DNA of 64,000 bases from Paeniglutamicibacter quisquiliarum. Lineage in GTDB: Bacteria; Actinomycetota; Actinomycetes; Actinomycetales; Micrococcaceae. Positions 1-64,000 of this stretch are shown piece by piece. The stretch covers positions 186,001 to 250,000 of the forward strand of contig NZ_JAHRED010000004.1 of assembly GCF_019084045.1 (NCBI RefSeq), given 5' to 3'. The notes below the pieces were generated by a model that saw nothing but the letters and a program-made list of their open reading frames with translations, did no database searches and was not told where the DNA came from. The first letter of the stretch is position 1; every line of letters starts with the position of its first letter. Made by a program: the position numbers and the translations under genes.

Positions 1-161
1 TGTGGGTGGGTGTTGTCATGATCGGATTTATGGCCTTTCGGGAATCAATGGCGTTCCCCTGCCGCGGAATTCGTGCCACGGCGAGGAAAACCCATCATAG
101 AATTATTCACGATGCACTGGATAGGACCTTGAACAAGTGCTCAAAATAATGGGAGTTTTTC

Positions 162-662
162 GTGCTAAATTCTGAATCCATCAGGAATCATGACAGCCAG
201 CGAAATGCTGTTCGGCTCGATGAAGTGGATCTGCGGATACTTCGCGAACTCAGCACCGACGCGCGCATCCCCAATAACCTTCTGGCCTCACGTGCGGGGG
301 TCGCCCCGTCCACCTGCCTGAGTCGCGTCCGCGCACTCCAGGAGTCCGGGGTGATTCGCGGGTTCCATGCGGACCTGGACCCGGCAAAACTGGGCTTGCG
401 CATCGCCGCCATGGTGTCCGTGGTGGTCCGCTCCGACTCCCGCGATTCCATGCTGGAATCCGCACGCACCCTGCGCGGGCTCCCGGAGGTCCAGGACGTG
501 TTTGTACTTGGAGGAACCCCGGACATCTTGGTTCACGTCGTCACCGATTCCATCGAGTCACTGAGGGATTTCGTGGCCAAGAATCTCGGAGCGAATGCCG
601 CCTTTTCGTCCACGCAAACCAATATCGTCTTTGAGCACCTGTCCCCCGCCAAAAAAGCCTGA
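162..662 (+). CDS. Lrp/AsnC family transcriptional regulator
   Basis: This 166-aa protein is a one-component amino-acid-responsive DNA-binding regulator. An AsnC-type helix-turn-helix lies at about residues 20-78 (DEVDLRILREL, then PSTCLSRVRALQESGVI), followed by a RAM ligand/oligomerisation domain at about 85-160. The length is normal for the family. The GTG start is preceded by GGGAG at 151-155, six bases upstream. The gene stands alone. Lrp regulators often control a divergent transporter or amino-acid enzyme; such a gene may lie to the left of the window but cannot be confirmed. The effector cannot be told from the sequence. Confidence 0.92.
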   Translation: MLNSESIRNHDSQRNAVRLDEVDLRILRELSTDARIPNNLLASRAGVAPSTCLSRVRALQESGVIRGFHADLDPAKLGLRIAAMVSVVVRSDSRDSMLESARTLRGLPEVQDVFVLGGTPDILVHVVTDSIESLRDFVAKNLGANAAFSSTQTNIVFEHLSPAKKA

Positions 663-688
663 CGAACACAGGGAAAGCCTTTGGGCAC

Positions 689-1117
689 CTACGGGGCTGC
701 TTCCGCATAGGCGCGCAACGATTTCAAGGTATCGGCCTCGGAACCGGCAATAGCGGCCAGAAGGTCCCCGACCTCTTTTCGAAGTTTCTTGGCCGCTTCG
801 ACGTTGATCGTCAGCCGGACCCGAGTCTGTGCTGATTCTCCGGCGAGCGCATACCGGTAGTGCACGCTGATGTCTCCCCCGCCGGAAGTCAGGGTAATGG
901 CCTTCTGCTCGACCAATTCCGAAATCACCAACTGACGTTCATGGAATCCGGAACGGTAGTCCAGGACTGTCCCGAGGCTCGTGAGTTGCTCGGCCTCCAT
1001 CGAATCAACGCCGGGCATCCATTTGGGCGCGGCCACCCAATCGGTAAGCAGTTCCCACACTCGCGGCACCGAGAGGTGAATCAGCTCCTGGGAATCCAAA
1101 GCCTGAAACTGTGTCAT
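689..1117 (-). CDS. SRPBCC family protein (polyketide cyclase/dehydrase-like)
   Basis: This 142-aa protein fits the START/Bet v1-like SRPBCC fold, a helix-grip fold with a hydrophobic ligand cavity. The N-terminus (IHLSVPRVWELLTDW followed by PKWMPGVDS) is the usual strand-helix opening of these proteins, and the C-terminus ends in a long amphipathic helix. No catalytic residue is recognisable, so ligand and role are unknown. It converges on the Lrp gene, with 26 bases between the two stops, and lies upstream of the surface-protein gene on the same strand. Confidence 0.75.
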   Translation of the reverse strand: MTQFQALDSQELIHLSVPRVWELLTDWVAAPKWMPGVDSMEAEQLTSLGTVLDYRSGFHERQLVISELVEQKAITLTSGGGDISVHYRYALAGESAQTRVRLTINVEAAKKLRKEVGDLLAAIAGSEADTLKSLRAYAEAAP

Positions 1118-1155
1118 AGCCGAATCGTGTCACGCCGCAGCCCAAAATGAAACGC

Positions 1156-2349
1156 CTACAGACCCTTTTGCCTCTTGCGCATCACGAGGGTCAAGGTGCC
1201 GCCCAGCAGTAGTGCCAACCCGAGACCACCCATGACTACGGTGCCGTTGCTGCCGGTATTTGCCAGTTCAGGCCGTTGGGATTCGACAAGGGGTTTGACG
1301 ACTGCCTGGGCAACTTGCTTATTCTGGACCACGGGCTTGGTGACGGTCGCAGCGGGCTTGATTTCAATATCTCGCTCTTCTGGCTGTTGCGTCGGCGTGG
1401 TCGGCTCCGGCGACTCCGATTCGGGGAAATCCCATTCGCCGAAGCCCGCCAGAATCCCGTCAAAGGCTTCCTGTGCCCACTCGGGGTTGTCGGGGAAGAG
1501 CTCATTGAGGTACTCCCACAAATCGTCCAGGTATGCTTCGTCACCAGTGGCCATAAAGCCCGTCAGGATATCAACGATTTCAAGGAATGGGGGCCACACC
1601 ATCAACGCCTCGACGTACTCTTCGATGAAAACCGCGCCCTCGTCGGAATCCAGGAAGTCGTTCCACTCGTTTTCGTCCCAGGTCTCGGAGCCTTCCGGCA
1701 TCGTAATGTTCGGCAGGTCTGGCTCCTCGGGAAGTTCTTCGTCCATCAGTGGCGGGGCTGTCTTACCAACGGCTTCGCTTGCACTTGTTTCCTCCGCGGC
1801 CCGTTGGTCCGTGGTTTCCTCTGGAGTGGTTCCCGGGTCAACGACTCGGATGTCCGTGTCGACCGTTGCGTCGGAGTCGGATGGCGCGGCATCTGCCTGC
1901 CCTGGATCGTCCGCCGCGACGGAGCCATCCTTCACAGGCAGCTCCATGCTCTCCACAAGCGACGAGTCGTTTGGCTCGGTTCCCCCGATCGGGTCAGGGC
2001 CCTGCGTTTCGGTGGTGGATGAATCATTTCCCGCCGATTCTTCCGGCACAGGCTGCCCATCGACCGGCGCTTGTCCCGCCTCCGTGCTGCCGGCGTCGGC
2101 ATCACCAACCGTGGGCTCGGCCATGGGAGCACCGGCCGGCTCCTGGCTGCTAACCTGCACTCCCCCTGCGTTTGCGGCTGCCTCTGAACCGGCATCAGGG
2201 GCCGATTCGGCCGTCGATACGAGCTGCGCGGGTGCGATCGAGGTGTTGGCGCCTTCTTCAGGAGGCAGCGCTTGAGCCACCAGGGGGCTAAGCATCAGGC
2301 CCGAGGCCATCACCGTTCCGAGCAACGCAGTACGAATTCGAGGTGCCAT
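1156..2349 (-). CDS. Acidic sortase-anchored surface protein (LAxTG signal)
   Basis: This 397-aa secreted protein has a signal peptide at residues 1-28, ending after AQALP. A low-complexity Glu/Asp/Ser/Thr/Pro/Ala stretch runs to about 215. A tryptophan-rich, very acidic region follows at about 216-310 (WDENEWNDFLDS, then several W-acidic repeats). The C-terminus is a classic wall-sorting signal: LANTG, a hydrophobic segment and the basic tail RKRQKGL. LAxTG is the form associated with class E sortases of high-GC Gram-positives. No sortase gene is in the window. The folded core resembles nothing I recognise, so function (adhesin or wall structure) is unknown. Confidence 0.8.
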   Translation of the reverse strand: MAPRIRTALLGTVMASGLMLSPLVAQALPPEEGANTSIAPAQLVSTAESAPDAGSEAAANAGGVQVSSQEPAGAPMAEPTVGDADAGSTEAGQAPVDGQPVPEESAGNDSSTTETQGPDPIGGTEPNDSSLVESMELPVKDGSVAADDPGQADAAPSDSDATVDTDIRVVDPGTTPEETTDQRAAEETSASEAVGKTAPPLMDEELPEEPDLPNITMPEGSETWDENEWNDFLDSDEGAVFIEEYVEALMVWPPFLEIVDILTGFMATGDEAYLDDLWEYLNELFPDNPEWAQEAFDGILAGFGEWDFPESESPEPTTPTQQPEERDIEIKPAATVTKPVVQNKQVAQAVVKPLVESQRPELANTGSNGTVVMGGLGLALLLGGTLTLVMRKRQKGL

Positions 2350-2839
2350 GTCAGTCCTGTCCCAGAGATTGGTGCGGTGGAAACAGGATCCGGTGCCACG
2401 TGACGTCCCCTTGACCCGTGCCCTGCAGTCAACGTGGAAGGTGCGCCACGTGTCAGATCAATCTATGGCAATGACAGGGTTTCACCTAGTCACGATTTGG
2501 AATCGGATTCCCCGCTACCCGGCCCCTAACCCACCCACGCGGCTGAAACCCCTCAGATTCGAGTCGGCTCCAACGGTCGCATCAAAATGCCGCGCGGCTG
2601 CCTCTGTTTCCTCCAGGTTCGTGGTTTCCTTCTATGCGAATGAAGCCTTCGACCTGCGGACCAGAGCGTCGGGCGGACAGCTTGCGCACCGAATGTCCTG
2701 AGGAAACGTCTCAGGTCTTTGTGATGGGCATTCGGAGAGAATCAAACCACCATTCACGAATCCTCATCTCGAGAGCCGTCCCTGCTTTCCGCAGCGTCCT
2801 GCGACAGCTTGCTGCCGGTCGACTCTTGAACGCGAAGGC
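2350..2839. other. Intergenic region between surface-protein gene and immunity array
   Basis: This 490-bp stretch contains no ORF with convincing codon bias or homology. It lies upstream of the surface-protein gene (its promoter should be near 2350-2480) and downstream of the truncated immunity-like gene. It could contain decayed remains of that gene's missing C-terminal domain, but I could not read a convincing remnant in any frame. Confidence 0.5.
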
Positions 2840-3226
2840 CTATGAGCCGCCTGGCACCGTGCCACCGGTATTTTTGCGGTCCGCGAGATACCGGACATGG
2901 GCGCCAATGATGGAACCGGCGATTCCGCTGAGCAACCATGTCGGAAGCCCAAGGACCAGTGGGCTTTGCGCTGAAATGAGAACTGCCCCAATCACAAGGA
3001 AGCCAAGGACCAAGACAGCGCGGGCGGCATTCGGAGGCAACACAAAGAAGGCGGTAGCACCGTACAAAATCCCTAACGTCACTGCGAGCAAAACGATGGA
3101 TAGGGCCGGCAGGCCAGTCGTTCCCAACGTCAATATGGCAGCCGCTACCGGGCCAATTACGGCTACACCCCATTGAATCGCGTCAGCGCCCTTTGGGTAC
3201 CGGCGATTGTTCGATTCACGTTTCAT
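2840..3226 (-). CDS. Truncated member of the membrane immunity-like family
   Basis: This 128-aa protein consists almost wholly of about four hydrophobic segments (for example IQWGVAVIGPVAAAILTLG and ARAVLVLGFLVIGAVLI). It ends in GSIIGAHVRYLADRKNTGG. That ending matches the last helix and basic loop of the next two genes upstream (GTIIGANFRPDKK and GWVLGSMLRSEWDRR). The roughly 150-residue soluble C-terminal domain of the paralogues is absent, so this is a truncated or membrane-only paralogue. It is the last gene of the minus-strand toxin operon, 77 bases after the previous stop. It may be an orphan immunity gene in decay. Confidence 0.7.
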   Translation of the reverse strand: MKRESNNRRYPKGADAIQWGVAVIGPVAAAILTLGTTGLPALSIVLLAVTLGILYGATAFFVLPPNAARAVLVLGFLVIGAVLISAQSPLVLGLPTWLLSGIAGSIIGAHVRYLADRKNTGGTVPGGS

Positions 3227-3303
3227 CGTCCACGGGCACCATTCCGTTTGCCGATTTCACGAGCGGCAGTCCATTGATCACTGGATTCGTTTCCCGCCAT
3301 GGA

Positions 3304-4083
3304 TCAGGACGGCCGGGAGCCATGCGACCAGGCAACATCGAGCGAGCGAGATCCCGTTACCGCGAAATATCGTGCTGCCAATTGGGCGCGGCGCAACGAC
3401 TCACCCTCCGCCTGACCTGGCGATTGGGGCGTGATTTTGTGGTTTACCTGCGTCGTTGGTTGCGAAGCAATGAGGGTATGCCACGCGGCGGAGTCGACGT
3501 CATCGGTCTCATATACTTCAACGGCGTCCGCTGTGAAACCAACCGCGTCCAGTCGGGCTGACCCTCGCCGCAGGGTGAGTATCGAAAAGTTCTCTCCCAG
3601 CTGCGACAACAATGCATCGATCTTTTCCCCCGTCGGATCGAGCTCCTCGAAGCGGTCCGTGCCGATTGCCCAACTCGCCACCGTTGTCCCAGGAACGTCC
3701 ATGGGTTCCGTCGCCGGATCGGGAATAACCTCTGGGCCTTGCTTGGCCGCCCGACGGGTGCGCCCAAGAGTTGCTCCGAGGAAGGCGCAGCCGGCCAACG
3801 CGGCGATCATCCAGGTGACAGGCCCGAAATTAAGCAACAGCGGAACGCAGAACGCGAAGACCAGCGGATAGACCATCACTCGCTTTCGGGGGTCCCGGTG
3901 CGCGCTGGCCATGAAAGACAGCACCAAGACCAATGTCGAGAAGGGCACGACGAGTACCGGCGGCGGACCAGCCATCAAGGGGATCGCCAGGCCCGCGACG
4001 GCCGAAACCACGGCAAGAGGGTATCTTTTCGGGCTGGGAGCCGTCACCGGGGCCACTCGCGTCAACCGGCGCTGACCGGTCAT
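3304..4083 (-). CDS. Predicted membrane-anchored immunity protein, copy 3
   Basis: This 259-aa protein has an N-terminal bundle of about four hydrophobic segments and a soluble C-terminal domain of about 130 residues. I start it at the ATG at 4083 because that start overlaps the previous stop by one base (TGATG); longer in-frame extensions are antisense-like and overlap the neighbouring gene. The C-terminal domain is the most diverged of the set but keeps the layout of the others, including the closing helix (LRRAQLAARYFAVTGS) and strand (LDVAWS). By position behind an Rhs toxin it is a predicted immunity protein. The exact family is inferred. Confidence 0.7.
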   Translation of the reverse strand: MTGQRRLTRVAPVTAPSPKRYPLAVVSAVAGLAIPLMAGPPPVLVVPFSTLVLVLSFMASAHRDPRKRVMVYPLVFAFCVPLLLNFGPVTWMIAALAGCAFLGATLGRTRRAAKQGPEVIPDPATEPMDVPGTTVASWAIGTDRFEELDPTGEKIDALLSQLGENFSILTLRRGSARLDAVGFTADAVEVYETDDVDSAAWHTLIASQPTTQVNHKITPQSPGQAEGESLRRAQLAARYFAVTGSRSLDVAWSHGSRPS

Positions 4084-4886
4084 CACGAAGCCAATGGCCG
4101 TCGTTCGCACACGTCCTCTGAGGCATACCACGTCAGTGTCGGATCTGCTTGACCCGTGGAAGCAAAATGGCGCGCAGCGGCAATCGCACGCTCCACTGTT
4201 GTCGTTTCCCAGTTCTCGAACGAACCTTCCAAATCCCCGATCGCGACCTCGGTCTGGCCGTGCTCGGACCCTGGCGTTGTCATCATGTTCCACAGCCGGT
4301 CATCCGATGTGTCGGGAGAGAAATAGACAACCATCGCGCCTTCCGCACCCCCACAGAAGTCCATCCGCGCACCGCCACGCATCGCGCTGACAAGCGTCCG
4401 TTTCTTGCCATCCAAGGACCGCACGCTCCCGACGAGGGAAGTTGCGGACGGGGCGTCATCCTCGAACAGCTTTCTCCCGTCGTTCCCGGTGAGCAGAAGT
4501 GCACCCGAGGCTAGTTTCTTCGCCTTCTTCTTTTTGTCAGGTCGAAAATTGGCGCCAATAATGGTTCCGGCAATTACGCATGTGAACCAGGTCAGGCCGA
4601 GGCCACCGGTTCCTCCCTGAATGCTTTGGATATTCCGGAACCACAGCAGAACCCCAAAAAAGACGACGAAAAAAAGCAGGATTGGCAACCTGCCTTTGGC
4701 GAACATGAACGTACCCGCGCCAGCGGCGAAGCCAACCAACAAAACTATGAGGACGATGGAAACATTGGCGTCCCACCAGATAACCGGGAGCAAGACACCA
4801 CTCAGGACACCGATCCCCGCCATCGCCATTCCGACGAAATCAGCGTTCTTTGAGGAACTACGCGCCACGGTTGAATTCACCAACAT
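4083..4886 (-). CDS. Predicted membrane-anchored immunity protein, copy 2
   Basis: About 267 aa from the ATG at 4886. Four hydrophobic segments (about residues 14-110) lead into a lysine-rich linker (PDKKKKAKK) and a C-terminal alpha/beta domain of about 130 residues. That domain closely parallels copy 1: RSLDGKKRTLVSAMRGGARMD, then MVVYFSPDTSDDRLW, then ENWETTTVERAIAAARHF. The final WE, amphipathic helix, 'TGxADPxLxW' pattern resembles Imm1-type immunity domains of polymorphic toxin systems, judged from memory of the family. It is transcribed with the Rhs gene and separated from copy 1 by 97 bases. Confidence 0.72.
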   Translation of the reverse strand: MLVNSTVARSSSKNADFVGMAMAGIGVLSGVLLPVIWWDANVSIVLIVLLVGFAAGAGTFMFAKGRLPILLFFVVFFGVLLWFRNIQSIQGGTGGLGLTWFTCVIAGTIIGANFRPDKKKKAKKLASGALLLTGNDGRKLFEDDAPSATSLVGSVRSLDGKKRTLVSAMRGGARMDFCGGAEGAMVVYFSPDTSDDRLWNMMTTPGSEHGQTEVAIGDLEGSFENWETTTVERAIAAARHFASTGQADPTLTWYASEDVCERRPLAS

Positions 4887-4983
4887 GCCGTGCCGCCCAC
4901 GGCCGCAGCGACCGCAAGGACACCTGTTCGCGGCGTTGGCACGGCCACCAGCGCAACGGTCGTCAGCCAGCGTTCCCCGGAAA

Positions 4984-5805
4984 TCATGAGGCCAACGTCC
5001 TCCAGTCAGCAATCGTCGGCGAACTGAACCACTTCATTTGGGGATCAGCCCGGCCCGTTCGCTGGAAGTGTCGCGCCGCAACCAGCGCCTTCTCCAATGT
5101 CGTGATTTCCCAAGATTCATGCGCCAGCGACATGTGTCCAATCTTCACATCGACCTGTCCGGGATCGCTACCGGTCGATGTCAACACGCTCCACTTGTCC
5201 TCCTCCGAGGTGTCGGCAGAGTAGAACACCATCAGGGGGCCCTGCGCATTGCCCGCAACGGTGAGGCAGGCCTCGCCACGGACGGCACTCACCAGCGAGC
5301 GCCGGTCACCATCCAAAGACTGGATCTTGGCAACCAAGGCAGCCTCCGAGAACCCGGCCTCGCGGAAGGTCTTCCGGCCAACGCGCCACTCCAGGGATTT
5401 CCCCGTTCCCTGCCGGGAACGATCCTTTGCCGGCGTCCCGCGGCCCCGGCGCCGATCCCACTCGGAACGCAACATCGAGCCCAAGACCCAACCAACAAAG
5501 GTGCAAAGCAGCCACGACAGAAAGACCGGGGAGAAGTTGGGGACAAACCGAGAAACGATGTACGGCGCAAGGAAAAGCGCGGCCAACAACGTAATCGGTG
5601 CGCCAACGGCCACGAATGCCAACGTTGCGGCAAGGACCAACGAGCCACCAACGGTACCCAGCAAGAGGCCCATGTCCCGCTGCCCGCCGATGAGCGGTCC
5701 CACCACCGCCACCGCGAGCACTATCGGCACCACGATGCATCTCGCGATGACATCTGACCGGCTCAAGGGTGCATATCTTGCTGTCCCTGCGCGTTTTTTA
5801 GTCAC
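4984..5805 (-). CDS. Predicted membrane-anchored immunity protein, copy 1 (toxin-proximal)
   Basis: This 273-aa protein overlaps the 3' end of the Rhs toxin gene by 8 bases, which implies translational coupling and marks it as the cognate immunity candidate. Hydrophobic segments fall at about residues 20-40, 45-65, 68-88 and 92-112, followed by a basic loop (RSEWDRRRGRG). The soluble C-terminal domain (about 135-273) carries KIQSLDGDRRSLVSAVRGEA, LMVFYSADTSEEDKW and HESWEITTLEKALVAARHF. It shares architecture with the two downstream genes. A membrane immunity protein would suit a membrane-active toxin. The Imm1-like assignment is tentative. Confidence 0.75.
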   Translation of the reverse strand: MTKKRAGTARYAPLSRSDVIARCIVVPIVLAVAVVGPLIGGQRDMGLLLGTVGGSLVLAATLAFVAVGAPITLLAALFLAPYIVSRFVPNFSPVFLSWLLCTFVGWVLGSMLRSEWDRRRGRGTPAKDRSRQGTGKSLEWRVGRKTFREAGFSEAALVAKIQSLDGDRRSLVSAVRGEACLTVAGNAQGPLMVFYSADTSEEDKWSVLTSTGSDPGQVDVKIGHMSLAHESWEITTLEKALVAARHFQRTGRADPQMKWFSSPTIADWRTLAS

Positions 5806-8800
5806 TCACAACATCCCAACTCGTACCAAGTGTGGATCCGATGACACCACCGATTCCGGCAGAACCCCACAGTGCAGTGGTGTTCCTCTGACCCAAGTTT
5901 ACGAAAGTTCCCTGGAACGTTCGCGGTTGCTGGTACGGGAGCCGTCGCAGTACATCGAAATTGGTCTGTGTCACCGACCCGGGCAGGCGTATGAGCGGCA
6001 TGACCCCGCCTGCGCCCGCAGCCACCGCCAGGTCACCCCAGGAGGTGTCTTCGCCGGCAACAAGATTCGTTGCGGCCACGCCACTGACATTGGCGGCCGC
6101 ACTGACCCCGGACGACGAGAGGGTGGAAAACAGCGACGAAGTTGGTTTTCCCAGACGCTCGGCTATCGAACCTCCCGCAGGTCCGGCGAGGCCCCCGGCG
6201 GCACCGCCAACGAAGCCGCCCACGAACGCCCCAGCCAGTCCTCGGCCGGTCATCTCCTCGCCCTTGATCGCCTGCGCTACACCGTAGCCGCCCGAACTGG
6301 CCACCGCGCCAACGCCGCCGTTTACACCCATATTCACCGCTAAAGACTTGACCACGTTCGCGGTGGGAGCGACCCGCATGGAGGCCTGTGTTGCCATGCC
6401 ACCGACCCTCGTGGCCCTCAGCAGCATCGGAGCGGCCCCACCAACCCCGCCGAGGACCGTTGAGGCAGCAGCTTGCGCCCAGTTCACGTCCCCGGTCGTG
6501 GCCTTCTGGATTATGACGTCGGCACCACCGGCCATCAACGCCATGCCGACCGGCCCGCCGACGCCGGTGAACATCAACGCACCGCCGGCGACCACCATTG
6601 CGCCACCGACGACGTATTCCCAGTTCTCTACAAACCAGTCGCCCGCCGCGGCCATGGCGCCGTTGTTGCCGTCGCGGTACGCCTGCAGTTCGTCCTCGGT
6701 GACCGGACGCAGGCCCAAGGGATCGATCGCGTGCAGCGGATCGTTGCCGGCATAGGAATACGGGTTTCCGGACCAACCGGAACCCACCACCGGATCCAGC
6801 GGATCAACCGACAGGAACCCGCGCGTCATCGGGTCATATGCCCGGGCGCCGAACCAATCCATCCCGCCCACCTGCAACCCGCCGGACGCACCCACGCCCA
6901 GCCCGGCAGGAAGGCCCGGGAGCGCGTCCGATGCCATGCCCCACGGGCTGCCCGCCTCCGTCGGATGCGCACTGCGCCACCCGGCGGAGAGCACCGTACC
7001 GCCAATCGCCGTCACGCCGCCGGGCAGGGCCACCACCGACTGGTCACCGACGGACATCACCCGGGGGGCAACCTCCGCAGAATCCCACCAGACCTCGGCG
7101 CCGTCTACGTCCGCCAACTCGCCGAGCGCGTCCACCCACAACTCGCTGCGGGAGGATGCCCCGGATGGACCCTCCGTTGCCACGGCGGACAGCCAACCGC
7201 GCGGGGACCATTCAAAGGACCGCACCGAGCCATCTGGCTCCACGGTCTCGGTCCGGCGACCCAGCCCGTCGTAGGCATACGTGCTGGTCCCGGCCGCGTC
7301 GGTGCGGGAACGCAACTGGCCCGCGGCGTCATAGGCGAGCTCCGCGGCAAGCCCTTCAACCGCTTCGTCCACCAAGCGGCCGGACAGGTCATAGCGCCAC
7401 CTGGACACCACGCCGTCTTCGCGCTCCGAACGCTCCAGCTGGCACGCGGCGTCATAGAAGAAGCGGGTTTCGATGCCGTCGGCAAGGATCGCGGCGATGC
7501 GCCCGTCCCCGTCCCGGCGAATCACCGTCTCCTCAACGCCGTCAATGGTTGTCCTCGCGTGACGCACCAGCGCGCCCTCGGCATAGTCCCAGTTCTGCAC
7601 CGCATGGCTGGCGACTGCGCCGACCAGGCGTCCGGCTCCATCGCGCTCGTAGGAAATCCGTCCGAGGACCGGGTGCTCGACAACAACCACGTGTCCGGCG
7701 GCGTCATGCCCGAACTCCGTGCGCGTCCCCTGCGGGTCCACCATTGCGGTGCGGTTTCCGTCCGCGTCGTATTCCCATGACGGGCCGCGCCCGTCACGCA
7801 GCCGCTCGATGAGTTGCCCGCGGCGGTTGAAGCGCAACAGCTGCTCGACCTCGACACCGTCTTCCCGGGTGAGGTCGGTGATCCGCACGGTGCGAGAGCG
7901 TGCATCGCGACCGATCTGCATCAGCGTCTGCCCGTCGACGCCCAGGGATACCTGGCGCCCCGCCGCGTCATAGGTCCACTCGGTGCGCCGGCCCTCCGGG
8001 TCGCACTGCCACAGCTGGCGCCCCGCCGCGTCAAAGCCCGCGGTGATCGTCCGGCCCAGCGGATCCGTTTCCGAGACGACCTGGTCGGATTCGTTGTAGG
8101 CCCGGCGCGTGGTGGCACCCAGCGGGTCGGTGACCGTGGTCAGGCGTCCGCGCGAATCGTATTCGTAGCGGGTCTTGCCGCCCAGGCCGTTGACGGCCTC
8201 GATGAGTTGCCCCGCCGCGTCGTAGCGGAACCTGCGCCGCCCGAATGACGAGTCGACGGCACGGACCAGGCGCCCGGCCAGGTCGTACTCGAAGCGCGAG
8301 GTGCCGCGCCCCGGGGTGTAGCGGGAGACAACGCGGCCGACGGCGTCGTATGCCAGGCGCTCCGTCTCCCCTCCCGGGAAGACGCGGGCGACGACGCGGG
8401 ACTCGGCGTCGTATTCCAGGGTGGTGCGCGCACCGGTCGGGTCGATGCTCGCGGCCGGGCGGCCGGCGGCGTCGAACTCGAACCGGGTGACGGCCCCGCC
8501 CGGTGAGCGGTGTTCGATGACCCGGCCGGCGGCGTCGCGGCGCAGCAGGGTGAGCCCGCCGTCGGCGTTCACCAGCTCCACGGGGCGCCCGCACGCGTCG
8601 TAGGTGGTCAGCTCTGTGCTGCCGTCGGCACGCTCGGAGGCCACGGGGCGGCCAAACTCGTCGCAGCGCACGCTACTGCGCTCGAACGCGTCCCGGACCG
8701 TGACGGTTCCCGTGGCCGCGTCGGCCGAAATCTGCTGGCGCACGCCCGTGGGGTCCACCACCGCGGTGAGTTCGCCGTTTTTGTTGTACTCGCGCGACCA

Positions 8801-11278
8801 GGCGTGCCCCGCGGGGTCGGTGACCTGCGTCAGCCGGGCCAGCGCATCGTGGACGAAGCTCCACCGGGCGCCGTCGGGAAGCTCGAGGCCGGACACGTTG
8901 CCCAGGTCGTCGAAGCTGCGCGTGACGGCCCGTCCCAGCGGGTCGACGGTGCCGGTGAGCTGGCCGTGGGAACCGTAGTGCATCTCGGTGCGGGACCCGA
9001 GCGGGTCGATGACCACGGCCAGGGCTCCGCCCGGGGCGTACTCGAACTTCCACAGGGCGCCGTCGGCATCCCGGCGGGAGCGCAGCTGCCCGTTTGCGTC
9101 ATACAGGTAGGTGGTCCGGGCACCGCCGGGGGACACCGCCTCGGTGACCCTGCCCGCTGCATCGCGGTGCAGCGTCGCGGTGTTCCCGAAGGCATTGGTG
9201 ATGGTCGCCAGGTCGCCGTGTGCGTCGTGGCCGAAGCGCACGGCCACGCCGACCGGGTCGACGATCTTCTCCAGCAGGCCCTCACGCCAGTGCAGCTGCG
9301 TGCGGCCGCCCTCAGGGTCGATGACCAGGGAGGGGTTGCGGGAGGAGTCGTCGGCATATTCGTAGGTCACCAGGGCGCCGGACTCGGTCACCACGGTCAC
9401 CGGCCGGTCGGCGTGGTCATAGCCGTAGGTGATGTCGGCACCGCTCGGGGTGCGGGTGCGGACCTTCCGGCCACGCTGGTCGTAGGCGTGCACCGTGAGG
9501 GCACCGTCGCGCTCGGTGACGGAGACCAGGTTGCCGTAGCGGTCATAGCTCATGGACTGGCGCGCGTCGTTGGCGTCAATGACGCCCACCAGGCGGCCCC
9601 GGGCATCGGCGATCCAGGCGTTGGAACGGGTCCCGTCCGCATCGGACACCACCGTCAGGCGGCCCGGCAGGTAGGCGAACCGGGTCACGCGGCCGAAGGC
9701 CGAGACCTGGGTGAGCACCCGTCCGTGCTCGTCATAGGTGTTGACTGCCTCTTCGACGCCGGCGGCGTCGGTGACGGCCTCGATCAGGCCCGCGTCGTTC
9801 CAGCGGTAGCTGCGCACCCCGCCCGGCCCGGCGGCGGAGAGCAGCTGCCCGTTCTCGTCGTACTCGAACTCCACGCGGCGCCCGTCCGAGGCCATAAGCA
9901 CGGCGATCCGCTCGCCCGCGAATTCGGTGCGCACCCAGCGACCGCGTTCGTGCCTTAGTTCGGCGATGCGGCCCTCGTCATCCCGGCTCACCAGCAGCGC
10001 TGTCCCGGGGCCGGTGTCCGAAGACAGCCAGGTACCGGCCGCGGTGAACACCCAGCGGGCTCCGGCGTTGTCGCGCACCACGAGAACCTCGGCGGAATCC
10101 GCCGCGTATTTGTCGAGCTCCTCGTCATTCAGGGTTTCGCGATTAAGCCAGGAGCTTTCCCCGTCGGCCCGGTCCCAACCCTCGCCGAGGCGGGGGAACC
10201 ACAGGTGGCGTCCATCGGCCAGCACCATCCAGGCGCCCTCGTCCTCCAGCTCGAGGCGGGTGTCAAACACCGAGGCCCAGCCTGTCCCGAAGGAACCGAC
10301 CCGCTCGTCCAGGCAGTTGTATGTGCGAGCGGCCGACAGTGACGACGCCGCACCCGCGAATCCGAGGTCCACCTCGGTTTCCAGGAAGTTGCCGGTGGAG
10401 GTGTTGACCGGGTCGTTGGAGTAGCCGGTCGTCGGAGGGGCGCCGAGGGCAAAAGCAGCATCGATGGCGATGTCCTGGCGGGTCGCGCCGACCCCTTGGG
10501 CGGCGAGGGCGGCCAACAGCGCCGAGTCGGCGATCCGCGAGACGTTACCTTCGCCGCCGGCGGCGGCGAAGGCGTTGGCAATCGTCAGGGCCCACGCCAC
10601 GTCCTGGTCGTTGGCCTCGAGCCACTTGTCGAAGCCGTTGACGACACCGCTGGCGTTCAGCGAGCCATGGCTGCAGCGGGCGGCAAAGTCCGCGAGGTGG
10701 CTGCGCAATGATGCAGGCTTGCCGGCAAGTTCACTATTGAGGTTCGCCGATCCCGTGGCGAAGGAACGCAAGTCGCTGGGGCGTGCAGCGGAGACGCCGG
10801 CATTGGAACCGCCGCCCGGGGCGGGCGTTTGCCTCACGCCGGTCACGGGGGTCGAGGCCTGGATGCTCACTTCCTGTGCCGGCGGCCCGACTGGAGGGTC
10901 CTCCTCACCGAAGACCATGTCCCATCCCTTGAGGAGGATGTTGTCTTGGCGTTCTTCGCGGCGCTGTTTCCATTCGCGGGCCAGCCGGCGGCGTTCGTTT
11001 TCCTTGCGGGCTTCTTCCTTCAGCGAATTGGCGCCGGTGGCTGCCTCGCGCAAACGTGCCGCGAGCTCGTTCGCGTCCGCGGACGCGACGCGTGCATTGT
11101 CTGCAAAGAGCTTTGAGAAATGCCCCTGGAACTCGGCTCCGGCCGTCGCCACCAGGGAGGACCGGGAACCTGACTGTCCCTCAATCTTGGATGCGGCGAG
11201 GTTGAACGCCGAAATCAATGCGTCTGCCGTCCCGTTGTCAAACACAACGTCATGTTCAAAGACACCCAGATCGGCCAC
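5798..11278 (-). CDS. Rhs/YD-repeat polymorphic toxin with WXG/LXG-like N-terminus
   Basis: This 1826-aa protein has three parts. Residues 1-115 form a helical, charged export-like module similar to WXG/LXG N-termini of type VII effectors, with a linker to about 285. A DUF6531-type start (PVNTSTGNF, 290-298) leads into dozens of YD repeats (GRVxxxxxPxGxxTxYxYD pattern). The Rhs core closes at about 1460-1520 with RAYDPMTRGFLSVDPLDP and ending in NDPLHAIDPLGL. The last ~305 residues are Gly/Ala-rich and hydrophobic, with no nuclease, deaminase or protease motif I can see. The GTG start has GAGGGAG eight bases upstream. It follows a WXG100 gene and overlaps an immunity-like gene, so it is probably a secreted antibacterial toxin. 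Confidence 0.9.
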   Translation of the reverse strand: MADLGVFEHDVVFDNGTADALISAFNLAASKIEGQSGSRSSLVATAGAEFQGHFSKLFADNARVASADANELAARLREAATGANSLKEEARKENERRRLAREWKQRREERQDNILLKGWDMVFGEEDPPVGPPAQEVSIQASTPVTGVRQTPAPGGGSNAGVSAARPSDLRSFATGSANLNSELAGKPASLRSHLADFAARCSHGSLNASGVVNGFDKWLEANDQDVAWALTIANAFAAAGGEGNVSRIADSALLAALAAQGVGATRQDIAIDAAFALGAPPTTGYSNDPVNTSTGNFLETEVDLGFAGAASSLSAARTYNCLDERVGSFGTGWASVFDTRLELEDEGAWMVLADGRHLWFPRLGEGWDRADGESSWLNRETLNDEELDKYAADSAEVLVVRDNAGARWVFTAAGTWLSSDTGPGTALLVSRDDEGRIAELRHERGRWVRTEFAGERIAVLMASDGRRVEFEYDENGQLLSAAGPGGVRSYRWNDAGLIEAVTDAAGVEEAVNTYDEHGRVLTQVSAFGRVTRFAYLPGRLTVVSDADGTRSNAWIADARGRLVGVIDANDARQSMSYDRYGNLVSVTERDGALTVHAYDQRGRKVRTRTPSGADITYGYDHADRPVTVVTESGALVTYEYADDSSRNPSLVIDPEGGRTQLHWREGLLEKIVDPVGVAVRFGHDAHGDLATITNAFGNTATLHRDAAGRVTEAVSPGGARTTYLYDANGQLRSRRDADGALWKFEYAPGGALAVVIDPLGSRTEMHYGSHGQLTGTVDPLGRAVTRSFDDLGNVSGLELPDGARWSFVHDALARLTQVTDPAGHAWSREYNKNGELTAVVDPTGVRQQISADAATGTVTVRDAFERSSVRCDEFGRPVASERADGSTELTTYDACGRPVELVNADGGLTLLRRDAAGRVIEHRSPGGAVTRFEFDAAGRPAASIDPTGARTTLEYDAESRVVARVFPGGETERLAYDAVGRVVSRYTPGRGTSRFEYDLAGRLVRAVDSSFGRRRFRYDAAGQLIEAVNGLGGKTRYEYDSRGRLTTVTDPLGATTRRAYNESDQVVSETDPLGRTITAGFDAAGRQLWQCDPEGRRTEWTYDAAGRQVSLGVDGQTLMQIGRDARSRTVRITDLTREDGVEVEQLLRFNRRGQLIERLRDGRGPSWEYDADGNRTAMVDPQGTRTEFGHDAAGHVVVVEHPVLGRISYERDGAGRLVGAVASHAVQNWDYAEGALVRHARTTIDGVEETVIRRDGDGRIAAILADGIETRFFYDAACQLERSEREDGVVSRWRYDLSGRLVDEAVEGLAAELAYDAAGQLRSRTDAAGTSTYAYDGLGRRTETVEPDGSVRSFEWSPRGWLSAVATEGPSGASSRSELWVDALGELADVDGAEVWWDSAEVAPRVMSVGDQSVVALPGGVTAIGGTVLSAGWRSAHPTEAGSPWGMASDALPGLPAGLGVGASGGLQVGGMDWFGARAYDPMTRGFLSVDPLDPVVGSGWSGNPYSYAGNDPLHAIDPLGLRPVTEDELQAYRDGNNGAMAAAGDWFVENWEYVVGGAMVVAGGALMFTGVGGPVGMALMAGGADVIIQKATTGDVNWAQAAASTVLGGVGGAAPMLLRATRVGGMATQASMRVAPTANVVKSLAVNMGVNGGVGAVASSGGYGVAQAIKGEEMTGRGLAGAFVGGFVGGAAGGLAGPAGGSIAERLGKPTSSLFSTLSSSGVSAAANVSGVAATNLVAGEDTSWGDLAVAAGAGGVMPLIRLPGSVTQTNFDVLRRLPYQQPRTFQGTFVNLGQRNTTALWGSAGIGGVIGSTLGTSWDVVSD

Positions 11279-11366
11279 GCAGAAACTCCCTCATCAGACC
11301 AATGGGGCCCGGAGGTCCCGAAAAACGATCCGAGGCACCGTCGAAACCTCGGTAAAGGATGGAAAA

Positions 11367-11412
11367 CGCCCCCGCCGCCACGGCGGCACCACGGCCGGCG
11401 GCAACGGGGGCG
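11367..11412 (-). terminator. Hairpin between WXG100 and Rhs genes (attenuator-like)
   Basis: The arms CGCCCCCG (11367-11374) and CGGGGGCG (11405-11412) pair, with further GC-rich pairing inside. On the minus strand the stem is followed by TTTTCC. It sits in the 147-bp gap after the WXG100 gene, so it could cut read-through into the toxin gene and keep the WXG100 transcript more abundant. Confidence 0.55.
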
Positions 11413-11425
11413 AACCGAATACCTG

Positions 11426-11707
11426 CTAGTTGCCGCCGCCTGCGGTGAAGATGTTCGTCGAGATCTGGTTCAGCTGGCCACGCAGCTGCTCCAGCTCGGT
11501 GCGGGCCTTGTCCAGAGCGGCCTTCGTCTCGGGCCACGTTGAACCGCGGAACTGGGAAGCCAGGGGGCCATCCCACACGTTCGGGTCCGACAGGACCCGT
11601 CCCTGGGCGTCCAACTGGCTGATCTGGTCGGTGAAGCCACCGTTGATGATCGCCTGAATCTGCTGAATGGCAGTCTTTGCCTGCTCCGTTGATAGGACAC
11701 GCGACAT
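11426..11707 (-). CDS. WXG100 family protein (EsxA-like)
   Basis: This 93-aa protein is two helices joined by a VWDGP turn, the W-x-G signature, and has the usual WXG100 length. Such proteins are small helical-hairpin dimers exported by type VII secretion, or partners of larger substrates. I start it at ATG 11707 because GGAGGA lies at the right distance; a longer TTG start would overlap that site. It heads the minus-strand operon with the Rhs toxin and immunity-like genes, so it is likely the export partner of the toxin. Confidence 0.88.
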   Translation of the reverse strand: MSRVLSTEQAKTAIQQIQAIINGGFTDQISQLDAQGRVLSDPNVWDGPLASQFRGSTWPETKAALDKARTELEQLRGQLNQISTNIFTAGGGN

Positions 11708-12441
11708 GAAATCCTCCAAGAATCTTGGTGATGTCCCCGCGCAAATGCGCTACTAGGAGACTCGAACGAGAATAACTCTAACAAGATGACATGCCGCGTT
11801 CCAAGTAATGAGCCCATAAATTTCTCGTGTTCGCTAGAAATTTGACTTCCGGCCAGCGGCACGGGATGCGGCTGCTCAACGGGGACATCAGGCACGGCCT
11901 TAAGCACTCGGTAAAAGATGCTTACAAATGGCAGTCATCATTGAACGCGGGGTAGCCGATGGCCCATATGGCCACCCGACGCCTCGTTTCGAATCAACGC
12001 CTACCCGCGAGCGCGGCCAGTGTCAGTGGCAGCCATAAGATTCGAGAGCCACTGGACACCGGATTGCCGCGGGCACTCACCGCCGCGAATGGGCTGCGCA
12101 GGGCCTCCTGGCAATCGGGAAGTCGGCCCGATCTATGCTGTTCAGACCTGATTTAAGCTCGCCGCTTGAACCGGCAGGGCGGCTGATCGCATGAGGCCAG
12201 CCAAGGATTCTGCACGGATACACCGAAAAGATGCTCAATCCATGGAAAGTCCAACAACATGAGTTAGACGGCTCCAAGGAAGCCGAAGCGGGTCCCCAAA
12301 GGGCGCTCTCCGCGGCGCGTTTGGAGGCCACGCCCAGTTAACGACATGTCGGCGATCGGGTTTCGCCACGGCGCAGGTTTATCGATTCGGACGGTGTACC
12401 GCCTATTATTCAATAGGAATTTGAATCACGAAGGGGAGCAA
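11708..12441. promoter_or_regulatory. Divergent intergenic region of the secretion-like locus
   Basis: This 734-bp region separates the WXG100-Rhs operon (minus) from the lipoprotein-ATPase operon (plus). No ORF here has plausible protein composition. On the minus strand TTGGAA, 18 bp and TAGAGT form a possible promoter about 80-110 bases before the WXG100 start. On the plus side an AT-rich patch with the inverted repeat CCTATT-ATTC-AATAGG (12402-12417) lies just upstream of the RBS. A region this long and divergent suggests dedicated regulation. Confidence 0.45.
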
Positions 12442-15400
12442 GTGGCCAGCACACGACCACGTAAGACGAACGCCGCACGAACACCGAGCTCGAAGCTGGT
12501 CCGAACTGCAGGCGCGATCCTGACGGTGGCCGCCGTGGCATTCACGGCCTCGTGCACCAACGCACCCAACGTCGTCGGCACGCCGTCGCGCGTGCTGCAG
12601 TCGGTGAACGTGGCCCTTGCCTCCAACGGATCGATCTCGGCGGTCAACGGGACAGCCATCTCCGTGGACGACACCACGGGAGAATCCTCGAGCGCCGATA
12701 CCGCCTATGTTCCGGGCGAGGTCGCCAACGACCTTCCCGTCCGGGTGAGCGCGCAGTACCGCACCGCGGAGAAGACGGGCACCAACCTGGAGGAGCTGGC
12801 CGGCTACACCGGCCGGGTCGAGATCGGTTTGACCGTGGAAAACCTGACGGTGGCCCCGCGCGACGTGACCTTCGATGTGGCAGGCCAGTCACGCACCGAA
12901 CCGGTACTCGTGGGTGCTCCGATGACGATCGCCGCCTCGACGGTGCTCTCCGGCGTCTCCCCCGGCAACATCGTGGGCGAATCCGGGCCCGGCTCCGCCG
13001 GGACCAACGGCATCATCAGCGCCTCTCCCGAAGGCGAGGCCGTCATCCAGTGGGCAACTCTCCTCGCCCCTCCGGCCACGGGTGCCAGCACCACCATGCG
13101 CCTGGTCGCCGACGTCACCGAATTCGCCGCTCCGAGCATCGATCTGGCCGTCCAACCGGGCATGTCCACCGACCTCTCGGTCGATGGAGTGCTGGCCTCC
13201 GCGTTCGACACCAGCCCCACCTCCGAGCTCGCCCTGCAACGGCGCACCATCGACCTCATCGCCGAAGTCAACGACGTGCTAAGCCGCGCGGGTTCCACCA
13301 TCACCGACGTGCGCGGCAACCTCGAGAGCACCTCGAAGACCCTGGGCGTCAGTACCGCCGCCCACCTGAAGGAGAGCAGCGACTCGCTGGCCGGAACCCT
13401 TAGCGGCCTGAAGGACCAGCTCGGCTCGCTCAAGACCGACCTGGATTCCACCGTCACCGGGGCCGAGACCACGACGCTCGCGCAGCTCTCCCAGACCGTC
13501 AACACCGTCGACGCCATGCTGGGCGACACCTCGGTCGGCGTGCCGAAGGCGACGATCAAGGGCAACGGCTGCGCCGCAATCGTTGCACCCGCTGGCGAAA
13601 CCGCGACCGTCTACTCCAGCCTCGTGCTGATGTCCGCCCAGCTGGACGGCTACGCCCGCTCGACCGCAGGCTGCCGCGACGAAGTTGCCACCGCGCTGCA
13701 GAAGACCGTTGGCCCCTCTGAGCCCAACGCCGAGAACTGCACCGTGGCATCCCTGACCTGCGCGTTCCACGCGTCCTCGATCACCGTGACCGGTGCCCTG
13801 CTGAAGCTTGTGGACCAGGGCGACAAGCTGGTCGCAACGCTTCAGCCCGAGGTCATCACCGGCGCGCGGGCACAGCACCGGCTCCTTTCCGACGGAATCG
13901 ACGAGCTTGCCCTAAAAGTCGACGCTTTGGACGAGGCGGCGGCCACTGGCGATGCCAACAAGGAACAAGAAGCCAAGGCTACCAAGGTTGCATTCCAGGA
14001 ACTTAGGGACACAGTCAAGAACGTTGAATTTCCAGTTGATGAACTGAAAACGGCAATCGACAACCTGGTCACGGACGAGCGGGCTAAAAACGAGAAGATC
14101 AATACGATCGCTACAGAAACGATCAAGCTCGTCGAGGACCAGAACTTTCCGTTGAATCTGAAAAATCCATGGGTCTACGAGCCAATTGAACACACGAACA
14201 CGCTCGACTCAATGACCAAGCAAAATGACAACCTTGCAGCCGAAATGTGCGACCTGATACCCGCGGATGCCGACGCTGAGAGCTCGCCATCCGAAGCGGA
14301 CATCGACAAGGCTCCCTCGCGTGAGGACATCGAGGAGCTTCGGTCATACCTGACCTCGATTCCGTGCCGCGGCACGGACCCCGAAACTTTTGAGGACCTC
14401 GCGAAGGACCCTGAGCCACTACACGAACGGATGCAAAACTTAGCCGATGACCTAGACGATCAGGCTACTGAGCAAACCGAAGCGTGGACAAAATGGGCCG
14501 ATAATGAGACCGCGACATGGGACGCCCGTACCGAGCGTCATGCAGCGACGCAAGTCGCGGCGTGGGAAAAAGTTGCAAAGCTGGCCACCGAACCAGTCTC
14601 GGACGGCCCCGTGTACGATGCGATCGACAAATCCAATTCGAGCCTGACAGAGAGCCTTGAAGCCGTCAGCACCAAGGTTGAAGAACTAGACGGCACGTTG
14701 AAAGTCGGCGGCAGCCTCCGAGACGAAATCGAAGTACTTCGCAGGACCGTGGATGATGCCAAAGCAAGCCGGGACTCCATGGGTGAGGCGCTCCTGACCC
14801 TGCAGAAGCAGCAGGACACACTCGAATCAGGCATCACGCAGGCCTTCGAGAACACCCAGATGGCGATGACCGAAGAGGTCACCGCGCTGATCAACAGCCA
14901 GATTCGCGTCGTCTCCGCCCAGGGCGCGGAGGGCAGCGATGCAGTCGTGAAGGCATTCGACCGCTCGGTCGCCGGTTTGTCCTCGACGGCCGCCGACGTG
15001 GAAGCCAACGCCAAGACCACGGTTGACAAGCAGCACGACGAACTTGCCAAGCAGGATGCCGGCTTGACCGAGGCAGTCAGCAAGCAGACCGCCGCCTCGC
15101 TCGAGGGCATCGCGCAGAGCACCGGAGCCTCGACGCGGGATGTCGAGGGCGCCTCGAAGCTTCTGGCTGCCGGACTTTCCAAGGTCATGCTCGACCTAGG
15201 CGACCGCAAGGTCAACGGGTCCGGCCTGCTCGGATCGATGGCCACCAGCGCTGCAAAGGCCGACACGGCCGACTACCAGCTGGCGCTGGCCACCAAGAAC
15301 GCCCAGGGCTACGCGAACGTGCGGGCCGAGGACGTTGCAGGGATCCTGCTGCGCCAGGCGCAGTTCAAGGCCTCCCTCGAGGCGGTGTCGGCACTGCCGA

Positions 15401-15474
15401 CCTTCCACCTTGAGGTGCCGGCGGGCACCGCGACCCAGACGCTGTACTCCTTCCGTCTGGGAAGTGCCAAATGA
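12442..15474 (+). CDS. Large coiled-coil lipoprotein of the secretion-like locus
   Basis: This 1010-aa protein starts at GTG 12442, preceded by GGGGAG at 12433-12438. A basic N-region and hydrophobic helix end in a relaxed lipobox (FTASC), so it is probably a lipid-anchored exported protein. The N-terminal part (about 40-290) looks beta-rich and Ig-like, with regular Thr/Val strands. From about 300 onward it is dominated by long charged heptad-like helices, with Cys pairs around 370-440, consistent with an extended coiled coil. Its stop overlaps the next start (ATGA). I do not recognise a named family. It resembles in outline the long coiled-coil surface components of YueB/EsaA-type secretion machines, but it lacks their multi-pass membrane region. 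Confidence 0.7.
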   Translation: MASTRPRKTNAARTPSSKLVRTAGAILTVAAVAFTASCTNAPNVVGTPSRVLQSVNVALASNGSISAVNGTAISVDDTTGESSSADTAYVPGEVANDLPVRVSAQYRTAEKTGTNLEELAGYTGRVEIGLTVENLTVAPRDVTFDVAGQSRTEPVLVGAPMTIAASTVLSGVSPGNIVGESGPGSAGTNGIISASPEGEAVIQWATLLAPPATGASTTMRLVADVTEFAAPSIDLAVQPGMSTDLSVDGVLASAFDTSPTSELALQRRTIDLIAEVNDVLSRAGSTITDVRGNLESTSKTLGVSTAAHLKESSDSLAGTLSGLKDQLGSLKTDLDSTVTGAETTTLAQLSQTVNTVDAMLGDTSVGVPKATIKGNGCAAIVAPAGETATVYSSLVLMSAQLDGYARSTAGCRDEVATALQKTVGPSEPNAENCTVASLTCAFHASSITVTGALLKLVDQGDKLVATLQPEVITGARAQHRLLSDGIDELALKVDALDEAAATGDANKEQEAKATKVAFQELRDTVKNVEFPVDELKTAIDNLVTDERAKNEKINTIATETIKLVEDQNFPLNLKNPWVYEPIEHTNTLDSMTKQNDNLAAEMCDLIPADADAESSPSEADIDKAPSREDIEELRSYLTSIPCRGTDPETFEDLAKDPEPLHERMQNLADDLDDQATEQTEAWTKWADNETATWDARTERHAATQVAAWEKVAKLATEPVSDGPVYDAIDKSNSSLTESLEAVSTKVEELDGTLKVGGSLRDEIEVLRRTVDDAKASRDSMGEALLTLQKQQDTLESGITQAFENTQMAMTEEVTALINSQIRVVSAQGAEGSDAVVKAFDRSVAGLSSTAADVEANAKTTVDKQHDELAKQDAGLTEAVSKQTAASLEGIAQSTGASTRDVEGASKLLAAGLSKVMLDLGDRKVNGSGLLGSMATSAAKADTADYQLALATKNAQGYANVRAEDVAGILLRQAQFKASLEAVSALPTFHLEVPAGTATQTLYSFRLGSAK

Positions 15475-16805
15475 GTTCCCTCGCCACCCGCCGAAACCTC
15501 ATTTCGGCAGGCGTGGTGGTCGTGGCAGTCGCCGCGATCATTGCGCTGTCGGTCTTCCTGTTCCGCCCGGCCGATGCGGCCAAGGGCGATCCGGTGGAGG
15601 CGGGCGTCCCGGTGGCGCTCTCCGCCGCCAACGTCCCGGCCGACACCAGGCTCGGCGTCGTGGTGACGCTCGGGTCCGGTTCCGGCGCCGCGTGGAAGGA
15701 TGCGGCGCAGGGCGCTGCCGTTGCCGCACACCGCTTCACCCTTTCGGGAACGCCCATCGCGCTATCCACCGCAGATGACCGCGGAACCGCCGAGGGCGCC
15801 CGCAAGGCCGTGGAAAAGCTGGTTTCCGAGGGCGTTGCCGGAATCATCGTGGCCACCGACGGCGAGCAGGTGGACGGAGCACTCGAGGCAGCCGCCGACG
15901 CAGGGGTCCCGGTGATCCTGCCCTACTACGACGGCAAGATCGAGGCCGAGGGCGCGGCCTGGCGCACCGCACCGACCGGGGCACAGGTGTCCAAGGCGCT
16001 GGCAGCCGCCCTGGCGGGCGCAAAGCGCCCGCTGCTCATCGATGCCGGGGGCGGCGCCCCGGACTCCGTGGACGTCGACTCGAGCATCTCCTTCGCTCCG
16101 GGTGCCGATCCGGAAGAGCTCGCGGCCGATGTCGCCCGCCGCACCGGCGTGGCGGAACCGGCGAAGGCCGACGGCACGCCCGGCCGCACCCCGGTGGCGG
16201 ACCCCGCCGATGCCATCCTGCTCTCCGGCAACCCGACCCAGCAGGCAACCGTGGTGCACGCGCTGCAATCCGCCAAGGTCACGGTCCCCCTGGTGCTGAC
16301 GCCCGGGGCCACCAGCCCCGCGTTCGCCTCCGGGCTCGCACAGGCCGGCGGCACCGTCTCGGGCCGGCTCTCCACCGTCGGCGCCAACGCGGGCGACGCC
16401 GCGGCCCTGCGCCCGGATGACTCCGGCCGCGCCATGTCCGGATTCCTGGCCGGCCTGCGCGTCCTGGCGCAGGACAAGGAAGCCAAGAACCTCACCGGCG
16501 ACATGGCCTTCAGCGAGGTCGCGAATGCCGCCGACTCGCGCAGCCACGACGCCGTGGTGGCCCTGGTGCGCGCGGTGTCAACCGCCGGCAGCAACGACCC
16601 GGCCAAGGTGGCCAAGGCGCTCGGTACGCTGAAGCCGGGCCCTGCCGACGGCATCGCCGGTCCCGCACTTGACTTCACCCGACCCGACGCCATGGACGGG
16701 GACCCGGTGGTGCTGCACTTCTCGGCGCAGGACCTGGGACTGCGCCCCACGGCCACCGGGGACGGCGCGACCGCCTCCTGGTTCGCCCGCCCCTCCGCCG
16801 ACTGA
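15471..16805 (+). CDS. Membrane-anchored periplasmic-binding-protein-like protein
   Basis: This 444-aa protein has an N-terminal transmembrane segment (about 10-32) that lacks a lipobox. The body resembles a type I periplasmic-binding fold: DTRLGVVVTLGSGSG, then repeated alpha/beta units such as GVAGIIVATDGEQVDGALEAAADAGVPVILPYY. The start overlaps the lipoprotein stop by 4 bases, so the two are probably made together. No ABC permease or ATPase of the amino-acid type is nearby. A structural or sensory role in the adjacent FtsK/SpoIIIE machine is therefore more likely than solute uptake. That role is inferred from context only. Confidence 0.65.
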   Translation: MSSLATRRNLISAGVVVVAVAAIIALSVFLFRPADAAKGDPVEAGVPVALSAANVPADTRLGVVVTLGSGSGAAWKDAAQGAAVAAHRFTLSGTPIALSTADDRGTAEGARKAVEKLVSEGVAGIIVATDGEQVDGALEAAADAGVPVILPYYDGKIEAEGAAWRTAPTGAQVSKALAAALAGAKRPLLIDAGGGAPDSVDVDSSISFAPGADPEELAADVARRTGVAEPAKADGTPGRTPVADPADAILLSGNPTQQATVVHALQSAKVTVPLVLTPGATSPAFASGLAQAGGTVSGRLSTVGANAGDAAALRPDDSGRAMSGFLAGLRVLAQDKEAKNLTGDMAFSEVANAADSRSHDAVVALVRAVSTAGSNDPAKVAKALGTLKPGPADGIAGPALDFTRPDAMDGDPVVLHFSAQDLGLRPTATGDGATASWFARPSAD

Positions 16806-16837
16806 CCCCCACTGCCCGACGACGAAAGGAGCGCGCG

Positions 16838-19800
16838 GTGCGCGTGCTGATCCGGCTGGATGGCCAGCGACTTGACCGGGAGCTGGGCAGCTTCGCTCCC
16901 GGCACGACGCTCGCGCAACTCGTCGCCGCCGCCGGCGGCAGCGCCCCGGCACCGGGCTCCACGCTGTACGTGGACGCCGCCGCGGTGCCCGCCGACACCC
17001 CGCTGGAGGAGTTGCTGCTGCTGGAGGGCAGCACCATTTCCCTGGCTCCCCTCCCGCGCCCGGAACCGGTGCGCGGCTGGAGCGCCACGCTCTCCGGCGG
17101 GATGGAGGCCGGGGACCTGGTTCCGCTGCCGGCGCACCGGCCGCTGCTCATCGGCCGCTCCCCGCAGGCGGACCTGGTGCTGGGAACCGAAAGCGCCTCC
17201 TGGAACCATGCAAGCCTCGAGCTCGAGGACGGCGGCGTGCGCGTCAGGGACGCGGGATCGACCAACGGCACGCTGCTCGCCGGGGAGCCTGTCGACGCCG
17301 ACGGCGTGCTTCTCACCTCCCCTGCCACCCTGGTCATGGGCGGAACGACGGTGCTGCTGCGCCCGGAGATCACGGAGAACCGCGCCCCGGAACCCGGCTC
17401 CCTGCACAACCTCACCCCCGCCGCCACCGCGCCCTTCAACCGGCCCCCGCGCCCGGGAAACCCGCCGGAACCCGACCCCTTGACCCCGCCGGTGCGCAAG
17501 GACGTCCCGCCGGCCTCCAAGTTCAGCTACATCACGGTGCTGGCCCCGCTGCTGCTTGCAGGGGCCATGGTGATGATGCTTGGAGATGCCCGCTTTGCGA
17601 TGTTCGCCGCACTGAGTCCGGTCATGGCCGTGGGCATGTGGTTCGAGCAGAAACACCGCCGCGCCAAGAACCTCAAGGAAGAGGACGAGCGGTTCACCGC
17701 CGCCCTGGCCGACTTCTCCGCCGAGGTCGCCGAGGCCGCCGCCGCCCAGGCCACGCGCCGCCACGCCGAAATCCCCGACCCCGCCACCGCCATGCGCATC
17801 GCCGCGCTGCCCACGACCGGGCTGTGGCAGCGCAGGGCCGGTTCCAAGGGTTTCCTGGCGCTGAATGCAGGGATCGGCGACGTGCCCTGGGCACCGGGGC
17901 TCGATGACCGCTCCGCCCCGGTGCCCGACCCCCTGGTGCGCGAGGCACTGGCTGCCAGCCGGATCCCCGCGGCCCCCTTGCTGGTGGACCTCACCGACGC
18001 CGGCGTCGTCGGCATCGTCGGGGACCGCGCCGGGGCCCTGGCCCTGGCCCGCTCCCTGCTCGTCCAGGCCGCCGTGCATGCCGGGCCCGCCGACCTGTCC
18101 ATCGCGGTGTTCTGCGACCGCGGGCGCCACGAGGAGTGGGCCTGGGCCTCCTGGCTGCCGCACACCCGCCGGCTCGGCACCGGCACCTCCGAACGCTGGC
18201 TCTCGGACGACCGGCGGCGCAGCGCCGCCCTGCTCCGCGCCCTGCGCGAGGGCATCGACGATTCGGCCGGCGGCACCACGCTGCTGGTGCTCGACTCCGA
18301 GGTGCTCACCGAGGGCCGCGACGCCCCGGCGCGCGAGCTCTTGGGCCACGGCCGCTCGGTCCCCGGGCTGGGCGGGCGCGGCCCCGGGCAGGGACCGCGG
18401 GTCTCGGGCATCGTGATTGCCGCCTCCGAGCAGCAGCTGCCCGCCGCCTGCACCACCGTCATCACCGTGGGGGCGGACGCCGCGGCGTCGGTGCACGACC
18501 TCGGCGCACTCACTGACGTGGGCGACGTGGTGCTGGCGGGCATCGGCATCGAGGCCGCCGAGCGCTGCGCCATGGACCTGGCGCGCTTCGACGACCCGGA
18601 GCTGGTGGTGCCCGGCGCGGCGCTGCCCTCCCTGGTCCGGCTGCCCGAGCTGCCTTCCATGCCCTCCCCCGATGCCGCGTCGATCCGCGCGGCGTGGGCC
18701 AAGGCCAAGGGGTTCTCCGCCCCGATCGGCACCTCCGAGTCCGGGCCGATGTCCCTTGACCTGGTCAAGGACGGGCCGCACGGGCTGGTCGGCGGCACCA
18801 CCGGTTCGGGCAAGAGCGAGTTCCTGCGCTCGCTTGTCGCCGGGCTCGCTGCCCGCAACGACGCCACCAGGCTGAACTTCATCCTCATCGACTTCAAGGG
18901 CGGCGCCGCGTTCGCCGCCTGCGAGGCGCTGCCGCACACCATCGGCACCATCTCCAACCTCGACGAGCAGCTGGCGGACCGCGCGCTGCGCTCCCTCGAG
19001 GCGGAAATGGCCCGCCGCCAGCGGATCTTCGCCGCCGCCGGGGAGGACATCGACAACCTCGACGCCTACCTGGCCACCAACCCGGACGAGCCCATGCCGC
19101 GGCTGCTGCTGGTGGTCGACGAGTTCGCGATGCTCGCCAAGGACTTCCCCGAGGTGCTCTCCTCGCTGGTCTCCGTCGCGGCCGTGGGGCGAACCCTGGG
19201 CGTGCACATGATCCTGGCCACCCAGCGCCCGGCCGGCGTGGTCAACGACGACATCCTGGCCAACACCAACCTGCGGGTGGCGCTGCGCGTCCAAAGCCGC
19301 GAGGATTCCTCCAACGTCATCGGCGTGCCGGCGGCCGCCGGCATCACCCGGGCGCAGACCGGGCGGGCCTACATCAAGCTGGGGCAGGACGAGATCACCC
19401 CGGTGCAGACCGCGCTGGTCACCGGGCGCGCCTCCCGCGCCTCCGCCACCGAGCTGGTGGTCGAGGAGACCGGGCACTTCGGGCTCCCGCGCCCGCCCCG
19501 GGCCCCCGCCCCGGGCTCCGAGTCGGACGCCAGCGACCTCGACGAGCTCATCGAGGCCATCACCGAAGCCCACCGGGCCGCAGGCTTCGGGGTGCCGCGG
19601 CCGGTCTGGCCCGTGGCGCTGGGCGAGCGCGTCAGGCTCGCCGGCTTCGACGCCCCGGACCCCGCCGGCGGACCTGCCCACCGCGCCTCGGAGGTGCCGC
19701 TCGTGGGGGCGGTGAACGGGCGCCGCATCGAGGTGGCGCTGAGGGACGAGCCGGAGGCCCAGCGCCAGACCCCGGGCGGCTGGGATCTGGCCAAGGGCAA

Positions 19801-21145
19801 CCTGCTGCTGCTGGGCATCGCCGGATCGGGCACCAGCACCACGCTGGCCTCCCTGGCCCTGGCCGCCGCGGCCGCCAAGGACCCGCGGGAGCTTGACCTG
19901 CTGGTGCTTGACACCGGTTCGCGCGCCCTGGCCCCGCTGGCCGCGCTGCCGCACACGAGCGCCTACGTGGGCACCGGGCCCGGCGCCCGGGAGCAGCAGG
20001 CCCGCTTCCTGCGCCACCTGCGCACCGAGCTGGCGCGCCGGCGCGCGGATCCGGGGGCCCGCAAGGAGACGCTGGTGCTCATCGACGGGCTTGCCACGCT
20101 GCGCGACGAGTTCCAGGACTACGACGGCCAGGGGCTGCTGGACGCCCTGAACCGGGCCTACGCCGACGGGCCGGCCCTGGGCCTGTACTTTGCCGTGTCC
20201 ACCACCCGCGCCAAGGCGGTGCCCTCGGCCATCGACGAGGTCACCATCCAGAAGTGGCTCTACCGGCTCGCTGACCCCTACGACTACTCGGCCCTGGGCG
20301 TGCGCGGGTCCAACATCCCCGCCGCGGTCCCCGGCCGCTGCGTGGACGCCGGCTCGCTGCGCCAGATGCACGTGGCCACCCCCGGCACCGACCTTCCCGC
20401 CGCGGTGGCCACCGTGGCCGCGCGCTGGCCCGATGCCGAACCGAAGCCCGCTGCCATCGGCCGGCTGCCCGAGGAGCTCACCGTCGGGCAGCTCGGCGTG
20501 CCGGCGCAGCTTGGCGGCGAGCCGTGGCGCTTCCCGGTCGGGTTGCGCGAGGAGGACCTGGCCCCGGGGGTGCTGGAGGTCTACGAGGGCGAGCACGTGC
20601 TGGTCTCCGGGCCCGCGCGCTCGGGCAAGTCGACGCTGCTGCTGGCGCTGGCCGAGTCGATCCGCGGCTCGGCCGCCGCCAGCGGGCAACCTGTTGCCGT
20701 CTGGGGCGCCTGCGACAGGCGCTCCCCGCTGGCGAACGCCGACCTGGACAAGGTGGCGGTGGGCGCGGAGGACCTGCCGGCGCTGCTCGCCTCGATCCGG
20801 CTCGAGCGCGGGCCGGTGGTGCTGCTGATCGACGACGCGGAGCGCTTCGAGGACTCCGACCAGGCCCTGGCCAACCTGCTGGCCTCCTCGGCGCAGGTCT
20901 GCGTGATCGCCGCGGGCCGCTCGGCGGACCTGCGGGGTCTCTACGCGCACTGGACCAAGACGCTGCGCAAGTCGCGCTGCGGCGTGCTGCTGGTTCCCGA
21001 CGTCGACTACGACGGCGAGCTGCTGGGCGTGACCCTGCCGCGCCGCGCACCGGTGGCGGTGACCCCGGGCCGCGGCTACCTCTGCGTCGGCGGGGTCCCG
21101 ACCTTCATCCAGGCCATGGGCCCGGGCGCCGCGGCCGGCGCCTGA
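16838..21145 (+). CDS. FHA-containing FtsK/SpoIIIE ATPase (EssC/EccC-like type VII secretion motor)
   Basis: This 1435-aa protein begins with a small N-terminal domain and an FHA domain at about 103-150 (LLIGRS, WNHASLEL, DAGSTNG). Two membrane helices follow at about 231-269. Three ATPase domains come next. D1 has a full Walker A (GGTTGSGKS, about 652-660) and Walker B (LLLVVDEF, about 757-764). D2 has a degenerate P-loop (GIAGSGTS, about 993) with Thr in place of Lys. D3 has GPARSGKST at about 1258. This order matches EssC/EccC motors of type VII secretion. The GTG start has GAAAGGAG upstream. It lies in the operon with the lipoprotein and binding-protein-like genes, opposite a WXG100/Rhs operon. 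Confidence 0.88.
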   Translation: MRVLIRLDGQRLDRELGSFAPGTTLAQLVAAAGGSAPAPGSTLYVDAAAVPADTPLEELLLLEGSTISLAPLPRPEPVRGWSATLSGGMEAGDLVPLPAHRPLLIGRSPQADLVLGTESASWNHASLELEDGGVRVRDAGSTNGTLLAGEPVDADGVLLTSPATLVMGGTTVLLRPEITENRAPEPGSLHNLTPAATAPFNRPPRPGNPPEPDPLTPPVRKDVPPASKFSYITVLAPLLLAGAMVMMLGDARFAMFAALSPVMAVGMWFEQKHRRAKNLKEEDERFTAALADFSAEVAEAAAAQATRRHAEIPDPATAMRIAALPTTGLWQRRAGSKGFLALNAGIGDVPWAPGLDDRSAPVPDPLVREALAASRIPAAPLLVDLTDAGVVGIVGDRAGALALARSLLVQAAVHAGPADLSIAVFCDRGRHEEWAWASWLPHTRRLGTGTSERWLSDDRRRSAALLRALREGIDDSAGGTTLLVLDSEVLTEGRDAPARELLGHGRSVPGLGGRGPGQGPRVSGIVIAASEQQLPAACTTVITVGADAAASVHDLGALTDVGDVVLAGIGIEAAERCAMDLARFDDPELVVPGAALPSLVRLPELPSMPSPDAASIRAAWAKAKGFSAPIGTSESGPMSLDLVKDGPHGLVGGTTGSGKSEFLRSLVAGLAARNDATRLNFILIDFKGGAAFAACEALPHTIGTISNLDEQLADRALRSLEAEMARRQRIFAAAGEDIDNLDAYLATNPDEPMPRLLLVVDEFAMLAKDFPEVLSSLVSVAAVGRTLGVHMILATQRPAGVVNDDILANTNLRVALRVQSREDSSNVIGVPAAAGITRAQTGRAYIKLGQDEITPVQTALVTGRASRASATELVVEETGHFGLPRPPRAPAPGSESDASDLDELIEAITEAHRAAGFGVPRPVWPVALGERVRLAGFDAPDPAGGPAHRASEVPLVGAVNGRRIEVALRDEPEAQRQTPGGWDLAKGNLLLLGIAGSGTSTTLASLALAAAAAKDPRELDLLVLDTGSRALAPLAALPHTSAYVGTGPGAREQQARFLRHLRTELARRRADPGARKETLVLIDGLATLRDEFQDYDGQGLLDALNRAYADGPALGLYFAVSTTRAKAVPSAIDEVTIQKWLYRLADPYDYSALGVRGSNIPAAVPGRCVDAGSLRQMHVATPGTDLPAAVATVAARWPDAEPKPAAIGRLPEELTVGQLGVPAQLGGEPWRFPVGLREEDLAPGVLEVYEGEHVLVSGPARSGKSTLLLALAESIRGSAAASGQPVAVWGACDRRSPLANADLDKVAVGAEDLPALLASIRLERGPVVLLIDDAERFEDSDQALANLLASSAQVCVIAAGRSADLRGLYAHWTKTLRKSRCGVLLVPDVDYDGELLGVTLPRRAPVAVTPGRGYLCVGGVPTFIQAMGPGAAAGA

Positions 21146-21151
21146 ACCGCC

Positions 21152-21171
21152 GCCGCCCGGCGACGGGCGGC
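21152..21171. terminator. Bidirectional hairpin between convergent ATPase and kinase genes
   Basis: GCCGCCCG (21152-21159) and CGGGCGGC (21164-21171) pair across a 4-base loop. The hairpin lies in the 25-bp gap between the two stop codons and touches the kinase stop, so it can terminate both transcripts. It has no clear T-run. Confidence 0.5.
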
Positions 21172-23144
21172 TACTCGCGGGTGGTGATGCCGAAGGGGTC
21201 GCTGGCCAGGTCGGTGAAGTTGCCGACCCCTGCCCGCAGGATGCAGCTCGGGGAGACCGACAGCGCCGTGACCACGAGCCCGTCGGCGGAGACCGCCAGG
21301 GAACCTGAGCAGCCGTCGGAGAACCGCACGCCCTTCTCGCCCCCGGCCACCGCGGCGAGCATCGCCGAGGCCTTGCCCGTGGACGGGGAGGTGTACAGCG
21401 GGTTCAGCACGTCCGGCCCGCCCGGCCACACCGGCACCAGCGTCACCGGCAGGGCCGTCTGGCTGACCGTGCGCGCCGGGGTGACGACCTGGATGTCCCG
21501 CAGGCGCTGCACCGGGTACGCGGAGCCGCCGGCTGCGGGGTCTGCCACCGCGGCGGTGGTTGCCGCGGCCGCGCCCTGCAGCCACTGCTCCAGGGCGTCC
21601 TCGCCCACCAGCTCCACCGGGATCTTCGCGCTGGCCTCCACGCTGCCCTTGGCCGGGACGGTGATCCCGCCCAGGCTCCAGCCGCATGCCGCTGAAATGC
21701 CCGTCAGGCTCGGCTGGTTGCGTGTTGCCGCGACCTTCTCCCAGGTCGCCGGCGGGCAGGAGGCCGCTGCGGACGCGCCGGGGAGCACCTCGAGGAACGG
21801 CCCGGCCAGCGGCGCCTTCTGCGCCGCATAGGTGATGGTCAGCCGCACTTCCTTGGCCTGCGCGTCGTATTGGGCGCTGCGGGCGATGGACAGGCCGCTG
21901 GGCAGCGGGGCGTCCTGCTGGCTTGCGGTGGAATCGGCGGCCGGCGCCGCGGCCGGGGCGTCGGGCTTTGCCAGCGCCATGGCCCCGAAGACAATCGCAA
22001 CCGCCGCCACAAGCCCGCCGGCGATCAACGCGACGGCCTTGCCGGTCAGCCAGGTCGGCCGCCAGCCGGCGCGCACCGGCTCCGGTGCCGGCCGGGACCG
22101 GGGGCGCAGCTCGGGCCGCGGCATCGAGCGCACCACCGTGTGCTGGGCGGCCTCTCCCAGGTCGGGAAGGGCGGAGGCCGGGAACCCGGAGTCCGGTGCC
22201 GGTGCGGACCCGGCATCCGGCGTCGTTCCCGCGCCGCGCAGCACCGTCGCCGGACGCTCGAGGGGCGCAAACGCCTCGGGTTCGGCGGCAACCGGCAGGG
22301 CCGGCAGGTCGGCGTACCGGGCGGCCAGGCGGCGCAGCCGCGCCGCGGCCTCGGGGGCGCCGGGCCGTTGCCGCGGGTCCTTGCCCAGCAGCGCTTCGAC
22401 CGCCTCCCACACCTCGTCGGGCACCTCCAGCCGCGGCGGAATGGTGGTCACGTGGCGGTAGGCGAGGGTGAAATCGGTGCCGGTCCCGGCGAACGGGGTC
22501 CGCCCGGAGAGCAGCTCGTAGAGCATGATGCCGGTGGCGTAGAGGTCGGCGGCGGGCCCCACCTCGCCGGTGCTGAGCAGTTCGGGCGGCATGTAGGCGG
22601 GGGTGCCGACCATGCCGGTGGTGTGCCGGGCCCGTTCGTGCACGACCGAGGCGATGCCGAAGTCCGAGACGCGCACCGCCCCGGTGAGACCCGGAGCCCA
22701 GGGCTCGGTGAGCAGCACGTTGTCGGGCTTGATGTCCCGGTGCGTGGTGTTGCGGGTGTGCGCGTACGCGATGGCGTCGAGCATCTCGGCGCAGATGGCC
22801 AGGGCGTCGGCGGCGGGCAGCGTGCGGCGCTCCTGGAGCAGGTCGCGCAACGACCCGCCCGGCACGAGGTCCATGAGGATGGCGAGCCGTTCGCCCTCGA
22901 CCACGAGGTCCCTGACCGCGACGATGTTCGGGTGCCGCAACCCCAGCAGCACCGAGCGTTCCTTCACGAAGCGTTCAACGAGGGCGGGGTCGTGCGCGTG
23001 TTCCGGGCGCAGCACCTTGGCCGCGAGGTCGGGACCGCCCGAGATCGCACTGACCCGCCAAACCTCGCCCACCGCACCGGAGCCGAGGGGCTCGACGAAG
23101 CGGTAGGAGGCGCCAAGCGCGTCACCGGGCTGCACGTTTGCCAT
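21171..23144 (-). CDS. Membrane Ser/Thr protein kinase (PknB-like catalytic domain)
   Basis: 657 aa. Residues about 10-265 form a Hanks-type kinase domain: glycine loop GSGAVGEVW, AAKVL lysine, catalytic loop THRDIKPDNV, DFGIAS, and activation segment ending in GTPAYMPPE. A Pro-rich juxtamembrane region and a TM helix (about 367-390) follow. An extracellular domain of about 250 residues with paired Cys comes last, unlike PASTA repeats. It is convergent with the FHA-bearing secretion ATPase, and FHA domains bind phosphothreonine, so it may regulate that machine. Terminators on both sides show it is transcribed on its own. Confidence 0.9.
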   Translation of the reverse strand: MANVQPGDALGASYRFVEPLGSGAVGEVWRVSAISGGPDLAAKVLRPEHAHDPALVERFVKERSVLLGLRHPNIVAVRDLVVEGERLAILMDLVPGGSLRDLLQERRTLPAADALAICAEMLDAIAYAHTRNTTHRDIKPDNVLLTEPWAPGLTGAVRVSDFGIASVVHERARHTTGMVGTPAYMPPELLSTGEVGPAADLYATGIMLYELLSGRTPFAGTGTDFTLAYRHVTTIPPRLEVPDEVWEAVEALLGKDPRQRPGAPEAAARLRRLAARYADLPALPVAAEPEAFAPLERPATVLRGAGTTPDAGSAPAPDSGFPASALPDLGEAAQHTVVRSMPRPELRPRSRPAPEPVRAGWRPTWLTGKAVALIAGGLVAAVAIVFGAMALAKPDAPAAAPAADSTASQQDAPLPSGLSIARSAQYDAQAKEVRLTITYAAQKAPLAGPFLEVLPGASAAASCPPATWEKVAATRNQPSLTGISAACGWSLGGITVPAKGSVEASAKIPVELVGEDALEQWLQGAAAATTAAVADPAAGGSAYPVQRLRDIQVVTPARTVSQTALPVTLVPVWPGGPDVLNPLYTSPSTGKASAMLAAVAGGEKGVRFSDGCSGSLAVSADGLVVTALSVSPSCILRAGVGNFTDLASDPFGITTRE

Positions 23145-23174
23145 TCTTCTTTGCCTGCTCCTTGGTTAAGCAGC

Positions 23175-23217
23175 AATTGTTCGTGCCGGACCCGGGGGTC
23201 GGCACGAACAATTGCCA
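23175..23217 (-). terminator. Intrinsic-type terminator after the fba-DUF3151 operon
   Basis: A perfect 16-bp stem (GCAATTGTTCGTGCCG at 23175-23190, its complement at 23202-23217) has an 11-base loop. It lies between the DUF3151 stop and the kinase start and separates core metabolism from the secretion-like locus. Confidence 0.75.
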
Positions 23218-23243
23218 GCGGGGCCTAAGGCGGCCCGACGGGA

Positions 23244-23663
23244 TTACTCGGCTTCGAGCGCTGCTGCCGCGAGCGGGTCCGAGTCGTTGAGGAAGCGGCC
23301 AATGCGCTCGACTTCCTCGGCCTCGCCGATGGCTGCGGCTGCACGCTGCAGCGCATAGAGCGAACGCAGGAAGCCGCGGTTGGGCTCGTGCGCCCAGGGC
23401 ACCGGGCCCTGGCCGCGCCAGCCGGCCTTGCGCAGGGCATCGAGTCCGCGGTGGTAACCGACGCGGGAGTAGGCGTAGGACTCCACGAAACGGCCCTCGG
23501 CATGTGCCTCGTTGGCCAGCAGTGCCCAGCCCAGCGAGGATGCCGGGAAGGCCGCGGCGATGTCCACCGCTTCGTCCCCGGCCTCCAGCCGCGACTTGAC
23601 CTCGGTTTCCTCAGGCAACAGGGTTTCCGGGATGCCGAGCAGGTTTGCTCCAAGATCTGCCAT
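23244..23663 (-). CDS. DUF3151 family protein
   Basis: This 139-aa, mostly helical soluble protein fits DUF3151, a family of uncharacterised actinobacterial proteins typically encoded beside class II fructose-bisphosphate aldolase. Recognisable parts are the start (NLLGIPETLLPEE), ASSLGWALLANEAH and the GYHRGLDALRKAGW motif. It starts 2 bases after the fba stop, so the pair form one operon. It has no known biochemical role. Confidence 0.85.
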   Translation of the reverse strand: MADLGANLLGIPETLLPEETEVKSRLEAGDEAVDIAAAFPASSLGWALLANEAHAEGRFVESYAYSRVGYHRGLDALRKAGWRGQGPVPWAHEPNRGFLRSLYALQRAAAAIGEAEEVERIGRFLNDSDPLAAAALEAE

Positions 23664-23665
23664 GT

Positions 23666-24688
<1,023 letters not shown>

Positions 24689-24805
24689 ACTGACTCCTGT
24701 GTAGATAAGGAATTGTGGGGAGTAGACCTCGTTGGCTGCCTCCATCCTATCTACATGTGTGCTGGATCGCTTACGGGATGACGCAAGGCCCCGGCCGGGG
24801 ACATG

Positions 24806-24834
24806 CCAAGGGCGCCGGTTCGCGGCGCCCTTGG
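24806..24834. terminator. Hairpin terminator after M23 peptidase gene
   Basis: CCAAGGGCGCC (24806-24816) and GGCGCCCTTGG (24824-24834) form an 11-bp perfect stem with a 7-base loop, just past the M23 stop at 24843. There is no long T-run, as is common in high-GC actinobacteria. Confidence 0.65.
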
Positions 24835-24842
24835 CTTGCCTT

Positions 24843-26831
24843 CTACTTGTCCGTGTCGCTCGCGCTCCCCGCAGCGGCGGCCGCTTGGCCCGTGGTCGGG
24901 GCCGCTGGCTTGGCCACCGGCTCAACGACCTTGGGCTTGGCAACCACGATCTTCTTGACCGGTGCCGGCGCTGCCACCTTCTTGACGGGTGCCGGCGGGG
25001 CCTTCACAACAGGGGCCTTGGGCGCCGGCGGCCGAACGACCTTCGGCTTGGCCACCACCTTGGGTGCCGGTGGCGCGAAGACCTTCTTCGGGGCCACCGC
25101 TTTGGGCGCCGATGGCGCGATGGCCTTCGGCTTGGCCACGGCTTTCTTCGGGGCGACCGCCTTGGGTGCCGGTACCGCAACGGCCTTCGGCTTGGCCACG
25201 GCCTTCCTCGGGGCCACCGCCTGGGGTGCCGGTACTGCAACGGTCTTCGGCTTGGTCACGGACTCTACTTCAACGACCTTGGGTTGAGCCAGCGGCAACA
25301 CCTTCGGCAACTGGACCGCCGGCTTCTCTTGCGTTGCCTGCGAATCGCTGTCGGTTTCCCGCGGGATCGAGCCCCCATTCCCTGTGTCCGCCTGCGGCTC
25401 CTGGACAGGCGCATCGTCATCGGCGTCGGTCGGCTCGGGGGCCACTTGCTCAGGCGATTGCGGCTCGTCGTCGGGGGTGGCCGGAGGATTCGCCGGATCC
25501 GTTGAAGGTTCCTCGACATCGGGTACCGGCAAAGTCGGGACCTCGATCGGCTCCGGGACCGTGGGCGGCGGCGGCTCGTTGGGTTCCGGACTTGTCGGAT
25601 TCGGTGACGATTCCGCCGGTGCCGGCGACGGAGTCTGAGGCACCGGCGGCTTGGTCACCGGCGGCTTGCTCGGTGCCGGGCTCGTAGTGGTCGGCGCGGG
25701 CTTCGGCCTGGGCTCAACCTTTGGCGGCGGAGTTGGCTTGGCGGTCGGCTGCTCCTTGACCTCTGGTGCCGGCTTGGCGGTTGGCTGCTCCTTGACCTGT
25801 GGTGCCGGCTTTGGCTTCGTTGCCGGCGCTTGCTGTGGGTTGGCCTTAGGTTTTGCGCTCGGCACGTGCATGCTTGGCGCGCCCTTGGAAACGTAGGACC
25901 TTGGCGCCGGTACCCAGTGGTCCGGAACGTCCCCCGCGCCGGTCGCATGCCAGTGAGGCGCCTCGCTGTTGCGGATCGGCTCCGCCGCGATGGTGGTGCG
26001 GCGCGAGTCGATCTTCGGAATTGGTTGGCCGGGGATGACCGGCAGGAAGTTTCGCGGGTCGTTCCAGCGGCCGTTGATGATGACCTCGAAGTGCACGTGG
26101 CAGCCGGTCGAGTTGCCCGTGGTACCGCTCAGCGCGATGACCTGGCCCTGCCTGACGGTGTCCCCGACCCTGGCGATGAGCCTCGAATTGTGGCTGTAGC
26201 CGGTGCGCACCGAGGAGCCGTGGTCGATCGTCACGCGCATCCCGGAGTGGCCGGCCCAAGCGGACTGGACGACCACCCCGTCCGCGGTCGCGTACACCGG
26301 GGAACCACAAGGGACGGCATAATCCTGCCCGACATGGATCTGCGTCCCCGGGCCGGTCGGGTTGTTCCGCCAGCCATACGGGCTGGTGATGTGCAGGGAG
26401 GCAACCGGGTGGATCAATTGGATGCCGCCGGGCAGTGCCCCAAGCACGCCCAGCCGCTGACCCGCGAGGTTTCCCGCGACATTTTGATGGGTGGCAATGC
26501 CCGGAACGAATCCGGCATGCGTCACATACGAAGGCCCGGTGCCCCCATATCCCGAACCGGTGCTGGTGATGCCCAGCGGTCGCGACGCGATTGCGTCGAC
26601 ATCGCTGAACAAGGAGACCCTGACCGGCTGCACATTGGCAGCGGCCTGGCGGCTCAATCCCCCGTCTCGTTGCGGTGCCAGTTGGTCCTGGGCCAAGCCC
26701 AGTCCGGGTGCACCTGAAATGGCCACGACCGCGGCCATGGCAAGACCCAACGCAGAAATTTGTGGAATCTTGTTTTTTGCATTGCCGAGCTGGCTCGACA
26801 CATTTCCCCGATTATCTTGATGTTTTTTCAT
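24843..26831 (-). CDS. Secreted M23 endopeptidase with Lys/Pro/Ala repeat stalk
   Basis: 662 aa from ATG 26831 (MKKHQDN). A long signal peptide is followed by a linker and a LytM/M23 zinc endopeptidase domain at about 140-280: [51 protein letters not shown]. The H...D and HxH zinc ligands are intact, so it probably cuts peptidoglycan cross-bridges. The C-terminal ~370 residues are Pro/Thr/Glu-rich and then a KPKAVAVPAPKAVAPKK-type repeat, likely a wall-binding stalk. Its peptidase domain is nearly identical in DNA to that of the next gene upstream. Confidence 0.9.
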   Translation of the reverse strand: MKKHQDNRGNVSSQLGNAKNKIPQISALGLAMAAVVAISGAPGLGLAQDQLAPQRDGGLSRQAAANVQPVRVSLFSDVDAIASRPLGITSTGSGYGGTGPSYVTHAGFVPGIATHQNVAGNLAGQRLGVLGALPGGIQLIHPVASLHITSPYGWRNNPTGPGTQIHVGQDYAVPCGSPVYATADGVVVQSAWAGHSGMRVTIDHGSSVRTGYSHNSRLIARVGDTVRQGQVIALSGTTGNSTGCHVHFEVIINGRWNDPRNFLPVIPGQPIPKIDSRRTTIAAEPIRNSEAPHWHATGAGDVPDHWVPAPRSYVSKGAPSMHVPSAKPKANPQQAPATKPKPAPQVKEQPTAKPAPEVKEQPTAKPTPPPKVEPRPKPAPTTTSPAPSKPPVTKPPVPQTPSPAPAESSPNPTSPEPNEPPPPTVPEPIEVPTLPVPDVEEPSTDPANPPATPDDEPQSPEQVAPEPTDADDDAPVQEPQADTGNGGSIPRETDSDSQATQEKPAVQLPKVLPLAQPKVVEVESVTKPKTVAVPAPQAVAPRKAVAKPKAVAVPAPKAVAPKKAVAKPKAIAPSAPKAVAPKKVFAPPAPKVVAKPKVVRPPAPKAPVVKAPPAPVKKVAAPAPVKKIVVAKPKVVEPVAKPAAPTTGQAAAAAGSASDTDK
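25070..25255. repeat. Approximate 60-bp tandem repeat coding a 20-aa Lys/Ala/Pro unit
   Basis: About three copies of a 60-bp unit encode variants of AVAPKKAVAKPKAVAVPAPK in the C-terminal stalk of the M23 peptidase. The best-preserved copies are near 25130-25189 and 25190-25249. Copy number could vary by slippage. Confidence 0.75.
25981..26434. repeat. Near-identical duplicated M23 domain, copy A
   Basis: This 454-bp block matches 27741-28194 at a constant offset of 1760 bases. By eye there are about 18 differences (about 96% identity), including conserved synonymous positions. The flanking signal and stalk sequences are unrelated. This indicates recent duplication or gene conversion of the catalytic domain. 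Confidence 0.88.
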
Positions 26832-27163
26832 CGGTAACAGCCCCCTGTTTAAGTCACCATGAAGTTTTTGCGCAGCCAAAAATGAGGTCGGCTTTCTGGT
26901 AATTAACCAGCGAGTTGTCCGTGTCACCCCAAGCAACTGAACACTTAGGGATCACCTTAACGCACAGCCGCCGCGGAAGAAAGAGATATTTGCAAGACAT
27001 TGTTGTTAAGTTCTGTGATGCCTCGGGTTGTTGGCGGCGGCTCCCCGCCTGGACATCGATGGCACTTGAAATCTCGGGCCATCGGTGACGATTCTTCTGG
27101 TGGCCGCCTGAATCCATCGGCCCTGCAGCGACTTGCTGTGCTGACTCGGGCGAGGCGGAATGA
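26832..27163 (-). promoter_or_regulatory. Leader region of the first M23 peptidase gene
   Basis: A 332-bp gap lies between the two M23 genes and should carry the promoter and 5' leader of the downstream one. On the minus strand it holds a small hairpin (CTGGT-AATTA-ACCAG arms at 26896-26910) and runs such as GTTAAGGTGATCCCTAAG and TTGGGGTGACACGG. A structured RNA is possible, since actinobacterial wall-hydrolase genes are often under c-di-AMP riboswitches. I cannot match that consensus with confidence, so the class is unassigned. Confidence 0.3.
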
Positions 27164-28591
27164 CTACCGGGATTCCGCTGTGGTCCCGGACGAAGACAGC
27201 GTCTCTCCCGTGCCGCCATCGGTAGTCGCCGCGCCACTTGACGATTCCGTGTCCGGAGTCCCGGAACTCGAATCCGACAAGTTGCTCGTCGACTCGGTCG
27301 ACGCACTGGTCGACGACTTGGTCGGCATGGTGGATTGAGTCTCTGCGGACGAACTGCTTGGCGCGTTGGACGGCGAATTGGTCGGCTCGACGGACGGTGA
27401 AACAGTCGGTGTCGCAGCAGTCTGGGATGAACTGGGCGAAGGCGTTGGTTCTTCGCTTGGCTCCGGCGTCGGGCTCGTTTCGGGCGCCGGCGTCTTCGTG
27501 GGCGCCGTGGGCGAGGGCGCAGTAGGTGAGGGTGTGGGGCTTGGCGTCGGCGTTGGGGCCTTCGTTGGTGCCGGCGGAGTCGTCTTTTCGGGCGTGGCTT
27601 CCTCACTTGTTTCAGGTCGCGGGGTTTCGCTCCTGGGGGGCGTTGGCTTCGGTGTGGCCTTGGGTGGTTTCGGCAGTTCGACCTCGATGTCGTGGCCGTT
27701 CCTGCTCTCGGTCCTTGGCTCGCCGGAATTTCTGATGGGTTCCGCCGCGATGGTGGTGCGGCGCGAGTCGATCTTCGGAATTGGTTGGCCGGGGATGACC
27801 GGCAGGAAGTTTCGCGGGTCGTTCCAGCGGCCGTTGATGATGACCTCGAAGTGCACGTGGCAGCCGGTCGAGTTGCCCGTGGTCCCGCTCAGTGCGATGA
27901 CCTGGCCCTGCCTGACGGTGTCCCCGACCCTGGCGATGAGCCTCGAATTGTGGCTGTAGCCGGTGCGCACCGAGGAGCCGTGGTCGATCGTCACGCGCAT
28001 CCCGGAGTGGCCAGCCCAGGCCGACTGGACGACCACCCCGTCCGCCGCCGCATACACCGGGGAACCGCAGGGCAGGCCGTAGTCCTGCCCGACATGGATC
28101 TGCGTCCCTGGACCGGTCGGGTTGTTCCGCCAGCCATACGGGCTGGTGATGTGCAGGGAGGCAACCGGGTGGATGAATTGGATGCCGCCGGGCAGGACTC
28201 CCAACGCCCCCACGCTCTGTCCGACGAGCTGTCCGGTGAATTGACCGGCCTCCCCGCCGGAGCCGATCGCGCTGCCGGGCCCGGATGCATCTGCGACTTG
28301 GACGCCTTCCGCGGCGCTGGTGATGTTTTCCATCTCCCAGGCAATGGCGTCGACACCGCTGAGCAACGAGACCTCGACCGGCCGGCGATAGGCAGCCGTA
28401 TCGACATCCAGCGGGGAGAAGGCCACGGGAACGGAATCAATCTGGCGCCCGGCCAGGGTCGGCGCACCGGAAACCACGAGTGCGGCCACGACCGCGATCC
28501 CCACGGCAGCGGACCTGCCGACCTGCGGTTGCCTATGCCTCTTGCGCGGCCTGGGCGACGGGAGCGGGTGGTTGACGTGATGCTTTTTCAC
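27164..28591 (-). CDS. Secreted M23 endopeptidase with Ser/Thr/Pro-rich stalk
   Basis: About 475 aa from GTG 28591 (VKKHHVNH), chosen because GGAGAGG lies upstream and the start aligns with the paralogue's MKKHQDN. A signal peptide is followed by a linker and an intact LytM/M23 domain ([35 protein letters not shown]). The C-terminal ~165 residues are a Ser/Thr/Pro/Glu low-complexity tail with no sorting motif. It is a paralogue of the next gene downstream: same catalytic DNA, different stalk. A cell-wall remodelling hydrolase is the likely role. Confidence 0.9.
27741..28194. repeat. Near-identical duplicated M23 domain, copy B
   Basis: This is the partner of the block at 25981-26434. Differences cluster around the segment coding [15 protein letters not shown] versus [15 protein letters not shown]; the rest is almost invariant over about 450 bp. 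Confidence 0.88.
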
Positions 28592-28777
28592 CAGTGGCCC
28601 TCTCCGTTCCCAGTGTCGACACCATGGCCATTCCCGGCGCGCGGGTTTGGCGTCGCTTCGCAGGGCGACCGGCGTGTACCAAGCCGGACCCGTATCATTC
28701 ACGCTAACCGACCGGCCCCGGGGATAGAAGGGCTATTCGCCAGACGTTCGGCTTTCTGGCTGGACGGCTACCTGCGA

Positions 28778-29452
28778 CTAGACCGACTGGTCGAAAACAT
28801 GCCGACGGATCCACGCATGCATGGCGATTCCGGCGGCCGAGGCGGCGTTGATGGAACGGGTCGAACCGAACTGCTCGATCGACAATGTTGCCTCGGCGCT
28901 TTGGTGGACTTCCTCGCTGAGGCCCGGCCCCTCCTGGCCGAAGACCAGCACGCAATTTCGCGGCAGCTCATAGGTTTCCAGCTTCTGGGAGTCGGGAAAA
29001 ATGTCGATCCCGATGATCGCCAGCCCTTCCTCGCGGGCCCAGGCGACAAAGTCCTCGACCGTCGGGTGGTGGCGCACGTGCTGGTAGCGGTCGGTGACCA
29101 TGGCCCCGCGCTTGTTCCAGCGCCGGCGGCCGATGATGTGCACCTCCTTGGCCAGAAAGGCGTTCGCGGTGCGCACCACGGTGCCGATGTTCATGTCGTG
29201 CTGCCAGTTCTCAATGGCGATGTGGAAGTCGTGGCGGCGCTCGTCGAGGTCGGCGATGATCGCCTCCATGGACCAGTAGCGGTACTTGTCGGCCACGTTG
29301 CGCCTGTCCCCGAGTTCCAGCAGCTCACGGTCAAAGTGGTCGCCGGCGGGGAATTCGCCCTCCCACGGGCCGACACCCACCTCGGGGCGTTCCTCATGGA
29401 CGGGATCGAACTCGGTGGGCTCTGGTGCGGGGGATTCAACGGCGGAAGTCAC
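28778..29452 (-). CDS. TrmH/SpoU family RNA 2'-O-methyltransferase
   Basis: This 224-aa SPOUT-fold enzyme is predicted to methylate a ribose 2'-OH in tRNA or rRNA using S-adenosylmethionine. Family motifs are present: motif 1 with NIGTVVRTANAF, motif 2 LVFGQEGPGLSEE and motif 3 SIEQFGSTRSINAASAAGIAMHAW, which form the trefoil knot. The GTG start sits very close to a GAGGAG stretch. In related actinobacteria a gene of this type often lies near fba; here the two M23 genes intervene. The target nucleotide is unknown. Confidence 0.9.
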   Translation of the reverse strand: MTSAVESPAPEPTEFDPVHEERPEVGVGPWEGEFPAGDHFDRELLELGDRRNVADKYRYWSMEAIIADLDERRHDFHIAIENWQHDMNIGTVVRTANAFLAKEVHIIGRRRWNKRGAMVTDRYQHVRHHPTVEDFVAWAREEGLAIIGIDIFPDSQKLETYELPRNCVLVFGQEGPGLSEEVHQSAEATLSIEQFGSTRSINAASAAGIAMHAWIRRHVFDQSV

Positions 29453-29617
29453 TCCTCAAGGGTAGTCGCCAATGGTCCTGCACCGGATTCCCGCACTAAA
29501 ACACCAGGTCGGGAAGGCACGCGCGCACCGGCCTGCGGCCGGTTGATGGCAAACTAACCTAAGGCACGATTCGCCCGCCGGGATTTCCTGCCCGGCCCTA
29601 CATGCAAGGAGGGGTCC

Positions 29618-30625
29618 ATGCCCATCATCGACAACGCGATTTACGTCAAGGGCAAGCGCGTGATCCATCCTCCGGACCTCAGCTCCACGTTCGAGTCCAT
29701 GAAAGAGTCCGGCGGCATGGCCTGGCTGGGACTGTACCGACCCGACCAAGCGGAAATGCGGGAAGTCTCCGAGGAGCTGGGCCTGCACGAACTGGCGGTG
29801 GAAGACACGCTCTCCGGCCACCAGCGTCCCAAGCTGGAGCACTACGGCGACCACCTCTTTGTGGTGCTTCGACCGGCCCGCTACATTGACGAATCGGAAA
29901 AGGTCGAGTTCGGGGAATTGCACGTCTACGTCGGTGCCGACTTCGTGGTGACGGTGCGCCATGCCGAGTCTCCCAAACTGGCGCAGGTGCGCCACCGGCT
30001 CGAAGACGAAGCCGGACTGTTAGCGATCGGCCCCGAGGCCGTCCTCTACGCGGTCGTTGACCAGGTCGTGGACGAATACGAGCCGGTGTTTGCGGGCCTG
30101 AGCAACGACATCGACGAGATCGAGGACCAGCTCTTCTCCGGGACCCCGAATGTCTCGCGGCGCATCTACGAGCTGTCCCGGGAGGTCATTGAATTCCAGC
30201 GCGCGCTCGCGCCGCTGGAGGACGTGCTCACCCGCTTGCGCAGGGACTTCAGGCTCAGCGACATTTCCGAGGACGACGCCCTGGAACTTGACCGCAAGCT
30301 CATCGACGTCCAGGACCACGCGATCCGGCTCACCGAGCGCATTACCTCCTTCCGCGCCCTGCTGACCAACGCGCTGTCGCTGTCCTCGACGCTGGCCTCG
30401 CAGCGGGCCACGGAGGCGGGACTGGCGCAAAACGAGCAGATGAAGAAGATCTCGGCGTGGGCCGCCATCCTCTTTGCCCCGAGCCTCGTCACCGGCGTGT
30501 ACGGCATGAACTTCACGCACATGCCTGAATTGGACTTCACTTTTGGCTATCCGGCCGCGGTCGGGCTGATGGTCGCCCTCGGGGTGGGACTCTTTGCCAT
30601 CTTCAAGAAGAACAATTGGCTCTAG
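29618..30625 (+). CDS. corA: CorA family magnesium/cobalt transporter
   Basis: This 335-aa inner-membrane channel has a large cytoplasmic alpha/beta domain, a long helical stalk and two C-terminal TM helices. The GMN selectivity motif is present as YGMNFTHMPELDF before the last helix, and the protein ends in the basic tail KKNNW. It functions as a pentameric Mg2+ (or Co2+/Ni2+) uptake channel. The ATG start has AAGGAGG at good spacing. It is followed on the same strand by the HAD phosphatase gene. Confidence 0.94.
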   Translation: MPIIDNAIYVKGKRVIHPPDLSSTFESMKESGGMAWLGLYRPDQAEMREVSEELGLHELAVEDTLSGHQRPKLEHYGDHLFVVLRPARYIDESEKVEFGELHVYVGADFVVTVRHAESPKLAQVRHRLEDEAGLLAIGPEAVLYAVVDQVVDEYEPVFAGLSNDIDEIEDQLFSGTPNVSRRIYELSREVIEFQRALAPLEDVLTRLRRDFRLSDISEDDALELDRKLIDVQDHAIRLTERITSFRALLTNALSLSSTLASQRATEAGLAQNEQMKKISAWAAILFAPSLVTGVYGMNFTHMPELDFTFGYPAAVGLMVALGVGLFAIFKKNNWL

Positions 30626-30706
30626 GTCCGCCCGGGGCTTCGTGCAATGCCGGGAAACCTGAAAGACTAGTGGCAGCAGGTAACCTCTCGAAAGGAACAC
30701 CCACAC

Positions 30707-31555
30707 GTGTCAACGCATGAACCACGCAACGTCCACGACATTGAATGCTGGCTCACGGACATGGACGGGGTGCTCGTCCACGAAAACCAGGCCATCCCGG
30801 GCGCCGCGGACATGATCGCGCATTGGGTCTCTTCCGGAAAACGCTTCCTGGTCCTGACCAACAACTCGATTTACACCCCGCGGGACCTGCGCGCGCGTTT
30901 GCTTTCCTCCGGGCTGGACGTGCCCGAGGCCAACATCTGGACCTCGGCCATGGCAACCGCGGAGTTCCTGCGCCGCCAGCGGCCGGGCGGCCGGGCCTTC
31001 GTAATCGGCGAGGCGGGGTTGACCACGGCGCTGCACGATGCCGGTTTCATCCTGACCGACCAGGACCCGGAGTACGTGGTGCTGGGCGAGACCCGCACCT
31101 ACTCCTTCGAGGCCATCACCAAGGCCATCCGGTTGATCGCCGGCGGCGCCCGCTTCATCACGACCAACCCGGATGTCACCGGCCCCTCGCCCGAGGGCCT
31201 GCTGCCTGCCACCGGTTCCGTGGCGGCGCTGATCACCCAGGCCACCGGCAGCGCCCCCTACGTGGTCGGCAAGCCGAACCCGATGATGTTCCGCTCGGCC
31301 CTGAACCGGATCGACGCACATTCGGAAACCACCGCGATGATCGGGGACCGCATGGACACCGACATCGTCGCGGGCATGGAGGCGGGATTGCTGACCATCC
31401 TGGTCCACACGGGAATCACCCGTCCCGGCGACGTGGCATCGTTCCCGTTCCGCCCGGATGTGGAACATGATTCGGTGGCCGAGATCCTGGCCGAGCTTCG
31501 CGAGGGACGCATCGGCGAGGATTCGTTCGTTGCCTCCGGGCCGCACGAAGACTGA
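30707..31555 (+). CDS. HAD-IIA family phosphatase (NagD-like)
   Basis: 282 aa. HAD motif I is CWLTDMDGVLVHENQ, motif II is VLTNNS, and motifs III/IV are VGKPNPMMF and GDRMDTDIVAGMEAG. The cap between motifs II and III is the type IIA form found in NagD, 4-nitrophenylphosphatase and phosphoglycolate phosphatase relatives. The substrate is uncertain, probably a small phosphorylated metabolite. The GTG start follows AAAGGA. It ends at a strong hairpin shared with the convergent amidohydrolase gene. Confidence 0.88.
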   Translation: MSTHEPRNVHDIECWLTDMDGVLVHENQAIPGAADMIAHWVSSGKRFLVLTNNSIYTPRDLRARLLSSGLDVPEANIWTSAMATAEFLRRQRPGGRAFVIGEAGLTTALHDAGFILTDQDPEYVVLGETRTYSFEAITKAIRLIAGGARFITTNPDVTGPSPEGLLPATGSVAALITQATGSAPYVVGKPNPMMFRSALNRIDAHSETTAMIGDRMDTDIVAGMEAGLLTILVHTGITRPGDVASFPFRPDVEHDSVAEILAELREGRIGEDSFVASGPHED

Positions 31556-31570
31556 TCCGTAGCCAAGTCA

Positions 31571-31607
31571 CGGTGGCAGTGCCCGGTTCATCCGGGCACT
31601 GCCACCG
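31571..31607. terminator. Bidirectional terminator between HAD phosphatase and amidohydrolase
   Basis: A perfect 16-bp stem (CGGTGGCAGTGCCCGG at 31571-31586, complement at 31592-31607) with a 5-base loop lies between two convergent stops. Confidence 0.8.
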
Positions 31608-31625
31608 CTGCACCGGCGACCCCGG

Positions 31626-32831
31626 CTAGGCAAGCTCCAGCTGGTCCGCCACCACGCGCCCATCGTGGATGACGGTGCGGTCGGACCCGCGGTCCATGAC
31701 GGCGCTGGTCACGGTTTCGCCCGCGAGCAACACCAGGTCGGCGCGATCCCCCACGGCCAGGCCCGGGCGGTCGGTGGTCGAGCCCAGCCGGGCCAGGCCC
31801 CGGTCCATGATGCCCGCCCCGCCCCAGGTCGCAATGGCCGCGGCATGTTCGATCAGTTCGTCCTGCCGCAACCCGTGCGTAAAGGCCAGCTGCCAGGTGC
31901 GCGAGAGCAGGTCGCAGTCCCCGTAGGGGCTCCAGTAGTCGCGCTGGCCGTCCTCGCCCAGCCCCACCCGGATGCCCGCCGAGGTCATCGCGGCCAGGTT
32001 GAACTGCCTGCCCGAGGTCGCCGGGGCCACTGTTGCCCAGGAAATGTCCAGGTCCCCCATGCCCTCCATGACGCGGGCCGTGGCCGCCTCCGAAATATTG
32101 CCCAGCTCGTAGGCGTGGGACAGCGTCACCCGTCCCTCCATGCCCAGTGCCCGGGTGCGTTCCATGACGAGTTCGGTGCTGAAAAGCGCCAGGTGGCCGG
32201 GCTCATGGAGGTGGATGTCGACGTCCACCTGGTATTTCTCCGCCAATCCGAACACGATGTCCAGGTGCCGCACAGGGTCACGGTCCAGTTGGCAGGGGTC
32301 GATGCCGCCCATCACGGTGGCCCCGAGCCTCAGTGATTCCTCCAGGTAGAAAACGGTTCCGGGCTCGAGCAGCAGCCCGGCCTGCGGGAATGCCATGATC
32401 TGCACGTCGGCGCTGGCGGCAAGTTTTTCCTTGGCTGCAAGCACCGCCTCGAATTTTTCCAGCTTGCAGTCGACATCGATCTGCGCGTAGCTGCGCACCC
32501 GGGTGGTGCCGTGGGCGATCATGCGCCGGAGGGTCCCCTCGACCCTCTCGGGCAGCGGAACCTCGGCGTGGCGCCAGTTGTTGCGGTCGTTGAGCATCAT
32601 GCCCCAGACTCCCGGAGCCCCGGTGTGTTCGCGGAACGGCAGCCCGATCCGGGTCGAGTCCAGGTGCACATGGACATCGGAGAACGCCGGAAGCGCCAGC
32701 CGGCCCCGGCCGTCGATTCCGGCGGCCGCGGGGAGATCCGGGTTGTGCGGGGCGATGCCGCAGATCCGCCCATCGGCGAGCTCAAGGTCCACCGGGGCCC
32801 GGCCCCATGGCCTCACGTTGCGCACGAGCAT
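31626..32831 (-). CDS. Cytosine-deaminase-like amidohydrolase
   Basis: 401 aa from ATG 32831 (MLVRNVRPWG), with AAGGGGA upstream. Metal-dependent amidohydrolase motifs are present: HVHLD at the start of the barrel, HLHEPGHLALF, SHAYELG and GEDGQRDYWSPYGDCDLL, which carries the catalytic Asp. This layout is typical of CodA-type deaminases acting on cytosine or related ring amidines. The exact substrate is unknown, and it has no permease partner next to it. It lies downstream of the uronate operon but is separated by a strong terminator. Confidence 0.85.
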   Translation of the reverse strand: MLVRNVRPWGRAPVDLELADGRICGIAPHNPDLPAAAGIDGRGRLALPAFSDVHVHLDSTRIGLPFREHTGAPGVWGMMLNDRNNWRHAEVPLPERVEGTLRRMIAHGTTRVRSYAQIDVDCKLEKFEAVLAAKEKLAASADVQIMAFPQAGLLLEPGTVFYLEESLRLGATVMGGIDPCQLDRDPVRHLDIVFGLAEKYQVDVDIHLHEPGHLALFSTELVMERTRALGMEGRVTLSHAYELGNISEAATARVMEGMGDLDISWATVAPATSGRQFNLAAMTSAGIRVGLGEDGQRDYWSPYGDCDLLSRTWQLAFTHGLRQDELIEHAAAIATWGGAGIMDRGLARLGSTTDRPGLAVGDRADLVLLAGETVTSAVMDRGSDRTVIHDGRVVADQLELA

Positions 32832-32929
32832 TGCCCATTCCCCTTCGTCCGGTGGCCCGCCGGCGTCCGGCGGCGCGCCACCAACTCTTCCATGCCCGCG
32901 TGCCGGGGCCAAGCACCGGTTGGAAACGG

Positions 32930-32976
32930 CGAAGGGCACGGTGCCGGGGACTTCTCCCCCGGCACCGTGCCCTTCG
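32930..32976 (-). terminator. Terminator of the uronate operon
   Basis: A 20-bp near-perfect stem (32930-32949 with 32957-32976, core GGGCACGGTGCCGGGG) with a 7-base loop lies directly after the gluconokinase stop. Confidence 0.8.
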
Positions 32977-32994
32977 GGCCGCGGCGGCCTAGGC

Positions 32995-33552
32995 CTAGGC
33001 CCGCGCGTCCAGCCAGGCGGCGGCTTCCTGCGCCAGCTGTGCGGGCGTGGCGGCGATGTCCAGCACCACTCCCGCCTCGTCGCTTTCCAGCGGCTCAAGG
33101 GTGGCCAACTGGGATTCGAGCAGGCCCACGGGCATGAAGTGCCCGGGGCGGGCGCTCATGCGCTCGGTGAGCAGTTCGACCGTGCCGTGCAGGTGGATGA
33201 ACACGGTACCCGGCGCCTCGGAGCGGATCAGGTCGCGGTAGGAGCGCTTGAGCGCCGAACACGCGATGACCATCGACCCGGGTTCGGCCGAGCCGAGGCG
33301 TTCGCCCACCTCGCGCAGCCACGGTTCGCGGTCCGCGTCGTCCAGCGGGTGCCCGGCGGCCATCTTGTCGATGTTCGACTGCGGGTGCAGGGAGTCCCCG
33401 TCGAGGAACCCCGCCCCCAGCTCGGCGCCCAAAAGCTCGCCCACGGTGGACTTGCCGCAGCCGGAGACGCCCATGACGATGACCCGGTGCAGCGTGACTG
33501 CCGCGCCGTTGACGGCGGTGTCGGTGGCGGCTTCCATGGTTCCGGCGCTCAC
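32995..33552 (-). CDS. gntK: Gluconokinase
   Basis: This 185-aa cytosolic P-loop kinase phosphorylates gluconate to 6-phosphogluconate. It shows [15 protein letters not shown], the [28 protein letters not shown] segment specific to GntK, and [13 protein letters not shown]. Its start overlaps the mannonate dehydratase stop by 4 bases, so it is the last gene of the uronate operon. No 2-keto-3-deoxygluconate kinase is present in the window. Confidence 0.94.
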
Positions 33553-34778
33553 CAGTCGTGGACGGTGCCGTCGATGAGACGGTTGTAGGGCAGGTAGGCC
33601 TGCTGGTACGGGTAGGACAGCGCGGCTTCCTCGTTGAACTCGACGCCCAGGCCCGGCTTGTTGCCCGGGTGCAGGTAGCCGTCCTCGAAGGTCATCGACT
33701 GCTCGAAGACCGTGTTGGTGGCGTCCGAGTGCTGCATGTACTCCTGGATGCCGTAGTTGTGGATGGCCAGGCCCACGTGCAGCTGGGCGGCGAAGCCCAC
33801 CGGGGAGATGTCGGTCGGGCCGTGGAAGCCGGACTTGACCTGGTACTGGGCTGCGTAGTCCATGACCTTCTTCAGCGGCGAGATGCCGCCGAAGTGGGTG
33901 GAGGCGGCGCGCACGTAGTCGATGAGCTGTTCCTTGATCAGCGACTGGAAGTCGTAGATCGTGTTGAAGACCTCGCCGATGGCGATCGGGGTGGTGGTGT
34001 GCTGGCGGACCAGGCGCAGCGCCTCCTGGTTTTCGCCCGGGGTGCAGTCCTCGAGCCAGAACAGGTCGTAGGGCTCCAGCGACTTGCCCAGCTTGGCGGC
34101 CTGGATTGGGGTCATGCGGTGGTGGCCGTCGTGCAGCAGCGGGATCTCGGGACCGAATTCGTTGCGCACGGCCTCGAAGACGGTGGGCAGGTGGCGCAGG
34201 TAGGCGCGGGTGTCCCAGTCCTCTTCCACCGGGTAGGCGCCGCGGCCGGCCGGCTCGTAGTCATAGCGCTCGCCCGAGGCCTGGGTCTGGGCGGCAACGC
34301 CGTAGACGGCCTTGATGCCCGGGACGGCGGTCTGCACGCGGATGGACTTGTAGCCCAGTTCCAGGTGCTCGCGGATCGAGTCGAAGAGCTGCTCGGTGTC
34401 GGTGCCCGAGGCGTGGCCGTAGGCGCGCAGGCCGTTGCGCGAGGCGCCGCCCAGCAGCTGGTAGACCGGCATGTTCGCGGCCTTGCCCTTGATGTCCCAC
34501 AGGGCCATGTCCACCGCGGCGATGGCTGCCATGGTGATCGGCCCGCGGCGCCAGTAGGAGGAGCGGTAGAGGAACTGCCAGGTGTCCTCGATGCGGTGCG
34601 CATCCTTGCCGATGAGCAGCTGGGCGACGTGGTCCTTGAGGTAGGACGCGACGGCAAGCTCGCGGCCGTTCACGGTTGCATCGCCGATGCCGACCAGGCC
34701 GGATTCGGTGGTGACCTTGAGGGTCACGAAGTTGCGTGACGGGCTGGTCACAAATACTTCTGCCTTGATGATTTTCAT
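33549..34778 (-). CDS. manD: D-mannonate dehydratase, ManD type (enolase superfamily)
   Basis: This 409-aa protein is predicted to dehydrate D-mannonate to 2-keto-3-deoxygluconate. Enolase-superfamily features are present: N-terminal capping domain ([17 protein letters not shown]), the DGHHRMTP metal-ligand segment, [17 protein letters not shown], and the [16 protein letters not shown] loop with the C-terminal HDW found in ManD. The ATG start has GAAAGGA upstream. Between fructuronate reductase and gluconokinase this is the expected third uronate step. Some ManD-fold proteins have low activity, so function rests partly on context. Confidence 0.9.
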
Positions 34779-34834
34779 GGCAATCCTTTCAAATGCCCGG
34801 TGCTACGGTGCACCGGTGGTGGCGGGGAGAAAAG

Positions 34835-36289
34835 TCAGTTGGTAAAGCGCCCGCGCAGGGCATGGATCGAGGCGATCGTGTCGGCGTCCCGGGACAGCTC
34901 CGCATCGACGACGGCCACCAGTGCCGCGGTCTGCTGCGGGGTCCCGGCGCCGATCGACGAATCGGCGAGAACCGCTTCCAGCGCGGCTGCGTTCGCATCG
35001 GCAACTGCGGTGCCGGAGGCGTGCTGCGCGGCCAGCTGGTCGCACCAGGCGGCCAGGAGGCGCAAGGCCGCGATGCCGTCGCGCCCGGCTTCCCGCTCGG
35101 CGCGGAACACCGGCAGCGCCCGGGCGGCGAGCTTGATCGATCCGTCGGTGGCGATCTGGGCCAGGTTGTGGGCGATGCGCGGGTTTTCGAAGCGTTCGCG
35201 CAGGGCCTGGCGGTAGGCGGGGACGGCGAGTTCCGGCTCGGTCAGGTGCGCGGAGGCGGCGTCCCAGAATTCCTCGACCCATCCGGAAACCGCCGGGTCG
35301 GCCAGGGCCTGGGCGACGGTGGCGTGTCCGCGCAGCTGCCCGGCGAAGGACATCAGCGTGTGGGCGCCGTTGAGCAGCCACAGCTTGCGGCGCTCGAAGG
35401 CCTCGAGGTCCTCGACGAACTGCGCGCCGGCCTTTTCCCAGGCCGGACGCCCGGCCGGGAAGTCACCGGAGAGCACCCAGGAGGAAAACGGCTCGGTGAC
35501 CACCGGGGACACGTCGGCGAAGCCGGTCTGCTCCGCGACGGTGGCGCGGTCGGCGTCCGTGGTGCGCGGGGTGATGCGGTCGATGGAGGTGTCGACGAAC
35601 GACACGTTCGCGTCGATCCAGCGCGCCAGCTCGGCGTCGACGGACTGCGCAAAACCCAGGATGCCGGCGCGGGTGACGGCGCCGTTGCCCGGCAGGTTGT
35701 CGCAGGAGACGATGGCCAGCGGCCATCCGTCCCCCGAGCGGCGGGCCGCCAGGCCCACCAGGATCCGCGCCGCCGGGGTGGAGAGCCGCAGCTGCCCGAA
35801 GTCCGCCGCCGAGCTGGCGAAGAGCCCGGCGTCGTAGCGCTCGCGCAGCACCGCCAGGTCGGAGAGCACCGCCGCGTCGTTGAGGTCAAGGGCCGGTTCG
35901 CCGGCGCCGGCCGCCATCTTGTAGCCGGCCTCGGTGATGGTCAGGGTGAGGATCGCGGTGGAGGGGCTGGCCAGCAGCGTGGTCAGGGCAGCCATGTCAT
36001 TGCCGTCGTGCGCCTCCACGATGGAATCGATGACCTCGAAGGTGTCGCCCTCGGCCTCGCGCCGGATCAGCGTGAACAGCCCGTCCTGCGCGGCGAGCTC
36101 CTTGGCGGCGGTGGCGCTGCGTCCGGTGAAGGCCGCGATCCCCCAGCCGTCGTTCGCCTTGGCGGTGTACCAGGCCTGGTGGGCGCGGTGGAAGGCGCCC
36201 AGGCCGATGTGCACGATGCGGACCTCGGCCTTGGCGGCCGGGTGGGTGGTGCGGTTCAGTTCGCGGGTTGCCACGGTTCCGGCGCTCAC
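34835..36289 (-). CDS. uxuB: Fructuronate reductase-like mannitol dehydrogenase family protein
   Basis: This 484-aa NAD-dependent polyol/uronate dehydrogenase is predicted to reduce D-fructuronate to D-mannonate. The N-terminal Rossmann region (VRIVHIGLGAFHRAHQAWYTAKAND) and the family's VSCDNLPGNGAV and FVDTSIDRITPRT motifs are clear, as is KLWLLNGAHTLMSFAGQL. Its start overlaps the uxaC stop by 4 bases. Mannitol or tagaturonate specificity is possible from fold alone, but the neighbours favour fructuronate. Confidence 0.88.
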   Translation of the reverse strand: MSAGTVATRELNRTTHPAAKAEVRIVHIGLGAFHRAHQAWYTAKANDGWGIAAFTGRSATAAKELAAQDGLFTLIRREAEGDTFEVIDSIVEAHDGNDMAALTTLLASPSTAILTLTITEAGYKMAAGAGEPALDLNDAAVLSDLAVLRERYDAGLFASSAADFGQLRLSTPAARILVGLAARRSGDGWPLAIVSCDNLPGNGAVTRAGILGFAQSVDAELARWIDANVSFVDTSIDRITPRTTDADRATVAEQTGFADVSPVVTEPFSSWVLSGDFPAGRPAWEKAGAQFVEDLEAFERRKLWLLNGAHTLMSFAGQLRGHATVAQALADPAVSGWVEEFWDAASAHLTEPELAVPAYRQALRERFENPRIAHNLAQIATDGSIKLAARALPVFRAEREAGRDGIAALRLLAAWCDQLAAQHASGTAVADANAAALEAVLADSSIGAGTPQQTAALVAVVDAELSRDADTIASIHALRGRFTN

Positions 36290-37695
36290 AGCTTGAAGGC
36301 CCGGCGCGGTGCGGCGTCGACGATGTCAACGATGATCTCGTGGGCGCTTTCCTCGGTGATCCGGTGCTCGGCGACCAGGCGGGCCAGGAAGGATGCCTCC
36401 ACGCGGCGCGAGGCGTCGTGCCGCGCCGGGATGGAGCAGAAGGCGCGGGTGTCGTCGATGAAGCCCGAGGAGCGGGAGAAGCCGGCGGTCTCGGTGACCG
36501 CGGAACGGAAGCGCATCATGGCATCCGGCGCATCCAGGAACCACCAGGGGGCGCCGATGAACACCGACGGGTAGAACCCGGCCAGCGGGGCGATCTCGCG
36601 GGAGAACACCGTCTCGTCGATGGTGAAGGGGATGAAGTGGAAGCCCTCGGCGGTGCCGAAGTCGTTGAGCAGCGGCTGCAGTCCGGTGGCGAAGTCCACG
36701 GCGAAGGGGATGTCGTGGCCGGTGTCCGGGCCGAAGGTCTTCAGCGTGGCGGAGTGGGTGTTGCGGTGCACGCCCGGGTGCATCGTCATGACCAGTCCGT
36801 CTTCCACTGCCATGGCGGCCTGCTGGTACATCATGTGCGCCTCGAAGGCGAAGGCCTCGGCGGTGCTGGCGGTGCCGGCCATGCCCTTGGCAAAGAGCGC
36901 GGCGGCCTCGTCGCGGGAAAGCTTCAGCGTGGCGGCCGAATGCGAACCGTGGTCCGAGGACACCGCCCCGTGCTCGACGAAGTACGCGCGGCGGTTGGCC
37001 ATCGCGGCCAGGTAGCCGTCGTATCCGGTGGCCCCCTGGCCGGCGGCCTGGATCAGCGCGTCGGCCTTGGCGGCGAAGTCGGCGCCCCAGAACTTGATGT
37101 AGGCGTCGGGGCGGAAGGTCGGCAGCACGCGGGAGGCGAAGGACGGGTCGGCCGCCAGTGCGCGGTGCGCCGCCAGGTCATCGAGCGGGTCGTCCGTGGT
37201 GGCCATGACCTCGATGTTGAAGGAGTCCATCAGTGCGCGCGGGCGGAAGCCCGGCTCGTCGATCTTCGCCTGCAGCGCCTTGAAGGTCGCCTCGGCGGTT
37301 TCCTCGCGGATGTCAAGGTCGTCGATGCCGAAGACGTCGACGAATTCCTGGCGCAGCCAGTACCCCGATGCGGTGCCGTCGAAGGCCTTCCAGTTGGCGC
37401 AAAAGGTGCGCCAGGCATCCAGTGCGCCGACCTCGGAGGTGCCGCCGACGCGCAGCTGCTGAAGCGGGACGCCGTTGGCGTGCAGCAGGCGCGTCACGTA
37501 GTGGTCCGGGCTCAGCAGCAGGGCGGTGGGGTCAGGGAACGGGGTGTCGTTGGCGATCATCGCCGCGTCCACGTGGCCGTGGGGCGAAATGATGGGCAGG
37601 TTTTCCACGTCCTTGTGGAGCGACCGGGCTATCTCGCGGACACCGGGGTCTGCGGGCAAAAGCCGATCGGGGTGGTTCGCAATCGAGGAAGGCAT
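36286..37695 (-). CDS. uxaC: Glucuronate isomerase
   Basis: About 469 aa from ATG 37695 (MPSSIANHPDRLL). It isomerises D-glucuronate to D-fructuronate (or galacturonate to tagaturonate). Family motifs include ISPHGHVDAAMI, WRTFCANWKAFDGTASGYWL, EVMATTDDP, SDHGSHSAATL and MMYQQAAMAVEDGLVMTMHPGVHRN. It is the first gene of the operon, with a 16-bp palindromic operator 30 bases before the start. An in-frame upstream ATG gives 13 extra residues and would run into that operator. Confidence 0.94.
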   Translation of the reverse strand: MPSSIANHPDRLLPADPGVREIARSLHKDVENLPIISPHGHVDAAMIANDTPFPDPTALLLSPDHYVTRLLHANGVPLQQLRVGGTSEVGALDAWRTFCANWKAFDGTASGYWLRQEFVDVFGIDDLDIREETAEATFKALQAKIDEPGFRPRALMDSFNIEVMATTDDPLDDLAAHRALAADPSFASRVLPTFRPDAYIKFWGADFAAKADALIQAAGQGATGYDGYLAAMANRRAYFVEHGAVSSDHGSHSAATLKLSRDEAAALFAKGMAGTASTAEAFAFEAHMMYQQAAMAVEDGLVMTMHPGVHRNTHSATLKTFGPDTGHDIPFAVDFATGLQPLLNDFGTAEGFHFIPFTIDETVFSREIAPLAGFYPSVFIGAPWWFLDAPDAMMRFRSAVTETAGFSRSSGFIDDTRAFCSIPARHDASRRVEASFLARLVAEHRITEESAHEIIVDIVDAAPRRAFKL

Positions 37696-37725
37696 GTAAT
37701 GATCGTCCGTATCTCTGGCAGGTAT

Positions 37726-37741
37726 TGGCAACAAGTTGCCA
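37726..37741. promoter_or_regulatory. Palindromic operator upstream of uxaC (probable LacI-family site)
   Basis: TGGCAACAAGTTGCCA is a perfect 7-2-7 inverted repeat, located between uxaC and the LacI-family gene. The same TGGCAAC half-site recurs at 38835, 38845 and 42011. Position and symmetry suit a LacI-family dimer. Confidence 0.75.
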
Positions 37742-37777
37742 TGAGTTGCACCACTACCGCGGAGTCGCGGTTTTCCC

Positions 37778-38794
37778 CTAGCCGCGGGGGCGTGCCGTGG
37801 AGCCGCGCAGCACCAACCTCGTCGGCAGCACCACGGCCTGTTCGTGCGTGGAAACCGCGCCCCGCGAGATCGCCAAAAGGCTGCGCACGGCCGTGGCCCC
37901 CAGGGCGTGCAGGGGGGCGGCCACGCTGGAAAGTCCCGGCACGATCAACGAGGCGCCCGAGGAGTTGTCGAAGCCGATGATCGAGAAGTCCTCGGGAACG
38001 CCGAAGCCGTTGGCCTGCAGCCTGCGCATGAGCCCGAGCGCCAACTGGTCATTGTAGGCAAGCACCGCTGTGGCCTTGCCCGTGGCGACCTTGTCCGCCG
38101 CCCGCGCCCCGCCGTCCATGGTGGGTGCGGCGGATTCGACCTTGGTGATCCGCACGTCGAGCTCCAGGCCCGCCTGTTTCACGGCCCCCCAGCGCATGGA
38201 GTCGGCCCAGGAGGCCTCGGGGCCCGCGAGGTAGGAAACCTCCAGGTGTCCCAGCTCCCTGAAATGCTCGATCGCCCGGCGCACCCCGCGCACATTGTCG
38301 GTGATCACGCTGGCCACGCCCTTGACCCCGCGGTTCATCACCACCGTGGGCTTTTGCTTGGCCATGGCGCGGATGGCCGCGTCGGACATGCGCGAGCTGC
38401 TGAGCACGATCCCGTCCACGATGTCCATGGACCGTTCGATGGCCTCGCGCTCAATGACCCCGGATTCCCGGGTGTGGGCCAGGAGCATGGTGTAGCCGTT
38501 CAGGGCAGCCTCCTCCTCGGCGCCGCGGATCATCTCGAAGTACACCGGGTTGGAAATGTCGGCCACCACCAGGGCAATGGTCCCGCGCCGGCTTCGCCCC
38601 TGGGCCATGGGGCGGCGCACGCTCACCGACTGGTAGCCGATCTCGTCGGCGACCTTCCGGATGCGTTCGGCCGTGGCGAAACTGACCCTCCCCGGTCGGG
38701 CAAAGGCCCGCGAAACGGTCGATGCGGAAACTCCCGCGATGCGCGCAACATCGTAGATGGTTGCCGGACGGGGTTCTTCGGGTCTGGGGGTCAC
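37778..38794 (-). CDS. LacI family transcriptional regulator of the uronate block
   Basis: 338 aa from GTG 38794. The N-terminal HTH (ATIYDVARIAGVSASTVSRAF) includes the hinge-helix region, and a type I periplasmic-binding-like effector domain follows (GTIALVVADISNPVYFEMIRGAEE, DGIVLSSSRMSD, FSIIGFDNSSGASLIVPGLSSV). The length is standard. The gene sits between the uxaC operon (same strand, downstream) and the TRAP transporter genes (divergent), with palindrome-related TGGCAAC sites on both sides. It probably represses uronate uptake and catabolism until a uronate-derived inducer is present. Confidence 0.93.
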   Translation of the reverse strand: MTPRPEEPRPATIYDVARIAGVSASTVSRAFARPGRVSFATAERIRKVADEIGYQSVSVRRPMAQGRSRRGTIALVVADISNPVYFEMIRGAEEEAALNGYTMLLAHTRESGVIEREAIERSMDIVDGIVLSSSRMSDAAIRAMAKQKPTVVMNRGVKGVASVITDNVRGVRRAIEHFRELGHLEVSYLAGPEASWADSMRWGAVKQAGLELDVRITKVESAAPTMDGGARAADKVATGKATAVLAYNDQLALGLMRRLQANGFGVPEDFSIIGFDNSSGASLIVPGLSSVAAPLHALGATAVRSLLAISRGAVSTHEQAVVLPTRLVLRGSTARPRG

Positions 38795-38832
38795 ACCCCT
38801 ATCCTTGCGCGCCCGGCCAATAGTTGAAAGTC

Positions 38833-38858
38833 TGTGGCAACTAGTGGCAACAATTGGC
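38833..38858. promoter_or_regulatory. TGGCAAC half-site cluster between LacI gene and dctP
   Basis: Two direct TGGCAAC half-sites (38835 and 38845) occur, the second followed by AATTGGC as a poor inverted half. They match the perfect palindrome upstream of uxaC and lie in the divergent LacI/TRAP promoter region. Confidence 0.55.
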
Positions 38859-38988
38859 TCCCCGCGCACTGTGGCGTACATCATCAATGCAACCGTCAAT
38901 GTGGCCGGGAGATGCCTTTGCAGGCATCGCCTCGCAAGGGCAATGGGGCAACGTGGCCCCCTCGCCGGCCGGAAAGTAGCCTCCAGAG

Positions 38989-39999
38989 ATGAAACTTCGC
39001 TTATTGCGAGCCGTCGCCCTGGCATCAGCAGCCGTACTTGGCCTAAGTGCGTGCACCGCTGGTATCTCGGGCACCGCAGAGGAGGGGAAGACCATGGTCC
39101 TTTCCCTCAACCAGTCAGAAACCCACCCGTCCTACATTGCCCTGACCGGCTTCGGCGAACGACTGAAGCAGGCCACCGACGGGCGCTGGGACATCAAGGT
39201 CTATCCCAACGAAACCCTCGGTGCCCAGCAGGAAGTCATCCAGCTCGTCTCCGACGGCGCCGTCGACATGCTCATCGCCTCGGGCACCCAGCTGGAAAAC
39301 CTGAACCCCGAGTTCGCCACGCTGAACCTCCCGACGGTCTTCAACAGCATCGACCACCAGATCTCCGTGCTGCGCAACCCGCAGATCGTTGGCGAGCTGT
39401 TCTCCTCGCTCGAGGAATCCAAGAACCTCACGGTCCTGGGCGGGCTCACCCAGGGCGACAGGAACCTCTACACGGCCCAGGGCCCCATCAAGAAGCCGGA
39501 AGACCTGGCCGGCATGAAGATCCGCGTCCAGGAATCCGACATCCACATCGCGATGCTCAATGCCATGGGCGGCTCGGCCACCCCGATGTCCTACGGCGAG
39601 GTCTACACCGCCATGCAGTCGGGCGTGCTGGACGGGGCCGAAAACAACGAGGTCTCGTACACCACCCAGAAGCACAACGAGGTTGCCAAGTACGTGGCCC
39701 GCACCCGCCACCTGGTGGGCCTTGACTACATGCTCATCAACTCGGAGCTCCTGGAGAAGATGAACCCGGAGGACCGCAAGATCCTGGAAGCCGAATGGCA
39801 GAAGACCGTTGACGAGCACGTCAAGCTATGGCTGACGGACACGCAGGGGGCCATCGACAAGGCAACCGCCTCCGGATCCAAGTTCAACGACGTCGACGAC
39901 GAGGCATTCCGCAAGGCCCTGGCCCCAGTGGTCGAAGGCGCCCTGAAGGGCGAAAAGGCACACGCGCTATACGAGGACATCAAGGAGGCCGGCAAGTGA
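38989..39999 (+). CDS. dctP: TRAP transporter substrate-binding lipoprotein (DctP family)
   Basis: 336 aa. The signal peptide ends in a lipobox (LGLSAC), so the binding protein is lipid-anchored, as expected in a Gram-positive. DctP motifs are present: GAQQEVIQLVSDGAVDMLIASG, GMKIRVQESDIHIAMLNAMGGSATPMSYGEVYTAMQSGVLDGAENN and the TRHLVGLDYMLIN region with the carboxylate-binding Arg. Next to a hexuronate catabolic operon and its regulator, hexuronate (glucuronate or galacturonate) is the likely ligand. It overlaps the dctQ start by 4 bases. Confidence 0.93.
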   Translation: MKLRLLRAVALASAAVLGLSACTAGISGTAEEGKTMVLSLNQSETHPSYIALTGFGERLKQATDGRWDIKVYPNETLGAQQEVIQLVSDGAVDMLIASGTQLENLNPEFATLNLPTVFNSIDHQISVLRNPQIVGELFSSLEESKNLTVLGGLTQGDRNLYTAQGPIKKPEDLAGMKIRVQESDIHIAMLNAMGGSATPMSYGEVYTAMQSGVLDGAENNEVSYTTQKHNEVAKYVARTRHLVGLDYMLINSELLEKMNPEDRKILEAEWQKTVDEHVKLWLTDTQGAIDKATASGSKFNDVDDEAFRKALAPVVEGALKGEKAHALYEDIKEAGK

Positions 40000-40505
40000 A
40001 CGCAATCAAGGCAGTTCTTGATGTCACGCTGAAGTGGCTGTGCGTCATTCTCTTCAGCTTCCTCGTGCTGGTGGTCTGCTGGCAGGTCTTCAGCCGCCAG
40101 GTCCTGCACGACCCGGCCACCTGGACCACGTCGCTGGCCCAGTACCTCTTTGTCTGGCTGGCCCTCTTCGGTTCCGCCTATGTCTTTTCCGACCGCGGCC
40201 ACATTGCCGTGGACTTCCTGGTGCGCGCCCTCAAGATCAACGAAAAGCGCACCACCGAGGTCTTCGTCCAGGTCGTCATCCTGCTCTTCGCCGTGTTCGT
40301 CCTGGTCTATGGCGGAATTCGCGGTGTGGACCTGACCTGGTCCCAGAAGATTTCCGGCCTCCCCCTGAACATCGGTGCCATGTACCTGGCCCTGCCGATC
40401 TCCGGGGTCGTCACGGCCTTCTATGCCATCTACCACCTGGTTGAGGCGCTGCACGGACGCGGCCTGCCCAACGACAACGACGAAGAAATCCGGGAGGCGA
40501 TCTAG
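39996..40505 (+). CDS. dctQ: TRAP transporter small permease (DctQ family)
   Basis: This 169-aa protein has four TM helices: LKWLCVILFSFLVLVVCWQVFSR, the LAQYLFVWLALFGSAYVFSDR motif typical of DctQ, and two more. It starts at GTG 39996 overlapping the dctP stop (GTGA). It partners the large DctM subunit for secondary, ion-gradient-driven uptake. Confidence 0.92.
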   Translation: MNAIKAVLDVTLKWLCVILFSFLVLVVCWQVFSRQVLHDPATWTTSLAQYLFVWLALFGSAYVFSDRGHIAVDFLVRALKINEKRTTEVFVQVVILLFAVFVLVYGGIRGVDLTWSQKISGLPLNIGAMYLALPISGVVTAFYAIYHLVEALHGRGLPNDNDEEIREAI

Positions 40506-40507
40506 CT

Positions 40508-41818
40508 TTGGATGCAGCACTTGTAGCAGGCATTGTCCTGGTTGTCGGCATCGCCGTGCTCTTGCTGGCACGCGTCCCGATCGCCGTCGCCGTCGGCATC
40601 TCGGCCTTCCTGGCCGTGGCCGCGGTCATCGGTGTGGAAAAAGCAGCCTTCGTTTCCGCGCAGCGGATGTTCACCGGCATCAACTCCTTCACCCTCTTGG
40701 CCATCCCGTTCTTCATCCTGGCCGGCGTGCTGATGAACAACGGCGGCATTGCCGGGCGCCTCATCGATGCGGCCAAGGTCCTGGTCGGCCGCACCCCCGG
40801 CTCCCTGGCCCAGACCAACGTCGTGGCCAACGCCCTCTTCGGCTCGGTCTCCGGTGCCGCCGTCGCCTCGGCCGCAGCGGTCGGCGGGGTCATCGGCCCG
40901 CGCCAGCGCAAGGAAGGCTACGACAGGAACTTCTCCGCGGCCGTCAACATCGCCTCGGCACCCTCGGGCATGCTGATCCCGCCGTCGAACACCCTGATCG
41001 TGTACTCGCTGGTTTCCAGCACCTCGATCGCCACGCTCTTCGTGGCCGGCTACATCCCGGGCATCCTGTGGGCCCTGGCCTGCATGCTGGTGGTTTGGCT
41101 CTACGTGCGCAAGCGCCCGGAGCTGAAGAACCACACCAAGGTCGCGCTGCCGGTGGCACTGCTGACCATCTGGCGCGCGGTGCCCTCGATCCTGATGATC
41201 GTCATCGTCATCGGCGGTATCCTCGCCGGCGTCTTCACCCCGACGGAGTCAGCGGCAATCGCCGTGGTGTACTGCCTGATCCTGGGCTTCATCTACAAGG
41301 CCATCAAGGTCGGTGACCTGCCGCGCATCCTCATCGATGCCACGCTGACCACCGCCATCGTCATGCTGCTGGTCGGCGTATCCACGATCATGGCCTGGGT
41401 CATGGCCTTCTCCGGCATCCCGGCCGCGATCTCCTCGGGGCTGCTCGGCCTGACCGATTCCCCGACCATGATCCTGATCCTGATCATGGTGATCCTGCTG
41501 ATCGTCGGCACGTTCATGGACCCGACCCCGGCAATCCTGATCTTCGTGCCGATCTTCCTGCCGATCGTCACCACCTTCGGCGTGGACCCGATCCACTTCG
41601 GCATCATGGTCACGTTCAACCTGTGCCTGGGCACCATCACCCCGCCGGTGGGCAACGTGCTCTTCGTGGGCGCCCGGGTGGCGGGGCTGCGTGCCGAGCC
41701 GGTCATCAGGGCCCTGGTGCCGTTCTTCCTGGCCTTGGTTGCCATGCTCTTTGTCGTCACGTTCATCCCGCAGCTCTCCATGTGGCTGCCGGACGTACTG
41801 GGTCTGCTGGCCGAGTAG
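40508..41818 (+). CDS. dctM: TRAP transporter large permease (DctM family)
   Basis: This 436-aa protein has about 12 TM segments. It starts at a TTG 2 bases after the dctQ stop. DctM signatures are present: FILAGVLMNNGGIAGRLIDAAKVLVGRTPGSLAQTNV, MLIPPSNTLIVYSL, VGTFMDPTPAILIFVPIFLPI and MVTFNLCLGTITPPVGNVLFV. It completes the tripartite dctPQM transporter, and a strong terminator follows. Confidence 0.94.
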   Translation: MDAALVAGIVLVVGIAVLLLARVPIAVAVGISAFLAVAAVIGVEKAAFVSAQRMFTGINSFTLLAIPFFILAGVLMNNGGIAGRLIDAAKVLVGRTPGSLAQTNVVANALFGSVSGAAVASAAAVGGVIGPRQRKEGYDRNFSAAVNIASAPSGMLIPPSNTLIVYSLVSSTSIATLFVAGYIPGILWALACMLVVWLYVRKRPELKNHTKVALPVALLTIWRAVPSILMIVIVIGGILAGVFTPTESAAIAVVYCLILGFIYKAIKVGDLPRILIDATLTTAIVMLLVGVSTIMAWVMAFSGIPAAISSGLLGLTDSPTMILILIMVILLIVGTFMDPTPAILIFVPIFLPIVTTFGVDPIHFGIMVTFNLCLGTITPPVGNVLFVGARVAGLRAEPVIRALVPFFLALVAMLFVVTFIPQLSMWLPDVLGLLAE

Positions 41819-41846
41819 CGACGGCCTGCCCCAAAGCCACGGCCCG

Positions 41847-41885
41847 ATGCGGTGCCGGAACCATTCACTGGTTCCGGCACCGCAT
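41847..41885 (+). terminator. Terminator of the dctPQM operon
   Basis: A 16-bp perfect stem (ATGCGGTGCCGGAACC, 41847-41862, with its complement 41870-41885) and 7-base loop is followed by TTACTT. It lies 29 bases past the dctM stop. Confidence 0.85.
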
Positions 41886-41904
41886 TTACTTAAGCCCGGC
41901 GGCG

Positions 41905-41948
41905 GGTTCTCCACCGCCGGCCCCGTGCGGAACCGGCGGTGGAGAACC
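41905..41948. repeat. Second perfect 16-bp inverted repeat before the GH3 gene
   Basis: Arms GGTTCTCCACCGCCGG (41905-41920) and its complement (41933-41948) are perfect, with a 12-base loop. The hairpin lies 20 bases after the dctPQM terminator and about 180 bases before the GH3 start. It lacks a T-run. It may be a second terminator or a leader hairpin. The rest of the 308-bp gap holds the GH3 promoter region, with a TGGCAAC half-site at 42011-42017, and no ORF. Confidence 0.7.
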
Positions 41949-42126
41949 ACGTCGAGGCCGCTTTTCCGGGGCCCTCGGCAGGCAAAAAGCCCCAAATCGG
42001 GGGCAATATATGGCAACCACGTGCACTTTGGCCGTGGTTCGCGTCACAGTGGATCTGCATCCCATGGCGGGCGTCACACTGGTCCCGCCATCGAATCTCG
42101 CACCAAGACTCAACGGAGAGCCGACC

Positions 42127-44505
42127 ATGACCAGATTGTTCCCGCCAGCCTCGAAACGGCGCCGCACCGCGGCGGCCCTGGCGCTGCCCCTGATCCTCAC
42201 ACTGGGGGCGACCTCCGCAAGTGCACTGCCCCCGACGGAAAGCACCGCCCAGGGCGCGCCGGCCGCAGCGCAAAAGAACGAAGGCAACCACGGCAAGCCG
42301 CCGACGCTCGGTGTCCGCGTCAAGGACACCATCACCGTCAAGGGCCGCACCTTCAAGGACCTCAACGCCAACGGCAAGCTCGACGCCTACGAGGACTGGC
42401 GGCTTTCCGCCGGCGAGCGCGCGGCGAACTTGGTGTCGCTGATGACGCTGGAGGAGAAGTCCGGCCTCATGCTGATCGACACGCTCAATGCCGCCTGCGA
42501 CCCCGTCACGAAGAAGCGCGGCGCCCTTGACCCGGCGGCGGCCGGCTACATCAACGACCAGAAGATGCACCGCTTCATCTTCCGCAACACCGTCACCAGC
42601 GAGGACAAGGCCGTCTGCGGCGCCACCGGCGGCGGCTTCCGAGCCAGCACGTCCCTCACGCCGCAGGAAGCGGCTACGTACATGAACTCCGTCCAGGAGC
42701 TCGGCGAGGCCACCCGCCTGGGCATCCCGATGCTCTACAAGTCCAACGCGCGCAACCACATCGACCCGAACGCGCGGGCCGGCATCAACGAAGCCGCCGG
42801 TGCCTTCACCGCCTTCCCCAAGGAGGCGGGCATCGCCGCCGCGGCCCTGGGCGAGGAGGCTGCGCGCACCGGCCAGGCGCCGGTGGCCGGCGACATGTCG
42901 GTGGTCGAGGACTTCGCGAATGTCATGGGCGATGAATGGGAGTCCATCGGGCTGCGCGGAATGTACGGCTACATGGCCGACCTGTCCACCGAGCCGCGCT
43001 GGTACCGCGCCCACGAGACGTTCACCGAGGACGCGGACCTGAACTCCAACATCATGACCACGCTCGTTGAGTCCCTGCAGGGCCCGCTGGATGCGGCGGG
43101 ATCCTCGCTCAGCCCCGAGACCTCCGTGGCGCTGACCATGAAGCACTTCCCGGGCGGCGGGCCGCAGGAGCTGGGCCTGGATGCCCACTATTCATTCGGC
43201 AAGACCCAGGTCTACCCGGGCGACGGCTTCGGCTACCACCTCAAGCCCTTCGAGGCCGCCATCAAGGCCGGCGTCTCCTCGATCATGCCGTACTACGGAG
43301 CACCGGTGAACGTCACCCACGAGGGCGTCACCTACGACCAGACCGGCATGGCCTTCTCCAAGCAGATCGTCAACGACCTGCTGCGCGACAAGCTCGGCTT
43401 CGCCGGCTACGTCAACTCCGACACCGGCATCATCAACGACCGCGCCTGGGGCCTGGAGGACAAGTCCGTCCCCGAGCGCGTTGCAGCGGCCATCAACGGC
43501 GGCACCGACACCCTCTCCGGCTTCCACGACGTCAAGACGATCACCGACCTGGTCGATTCCGGATTGCTGAGCGAGGAGCGCATCACGCTCGCCGCCACGC
43601 GGCTGACCGAACCGATGTTCAGCATGGGCCTGTTCGAGAATCCCTACGTCGACGCGGCCGCTGCCGGCCAGACGGTGGGCAACGCGGCAAACCGCGAGGT
43701 GGGCCTGGACCTGCAGCGCAAGTCCGCGGTCCTGCTGCAGAACAAGGAAACCGCCGACGGGGACAAGGTCCTGCCGCTGAAGCCCGAGTCCGACGTCTAC
43801 GTCCTGGGAGATATCTCCGCCGAGAAGGTCGCAGAGTACGGCTACAACGTCACCAACGGCAACACCAAGGACCCCGCGGCCCGGCCCAGCGCCAAGGACA
43901 GCGACGTCGCCCTGCTTAACATCACGGTGAACAACGCCAACACCGGCTCCTACACCAGCAACAGCCCCGAATCCGGCATGAACCCCGAGCACATCAACCC
44001 CTCCGTGTTGGACGGCGTGGCAGGGCTCGACGGACAAAGCCCCTACGGTGCAGCAGACGCCTGCGTCACCCAGGGCGCGGCCGAATGCACCGACGACGGT
44101 CTGCCCTTCGGCGGGTCGCTGCCGTGGGAATCGAGCATCCTGGACTTCACGTCCATGGCCGAGTCCGAGTCGTGGAAGATCACCCCGTCGCTGGACACCA
44201 TCAAGCAGGTCATGAGCGAGGTCGAGGATCCGTCCAAGGTGGTCCTGCACGTGTACTTCCGCCAGCCGTTCGTCATGGACGAGGCCAGCGGGCTGCGCGA
44301 CGCAGGGGCGATCGTGGCAGGGTTCGGCATGACCGACACCGCGCTGCTCGACGTGCTCTCCGGCAAGGTCGCCCCGCAGGGCAGGATGCCGTTCGCGCTG
44401 GCCGGAACCGCCGAGGCAATCCGCGAGCAGTACAGCGACCTGCCGGGCTACGAGGAGACCACCGACGGGGAACTCTACCCGTTCGGCTTCGGCCTGGGAT
44501 ATTGA
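42127..44505 (+). CDS. Secreted glycoside hydrolase family 3 (beta-glucosidase-like)
   Basis: 792 aa from ATG 42127, with GGAGAG upstream. A signal peptide (about 1-35, ending SASALP) is followed by the GH3 N-terminal barrel and C-terminal sandwich. The KHFPGGG motif and the catalytic-nucleophile region GYVNSDTGIIND are present. The C-terminal GH3 domain contains VAPQGRMPFAL, followed by the usual DLPGYEETTDGELYPFGFGLGY end. It is exported and probably releases monomers from beta-linked glycans. A TGGCAAC half-site 110 bases upstream suggests it may belong to the uronate regulon. Exact bond specificity is not readable. Confidence 0.9.
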   Translation: MTRLFPPASKRRRTAAALALPLILTLGATSASALPPTESTAQGAPAAAQKNEGNHGKPPTLGVRVKDTITVKGRTFKDLNANGKLDAYEDWRLSAGERAANLVSLMTLEEKSGLMLIDTLNAACDPVTKKRGALDPAAAGYINDQKMHRFIFRNTVTSEDKAVCGATGGGFRASTSLTPQEAATYMNSVQELGEATRLGIPMLYKSNARNHIDPNARAGINEAAGAFTAFPKEAGIAAAALGEEAARTGQAPVAGDMSVVEDFANVMGDEWESIGLRGMYGYMADLSTEPRWYRAHETFTEDADLNSNIMTTLVESLQGPLDAAGSSLSPETSVALTMKHFPGGGPQELGLDAHYSFGKTQVYPGDGFGYHLKPFEAAIKAGVSSIMPYYGAPVNVTHEGVTYDQTGMAFSKQIVNDLLRDKLGFAGYVNSDTGIINDRAWGLEDKSVPERVAAAINGGTDTLSGFHDVKTITDLVDSGLLSEERITLAATRLTEPMFSMGLFENPYVDAAAAGQTVGNAANREVGLDLQRKSAVLLQNKETADGDKVLPLKPESDVYVLGDISAEKVAEYGYNVTNGNTKDPAARPSAKDSDVALLNITVNNANTGSYTSNSPESGMNPEHINPSVLDGVAGLDGQSPYGAADACVTQGAAECTDDGLPFGGSLPWESSILDFTSMAESESWKITPSLDTIKQVMSEVEDPSKVVLHVYFRQPFVMDEASGLRDAGAIVAGFGMTDTALLDVLSGKVAPQGRMPFALAGTAEAIREQYSDLPGYEETTDGELYPFGFGLGY

Positions 44506-44533
44506 TTCCCTCCGCGCGTTTCTGAGGCAATAG

Positions 44534-44564
44534 CGAAGGCACCCGCCAACGGCGGGTGCCTTCG
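44534..44564. terminator. Terminator after GH3 gene
   Basis: A 14-bp perfect stem (CGAAGGCACCCGCC with its complement) and 3-base loop separates the GH3 gene from the convergent monooxygenase operon. Confidence 0.8.
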
Positions 44565-44627
44565 CCATGTCGCGGCCGGGCCGGGCCGGGACCGTACAAG
44601 GTCGAATCCGGGTTTTTGCCGCTACCC

Positions 44628-45698
44628 CTACTTGGTGAGGGCCGGCGCCACCTGCTCGCTGAATGCGGGCATGACCTGCCCGATGAACAGTTCCAGCGAG
44701 CGCTTCTTCTCCTCGTGGCTGAGGGTGTTGTCGGCCCAGAAGCTGTACTCGGTGATTCCCAGCGCTTCGTAGCGGCGCAGGCGCTCAATGACCTCGGCGG
44801 GGGTGCCGATCATGGCGGTCCGGTGCAGGGAATCCACCGAGAACTCGGGGCGGGACTCGAACTTCTCGACCGGGCTGGGTTCCAGGAAACCATTTTCCGG
44901 GACGGTCTTGTTGCCAAACCAGGCATCGAAGGTCCGGTAGAACTTCTGGATTCCCTCGGCGGCCGGACGCCAGCCCTCGGCGTCGTCCGCGGAGTGCACG
45001 TGGGTGTGGCGCAGCACCATGATCTCCGGGCGGCGTTCGATTTCCGGGTGGTCGGCAATGGCGGTTTCATACTTTTCCACCAATGACTCGACTTCCTCGT
45101 CCCCCTTCATCAGCGGAGTGACCATGACGTTGCAGCCGGTGGCCACGGCGAAGTCGTGGGATTCGGGGCTGCGGGCGGCAACCCAGACCGGGAGCTCCTT
45201 CTGGACCGGCTTGGGGACGCTGGTCGAGGTCGGGAACTGCCACACCTTGCCGTCGTGGGCGTAGTCGCCGGCCCACAGGGCCTTCATGGCGGGGACGATC
45301 TCGCGCAGGTGGTCACCGCCGTCCGCGGCGGACATGCCGCCGGACATGCGGTCGAACTCGAACTGGTACGCCCCGCGCGCCACGCCCACTTCCGCGCGGC
45401 CGCCGCTGATGACATCGAGCAGCGCCATTTCCCCGGCCGCACGGATCGGGTTCCAGAACGGGGCGATGATGGTGCCCGAGCCGAGCCGGATCTTCGAGGT
45501 CCGTGCCGCCAGGTAGGCCAGCTGCGGCAGCGGGTTCGGCGAGACGGTGTAATCCATCGAGTGGTGCTCCCCGATCCAGATCGTGCCGAACCCACCCTCC
45601 TCGGCCATGAGGGCAAGCTCGACGAGATTCGCCCAGTGGTCCTCGTAGGAAATGGAATCGTCATAGCGCTCCATGTGAACAAACAGCGAAAAACGCAT
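44628..45698 (-). CDS. Luciferase-like (LLM class) flavin-dependent monooxygenase
   Basis: This 356-aa TIM-barrel protein uses reduced flavin and O2 to oxygenate its substrate. Family motifs: YEDHWANLVELALMAEEGGFGTIWIGEHHSMD, SKIRLGSGTIIAPFWNPIRAAGEMALLDVISGGRAEVGVARG and PVWVAARSPESHDFAVATG. It is the last gene of a six-gene minus-strand operon. The flavin reductase fusion encoded at 53814 is the likely partner. Similar two-component systems open N-heterocyclic rings in uracil (RutA), trigonelline and pyridine catabolism. The substrate here is inferred, not shown. Confidence 0.9.
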   Translation of the reverse strand: MRFSLFVHMERYDDSISYEDHWANLVELALMAEEGGFGTIWIGEHHSMDYTVSPNPLPQLAYLAARTSKIRLGSGTIIAPFWNPIRAAGEMALLDVISGGRAEVGVARGAYQFEFDRMSGGMSAADGGDHLREIVPAMKALWAGDYAHDGKVWQFPTSTSVPKPVQKELPVWVAARSPESHDFAVATGCNVMVTPLMKGDEEVESLVEKYETAIADHPEIERRPEIMVLRHTHVHSADDAEGWRPAAEGIQKFYRTFDAWFGNKTVPENGFLEPSPVEKFESRPEFSVDSLHRTAMIGTPAEVIERLRRYEALGITEYSFWADNTLSHEEKKRSLELFIGQVMPAFSEQVAPALTK

Positions 45699-45716
45699 CA
45701 GGCGTCCTTTCAGAAA

Positions 45717-45923
45717 TTAGTGGCTTGCAGCGGAGGCGTCGCGCTCGGCGATGGTCACGTTGTGGCGTGACCACTGTGCGCGTTCGACTTCCCTGACGAT
45801 TACGGTGACGTTCTCGGGCGCGGCATCGACGGTGGTCACCGCGGCCTGGTGCAGCGCGTCGATGAGGGCCCGCAGCTGTTCCGGGCTGCGGCCCCGGGCG
45901 ATGGAAACATCGATCAGTGGCAT
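45717..45923 (-). CDS. 4-oxalocrotonate tautomerase family protein
   Basis: This 68-aa protein begins MPLIDVSIARGRSPEQLRALID, with Pro at position 2 that becomes the catalytic N-terminal base after Met removal. It continues with the usual VTVIVREVERAQWS strand. Small tautomerases of this type interconvert enol and keto acids in ring-cleavage pathways. It lies 14 bases after the aldehyde dehydrogenase stop and 18 before the monooxygenase start, inside the same operon. Confidence 0.9.
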   Translation of the reverse strand: MPLIDVSIARGRSPEQLRALIDALHQAAVTTVDAAPENVTVIVREVERAQWSRHNVTIAERDASAASH

Positions 45924-45936
45924 GGGGGTCCCCGTC

Positions 45937-47421
45937 CTAGCCGCGCATGACGAAGGGGTCGGCGACCGGCCCCTCGTCGGTGTTGATCCAGATGCTCTTG
46001 AGCCGGGTGTACTCGTACATCGACTCGATGCCGTGTTCGATGCCCACGCCGGAGTTCTTGAAGCCCTGGCGCGGCGACATCGGAGACATCGCCCGGTAGG
46101 TGTTGACCCAGACGGTGCCGGCGTCAAGTTTTCGCGCGACGCGGTGCGCGGTGGCCAGGTTCTGCGTCCACACCCCGGCTGCCAGCCCGTACTCGGTGTC
46201 GTTGGCCAGGGCGAGCAGCTCGTCCTCGTGCTCGAAGGGCATGATGGCCGCCACGGGGCCGAAGATTTCCTCCCGGACAACGCGCATGTCGTTGTCCACG
46301 TCGGTCAGCACCGTGGGCTCGTAGAAGTAGCCGGGCAGCTCGAGGCCCTCGGGGCGGCCCCCGCCGGTGTGCACCGTCGCGCCCTCCGCGGCGCCGATCT
46401 TCACGTAGGAATCGACCTTCGCCAGCTGGTCGGCGAAGGCCAGCGGGCCCAGCTCGGTCGCATCCAGCAGCGGGTCGCCGATCTGGATCGAGCGGGCGCG
46501 GTCGGTGACGCGTTCCAGCAGTTCGTCGTACACGGACTTGTGCGCGAAGACGCGGCTGCCGGCGATGCAGGTCTGCCCGGCCGCGGCGTAGATGCCCGCG
46601 ACGACACCCATCGCGGCGTTGGCCACGTTCGCATCCCCGAAGACGATGTTCGGGCTCTTGCCGCCGAGCTCCAGGGTGCATCCGATGAACCTGGCCGCCG
46701 CCTGGGCGGCGATGTGCGACCCGGTGCCGGTGGAACCGGTGAAGGAGATCTTGGCGATCTGCGGGTGGCTCACCAGCGCGGCGCCTGCCTCGGCGCCCAG
46801 TCCGGTCACCACGTTGATGGCGCCGGCAGGGAAACCGGCCCGGTCCGCGAGCTCGGCAAGCAGCAGCACCGTGCGGGAGGTGTATTCGCTGGGCTTGATG
46901 ACCACGGTGTTGCCCGCGGCCAGGGCCGGTGCGATCTTCGATGTGGTCAGCGTCAGCGGCGAGTTCCACGGGGTGATCGCCCCGACCACGCCGAGCGCCT
47001 CGCGCTGGGTGTAGTTCAGGATGTCCGGGTTCGTGCTCGGGATCTGCGAGCCCTGGATCTTGTCGGCCAGCCCGGCGTAGTAGTAGAAGTACTCCGGCAG
47101 CATGCGCATCTGGCCGCGCATTTCGCGCAGCAGCTTGCCGTTGTCCAGGCTTTCGCACATCGCCAGCTGCTCGGCGTTCTCGCCGACCAGGTCGCCCAGG
47201 CGGCGCAGCAGGTGGCCGCGCGCGGTGGCACCGAGCCGCTTCCAGGCGGCGGATTCGAAGGTGCGGCGGGCGGAGTTGACGGCCCGGTCCACGTCCTCGG
47301 CGTTGCCGCGGGCGGCCTCATAGAGGACCTCCAGGGTCGCCGGGTTGTTGCTGGTGAAGTAGGTCCCCTCGGACGGGGCCACGTGCTCGCCGTCGATGAA
47401 GTGGTTGAGGCGTTCAGTCAC
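45937..47421 (-). CDS. Aldehyde dehydrogenase family protein
   Basis: This 494-aa NAD(P)-dependent enzyme oxidises an aldehyde to the acid. Motifs visible: ITPWNSPLTLTTSKIAPALAAGNTVVIKPSEY, FTGSTGTGSHIAAQAA (cofactor loop), LELGGKSPNIVF (general base Glu) and GQTCIAGSR (catalytic Cys). It overlaps the upstream hydrolase stop by 8 bases. In a ring-opening pathway it would oxidise the semialdehyde product, for example a succinate-semialdehyde-type intermediate. Confidence 0.93.
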   Translation of the reverse strand: MTERLNHFIDGEHVAPSEGTYFTSNNPATLEVLYEAARGNAEDVDRAVNSARRTFESAAWKRLGATARGHLLRRLGDLVGENAEQLAMCESLDNGKLLREMRGQMRMLPEYFYYYAGLADKIQGSQIPSTNPDILNYTQREALGVVGAITPWNSPLTLTTSKIAPALAAGNTVVIKPSEYTSRTVLLLAELADRAGFPAGAINVVTGLGAEAGAALVSHPQIAKISFTGSTGTGSHIAAQAAARFIGCTLELGGKSPNIVFGDANVANAAMGVVAGIYAAAGQTCIAGSRVFAHKSVYDELLERVTDRARSIQIGDPLLDATELGPLAFADQLAKVDSYVKIGAAEGATVHTGGGRPEGLELPGYFYEPTVLTDVDNDMRVVREEIFGPVAAIMPFEHEDELLALANDTEYGLAAGVWTQNLATAHRVARKLDAGTVWVNTYRAMSPMSPRQGFKNSGVGIEHGIESMYEYTRLKSIWINTDEGPVADPFVMRG

Positions 47422-48166
47422 GGTTCATCCCTTTCGGGTTGTCGATCAATGTGGTCAGTGCGTCGGCCAGGGCCGGTGCGTTCTCGATGGGCAGCATGTG
47501 CCGGGCGTGCGGTACGACGACAACCCGGCAGTCGGGCATCGCCCGTCCCAGCCGGTGCGACATCTGCGGGGTGGAGCCCGGGTCGTTTTCGCCGGTGATG
47601 GCCAGCGCGGGTGCGGTGATGGCGCCGAGCTCGGGTCCGATCTCCCGGTCCCCGTGCGCGAACACCCGGTAGGAGTGCAGGTAGGACTGGATGTCGTTGC
47701 CGGCCAGGACCTGCCGGACTGCCGCGATGCTCTCGACAGGCACGGTCGTCGTGGCGTGGGGGAACCAGCGCTCGATGGCCAGGTCCACCCCGGCGGCGAA
47801 CTCCGTTCCCGCGGTGTCCAAGCGGCGGGCAACCGCCTCGGATTCCTCCGCGGTGCGCTGGCACACCGAGTTGACGGAGGTCAGCGTGAGGACCTTGGCC
47901 GGGGCGAAGCGTGCGGCATACTGGGCGATGAGTGCCCCCAGCGAGAACCCGACGAGGTGCACGGGCCCTTCGGGCAGCCGTGAGATCACGTCCCGGGCCA
48001 GGCTCGCCAATGTCTGCGATTCCCGCAGGGGCGGCTGCGCGCCGTGGCCCGGCAGGTCCAGCGCGAGCGTCGGGCGGTCGCAGATTCCCTGGAATGTTTC
48101 CCACATGCTCCGGTCCAGGCCGACGCCGTGCAGGAGCACGATTCGTGGTTCGAGGGCACCCATCAC
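47414..48166 (-). CDS. Alpha/beta hydrolase
   Basis: This 250-aa alpha/beta-fold hydrolase has the HGVGLD oxyanion region, a GFSLGA nucleophile elbow (Ser), an acidic residue in GENDPGSTP and a C-terminal His in PHARHMLPIE. The start is either GTG 48166 or ATG 48163; AGGAG fits the GTG better. It sits between the AA_synth pair and the aldehyde dehydrogenase. A role in hydrolysing a ring-opened amide or lactone, analogous to RutD or MhpC-type enzymes, is likely but not specific. Confidence 0.88.
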   Translation of the reverse strand: MMGALEPRIVLLHGVGLDRSMWETFQGICDRPTLALDLPGHGAQPPLRESQTLASLARDVISRLPEGPVHLVGFSLGALIAQYAARFAPAKVLTLTSVNSVCQRTAEESEAVARRLDTAGTEFAAGVDLAIERWFPHATTTVPVESIAAVRQVLAGNDIQSYLHSYRVFAHGDREIGPELGAITAPALAITGENDPGSTPQMSHRLGRAMPDCRVVVVPHARHMLPIENAPALADALTTLIDNPKGMNRD

Positions 48167-48178
48167 TACCAGTCGCTC

Positions 48179-48730
48179 CTAGAGCTCGGTCGAGAGCGCG
48201 GCCAGGCGCTGCTGCGGACGTCCACCGGTGGCCGCGGCCAGGGCGATGATGATTTCTCCCGGGTGCGGGGCATCGGGAATGCTGACCTCGATGCTCTGGT
48301 GGTGCGAGCGAATGGTCGCATCGGTGAAGTGCTTTAACGGGATGTCGAAGTGCACCCCGGCCGGGCCGCGCTTTTCCACCGCAGGCAGCAGGGTGGTTGC
48401 CTGCGCGGCATCGCGGAAGTGGTTGCCGAACTTCAGGGTGTGGATCAGCGCCGAACCGTGCTCGATTTCCCCTTCAAGTCCCACGATGGCCGCCTTGCCG
48501 TAGGCCTCCAGCGGCGCGCCCAGCGCCTCGATGACCTTCGGCGCCAAGAGCGCGCCGAGGTCGGAGGCGACGGCGTCGATGCCGGCGTTCAGGTCCTCGA
48601 CGAAGCCCTGGCCGGCCCACGGGTTCTCAAAGATCGCCGCCACGACGGCAACACGTGCGACGGGGTCGACGTCGCGGCCTCCCTCACGGGCGGTTTCCTC
48701 AACGATGGTCACAAGCTTGCGGTATTTCAC
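48179..48730 (-). CDS. AA_synth (DUF1185) family protein, copy 1
   Basis: This 183-aa protein belongs to the 'amino acid synthesis' family (PF06684), judged from memory of family members. Characteristic parts are RKLVTIVEETAREGGR, AAIFENPWAGQGFVEDL, GKAAIVGLEGEIEHGSALIHTLKFGNHFRDA and SHHQSIEVSIPDAPHPGEIIIALAA. The family has solved structures but no well-established reaction. It overlaps the stop of its upstream paralogue by 4 bases. The pairing suggests a heteromer or two consecutive steps. Confidence 0.82.
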   Translation of the reverse strand: MKYRKLVTIVEETAREGGRDVDPVARVAVVAAIFENPWAGQGFVEDLNAGIDAVASDLGALLAPKVIEALGAPLEAYGKAAIVGLEGEIEHGSALIHTLKFGNHFRDAAQATTLLPAVEKRGPAGVHFDIPLKHFTDATIRSHHQSIEVSIPDAPHPGEIIIALAAATGGRPQQRLAALSTEL

Positions 48731-49395
48731 AGTGTAATTTCCTTCAGGATCTCGGAGGTGACGGGAATATCGGTGTTGCGGTCCCCGATCCGCGCGAACG
48801 GGCGGGGGCCGGTGGAAGCTGCGGCGACGACGGCGATTTCCGCTGCGCTCGGGGCATCCGACAAGAATATTTCAATGGTCTGGTAGTGGCTGCGGGTTGC
48901 AGGTGCGGTCTTGTGCCACATCGGGATCCGCAGCCGTTCGCCCGGCTGGCCGAATCCGTCGGCGAAGCACAGGATGGAAGTGCCTTCCAGCGCCTCGCGC
49001 ATCAGGTTGCCGAAGTACGGGGTGTGGATCAACGCCCCGGCGTGTTCGATTTCCCCGCCGGCCCCAACGAGGGCGGCCTTGCCGAAGGCCTCAACCTTCT
49101 CGGCGCCTCCCAGCGCGTCCAGCAGGCGGTCGGTCAACAGCTTCGACAGCAGCGGGGCGATGCGCTCGGCTTCCGGGGCGAGCTCGAAATCGGTGCCGGT
49201 GCCCTTCCACGGGTTGGCGATCACCGCGGTCGAGGTGGCCCGCAGGATCGAACCTCCCTCGGCGTGCGGGATCTCTTCGCTGAATGTGGAGATCTTGCGA
49301 AGTCCAATGGCAGCGGCAATGTCGTCATAGTGGCTCAGGGTCGAACGCGTGCTGAGATCCACAACTCTCGTCGCCGCTAGTGGGGTTGTTGTCAT
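48727..49395 (-). CDS. AA_synth (DUF1185) family protein, copy 2
   Basis: This 222-aa paralogue of the next gene contains TSTAVIANPWKGTGTDFELAP, GKAALVGAGGEIEHAGALIHTPYFGNLMREA and SHYQTIEIFLSDAPSAAEIAVVAA, the same order of motifs. It is the first well-supported gene of the minus-strand catabolic operon, starting at ATG 49395. A predicted promoter with an operator lies about 220 bases upstream, leaving a long leader. The role of the pair is unknown; genomic association with a flavin monooxygenase suggests processing of a ring-opened nitrogenous intermediate. Confidence 0.82.
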   Translation of the reverse strand: MTTTPLAATRVVDLSTRSTLSHYDDIAAAIGLRKISTFSEEIPHAEGGSILRATSTAVIANPWKGTGTDFELAPEAERIAPLLSKLLTDRLLDALGGAEKVEAFGKAALVGAGGEIEHAGALIHTPYFGNLMREALEGTSILCFADGFGQPGERLRIPMWHKTAPATRSHYQTIEIFLSDAPSAAEIAVVAAASTGPRPFARIGDRNTDIPVTSEILKEITL

Positions 49396-49581
49396 GATCT
49401 GGAGCTTTCTGGTCTATAACGTCGTTGGTTCGCTCTTGGCTTGGTTGGAAAAGGCGTGATCGGCCGCGGCCCGCCACCCCATTCCGAGCCCTGACTGGCG
49501 TGGAGTGTCTCCGCAGCATGGCGGCATCCGATGCGGCGCCGATCCGTGCGCGCCATTGATTCCAATATCGGCACCGGGGCC

Positions 49582-49652
49582 TCAGGAGCAATGACGCCCA
49601 AATCCAATGCGTTGCATACAAGAACTGTAGTCTTTTCGATGCCGGTGTGCAA
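49582..49652 (-). promoter_or_regulatory. Promoter and GntR-type operator of the monooxygenase operon
   Basis: On the minus strand TTGCAC (49652-49647), 17 bp and TACAGT (49629-49624) form a sigma-70-type promoter. Six bases later comes ATGCAA inside CTTGTATGCAA (49622-49612), the same operator-like palindrome as at the GntR gene. The ATG at 49617 would open a leaderless 11-codon ORF ending at 49582, a possible leader peptide. The actual transcription start is predicted, not measured. Confidence 0.6.
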
Positions 49653-49699
49653 GAAGTCACTGCGGATATGCTGATATTCAGCGAAATGTACGTTAACTG

Positions 49700-49741
49700 T
49701 TGCGCACTTCACATCAAGTGCTAATATATGATGCATGCAAC
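49700..49741 (+). promoter_or_regulatory. Promoter and operator facing the permease genes
   Basis: TTGCGC (49700-49705), 16 bp and TAATAT (49722-49727) are followed by ATGATGCATGCAAC, which contains the TGCATGCAA operator-like core. It faces the permease and cysteine-hydrolase genes. The spacing is weaker than at the other promoters of this cluster. Confidence 0.45.
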
Positions 49742-50314
49742 AAATACAGGACTTTCTTCCGGCCTCGGGGTTCCCGGGCACCGGTCGATACGGATCCAGC
49801 GGAGCGGGCGGCTTGCCTGCCGCGGCCTCCGCCGGCCGTTACCGCGGCTCGCGGGGTATTGCTGGCCGGAAATCCTGTTTCGACGAAGGCCGGCCGTGGA
49901 TGATCTCCAGAACCGGTCCCGGGAATTCGGTGGGCCCGCTATGCGGTACCAGCACGAATCCACGTCCGCAGTTCCCGCACCACCCATTCGGTGCCGGGGC
50001 CGCGACGCAAGCTACAGGTCACCCGCCACACCCAGATCCAAGGCTCCGGAAGGCAGTCCCTCCCGCGGCCCGCAGGCAATGCATGGACCCCTGCCACCCG
50101 GAACGCACCAGGACGGGGAACAACCAGCGGTCGCTGGCTTCGCACCGGGATCACTGATCAACCGACGCCGAGCAATCAACATGGCGCCGACCGAACCGGG
50201 GATGCCACTGGCGCCATCCCGCCGATCAAGGGCACTTGCCGGTGCGACCCAACCCGCGAGGGTCGCACCGGCGAGTGACAATTTCGCATTCACTCTCAGA
50301 CAAAGGACAAAACG
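49742..50314 (+). other. Long leader of the permease gene with a strong hairpin
   Basis: These 573 bp have no ORF with protein-like composition. A perfect 13-bp inverted repeat (GCCGGTGCGACCC at 50238-50250, complement at 50260-50272, 9-base loop) lies 42 bases before the permease ATG. If the promoter at 49700 drives this operon, the leader is about 580 nt and the hairpin could act as an attenuator. I recognise no known riboswitch. Confidence 0.45.
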
Positions 50315-51748
50315 ATGTCACAGTACGATGACTCGCAACCTGCGTACGGCACGTCGCTTACCAAGGCAGAGCCATTCGCAACCGAGGAAATCCCCGACGG
50401 CGAACGCCACGGCCATTCCCGCAACCAATTCACCCTGTGGTTCGCCGCCAACATGGTGCTTGCCGTCATGGTCTCCGGGTTCTTCTCCTCGATGTTCGGC
50501 CTTTCGGTGTGGCAGGGCCTGAGCGCCGTGGCAGTCGGAACCCTTTTGGGCGTTATCGTCATGGGCGTCCTGGCCGGGATCGGAACGAAGCTTGGGGTTC
50601 CGCAGCAGGTCCAGGGCCGGGGGCCCATGGGTTTCTACGCCAACTTCGCGCCCATCACGTTGCTGACCATCGTTTCGGCCATCGGCTGGACCGCCGTCAA
50701 CACCGTTTTTGCCGTGATCGCCCTGCGGATGCTCGTCGACGTCCCCTTCTGGCTCGCGGCAACACTCATTTTCGCGGTGCAGTCGGTCTTCGCCATCTGG
50801 GGCCACAACCTGGTCCACCTCGTCAACAAGATCGCCACGGTCGTACTGGCCATCCTGTTCGCCGTCATCACGGTCCTGTCGATGCGCGAGGCCGACTTCA
50901 GCGCCGCGGTCAACGTCGAGGCTCCGCTGTACATGGGAAGCTTCGCCGGATGGGCAACCTTCGCCGGCTTCTTCTTCGCCTACGTGATGACCTGGACCCC
51001 GTTTGCCTCCGACTTTTCGCGCTACCTTCCGCGAAAGACCTCACACATCAAGGTGATGGCCTACACCGCGGGCGGAAGTTTCGTCGCCATGACGTGGCTG
51101 GGCAGCATCGGCGTGCTCGTGTCGAGTTTCGCCGGCGAGCTCGATGCGATCGCGGCACTGGCGGAGTTGACCGGTTCCTGGGCGCCGGTGGCCATGCTCA
51201 CCGTGGTGCTCTCCACGCTGCCGGTCAGTGCCATGAACCTCTACGGGGGATCCCTGTCGCTGCTCACCATCCGCGTCCCGGTCAACCGCGTCATCGGAGT
51301 GATCCTGATTGCCGCAGTCAGCCTCGGGATCACCTTGCTGATGCAGACCAATCCCTACGGCAACTTCTACGACTTCCTCTCGGTCCTGGCCTATCTGGTC
51401 GTTCCGTTCAGCACCATCCTGCTGCTGGACTACTACCTGCGCATGCGCCATGACCTCGCGTCGGCCGTCAAGGAACTGTTCGACTCCCGTCGTTCGATCG
51501 AGTGGGGCTTCGTGGCATGGATCGTCGGCTGCGTGGTCTCCTCCCTCTTCTGGAACACCAGCTTATGGACCGGGCCCCTGGCCAATACATTCGTGGCCTG
51601 GGGAGACCTCGGGTTCGTCACCGGAGCCATCGCTTCGACGGCTGCATTCCTGTTGCTGTACCGTCTTCCCGTACTGCCCTTTATGCGCACCGCCGGCCGA
51701 GGCCAGACGGCGAGCGTTCCACGTTCCGAGACTGCGGAGGCCAAGTAA
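50315..51748 (+). CDS. NCS1 family cytosine/purine/hydantoin-type permease
   Basis: This 477-aa membrane transporter has about 12 TM helices. The N-terminal region (FTLWFAANMVLAVMVSGFF) and TWTPFASDFSRYLP match the CodB-like branch of nucleobase:cation symporter-1. RBS-like GGACAAAACG precedes ATG 50315. It is followed 1 base later by a cysteine-hydrolase gene. Ligands of this family are N-heterocycles such as cytosine, allantoin, hydantoin or pyridoxine, supporting a nitrogen-heterocycle catabolic island. Confidence 0.9.
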   Translation: MSQYDDSQPAYGTSLTKAEPFATEEIPDGERHGHSRNQFTLWFAANMVLAVMVSGFFSSMFGLSVWQGLSAVAVGTLLGVIVMGVLAGIGTKLGVPQQVQGRGPMGFYANFAPITLLTIVSAIGWTAVNTVFAVIALRMLVDVPFWLAATLIFAVQSVFAIWGHNLVHLVNKIATVVLAILFAVITVLSMREADFSAAVNVEAPLYMGSFAGWATFAGFFFAYVMTWTPFASDFSRYLPRKTSHIKVMAYTAGGSFVAMTWLGSIGVLVSSFAGELDAIAALAELTGSWAPVAMLTVVLSTLPVSAMNLYGGSLSLLTIRVPVNRVIGVILIAAVSLGITLLMQTNPYGNFYDFLSVLAYLVVPFSTILLLDYYLRMRHDLASAVKELFDSRRSIEWGFVAWIVGCVVSSLFWNTSLWTGPLANTFVAWGDLGFVTGAIASTAAFLLLYRLPVLPFMRTAGRGQTASVPRSETAEAK

Positions 51749-51749
51749 C

Positions 51750-52346
51750 ATGACCGGCAATGCACCGGGGAGCATCACCCATGCGAACACGGCACTCGTG
51801 GTCATCGACATGCAGGTGATCTTCCAGGACCCCCACAGCCAGTGGCACGTATCGACGTACGAGCAGGTGGCGCCAAGGGTTGGCGAGCTGGTTGCCCAAT
51901 TCCCCTCGAACGTCATCTGGACGAAGTTCGTCCGCGACCCCGGGGAACAAGGCAGCTGGGGTGCCTACTACGACAGGTGGGGCACCTGCCGGCTGGCGCC
52001 AGACGCGGCGGACTGGGACCTGACCATGCAGGTGCGGGAAGACGATCAGGTCTTGACCCTGCCAACGTTTTCGAAGTGGGGTCCGGAGCTTGCCTCGATG
52101 ACCTCAGGCCAGGAACACCTGATCGTGTGTGGCGTCGCCACGGATTGCTGCGTACTGTCAACGGTGCTGGCTGCCGTCGACGCAGGCAAGCGCGTCACCT
52201 TGGTGGCCGACGCTTGCGGCGGGGCGACACCCGAGGCCCATGACCAGGCCATCGGCCTCATGAACCTCCTGTCCCCCATGGTCCAAGTCGTGGACACCGC
52301 GGAACTGTTGGATGGCGCAGCCTTGAAGGCGGAAGCAAGCTGCTAG
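51750..52346 (+). CDS. Isochorismatase-family cysteine hydrolase
   Basis: This 198-aa protein has the Asp-Lys-Cys triad of the family: ALVVIDMQVIFQDP (Asp), NVIWTKFVRD (Lys) and VCGVATDCCVLSTVLAA (Cys). It resembles amide and ureide hydrolases such as RutB and N-carbamoylsarcosine amidase. It begins 2 bases after the permease stop, with GGAGG upstream, and a strong terminator follows. It probably cleaves an amide or carbamate of the compound imported by the permease. Confidence 0.9.
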   Translation: MTGNAPGSITHANTALVVIDMQVIFQDPHSQWHVSTYEQVAPRVGELVAQFPSNVIWTKFVRDPGEQGSWGAYYDRWGTCRLAPDAADWDLTMQVREDDQVLTLPTFSKWGPELASMTSGQEHLIVCGVATDCCVLSTVLAAVDAGKRVTLVADACGGATPEAHDQAIGLMNLLSPMVQVVDTAELLDGAALKAEASC

Positions 52347-52386
52347 GCCTGCCTTCGGGATCCTGAGCCGGAGCTGGAACGGACAG

Positions 52387-52437
52387 AAACGGCCGTGCCG
52401 GGATGACCAATATTGGTTCATCCCGGCACGGCCGTTT
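52387..52437 (+). terminator. Terminator after the permease-hydrolase pair
   Basis: A perfect 20-bp stem (AAACGGCCGTGCCGGGATGA, 52387-52406, with its complement 52418-52437) has an 11-base loop and ends in TTT. Confidence 0.88.
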
Positions 52438-52634
52438 CCATGCCGCCGGCATGGGATTAGGTGGGGCAGCGTTGGACGGCGAGTGCCTGACCCTTCAACT
52501 CAAGCCCAGGCGCTAGGGAGTGTCTCCTTATCGCCGTGCCAGACCATCCGGCTTTATGTCTTCTGCGGCGGCGGCACGACGTGCGACGATTACCTTGCCG
52601 GCCTCCACCGGCCTCGCTCCGATCGGAGAAGATC

Positions 52635-52796
52635 ATGATCAAGGCGCTGCTGTGCAAGCTGAACATTCGGCACGATTGGCATATTGAACACACCGACGAT
52701 GGCGCCTTATATAGGCGCTGCAAGCGTTGCGGCAAAGACGACGACCGCGGACGCGGCGGTCCCGCCGACTGGGCTGCTCCGGCTGGGATGGGCTAG
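52635..52796 (+). CDS. Small Cys/His protein carried in the mini-IS
   Basis: 53 aa from ATG 52635, with CGGAGAAG upstream. It reads MIKALLCKLNIRHDW, then RRCKRCGKDDDRGRGG, with a CxxC pair and an earlier Cys/His region, so a minimal zinc-binding knuckle is possible. Similar very small actinobacterial proteins exist in my recollection, without known function. Its position within insertion-sequence ends makes it a passenger gene. Confidence 0.6.
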   Translation: MIKALLCKLNIRHDWHIEHTDDGALYRRCKRCGKDDDRGRGGPADWAAPAGMG

Positions 52797-52851
52797 GCGT
52801 CAATTTGTAGTGAAACGCTTCCCGAGCCCAGGGACCAGATCGCCAACCGCT

Positions 52852-52983
52852 AATGCCGTGGTCGAGCAGTCCTTCAACGCCCTCAAGCAGTGGCGCAGCA
52901 TCGCCACCCGTTACGACAAGCTCGCCGTCACCTACCGGTCAGGGATCACCCTCTACTCGATCCTGATCTGGCTACGCCAATAG
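52852..52983 (+). pseudogene. C-terminal fragment of an IS5-family transposase
   Basis: The reading frame gives NAVVEQSFNALKQWR followed by IATRYDKLAVTYR, the usual C-terminal end of IS5-type DDE transposases, with the family Glu present (VEQSF). The rest of the enzyme is missing, so it cannot move by itself. Confidence 0.85.
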
Positions 52984-52994
52984 GGAGACACGCC

Positions 52995-53675
52995 CTAGGC
53001 GTCGCGGTGGCCGCCCAGCAGTTCGCGGGCCGATGCATAGACGTGGTTTCGCATCGCGGCCTCGGCCCCGAAGTGGTCCTTGTCCTGGATCATCTGCAGC
53101 ACCAGACGGTGCTCGCCACTGGACGCCGAAATCCGGAGTGGATTCTCGACAGTCTTGAGGACAAGCCTATGGAAGGCCAGCTGGTTCATGAGCAGCTTGT
53201 AGTGCTCCACCAATTTGGTGTTGTCGGAACCATTGACCAGGGCCCAATGGAACTCGTGCACCAGCTGGGCGTACCGTTCGGAGTCGCGGGCAGCGGCGGC
53301 CGCTTCCGAGGCCTTGACGTTCTTCTCCAGGAACTCAAGGCTGGGCGTCCTGCCCCGCCTCGCCATCAGGCCTGCGGCCAGGCCCTCCAGGCCTTCCTTG
53401 AGCTGGAAGAGTTCCACGATTTCACGCTTGGTGGGTTCCCGGACGTAGGTTCCGACCTTTGGCCTGATTTCAATCAGGCCCTCTCGCTCGAGCTGCTTCA
53501 AGGCCTCGCGCACCGGGGTCCTGCTGACGTCGAACTGCTGCGCCAGGAAAATTTCGGAGAGCGGCTCACCAGGGGAGTACGTTCCCCCAAGCACCAATTC
53601 ACGTATCCGGGCGAGCAATGAATCGTCCGAGGGGGGAGGTGCCCCGAGATTGCTGACTTCCGCTATTCCTTGCAT
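52995..53675 (-). CDS. GntR family regulator (FCD subfamily)
   Basis: 226 aa. The N-terminal winged HTH (IRELVLGGTYSPGEPLSEIFLAQQFDVSRTPVREALKQLEREGLIEI) precedes a helical FCD effector domain with metal-ligand-like His residues (EFHWAL, GEHRLVLQMI, RNHVYASARELL). ATG 53675 has no RBS. It lies directly after a promoter and inside an operator-like palindrome, so the mRNA is probably leaderless and the protein autoregulated. Its stop codon coincides with the target duplication of a mini-IS. It probably controls the surrounding catabolic operons. Confidence 0.92.
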   Translation of the reverse strand: MQGIAEVSNLGAPPPSDDSLLARIRELVLGGTYSPGEPLSEIFLAQQFDVSRTPVREALKQLEREGLIEIRPKVGTYVREPTKREIVELFQLKEGLEGLAAGLMARRGRTPSLEFLEKNVKASEAAAAARDSERYAQLVHEFHWALVNGSDNTKLVEHYKLLMNQLAFHRLVLKTVENPLRISASSGEHRLVLQMIQDKDHFGAEAAMRNHVYASARELLGGHRDA

Positions 53676-53710
53676 ACAAGAACACTACGATGCATGCAAG
53701 ATCAAGTCAA
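53669..53710 (-). promoter_or_regulatory. GntR gene promoter with overlapping operators; leaderless start
   Basis: On the minus strand TTGACT (53710-53705), 17 bp and TAGTGT (53687-53682) are followed by TCTTGT and the ATG. The palindrome CTTGTATGCAAG (53680-53669) overlaps the start codon. A second core, TTGCATGCA, sits in the spacer. CTTGTATGCAAG fits the TTGTATACAA-like consensus of FCD-type GntR proteins. Confidence 0.75.
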
Positions 53711-53777
53711 TTTGCATCAAAGTTTTCGAAGAAAACCCGCACGATTACGTGGATTATTGGGAATTGTCACGAGTCGG

Positions 53778-53820
53778 TTGACGGAGATGGTGACGAGCAT
53801 TACAGTCTCTAGTATGCATC
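53778..53820 (+). promoter_or_regulatory. Promoter of the SnoaL-flavin reductase gene; leaderless start
   Basis: TTGACG (53778-53783), exactly 17 bp and TACAGT (53801-53806) are followed seven bases later by ATGCAT, whose ATG (53814) is the start codon. No RBS is visible. The ATGCA at the predicted transcription start matches the GntR and monooxygenase promoters. Confidence 0.65.
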
Positions 53821-54770
53821 AGTTATTTGAAGACACTTTGAAGGAAGCTTGGACCGCCGCTTGGGATCGCGGCGAAGTTGAAGCACTTAGCGCCATCTCC
53901 ACCACCGAGTACACCCGCCACGGCAAGTCGGGCGGCTCCTCGATGAACCTGGACCAGTATCAGGAGGAGATTCGCGCCATTCGCCGGGGTTTTCCTGATT
54001 TGACCACCACCGTTGAATCGATCTTGGTCGACGGCAATCGGGCGGCCATCTTCTGGAAGACCACCGGCACGCACACCGAAACGTTCCTCGGGGTGCCAGC
54101 CACGGGGAAGTCGGTGGTGACCCAGGGTTCGAACCAGATCGAGCTGCGCGACGGTCTGGTTCACCGTGAAACCGTCACCTGGGATGGGACCGAGCTGCTC
54201 AATGCACTGGGAATCCGTTCGCTATCAGACGCGATCGCCGCGGAGAAGGCCCCGGAATCGGAGGTCGTCATGGCCGACCTGTCGGGCGAACCCGACCTGG
54301 ATGCCATGAAGGCGTTCAACCGCCAGTTCGTCACCGGAGTGACGGTTGTGACCACCATGGAGGATGGCAAGCCCAGGGGCCTTGCCGTCAACGCGTACTC
54401 CTCGATCTCGCTGGAACCGCCGCTGGTCATGGTGTGCGTGCAGAAAACCTCGTCGACGTATCCGGCACTGTTCGCCTCCACCCACCTGGGAATCAACATC
54501 CTCTCCCGCGAACAGAAAAACACCGTCTCCACCTTTGCCTCGAAGTCGAGTGACAAGTTCGCGGATATCGAGTGGCACCAGGGCCCGGAAGGCAGTCCGT
54601 TGATCGATTCCTCGTCGGCCATGATCGAGGCGGAAATCCGTGAGCGGTTCCAGGCCAAGACCCACACGATCTTCGTCTGCCGCGTTCGCCATGCGGAGGT
54701 CACCGACATCGAACCCATGGTCTACAAGGCGGGACGCTTCTACGACGGGGCAAACCTCGCCTCGCTTTAG
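53814..54770 (+). CDS. SnoaL-like domain fused to flavin reductase
   Basis: 318 aa. Residues 1-135 resemble a SnoaL/ester-cyclase-like fold (MHQLFEDTLKEAWTAAWDRG, FPDLTTTVESILVDGNRAAIFWKTTGTH). Residues about 162-318 form a flavin reductase domain of the RutF/HpaC class (FNRQFVTGVTVVTTMEDGKPRGLAVNAYSSISLEPPLVMVCV, LGINILSREQ). The reductase half would supply reduced FMN to the luciferase-like monooxygenase of the cluster. ATG 53814 is favoured as a leaderless start; ATG 53787 is the alternative. The domain fusion is unusual. Confidence 0.85.
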   Translation: MHQLFEDTLKEAWTAAWDRGEVEALSAISTTEYTRHGKSGGSSMNLDQYQEEIRAIRRGFPDLTTTVESILVDGNRAAIFWKTTGTHTETFLGVPATGKSVVTQGSNQIELRDGLVHRETVTWDGTELLNALGIRSLSDAIAAEKAPESEVVMADLSGEPDLDAMKAFNRQFVTGVTVVTTMEDGKPRGLAVNAYSSISLEPPLVMVCVQKTSSTYPALFASTHLGINILSREQKNTVSTFASKSSDKFADIEWHQGPEGSPLIDSSSAMIEAEIRERFQAKTHTIFVCRVRHAEVTDIEPMVYKAGRFYDGANLASL

Positions 54771-54843
54771 CACCGGCCAGAGCACCACCACCTAAGCGGA
54801 CCGCACGTTCCGGCGGACGAGAACAGAGAAGTAGGAGACCAGC

Positions 54844-56457
54844 ATGGTCGAGAAGACACTGATCCAGAAGTCGAGTCCTGGTCCGCCGCTGCCGATTCCA
54901 GCGTCGCGGCGCCCCGACAAGCCCCGGGTGGGCGCCGTGTTCTGGACGTCACTGGCCCTTCTCGCCGGGTTCTTGGCCTGGGCCAGCATCTCGCCGGAGA
55001 GCCTGGGCAACCTCATGACCGGCACCATGGACTGGATAGCGCGATCCGTCGGCTGGAGCTATCTGCTGGTAACGCTGGGATGCATCGGCCTGATGGTCTA
55101 CTTGGGTGCGAGCCGCTACGGCAGCATCCGGCTCGGCTCCAATGAAGACAGGCCGGAATTCTCCACGTGGGCCTGGCTCGCGATGATCCTCTCTGCCGTC
55201 ATGGGGATCGGCCTGATCAGCTACGGCGTCGCCGAACCGATCACCCACTTCATGGCTCCCCCGCATGCCCTGGAAGAGCCCGGGACCATGGCTGCCGCAG
55301 TACGTGCGCTGCAATTCAGCTTCTTCGACTGGGGGCCCCACGCTTGGGCGGTATTCGGCGTCTTCGGCCTGGCCATCGGTTACTCGACACACCGCAGGGG
55401 GCGCCCCGGGCTGGTGTCTCCCATGTTGCGCCCAGTGCTGGGACGACTGGTGGATGGCTGGTTCGGAAAGCTCGTCGACGTATTGGCAATCCTGGCCACG
55501 CTGTTCGGGACCACAACGTCTCTGGGGCTGGGTGCGGCGCAGATCGAGGAAGGGCTGAACCGGGTATTCGGCCTGCCCACCGGAATCAGCGTCCAGGTCG
55601 TCATCATCGCCATCATCACCGTCTTGTTCACGCTTTCGGCGCTATCGGGTGTTGACCGAGGCATCAAGTACATCAGCCAGGCCACGATGGCCCTGTCGGC
55701 CGGCCTCGCGCTCTTCGTGCTGCTGATGGGTCCGACCAGCTTCGTCGGGAATATCTTCTTCCGGTCCATCGGCCAGTACGTCAGCGACTTCTTCCAGGTT
55801 TCCCTGATCACTCCAGCCACCCCGGACGACCTGCAGTGGATGCAGTGGTGGACCTACTTCATGATGGCCTGGTGGCTCAGCTGGGGCGCATTCGTCGGGG
55901 TGTTCCTGGCAAAAATCTCCAAGGGCCGGACCATCCGCCAGTTCGTGGCGGGCGTTCTGGGCGTTCCCAGCCTGGTGTTCTTCGCGTGGTTCACCATCTT
56001 CGGCGGTACCGCCATCAAATTCGAGATGGACGGGGCCCCCATCGCCGCGCAGGCGGCGGAGAACCTGAATTCGGCTTTCTTCGCCATGCTCAATGAGCTG
56101 CCCCTGGTTGGGCTCACCTCAGTGATCACCATGGTCCTGGTGGCGCTGTTCTTCATCTCGGGCGCCGACGCGAACACATATGTCCTGAGCATGATGTCCA
56201 GCAAAGGCCATCTGACGCCGACCCGGCCGGTATTGACGCTCTGGGGCGTGCTGACCGGGGCCAGCGCAGCGCTTCTGCTCCTGGTCGGCGGGCTGGCCGC
56301 CTTGCAGCAGGCAGCAATGCTGTCCGCGTTGCCCTTCACCATCATCGTTGCACTGCTGGGAATATCGTTGACCATGGAATTGCGGAAGGACCCGGAGTTC
56401 GACGTGTTGCGGAAGTCCAGGTTCGACTTGCGCAAGACCGTCTACGGGCAGGAATAA
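54844..56457 (+). CDS. BCCT family betaine/carnitine/choline transporter
   Basis: This 537-aa protein has about 12 TM helices and the family signature MQWWTYFMMAWWLSWGAFVGVFLAKISKG, plus GSIRLGSNEDRPEFSTWAWLAMILSAVMGIGLISYGVAEPI. AGGAGA precedes the ATG. BCCT transporters carry quaternary ammonium compounds. Next to a heterocycle-oxidising gene set this points to a quaternary or betaine-like substrate such as an N-methylpyridinium acid. An osmoprotectant role is the alternative. A strong terminator follows. Confidence 0.92.
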   Translation: MVEKTLIQKSSPGPPLPIPASRRPDKPRVGAVFWTSLALLAGFLAWASISPESLGNLMTGTMDWIARSVGWSYLLVTLGCIGLMVYLGASRYGSIRLGSNEDRPEFSTWAWLAMILSAVMGIGLISYGVAEPITHFMAPPHALEEPGTMAAAVRALQFSFFDWGPHAWAVFGVFGLAIGYSTHRRGRPGLVSPMLRPVLGRLVDGWFGKLVDVLAILATLFGTTTSLGLGAAQIEEGLNRVFGLPTGISVQVVIIAIITVLFTLSALSGVDRGIKYISQATMALSAGLALFVLLMGPTSFVGNIFFRSIGQYVSDFFQVSLITPATPDDLQWMQWWTYFMMAWWLSWGAFVGVFLAKISKGRTIRQFVAGVLGVPSLVFFAWFTIFGGTAIKFEMDGAPIAAQAAENLNSAFFAMLNELPLVGLTSVITMVLVALFFISGADANTYVLSMMSSKGHLTPTRPVLTLWGVLTGASAALLLLVGGLAALQQAAMLSALPFTIIVALLGISLTMELRKDPEFDVLRKSRFDLRKTVYGQE

Positions 56458-56489
56458 AGGCAGGAACCCTGGTCGCCGGGCGAATCGAA

Positions 56490-56537
56490 CGAAAGCCGCC
56501 TCGGCGGCAGCGAAAGCTGCCACCGAGGCGGCTTTCG
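56490..56537. terminator. Terminator after the BCCT gene
   Basis: A 15-bp stem (CGAAAGCCGCCTCGG, 56490-56504, with its complement 56523-56537) has extra inner pairing (GGCAGC/GCTGCC) and a GAAA loop. It lies between convergent BCCT and ArsR genes. Confidence 0.85.
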
Positions 56538-56596
56538 CGGTTCCGCTCCCGGCCGGTGAACGGTCCGGTCAGGCCCGGATCCGGCAGCGCGGGGCC

Positions 56597-56950
56597 TCAG
56601 TGCTGCGGGTGCTCGGGGTGCAGCGGCGAATGCGGCGCCTGCATCTGGTGCAGCAGCCGGTGGACCTCCGGATGGGTCAGCGTCCAGCGGCGGTAGCGGC
56701 CGTCGGCACGCACGCTCACCACTCCGGCCCTGTGCAGGGTCGCCAGCGCCTGGGTGACCGTGTTGGCGCCCAACGCCGTGGCGGTTGCCAACTGGCTCAC
56801 CGAGGAGTCCGGCGCCGCGTGCACGGCAATGAGGATCTTCATCCGCGTGGCATCCGCGACCAGGGCAAAGACGTCGATCCACTCCGGCATGTTTTCCTCG
56901 GAGGCGGCCACGGCGTCGGCCCCGATCTTGCTGTGTTCGGTTTCCGGCAT
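56597..56950 (-). CDS. ArsR family metalloregulator with His-rich tail (NmtR-like)
   Basis: 117 aa from ATG 56950 (MPETEHSK). A winged HTH (DVFALVADATRMKILIAVH, SVSQLATATALGANTVTQALATLHRAGVVSV) precedes a C-terminal helix and tail with many His residues (HPEVHRLLHQMQAPHSPLHPEHPQH). His-rich C-terminal ligands are typical of nickel/cobalt sensors such as NmtR. The gene diverges from a Nik/Opp ABC operon across a palindromic site, so metal-controlled repression of that operon is the simplest reading. Confidence 0.85.
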   Translation of the reverse strand: MPETEHSKIGADAVAASEENMPEWIDVFALVADATRMKILIAVHAAPDSSVSQLATATALGANTVTQALATLHRAGVVSVRADGRYRRWTLTHPEVHRLLHQMQAPHSPLHPEHPQH

Positions 56951-57017
56951 TTGCTTCCGTCCCCTCCCGTTCCGCTCATTGGTGCGTGATCTCACCGGGT
57001 CTTTTCACCCGTCGCGT

Positions 57018-57039
57018 CATCTGTCCAAACAGACAGATG
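57018..57039. promoter_or_regulatory. Palindromic operator between ArsR gene and ABC operon
   Basis: CATCTGTC (57018-57025) and GACAGATG (57032-57039) form a perfect 8-6-8 inverted repeat. It lies in the divergent region, next to TAAAGT, a possible -10 box. Confidence 0.65.
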
Positions 57040-57106
57040 TAAAGTAGGGGCAACAGCAACTTCCCCCACATGCCCGGTGACACAGTGAAAGGCCGAAACC
57101 CCGAAA

Positions 57107-58732
57107 GTGCGCAAACCACAACGCCTGATGCGGCTGGCCCTTCTGTGCTCCATTCTATTGGCCGGAACCGGCTGCGCACCCGTGGCACCGGGGGCCGGCG
57201 GTGCCGAGTCCTCTTCCTCCCTTGCCCTGCTGACCGCGGCCCTGCCCGAGACGCTGAACCCGCTGGCGGGGTTCGACAGCAACGGCACGGGCAAGATCAA
57301 CGAATCCCTCTTCACCCTCGAGGGATCCCCGGATGCCTTGCCGGGGATCGTGCCGCTGCTGGCCGCCGCCGAACCCACCGTCTCCAAGGATGCGCGCACC
57401 TGGACGATCCGGCTGCGCACCGATGCAGGGTTCAGCGACGGAACCGCCCTTGATGCCGAGGATGTCGTGGCCAGCTACCGGGCCGTCATGGACCCGGCGA
57501 GCGCCTCCCCCATCATGGGCACGCTGTCCAACGTCGCGGCGGTGAGGGCCCTGGATCGGCACACCGTGAGGTTCACGCTGCGCGAACCCCAGGTTTCCTT
57601 CAAGACGGCCCTGCTGATCGGCATTGCCGCTTCCGAGGCCATCGTGCCCGGCGTTCGGGTCGAGGACTCCCCGCTGAACCGCGCCCCCGTCGGCACCGGA
57701 CCGTACCTCGTGGAGTCGTTCGGCCCCTCGCGGCTGGTCCTTGCCGCCAACCCGGATTTCCGTGGCGGGGAGGTCGCGCCCAGGCGCGTCACCTACGAGG
57801 CCGCGCCCGATGACAACGCACGTGCCCAACGCATGCTGGCCGGGGAATTCGATGGCACCGTCCTGCCGCCGCGCTTGGCGCAGACCTTCTCCGGCAAGCC
57901 CGGCTTCGAGCTGGTGAGGGCCACTTCCGCCGACTGGCGCGGCCTTTCCCTTCCCGCCCGGAACCCGCTGACCCGCGATCCCAGGGTGCGGTTGGCCATG
58001 AACCTTGCGGTGGATCGGCAGGCAATGATCGACGGCGTGCTGGCCGGATCCGGGCGCCCGGCGCACACCTTCGTGTCGGCCGAGTACGAGGATGCGTTCA
58101 ACCCCGCCGCAGTCTTTGCCCATGACCCGCAGCGCGCCGCACGGCTGCTGGACGAGGCCGGATGGGTTGCGGGCGGGGACTCCATGCGCTCCAAGGACGG
58201 CATCCCCGCGGCATTCACCCTGATGTACAACCCCGGCGACCAGCTGCGCCGGGACCTTTCCCTGGCATTCTCCGCGCAGATGAAGCAGTTCGGCATCGAC
58301 GTCGCGGTCGAGGCGGCGACGTTCGACCAGGCCGAGCCGCGGATGGGCACCGACGCCATCATGCTTGGCGGCGGCGACACCCCCTACGACGTGGACACGC
58401 AGCTGTACAAGTTGCTGCACTCCTCCTACCCTGCCGCCGGCGCCTACTACGACAACCCGAGCCGGTACTCCGACCCGGCCATGGACCGCGCCCTGGAAAC
58501 CGGGCGCACCACCCTGGACCCCGCCAAGCGGGCCGCCTCCTACCGCGAAGTGGCGCGACTCTACGTCGAGGAGCCGTCCATGGTCCTGCTCGCCTTCATC
58601 GACCACAGCTATGTCCAGCGCTCCGCCGTCTCCGCCCGATGGCAGGGAACCGGGACCCTGCTCGAGCCGCACGACCACGGCACCGCGTGGGGACCGTGGG
58701 TCAAGATCGGGCAATGGGTTCCACGGCAATGA
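57107..58732 (+). CDS. ABC transporter substrate-binding lipoprotein (family 5, nickel/peptide type)
   Basis: This 541-aa exported lipoprotein has lipobox LLAGTGC and the SBP_bac_5 fold: LPETLNPLAGFDSNGTGKINESLFTLEG, RTWTIRLRTDAGFSDGTALDAEDVVASYRAVMDP, GTGPYLVESF and RVRLAMNLAVDRQAMID. This family binds peptides, opines or nickel complexes. The adjacent ArsR-type sensor and UreD favour a nickel complex. The start at GTG 57107 lacks a clear RBS; ATG 57128 is the alternative. It overlaps the first permease gene by 4 bases. Confidence 0.9.
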   Translation: MRKPQRLMRLALLCSILLAGTGCAPVAPGAGGAESSSSLALLTAALPETLNPLAGFDSNGTGKINESLFTLEGSPDALPGIVPLLAAAEPTVSKDARTWTIRLRTDAGFSDGTALDAEDVVASYRAVMDPASASPIMGTLSNVAAVRALDRHTVRFTLREPQVSFKTALLIGIAASEAIVPGVRVEDSPLNRAPVGTGPYLVESFGPSRLVLAANPDFRGGEVAPRRVTYEAAPDDNARAQRMLAGEFDGTVLPPRLAQTFSGKPGFELVRATSADWRGLSLPARNPLTRDPRVRLAMNLAVDRQAMIDGVLAGSGRPAHTFVSAEYEDAFNPAAVFAHDPQRAARLLDEAGWVAGGDSMRSKDGIPAAFTLMYNPGDQLRRDLSLAFSAQMKQFGIDVAVEAATFDQAEPRMGTDAIMLGGGDTPYDVDTQLYKLLHSSYPAAGAYYDNPSRYSDPAMDRALETGRTTLDPAKRAASYREVARLYVEEPSMVLLAFIDHSYVQRSAVSARWQGTGTLLEPHDHGTAWGPWVKIGQWVPRQ

Positions 58733-59739
58733 GCCGGCGGACGGCGGAACTCCCGGCGCGGCGGCGCTCGCGTGCCCGGGAAGCCTGCACCCTGCTGGGG
58801 CGCCGGGCGCTGGTCGGGGTTCCCGCCACGGCCGGGATCACCGCCGCCGTCTTTTGGCTGGCGTCCCTGGCGCCGTTCAACCCGCTGGCCCTGTACATGG
58901 GTTCGCACTACGAACACGCCACCGAAGCCCAACGGGATTCCCTAGCCCGGGAGCTGGGGCTCAACGATGCCTGGTACGCGATCTGGGGCCGCTGGGTTCG
59001 CGGCGCGCTGCACGGGGACTGGGGGGTCTCGCGCATCTACGGGCAACCGGTGGCACAGGTCGTCTCCGAACGGCTTCCCTTCACCGTGCTGCTGGCAGGG
59101 CTGGGGTTGCTCGTGGCGATTGCCCTCTCCGTGGTCCTGGCGGTGGGAGCCGCCCGGCGTCCAGGCTCGCCCGTGGATGCCGCGGCGCTGGGCCTGGTCC
59201 ACGTTGCCCAGGCCATCCCGCCCTTTGTCCTGGGGCTGGTGGCCATCGCCGTCTTCGCGATCGGGCTGGGGCTGCCGGCCGGCGGTGCCGCCGCGGGTGG
59301 GGCGGACCCCACGCCGGCGGGCCTTGCCCTGCACCTGGTCCTGCCGGTGGCCGTGATGGCGGTGACCCTGTTGCCCTGGCTGGTGCTGAACCTGCGGGCC
59401 TCGGTGCTCGAGGCGCTCGAGGGAGACGCGGTGTTGGCGGCCCGCGGACGCGGACTGGGCGATTCCGCCATCATGCGTTCCCACGTGCTTCCGGTGGCGT
59501 TGTTGCCGTTCATGACCGTGGTGGGTTCCCGCCTGGGCGAGCTCGTCACCGGTGCCCTGCTCATCGAGGCGGTGTTTTCCTGGCCGGGACTGGCCTCGGC
59601 AACCGTCGCCGCCGCCACCGCGGGCGATTTCCCGCTCCTGGCTGCGGTCACGGCCCTGACCTGTGCGGCGGTGTTTGCCGGTTCCGCGCTGGCCGACGCC
59701 TGTTACCTCCTGCTGGATCCGCGGGTGAACGATGTCTAG
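58729..59739 (+). CDS. ABC transporter permease (NikB/DppB type)
   Basis: This 336-aa protein has six TM segments and the EAA-loop region LEGDAVLAARGRGLGDSAIMRSHVLPVALLPFMTVVGSRLGELVTGALLIEAVFSWPGL. It starts at ATG 58729 overlapping the binding-protein stop; ATG 58714 is possible. It pairs with the second permease and overlaps it by 8 bases. Confidence 0.9.
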   Translation: MSRRTAELPARRRSRAREACTLLGRRALVGVPATAGITAAVFWLASLAPFNPLALYMGSHYEHATEAQRDSLARELGLNDAWYAIWGRWVRGALHGDWGVSRIYGQPVAQVVSERLPFTVLLAGLGLLVAIALSVVLAVGAARRPGSPVDAAALGLVHVAQAIPPFVLGLVAIAVFAIGLGLPAGGAAAGGADPTPAGLALHLVLPVAVMAVTLLPWLVLNLRASVLEALEGDAVLAARGRGLGDSAIMRSHVLPVALLPFMTVVGSRLGELVTGALLIEAVFSWPGLASATVAAATAGDFPLLAAVTALTCAAVFAGSALADACYLLLDPRVNDV

Positions 59740-61357
59740 GCCCCGCCCGCTTCCGGTTCTCCTGCTGGCCCTGGCCGTGCTCTATGCCGTGCTGGTCCCC
59801 TGGCTGCAGCCGCTGGATCCGCGCGCGGTGGATCTGGATGCGGTGCTGCGGGCTCCGTCCGGCGACCATTTCATGGGAACCGACCAGCTGGGCCGGGACG
59901 TGTGGATCCGGTCCGCCCAGGCGCTTCGGATGTCCCTGCTGGTGGCGTTGCTGGCCTCCGCGTTTTCGACCCTCCTGGGCGTCGGGGTGGGATTGCTGGC
60001 CGCGTGGCGCGGCGGGCTTGTCGACCGCATTGCCATGCGCCTGGTGGATGCCACCAACGCCCTGCCGCACCTGCTGCTGGCCGTGGTCATCGTGGCGTTG
60101 TGGCGCGGCCAGTGGTGGGCCATCGTGCTGTCCATTGCGCTGACCCATTGGACCCAGGTGGCGCGGATCGTGCGCGCGCGGCTCCTGAGCGAACGCACCT
60201 CCGACTACGTCCGGCTGGCCCGGGCCTCGGGCGCGGGAACGGCATTCATCTGGTTCACCCACCTCCTCCCGGCGGTTGCCCCGCAGGCCGCCATTGCCCT
60301 GGTGTTGCAACTGCCCCACGCCATATGGCACGAAAGCTCGCTGTCCTTCCTGGGCGTGGGGCTGCCCCCGGAATCCGCATCGCTCGGCCTGCTGCTGGAG
60401 GATGCCCGCGGCGGGTTGCTGTCGGGCGCCTGGTGGCTGCTCGCCTTCCCCGCCGGGCTGCTGGTGCTGGTCAGCTGGTCCACCACGTCCCTCATCGACT
60501 CCGCGGGCACGGTGCGGCCGCGCCGCCGGCCGGCGCCCTTCCCCGCGAAGGCCACCGGCTCCGCCCCGCAGGAGACCGCCGCCGAGGCGGACCGGGCTTC
60601 CGCCGCGGCCATCGCGGTTGCGGACCTGAGCCTTTGGTTCCCTTCGGCCACCGGTGCCGGGGCGGACACCCAAGTGCTCAAGTCCCTGGACTACCGGGCC
60701 GAACCCGGGTGCATCAACGTCATCCTTGGAAGCTCGGGGGCGGGCAAGTCCCTGCTGCTGCGCACCCTGACGGGGCTGTTGCCAGGAGATGCCCGCTTCA
60801 CGGGAAACATCGCCGTGAACGGACGCACCCTCGACGCGGCGGGACTGGCGGCGGCGCGCGGCACCGAAACCGTCCTGGTTCCGGGGTCGGCCGGCACCGC
60901 GTTGAACCCCGTGCGGACAATCTCCGCGCAGATGCGGCAAACGCTCAGGGCCTCACGGCGGCCCGCCTCCCCCGCCGATGCCCTGGAAGCACTCGAAGCC
61001 GCGGCCATCGACGAGTCGCTGGCCGCGCGCTACCCCCACGAGCTCTCGGGCGGGCAGGCGCAGCGAGCGGCCCTCGCCCTGGGCATCGCCACCGGTGCAC
61101 GGATCCTGCTGGTCGACGAGCCCACCAGCGCGCTGGACGCCGCCACCACGGGGATCCTTGCGGAACTTCTGCGTGCCCAGGCCGCGTCCGGAACCACTGT
61201 CATCATGGTCACACACGACCTCGAGCTTGCCGGTGGCATCGCCGACCATGTGGCGGTGCTGGAGGACGGTCTGGTCGTCGAATCGGGGCCCGCCGCGCGC
61301 GTCCTGGCAAACCCGGCCCATCCGGCAACCGGTTCGCTGTTGGGAACACCGGCATGA
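59732..61357 (+). CDS. ABC transporter permease-ATPase fusion (NikC-NikD type)
   Basis: 541 aa. Residues about 1-265 are a NikC/DppC-type permease (GTDQLGRDVWIRSAQALRMSLLVALLAS, EAA region VRLARASGAGTAFIWFTHLLPAVAPQAAIA). After a Pro/Ala linker, residues about 292-541 form an ABC ATPase: Walker A GSSGAGKS, signature ELSGGQAQRAALALGIA, Walker B LLVDEPTSALD and MVTHDLELAGG. Permease and nucleotide-binding domains are usually separate genes in this family. The reading frame is continuous, so the fusion appears real. It overlaps the next ATPase gene by 4 bases. Confidence 0.9.
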   Translation: MSRPRPLPVLLLALAVLYAVLVPWLQPLDPRAVDLDAVLRAPSGDHFMGTDQLGRDVWIRSAQALRMSLLVALLASAFSTLLGVGVGLLAAWRGGLVDRIAMRLVDATNALPHLLLAVVIVALWRGQWWAIVLSIALTHWTQVARIVRARLLSERTSDYVRLARASGAGTAFIWFTHLLPAVAPQAAIALVLQLPHAIWHESSLSFLGVGLPPESASLGLLLEDARGGLLSGAWWLLAFPAGLLVLVSWSTTSLIDSAGTVRPRRRPAPFPAKATGSAPQETAAEADRASAAAIAVADLSLWFPSATGAGADTQVLKSLDYRAEPGCINVILGSSGAGKSLLLRTLTGLLPGDARFTGNIAVNGRTLDAAGLAAARGTETVLVPGSAGTALNPVRTISAQMRQTLRASRRPASPADALEALEAAAIDESLAARYPHELSGGQAQRAALALGIATGARILLVDEPTSALDAATTGILAELLRAQAASGTTVIMVTHDLELAGGIADHVAVLEDGLVVESGPAARVLANPAHPATGSLLGTPA

Positions 61358-62058
61358 GCCTGGAACTGGCAGGGGTTTGCTACACCCACCCCGGTGCCGC
61401 ACCCGGGACCCGGCCCCTGCTTGAGGGCGTCGGCCTGGAAATCGGCGCGGGCGAAGTGGTGGGCCTGGGCGCCCCCTCGGGGGCCGGCAAGACGACTTTG
61501 CTGGGTCTTGCCGCATTGATGGTTCGGGCGGACCGCGGCACGGTGTCCATCAACGGACGGACATTCGCACCCGACGCCGCGGTCCCGCGCCGGGTGCGCC
61601 ATGGCGTGGGCGTGGTGCTTCAGTCTCCCCGGGCGGCCGCCGATCCGCGTCTGCGGCTTGAATCGCTGATCTGCGCCCCGATGTCCATCCGCGACGGCGC
61701 CCTGCGTCCGCAGCCGCGGCGCTACCCGGAGCGACTGGCCGAGCTGGCGGAGCTGGTGAATTTGGAGCCGTCACTGCTGCGCCGCTACCCGCACCAGGTC
61801 TCGGACGGACAGCTCCAGCGGGCCATGGTGGCACGCGCGCTCGCCCTCGACCCCGCGGTACTGATCTGCGACGAGCCCACGGCCCAGCTGGACGCGCGAA
61901 ACACCGCATCCATCCTGCGGTTGCTGGCGGACCGCGCCGCCGCGGGGTCCGCCGTCCTCATTGCCTCGCACGACGGTGCCGCGCTGCCCAGGATCGCCCA
62001 TGGGATGGTCGATCTGGCGCGGATCAACCGCCCCGCAGATCCTGCCGGGCGCGCCTAG
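61354..62058 (+). CDS. ABC transporter ATPase (NikE/DppF type)
   Basis: This 234-aa nucleotide-binding subunit has Walker A GAPSGAGKTT, a signature altered to VSDGQLQRAMVARAL in place of LSGGQ, Walker B AVLICDEPTAQLD and switch His in IASHDG. It completes the five-domain importer. The altered signature suggests asymmetric ATPase sites. Confidence 0.9.
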   Translation: MSLELAGVCYTHPGAAPGTRPLLEGVGLEIGAGEVVGLGAPSGAGKTTLLGLAALMVRADRGTVSINGRTFAPDAAVPRRVRHGVGVVLQSPRAAADPRLRLESLICAPMSIRDGALRPQPRRYPERLAELAELVNLEPSLLRRYPHQVSDGQLQRAMVARALALDPAVLICDEPTAQLDARNTASILRLLADRAAAGSAVLIASHDGAALPRIAHGMVDLARINRPADPAGRA

Positions 62059-62103
62059 GGCCGGCATTCCGTCAGGTGGACGTGTCCCGGACCGGAACGC
62101 TGC

Positions 62104-63204
62104 TCAGGGCGGGTCGGCGACCTGTGGCGAGACGCCCATCCGGGAACCGGGCCTTGCCGCCCGTACCGCCAGAGGGGCTTGCCACGTGCGGAAACCACGC
62201 GTGGCACCGCCGGCGGGGTTGCCGACCGCCTTCAAATGGAGCATCACGTCGGCGCTCAGGGTTTCGTAGAACGGAACCTCGATCCATCGCCGCACCGCGC
62301 CCAGCGCACTCAGGACAACGAAGCCGGTCAGGAGTTTGTCGGCCAGGGAATGAACCACATTCGATCCCAGGACGGCCACGGACAGGGGACTGCCCATCTC
62401 CGCGAGGTTCCGGGTCGTGGCCTCCGAGGCATGGCCGGTTCCTCCGTTGAACAGCAGGACCAGCAAGGTGGTTGCGACCACCGAACAGCTGAGTGCGACG
62501 AGGACATTGAGCAACAGGTATCTGGGGAAGGTCTGGCACAGTCGGAGGCAGCGCGCCCCGTATCCCCACACCAGGGCACCGACGACGTTGACGAGCGCGA
62601 AGGCAATCGACGAGGAGTCGGTGATGGCCAGCCCAATGGCGTTGGTTGACAATCCCACGGCCACCCCGGCCCAGGGACCCAGCGCTATCGCCGCTATCGC
62701 CGTGCCCACCATGTCGAAGTACAGTGGAAGCCCCAACCCGGCCACGAGGCTGAACCCCAGGACGTTCAATCCGACACATGCCAGAATCAGCATGAGTTTT
62801 CGGCCCCTGGCCAGAGCCGCCGCTTTTTCCGCCACGGGCCGGGGTGCCGGGGGTGCAGGTTCCAGCAAGGGGGCCGGTGCCGCTGGCTGGTTCCTTCTGG
62901 CGTGGAGGCACCGCTCCTGCAATTGTGCGGCCTCGGTTTCGGAGGCCCCCAGGACGCGGGCGATTTCACCGACAAGCTGGGGATTCACCCGCGTCCGCCC
63001 GGTTCGGAAGGCGTCGTAGACGGTGGTTCGGGCGGGGCGGGCATTTCCGGCGTCCACGCCGTGGCGTTCCCGGTGGGCGGCAATGCGTCGAACGATCTCG
63101 GCGTAGGAGACATCGCCTGCGGCAAAGCGCAGTTTCTGCAGGTCCTGCGCGATTTCGTCATACGATCCCGCAAGGCCGTCCACAGCGCGGGGTTGATCAG
63201 TCAT
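62104..63204 (-). CDS. HTH domain fused to ECF-transporter S-component-like membrane domain
   Basis: 366 aa from ATG 63204, with AGAGGA upstream. Residues about 15-115 resemble an XRE-like helix-turn-helix segment (SYAEIVRRIAAHRERHG, ARTTVYDAFRTGRTRVNPQLVGEIARVLGASETEAAQLQERC). Residues about 135-345 contain about six hydrophobic helices like an ECF S-component (FSLVAGLGLPLYFDMVGTAIAAIALGPWAGVAVGLSTNAIGLAI). The combination of a cytoplasmic DNA-binding segment with a transport-type membrane domain is uncommon. It may sense substrate or metal availability near the nickel transporter and urease genes. No ECF A/T components are visible. Confidence 0.75.
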   Translation of the reverse strand: MTDQPRAVDGLAGSYDEIAQDLQKLRFAAGDVSYAEIVRRIAAHRERHGVDAGNARPARTTVYDAFRTGRTRVNPQLVGEIARVLGASETEAAQLQERCLHARRNQPAAPAPLLEPAPPAPRPVAEKAAALARGRKLMLILACVGLNVLGFSLVAGLGLPLYFDMVGTAIAAIALGPWAGVAVGLSTNAIGLAITDSSSIAFALVNVVGALVWGYGARCLRLCQTFPRYLLLNVLVALSCSVVATTLLVLLFNGGTGHASEATTRNLAEMGSPLSVAVLGSNVVHSLADKLLTGFVVLSALGAVRRWIEVPFYETLSADVMLHLKAVGNPAGGATRGFRTWQAPLAVRAARPGSRMGVSPQVADPP

Positions 63205-63719
63205 TCGGTCCTCTTCGGCCAGGGCCACGCGCATCCTGCGCAATGCATCAGCTGCAATCATAGGCATCGGGCGACCCCGCCCGGAAAGTGGTGACGACCC
63301 GTTCGGAAAATTCGGCCTTGTTCGGGGTTGTTCGAGAATCTGTGGACCAGCCATTTTCACTTGCCGCGTCAGCTATCTTGATATTTGGGCTGCCGCCAAC
63401 GCCCGGTTTCCACCGGCCGGGACAGAAAAGCCGCGGCCCCACCGGGCCATCGAGCCCTCGGGCCGCAGGCATATTCCTCACCTGGAATTTAATGCCAGAA
63501 TCATGGCTGGCCTCCTGGCGCCCGGAAGCGAAGGCACTGACGGTATCAGGACCGTCGCCCGTGTACTCGGCACGACCAAACTTGGGGGCGTGCCGAGCAC
63601 AGGGGCCTGTCCGCCCCGCTGAATGGGATGCGCCGCGGGACGGCGCGAAGCAAGTTCCCGCGCAGGCCTGCCGTCGCCCGGGCCATGGGCTGCCGGTGAT
63701 GGCGCGTGTGGCGCGGGTC
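63205..63719. other. Intergenic region between HTH-ECF gene and ureD
   Basis: These 515 bp hold no convincing ORF. A hairpin with arms CTCGGCACG (63566-63574) and CGTGCCGAG (63589-63597) could terminate the urease operon that enters from the right. The left part should hold the promoter of the HTH-ECF gene. Confidence 0.5.
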
Positions 63720-64000
63720 CTAGTACTTGCGCAGGTTCAGCGGCCTCTGGCCCCGCAGGTGGTGGCGCAGTTCGTCGACGACGGCCATCAGGACCGCATT
63801 GATTGCCTCGGTGGAGTTCGACAGCGCGCGCACCGCGACCCCGGGCCCCGGCACCTGGCTGATGCCCAGGTGCACCGGCGTGCGCTGGGCCTGCCCGACG
63901 CGGTAGGCCAGCTCGCGGATGCGCTCGACGTCGCCGGGCGCGATCTTCGCGTCGATGGCCAGCAGCATGCCCACGTGCGTGTAGTCCTGCAGGAAAAGCA
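63720..64000 (-). CDS. ureD: Urease accessory protein UreD, C-terminal part (runs off the window)
   Basis: Only the last ~93 residues are inside the window: QDYTHVGMLLAIDAKI, GISQVPGPGVAVRALSNSTEAINAVL and the closing RGQRPLNLRKY. This pattern matches the C-terminus of UreD/UreH, the scaffold that helps load nickel into urease. The frame stays open to the right edge. Family assignment is from a short segment. It fits the nickel-type transporter and sensor nearby. Confidence 0.75.
   Translation of the reverse strand, partial: LFLQDYTHVGMLLAIDAKIAPGDVERIRELAYRVGQAQRTPVHLGISQVPGPGVAVRALSNSTEAINAVLMAVVDELRHHLRGQRPLNLRKY

What the first reader, a model, noticed from the sequence alone, without database searches (positions are those of the whole stretch)
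12442..16805. Translationally coupled giant coiled-coil lipoprotein and binding-fold protein
The two genes overlap by 4 bases and precede the ATPase. The lipoprotein combines Ig-like strands with very long coiled coils and could span the thick wall. The partner has a binding-protein fold but a TM anchor and no transporter, so it may be a structural or sensory module repurposed from solute binding.
Basis: inference. Interest (0 to 1): 0.55.

Follow-up and report, generated by a model that had tools for sequence, protein, structure and literature searches.

The report
Type VII secretion's outer sensor-stalk pair
Two coupled genes in a soil-type actinobacterium encode a long wall-side stalk protein and a nutrient-receptor-like protein that travel with one special membrane kinase inside a little-known type VII toxin-secretion system, suggesting that the secretion machine may be tuned by something sensed outside the cell.

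Summary
In detail: LIPO (12442-15474) and PBP (15471-16805) overlap by 4 bases and precede an FHA-EssC/EccC ATPase. The locus is a type VII secretion (T7SS) island: RHS toxin, WXG100, LIPO, PBP, ATPase, membrane Ser/Thr kinase (STK), kept in 8 of 8 genus genomes with LIPO. Of the 80 best named ATPase loci, 23 have LIPO and PBP, always both, PBP always between LIPO and the ATPase. The STK ectodomain follows the pair: all three in 24 of 98 loci, none in 70; the four others are one genome split over two contigs, one broken copy and one noise hit. ATPases and kinase domains occur without them, so the three look like one outer-face module. PBP has a confident LivJ-like fold. LIPO models as a beta base, closed by its C-terminal strand, with a helical stalk. 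Its tip is a mosaic cassette: two genomes 98-99% identical in DNA on either side share 55% there. The closest published system is T7SSd, but its TsdI shows no LIPO similarity and the ATPases fall in separate clades. Best reading: a new T7SS variant, perhaps gated by a binding protein-stalk-kinase-FHA relay. Sensing is inferred.

The parts
5798..11278 (-). RHS-repeat polymorphic toxin, 1826 aa, with a helical N-terminal domain; probable substrate
   Evidence: Pfam RHS_repeat 5.8e-126; its first 150 residues match separate small genes beside RHS genes in L058, L059 and L062
11426..11719 (-). WXG100 protein (EsxA/TsxA-like); an ATG lies 4 codons inside the listed TTG start
   Evidence: Pfam WXG100 E=0.0038 and TIGR03930 8.4e-4, both below cut-off; 92-99% identity in 7 genus loci
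12442..15474 (+). LIPO: coiled-coil stalk lipoprotein, 1010 aa
   Evidence: no Pfam or NCBIfam family near its cut-off
12553..12555 (+). lipobox cysteine, codon 38
   Evidence: PROSITE-type pattern match
12580..13161 (+). LIPO beta base (residues 47-240)
   Evidence: AlphaFold2 block pLDDT 69-92 from residue 51 on; aligned span 47..1008 to mu-homology beta sandwiches, Z 9.6-10.8
13927..14841 (+). LIPO hypervariable tip cassette (residues 496-800)
   Evidence: GC3 0.65 against 0.85-0.86 in the flanks; L012/L016 55% DNA identity here, 98-99% on either side
15430..15468 (+). LIPO C-terminal strand that closes the N-terminal beta base
   Evidence: DSSP strand 997-1009; aligned span 47..1008
15471..15474 (+). 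4-base stop/start overlap ATGA of LIPO and PBP
   Evidence: kept in 20 of 23 named loci
15471..16805 (+). PBP: type 1 periplasmic-binding-protein fold, membrane-anchored
   Evidence: Peripla_BP_6 5.9e-13; model pLDDT 87.6, pTM 0.85; LivJ 4gnr Z 32.6, rmsd 2.6, 321 aligned
16838..21145 (+). FHA-EssC/EccC-type ATPase, 1435 aa
   Evidence: TIGR03928 3.7e-136, below its cut-off; 4nh0 3.5e-63; FHA positions G106 R107 S121 H124 N143 G144 invariant in 7 rows
21171..23144 (-). Membrane Ser/Thr kinase with extracytoplasmic domain (TsdD-like)
   Evidence: Pkinase 6e-51; K43, HRDxKPDN and DFG invariant in 7 rows
21174..21947 (-). STK ectodomain stretch (residues 400-657) that co-occurs with LIPO and PBP
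3304..5805 (-). Three related genes after the toxin (3304-4293, 4083-5012, 4984-5805) with hydrophobic parts, probable immunity genes
   Evidence: they match the same places in relatives; TgpA_N 3.3e-7 at its cut-off for 4984-5805 and 0.0052 for 3304-4293, Imm1 only 0.079 for 4083-5012

Best explanation
LIPO and PBP are two extracytoplasmic subunits of a T7SS variant that exports a WXG100 protein and RHS toxins. With the ectodomain of the locus's membrane kinase they form one module on the outer face of the membrane. LIPO is a hairpin: its N- and C-terminal ends build a beta base at the membrane and its helices run outward to an exchangeable tip. PBP, held at the membrane by a helix or a lipid, keeps a LivJ-like two-lobed fold and most likely reports a small ligand, or a conformational state, to the base. 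The signal passes to the kinase, which phosphorylates a threonine read by the ATPase's FHA domain, and so assembly or firing is set. Shown by computation: locus content, co-inheritance, PBP fold, catalytic and FHA motifs, tip mosaicism. Inferred: physical complex, ligand, direction of signalling, secretion.
For: T7SS content: WXG100, FHA-EssC/EccC ATPase, RHS substrate; one match of the EssC family in the genome at E<=1e-60, though only 2 of 5 candidates were scored. Order kept in 8 of 8 genus genomes with LIPO. LIPO and PBP: both in 23 of 80 named loci, one alone in 0 at E<=1e-3. All three of LIPO, PBP and STK ectodomain in 24 of 98 loci, none in 70 (17 of which have a kinase domain); the 4 others are L061 (kinase about 4 kb outside the locus, in broken frames, ectodomain pieces found), L080 and L197 (one genome, two contigs) and L113 (a 19-bit LIPO hit). 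The LIPO/PBP label needs 5 changes on the ATPase tree with L080's genome counted as having them. L044, L050 and L056 keep the ATPase but their genomes lack LIPO, and no kinase match there reaches the ectodomain (best loci tested); PBP was not searched genome-wide there. Lipobox on LIPO only in 23 rows, on PBP only in 2, on neither in 4; never seen on both. Relay parts intact: catalytic kinase, FHA site, type 1 binding fold. Precedent for SBP-to-kinase signalling: GlnH-GlnX-PknG (PMC9769921, PMC6069109; abstracts and outlines seen). The top aligned chain for LIPO 467-795 is the TorS sensor from the TorS-TorT complexes (Z 13.0), only suggestive for a helical bundle.
Against: No interaction, ligand or secretion data. 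Co-inheritance of linked genes can reflect operon transfer without a complex. The LIPO model is weak overall (pLDDT 69.2, pTM 0.36). Ligand positions were not mapped, so binding may be lost. In T7SSb the FHA-pseudokinase contact appears to be phosphorylation-independent (PMC9600267 passages). The module is absent where ATPase, WXG100 and RHS remain (L050, L058, L059, L062), so it is not needed for every such system, or those systems are decaying or use other parts. Several of the 70 loci are cut short by contig ends, and some of the 98 loci come from the same genome.
Confidence: 0.5

Rival explanations
1. Purely structural: LIPO is the EsaA/TsdI counterpart, a wall-spanning stalk or conduit, and PBP is a dead binding fold used as a brace; the kinase ectodomain docks on them only for assembly.
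For: Hairpin stalk on a membrane-side beta base; the review PMC10765036 (passages) describes EsaA as an elongated dimer long enough to span the wall; TsdI was proposed to play that part in T7SSd (PMC11217815). The two ends of LIPO are its conserved parts.
Against: ATPase, WXG100 and RHS are present without LIPO in the genomes of L050, L058, L059 and L062. A full two-lobed PBP and an active kinase are unneeded for a brace.
Confidence: 0.3
2. LIPO is chiefly a surface receptor or adhesin: the tip touches prey cells, or is under pressure from phages or grazers, and PBP is its base partner.
For: Tip alleles are exchanged: L012/L016 98-99% flanks, 55% tip, while their PBPs are 99.5% identical in DNA; the same in Curtobacterium L040/L041, protein identity 0.84/0.42/0.87; lower GC3 in the window's tip type. 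YueB, the T7SSb counterpart, serves as receptor for phage SPP1 (PMC9600267). Tip type does not follow the toxin: L012, L016 and L017 have a toxin end related to the window's (37, 37 and 67% identity), L011, L013, L014 and L015 show none, yet L011 has the window's tip type and L016 has not.
Against: Does not explain PBP or the kinase ectodomain. The tip's outward position is only modelled. Two other close pairs (L035/L052, L054/L055) show no swap.
Confidence: 0.15
3. PBP is an ordinary ABC solute-binding protein that happens to stand beside a secretion locus.
For: Fold and Pfam family.
Against: Fixed place between LIPO and the ATPase in all 23 named loci and the 8 genus loci; no locus with PBP but without LIPO was found, within the limits of the searches.
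Confidence: 0.03

Closest known systems
T7SSd (TsdA, TsdC, TsdD, TsdH, TsdI; Garrett, Higginson and Palmer 2024, PMC11217815)
   Same: Actinomycetota; WXG100, FHA-ATPase with phosphothreonine site, membrane Ser/Thr kinase, large surface protein with Ig-like part, RHS substrates, no ubiquitin-like gene seen in the island
   Different: No TsdI-like or TsdH-like gene seen in the island; LIPO has no C-terminal membrane helix and its profile finds no TsdI; PBP is new; the ATPase lies in another clade than that of a TsdI-bearing locus (L163)
T7SSb (Ess/Yuk: EsaA/YueB, EssB/YukC, EssC/YukB)
   Same: FHA-bearing ATPase, kinase-like membrane partner, long extracellular stalk (by function)
   Different: EssB is a pseudokinase, EsaA a polytopic membrane protein; no PBP; the only EsaA-family match in the genome is below cut-off and present in all 15 genus genomes
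GlnH-GlnX-PknG (actinobacterial amino-acid sensing)
   Same: Solute-binding lipoprotein linked through a membrane protein to a Ser/Thr kinase; that its target OdhI/GarA is an FHA protein and that GlnH lacks a permease is recalled
   Different: PknG is cytosolic (recalled), GlnX has four membrane segments, and the output is metabolic; no homology was tested
TorT-TorS (TorT as a type 1 binding protein: recalled)
   Same: Binding protein paired with a helical sensor domain; LIPO 467-795 aligns to the TorS sensor (Z 13.0)
   Different: TorS is one protein with its kinase; the alignment is within the range seen for unrelated helical bundles

Membership tests
Type VII secretion system (general) | WXG100 protein encoded with the ATPase | tested here: met
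   Two HMM families, below cut-off, but WVG/WDG-type motif and strong conservation among relatives
Type VII secretion system (general) | Membrane FtsK/SpoIIIE ATPase of EssC/EccC type | tested here: met
   TIGR03928, TIGR03924, TIGR03925 (below their cut-offs) and PDB matches
Type VII secretion system (general) | Secretes WXG100 and toxin substrates | not testable with these tools
   needs a secretion assay
T7SSd | TsdI: large envelope protein, signal peptide, C-terminal membrane helix, Ig-like repeats | tested here: not met
   LIPO ends in a strand, not a membrane helix; LIPO profiles find nothing at E<=1 in the G747 and G733 stretches and nothing at E<=0.001 in those genomes
T7SSd | TsdC ATPase clade | tested here: not met
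   Window ATPase in a 42-row clade (SH-aLRT 100) apart from rows L163/L165 (quick tree, no bootstrap); that L163 is T7SSd is my assignment from gene content
T7SSd | TsdH, small single-helix protein | tested here: inconclusive
   No convincing gene in 11715-12450 or between the island's genes; elsewhere in the genome not searched
T7SSd | TsdD kinase and FHA phosphothreonine site | tested here: met
T7SSb | EsaA | tested here: not met
   TIGR03929 only below cut-off, on another contig, in 15 of 15 genus genomes, and it also rings in C. glutamicum and L. lactis controls
T7SSa | EccB | tested here: inconclusive
   0 of 15 genus genomes, but no control genome rang
ABC transporter solute-binding protein | Type 1 binding fold | tested here: met
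ABC transporter solute-binding protein | Encoded with its permease/ATPase | tested here: not met
   Direct neighbours are LIPO and the T7SS ATPase or STK wherever both sides are in view; in L197 the contig ends after PBP
ABC transporter solute-binding protein | Binds a solute | not testable with these tools
   needs a binding assay

The most novel reading that the evidence does not exclude
A type VII secretion system gated by an environmental ligand: a transporter-less solute-binding protein and a coiled-coil stalk with exchangeable tip drive a membrane kinase that licenses the secretion ATPase through its FHA domain. It would be an undescribed T7SS subtype with its own sensory apparatus.
Probability: 0.35. 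Interest if true: 0.8.

Novelty: new variant of a known kind. Interest (0 to 1): 0.6.

Why it matters
What tells a type VII system when to fire, and what replaces the known envelope parts in the actinobacterial variants, are open questions. Here three outer-face proteins are inherited as a set, one of them with a classic ligand-binding fold, next to a kinase with intact catalytic motifs and an ATPase with an intact phosphothreonine-binding motif. That makes signal-controlled type VII secretion directly testable in harmless soil and leaf bacteria. The exchangeable stalk tip adds a second question: which outside partner drives its diversity.

Tried and rejected
LIPO as a homologue of TsdI: the LIPO profile gave no match at E<=1 in the G747 and G733 stretches and none at E<=0.001 in those genomes. 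LIPO as EsaA. Profile of LIPO against PDB sequences: 282 matches at E<=1, of which the 60 shown are almost all helical or coiled-coil proteins such as apolipoprotein A-IV and SMC, taken as coiled-coil noise. Foldseek on LIPO: weak mu-homology and coiled-coil matches. Ubiquitin-like fold for the ATPase's first 90 residues: BAG1 ubiquitin-like domain at E 0.18 and 0.66, SLBB in Pfam at 0.0014-0.013, left open. L147-L156 (output partly cut) show ATPases and no LIPO or PBP; L155 has two large proteins with membrane helices at both ends, TsdI-like in shape, not followed up. L148 was first taken for T7SSd, but its ATPase passes the T7SSb cut-off and its neighbours look T7SSb-like. STK-like kinases of G005, G008 and G012 are not island parts: no LIPO, PBP or ATPase in the stretches fetched and no ectodomain. 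A first statement that window, L012 and L016 share one toxin end was corrected: the ends are related at 37% identity.

Literature: no paper listed described a binding protein or such a stalk in a T7SS by title and start of abstract; only PMC11217815 treats the actinobacterial variants. One search was uninformative: 92 papers, 15 listed, none of these holding the term type VII secretion. Only openly licensed papers are held and supplements could not be read, so whether Garrett et al. had such loci among their T7SSd accessions is unknown.

One search leaves out L017 from its averages. The ATPase tree used 54 of 142 kept sequences, quick method, no bootstrap.
Full report
1. Observation. The two genes are real, at the stated coordinates. 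LIPO (12442-15474, GTG start) ends and PBP (15471-16805) begins in the same ATGA. PBP is followed after 32 bases by a 1435-aa ATPase (16838-21145). In the seven other genus genomes that carry LIPO the order RHS toxin, WXG100, LIPO, PBP, ATPase, kinase is kept (8 of 8 with the window). In L012 and L016 an extra WXG100-immunity cassette with an RHS fragment stands between WXG100 and the full RHS gene, and the kinase runs off the fetched stretch. LIPO was found in 8 of 59 relatives, the window's own included, all in its genus, and in 3 of 297 genomes of the order; PBP in 1 of 396 genomes of the phylum at E<=1e-10, the window's own. Few candidates per genome were scored, so these are lower bounds. 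The pair is rare but scattered.

2. What the locus is. The ATPase matches EssC and EccC families (TIGR03928 3.7e-136, TIGR03924 2.2e-113, both under their curated cut-offs) and solved T7SS ATPases (4nh0 3.5e-63, 9qks 3.5e-54, EccC5). It has an FHA domain whose GR, SxxH and NG positions are invariant in seven relatives. The divergent gene is a WXG100 protein and the next an RHS toxin, followed by three related genes that look like immunity genes. The convergent gene is a membrane Ser/Thr kinase with intact catalytic motifs. This is a T7SS island. One EssC-family match was found in the genome at E<=1e-60, this one, with 2 of 5 candidates scored.

3. Relatives. Of the 80 best named ATPase loci, 23 hold LIPO and PBP: 6 Arthrobacter, 1 Frigoribacterium, 7 Curtobacterium, 1 other Microbacteriaceae, 2 Rothia, 1 Arachnia, 1 Winkia, 2 Actinomycetaceae, 1 Microlunatus, 1 Nocardioides. 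None holds only one of the two at E<=1e-3. LIPO, PBP and ATPase are consecutive in all 23, with 3 to 114 bases between PBP and the ATPase match, and the LIPO/PBP overlap is 4 bases in 20 of 23. Two further loci came from the order search: L031 with the same order, and L030, where the pair and the kinase face the other way from a divergent ATPase.

4. The third partner. I split the kinase alignment and searched the ectodomain (residues 400-657) alone in 98 loci. All three (LIPO, PBP, ectodomain) occur in 24; none in 70, of which 17 do have a kinase domain; four are mixed. Of these, L080 and L197 are two contigs of one genome that has all three; in L061's genome the kinase lies just outside the locus and, like its LIPO, is broken over several frames, with ectodomain pieces present; L113 is a 19-bit LIPO hit that I take for coiled-coil noise. 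Some loci share a genome and some are cut by contig ends. On the ATPase tree (54 rows) the LIPO/PBP label needs 4 changes, or 5 with L080's genome counted as having the pair. L044, L050 and L056 lie beside or inside the main LIPO/PBP clade, yet their genomes lack LIPO and none of their kinase matches reaches the ectodomain (best loci tested). PBP was not searched genome-wide there. So the parts come and go together while the ATPase stays. I read this as one extracytoplasmic module; linked inheritance without contact remains possible.

5. Folds. PBP models well (pLDDT 87.6, pTM 0.85) and superposes on branched-chain amino-acid binding proteins (LivJ 4gnr Z 32.6, rmsd 2.6, 321 aligned). LIPO models poorly overall (pLDDT 69.2, pTM 0.36), but its beta domain is better, and the C-terminal strand 997-1009 aligns as part of it (span 47..1008, Z 9.6-10.8 to mu-homology sandwiches). 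Hence a hairpin with both ends at the base. Residues 760-918 form one predicted helix; at 1.5 angstrom per residue that is about 24 nm (my arithmetic). The top alignment for 467-795 is the TorS sensor domain from the TorS-TorT crystals (Z 13.0, rmsd 2.8, 133 aligned), which is within the range of chance for helical bundles but fits a partner of a binding protein.

6. Anchors. By a PROSITE-type pattern 23 of 29 LIPO rows have a lipobox, and none of the 22 of their PBPs examined does; in L030 and L049 (and L061's PBP) the lipobox is on PBP; 4 of 29 rows have it on neither by this pattern, although L047's PBP comes close to it. Where PBP lacks it, it has a strongly hydrophobic N-terminal stretch, in several Curtobacterium rows after a charged leader, so a membrane anchor rather than a cleaved signal is likely there. 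That the lipid moves between partners suggests that they act as a unit (inference).

7. A mosaic tip. Among seven genus copies, LIPO residues 501-800 average about 50% identity and dS of 0.87-1.21, against 79-98% and 0.28-0.55 elsewhere in LIPO. L012 and L016 share 98% and 99% DNA identity before and after but 55% within; tip types group window+L011+L012, L013+L014+L015, L016 and L017, unlike the flanks. GC3 of the window's tip is 0.65 against 0.85-0.86; it is low in L011 and L012 too, less so in the other types. Curtobacterium L040/L041 show the same (0.84, 0.42, 0.87 protein identity), while L035/L052 and L054/L055 do not differ there. This looks like allele exchange at the presumed outer end. 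The tip does not track the toxin: L012, L016 and L017 have a toxin end related to the window's, L011, L013, L014 and L015 show none, yet L011 shares the window's tip type and L016 does not. It does not track PBP either: the PBP genes of L012 and L016 are 99.5% identical.

8. Mechanism. Most likely PBP and LIPO set the kinase, and the kinase sets the ATPase through its FHA domain. Intact motifs and the PBP fold are shown; every step between them is inferred. Precedent for the logic is GlnH-GlnX-PknG, where a solute-binding lipoprotein acts through a membrane protein on a kinase (abstracts of PMC9769921 and PMC6069109; that the target is an FHA protein is recalled). Against it, in T7SSb the FHA-pseudokinase contact seems to need no phosphorylation (PMC9600267 passages), and ATPase, WXG100 and RHS genes occur without the module in L050, L058, L059 and L062. 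Garrett et al. note that in T7SSd the phosphothreonine site is conserved (PMC11217815).

9. Comparison with the known. T7SSd is closest (PMC11217815; abstract, end of Introduction, Methods, Results and Discussion read). I found a locus fitting its description in G747: FHA-ATPase, a 1592-aa protein with signal peptide and a membrane helix near its end, and a kinase; that it is T7SSd is my assignment. LIPO shows no profile match to that TsdI, and the ATPases separate with SH-aLRT 99-100. So the window's system works like T7SSd in outline, but I do not file it as T7SSd. No paper listed in the held library's searches described a binding protein in a T7SS.

10. Verdict. Sensing is the best but unproven reading.

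Noticed in passing
window 13927-14841; L012, L016: LIPO tip is a mosaic cassette exchanged among close relatives, with low GC3 in the window's type; also seen in Curtobacterium.
   Followed up: yes
L012 11244-13599; L016 6392-8757: Two genus loci carry a second WXG100 copy, an RHS fragment and an extra immunity-like gene: an orphan toxin cassette beside the island.
   Followed up: partly
L030: LIPO, PBP and the kinase with ectodomain stand beside a far more divergent FHA-ATPase (31% identity to the window's), which suggests that the module can be paired with another ATPase lineage.
   Followed up: partly
L061, L198 (Nocardioides ungokensis): LIPO and the kinase are each split over several frames; sequencing error or decay not decided.
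   Followed up: partly
window 16838-17113: The first 90 residues of the ATPase precede the FHA domain and may be ubiquitin-like (BAG1 UBL at E 0.18), which would matter since T7SSd lacks a TsxB gene.
   Followed up: partly
G000:C4:53680-54072: A below-cut-off EsaA N-terminal-type match in a 789-aa frame, present in all 15 genus genomes whether or not they have the island; probably a YhgE/Pip-type protein (name recalled).
   Followed up: partly
window 1156-2349: Protein with a weak LPXTG wall-anchor match (E 0.0042) upstream of the immunity-like genes.
   Followed up: no
L058, L059, L062: Solirubrobacter and Actinoplanes loci have the ATPase, WXG100, an RHS gene with a separate helical partner gene, and a kinase, but no LIPO, PBP or kinase ectodomain.
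   Followed up: partly
L155 80-3700 and 16095-19934: Two large proteins with membrane helices at both ends lie within 20 kb of an FHA-ATPase; TsdI-like in shape.
   Followed up: no
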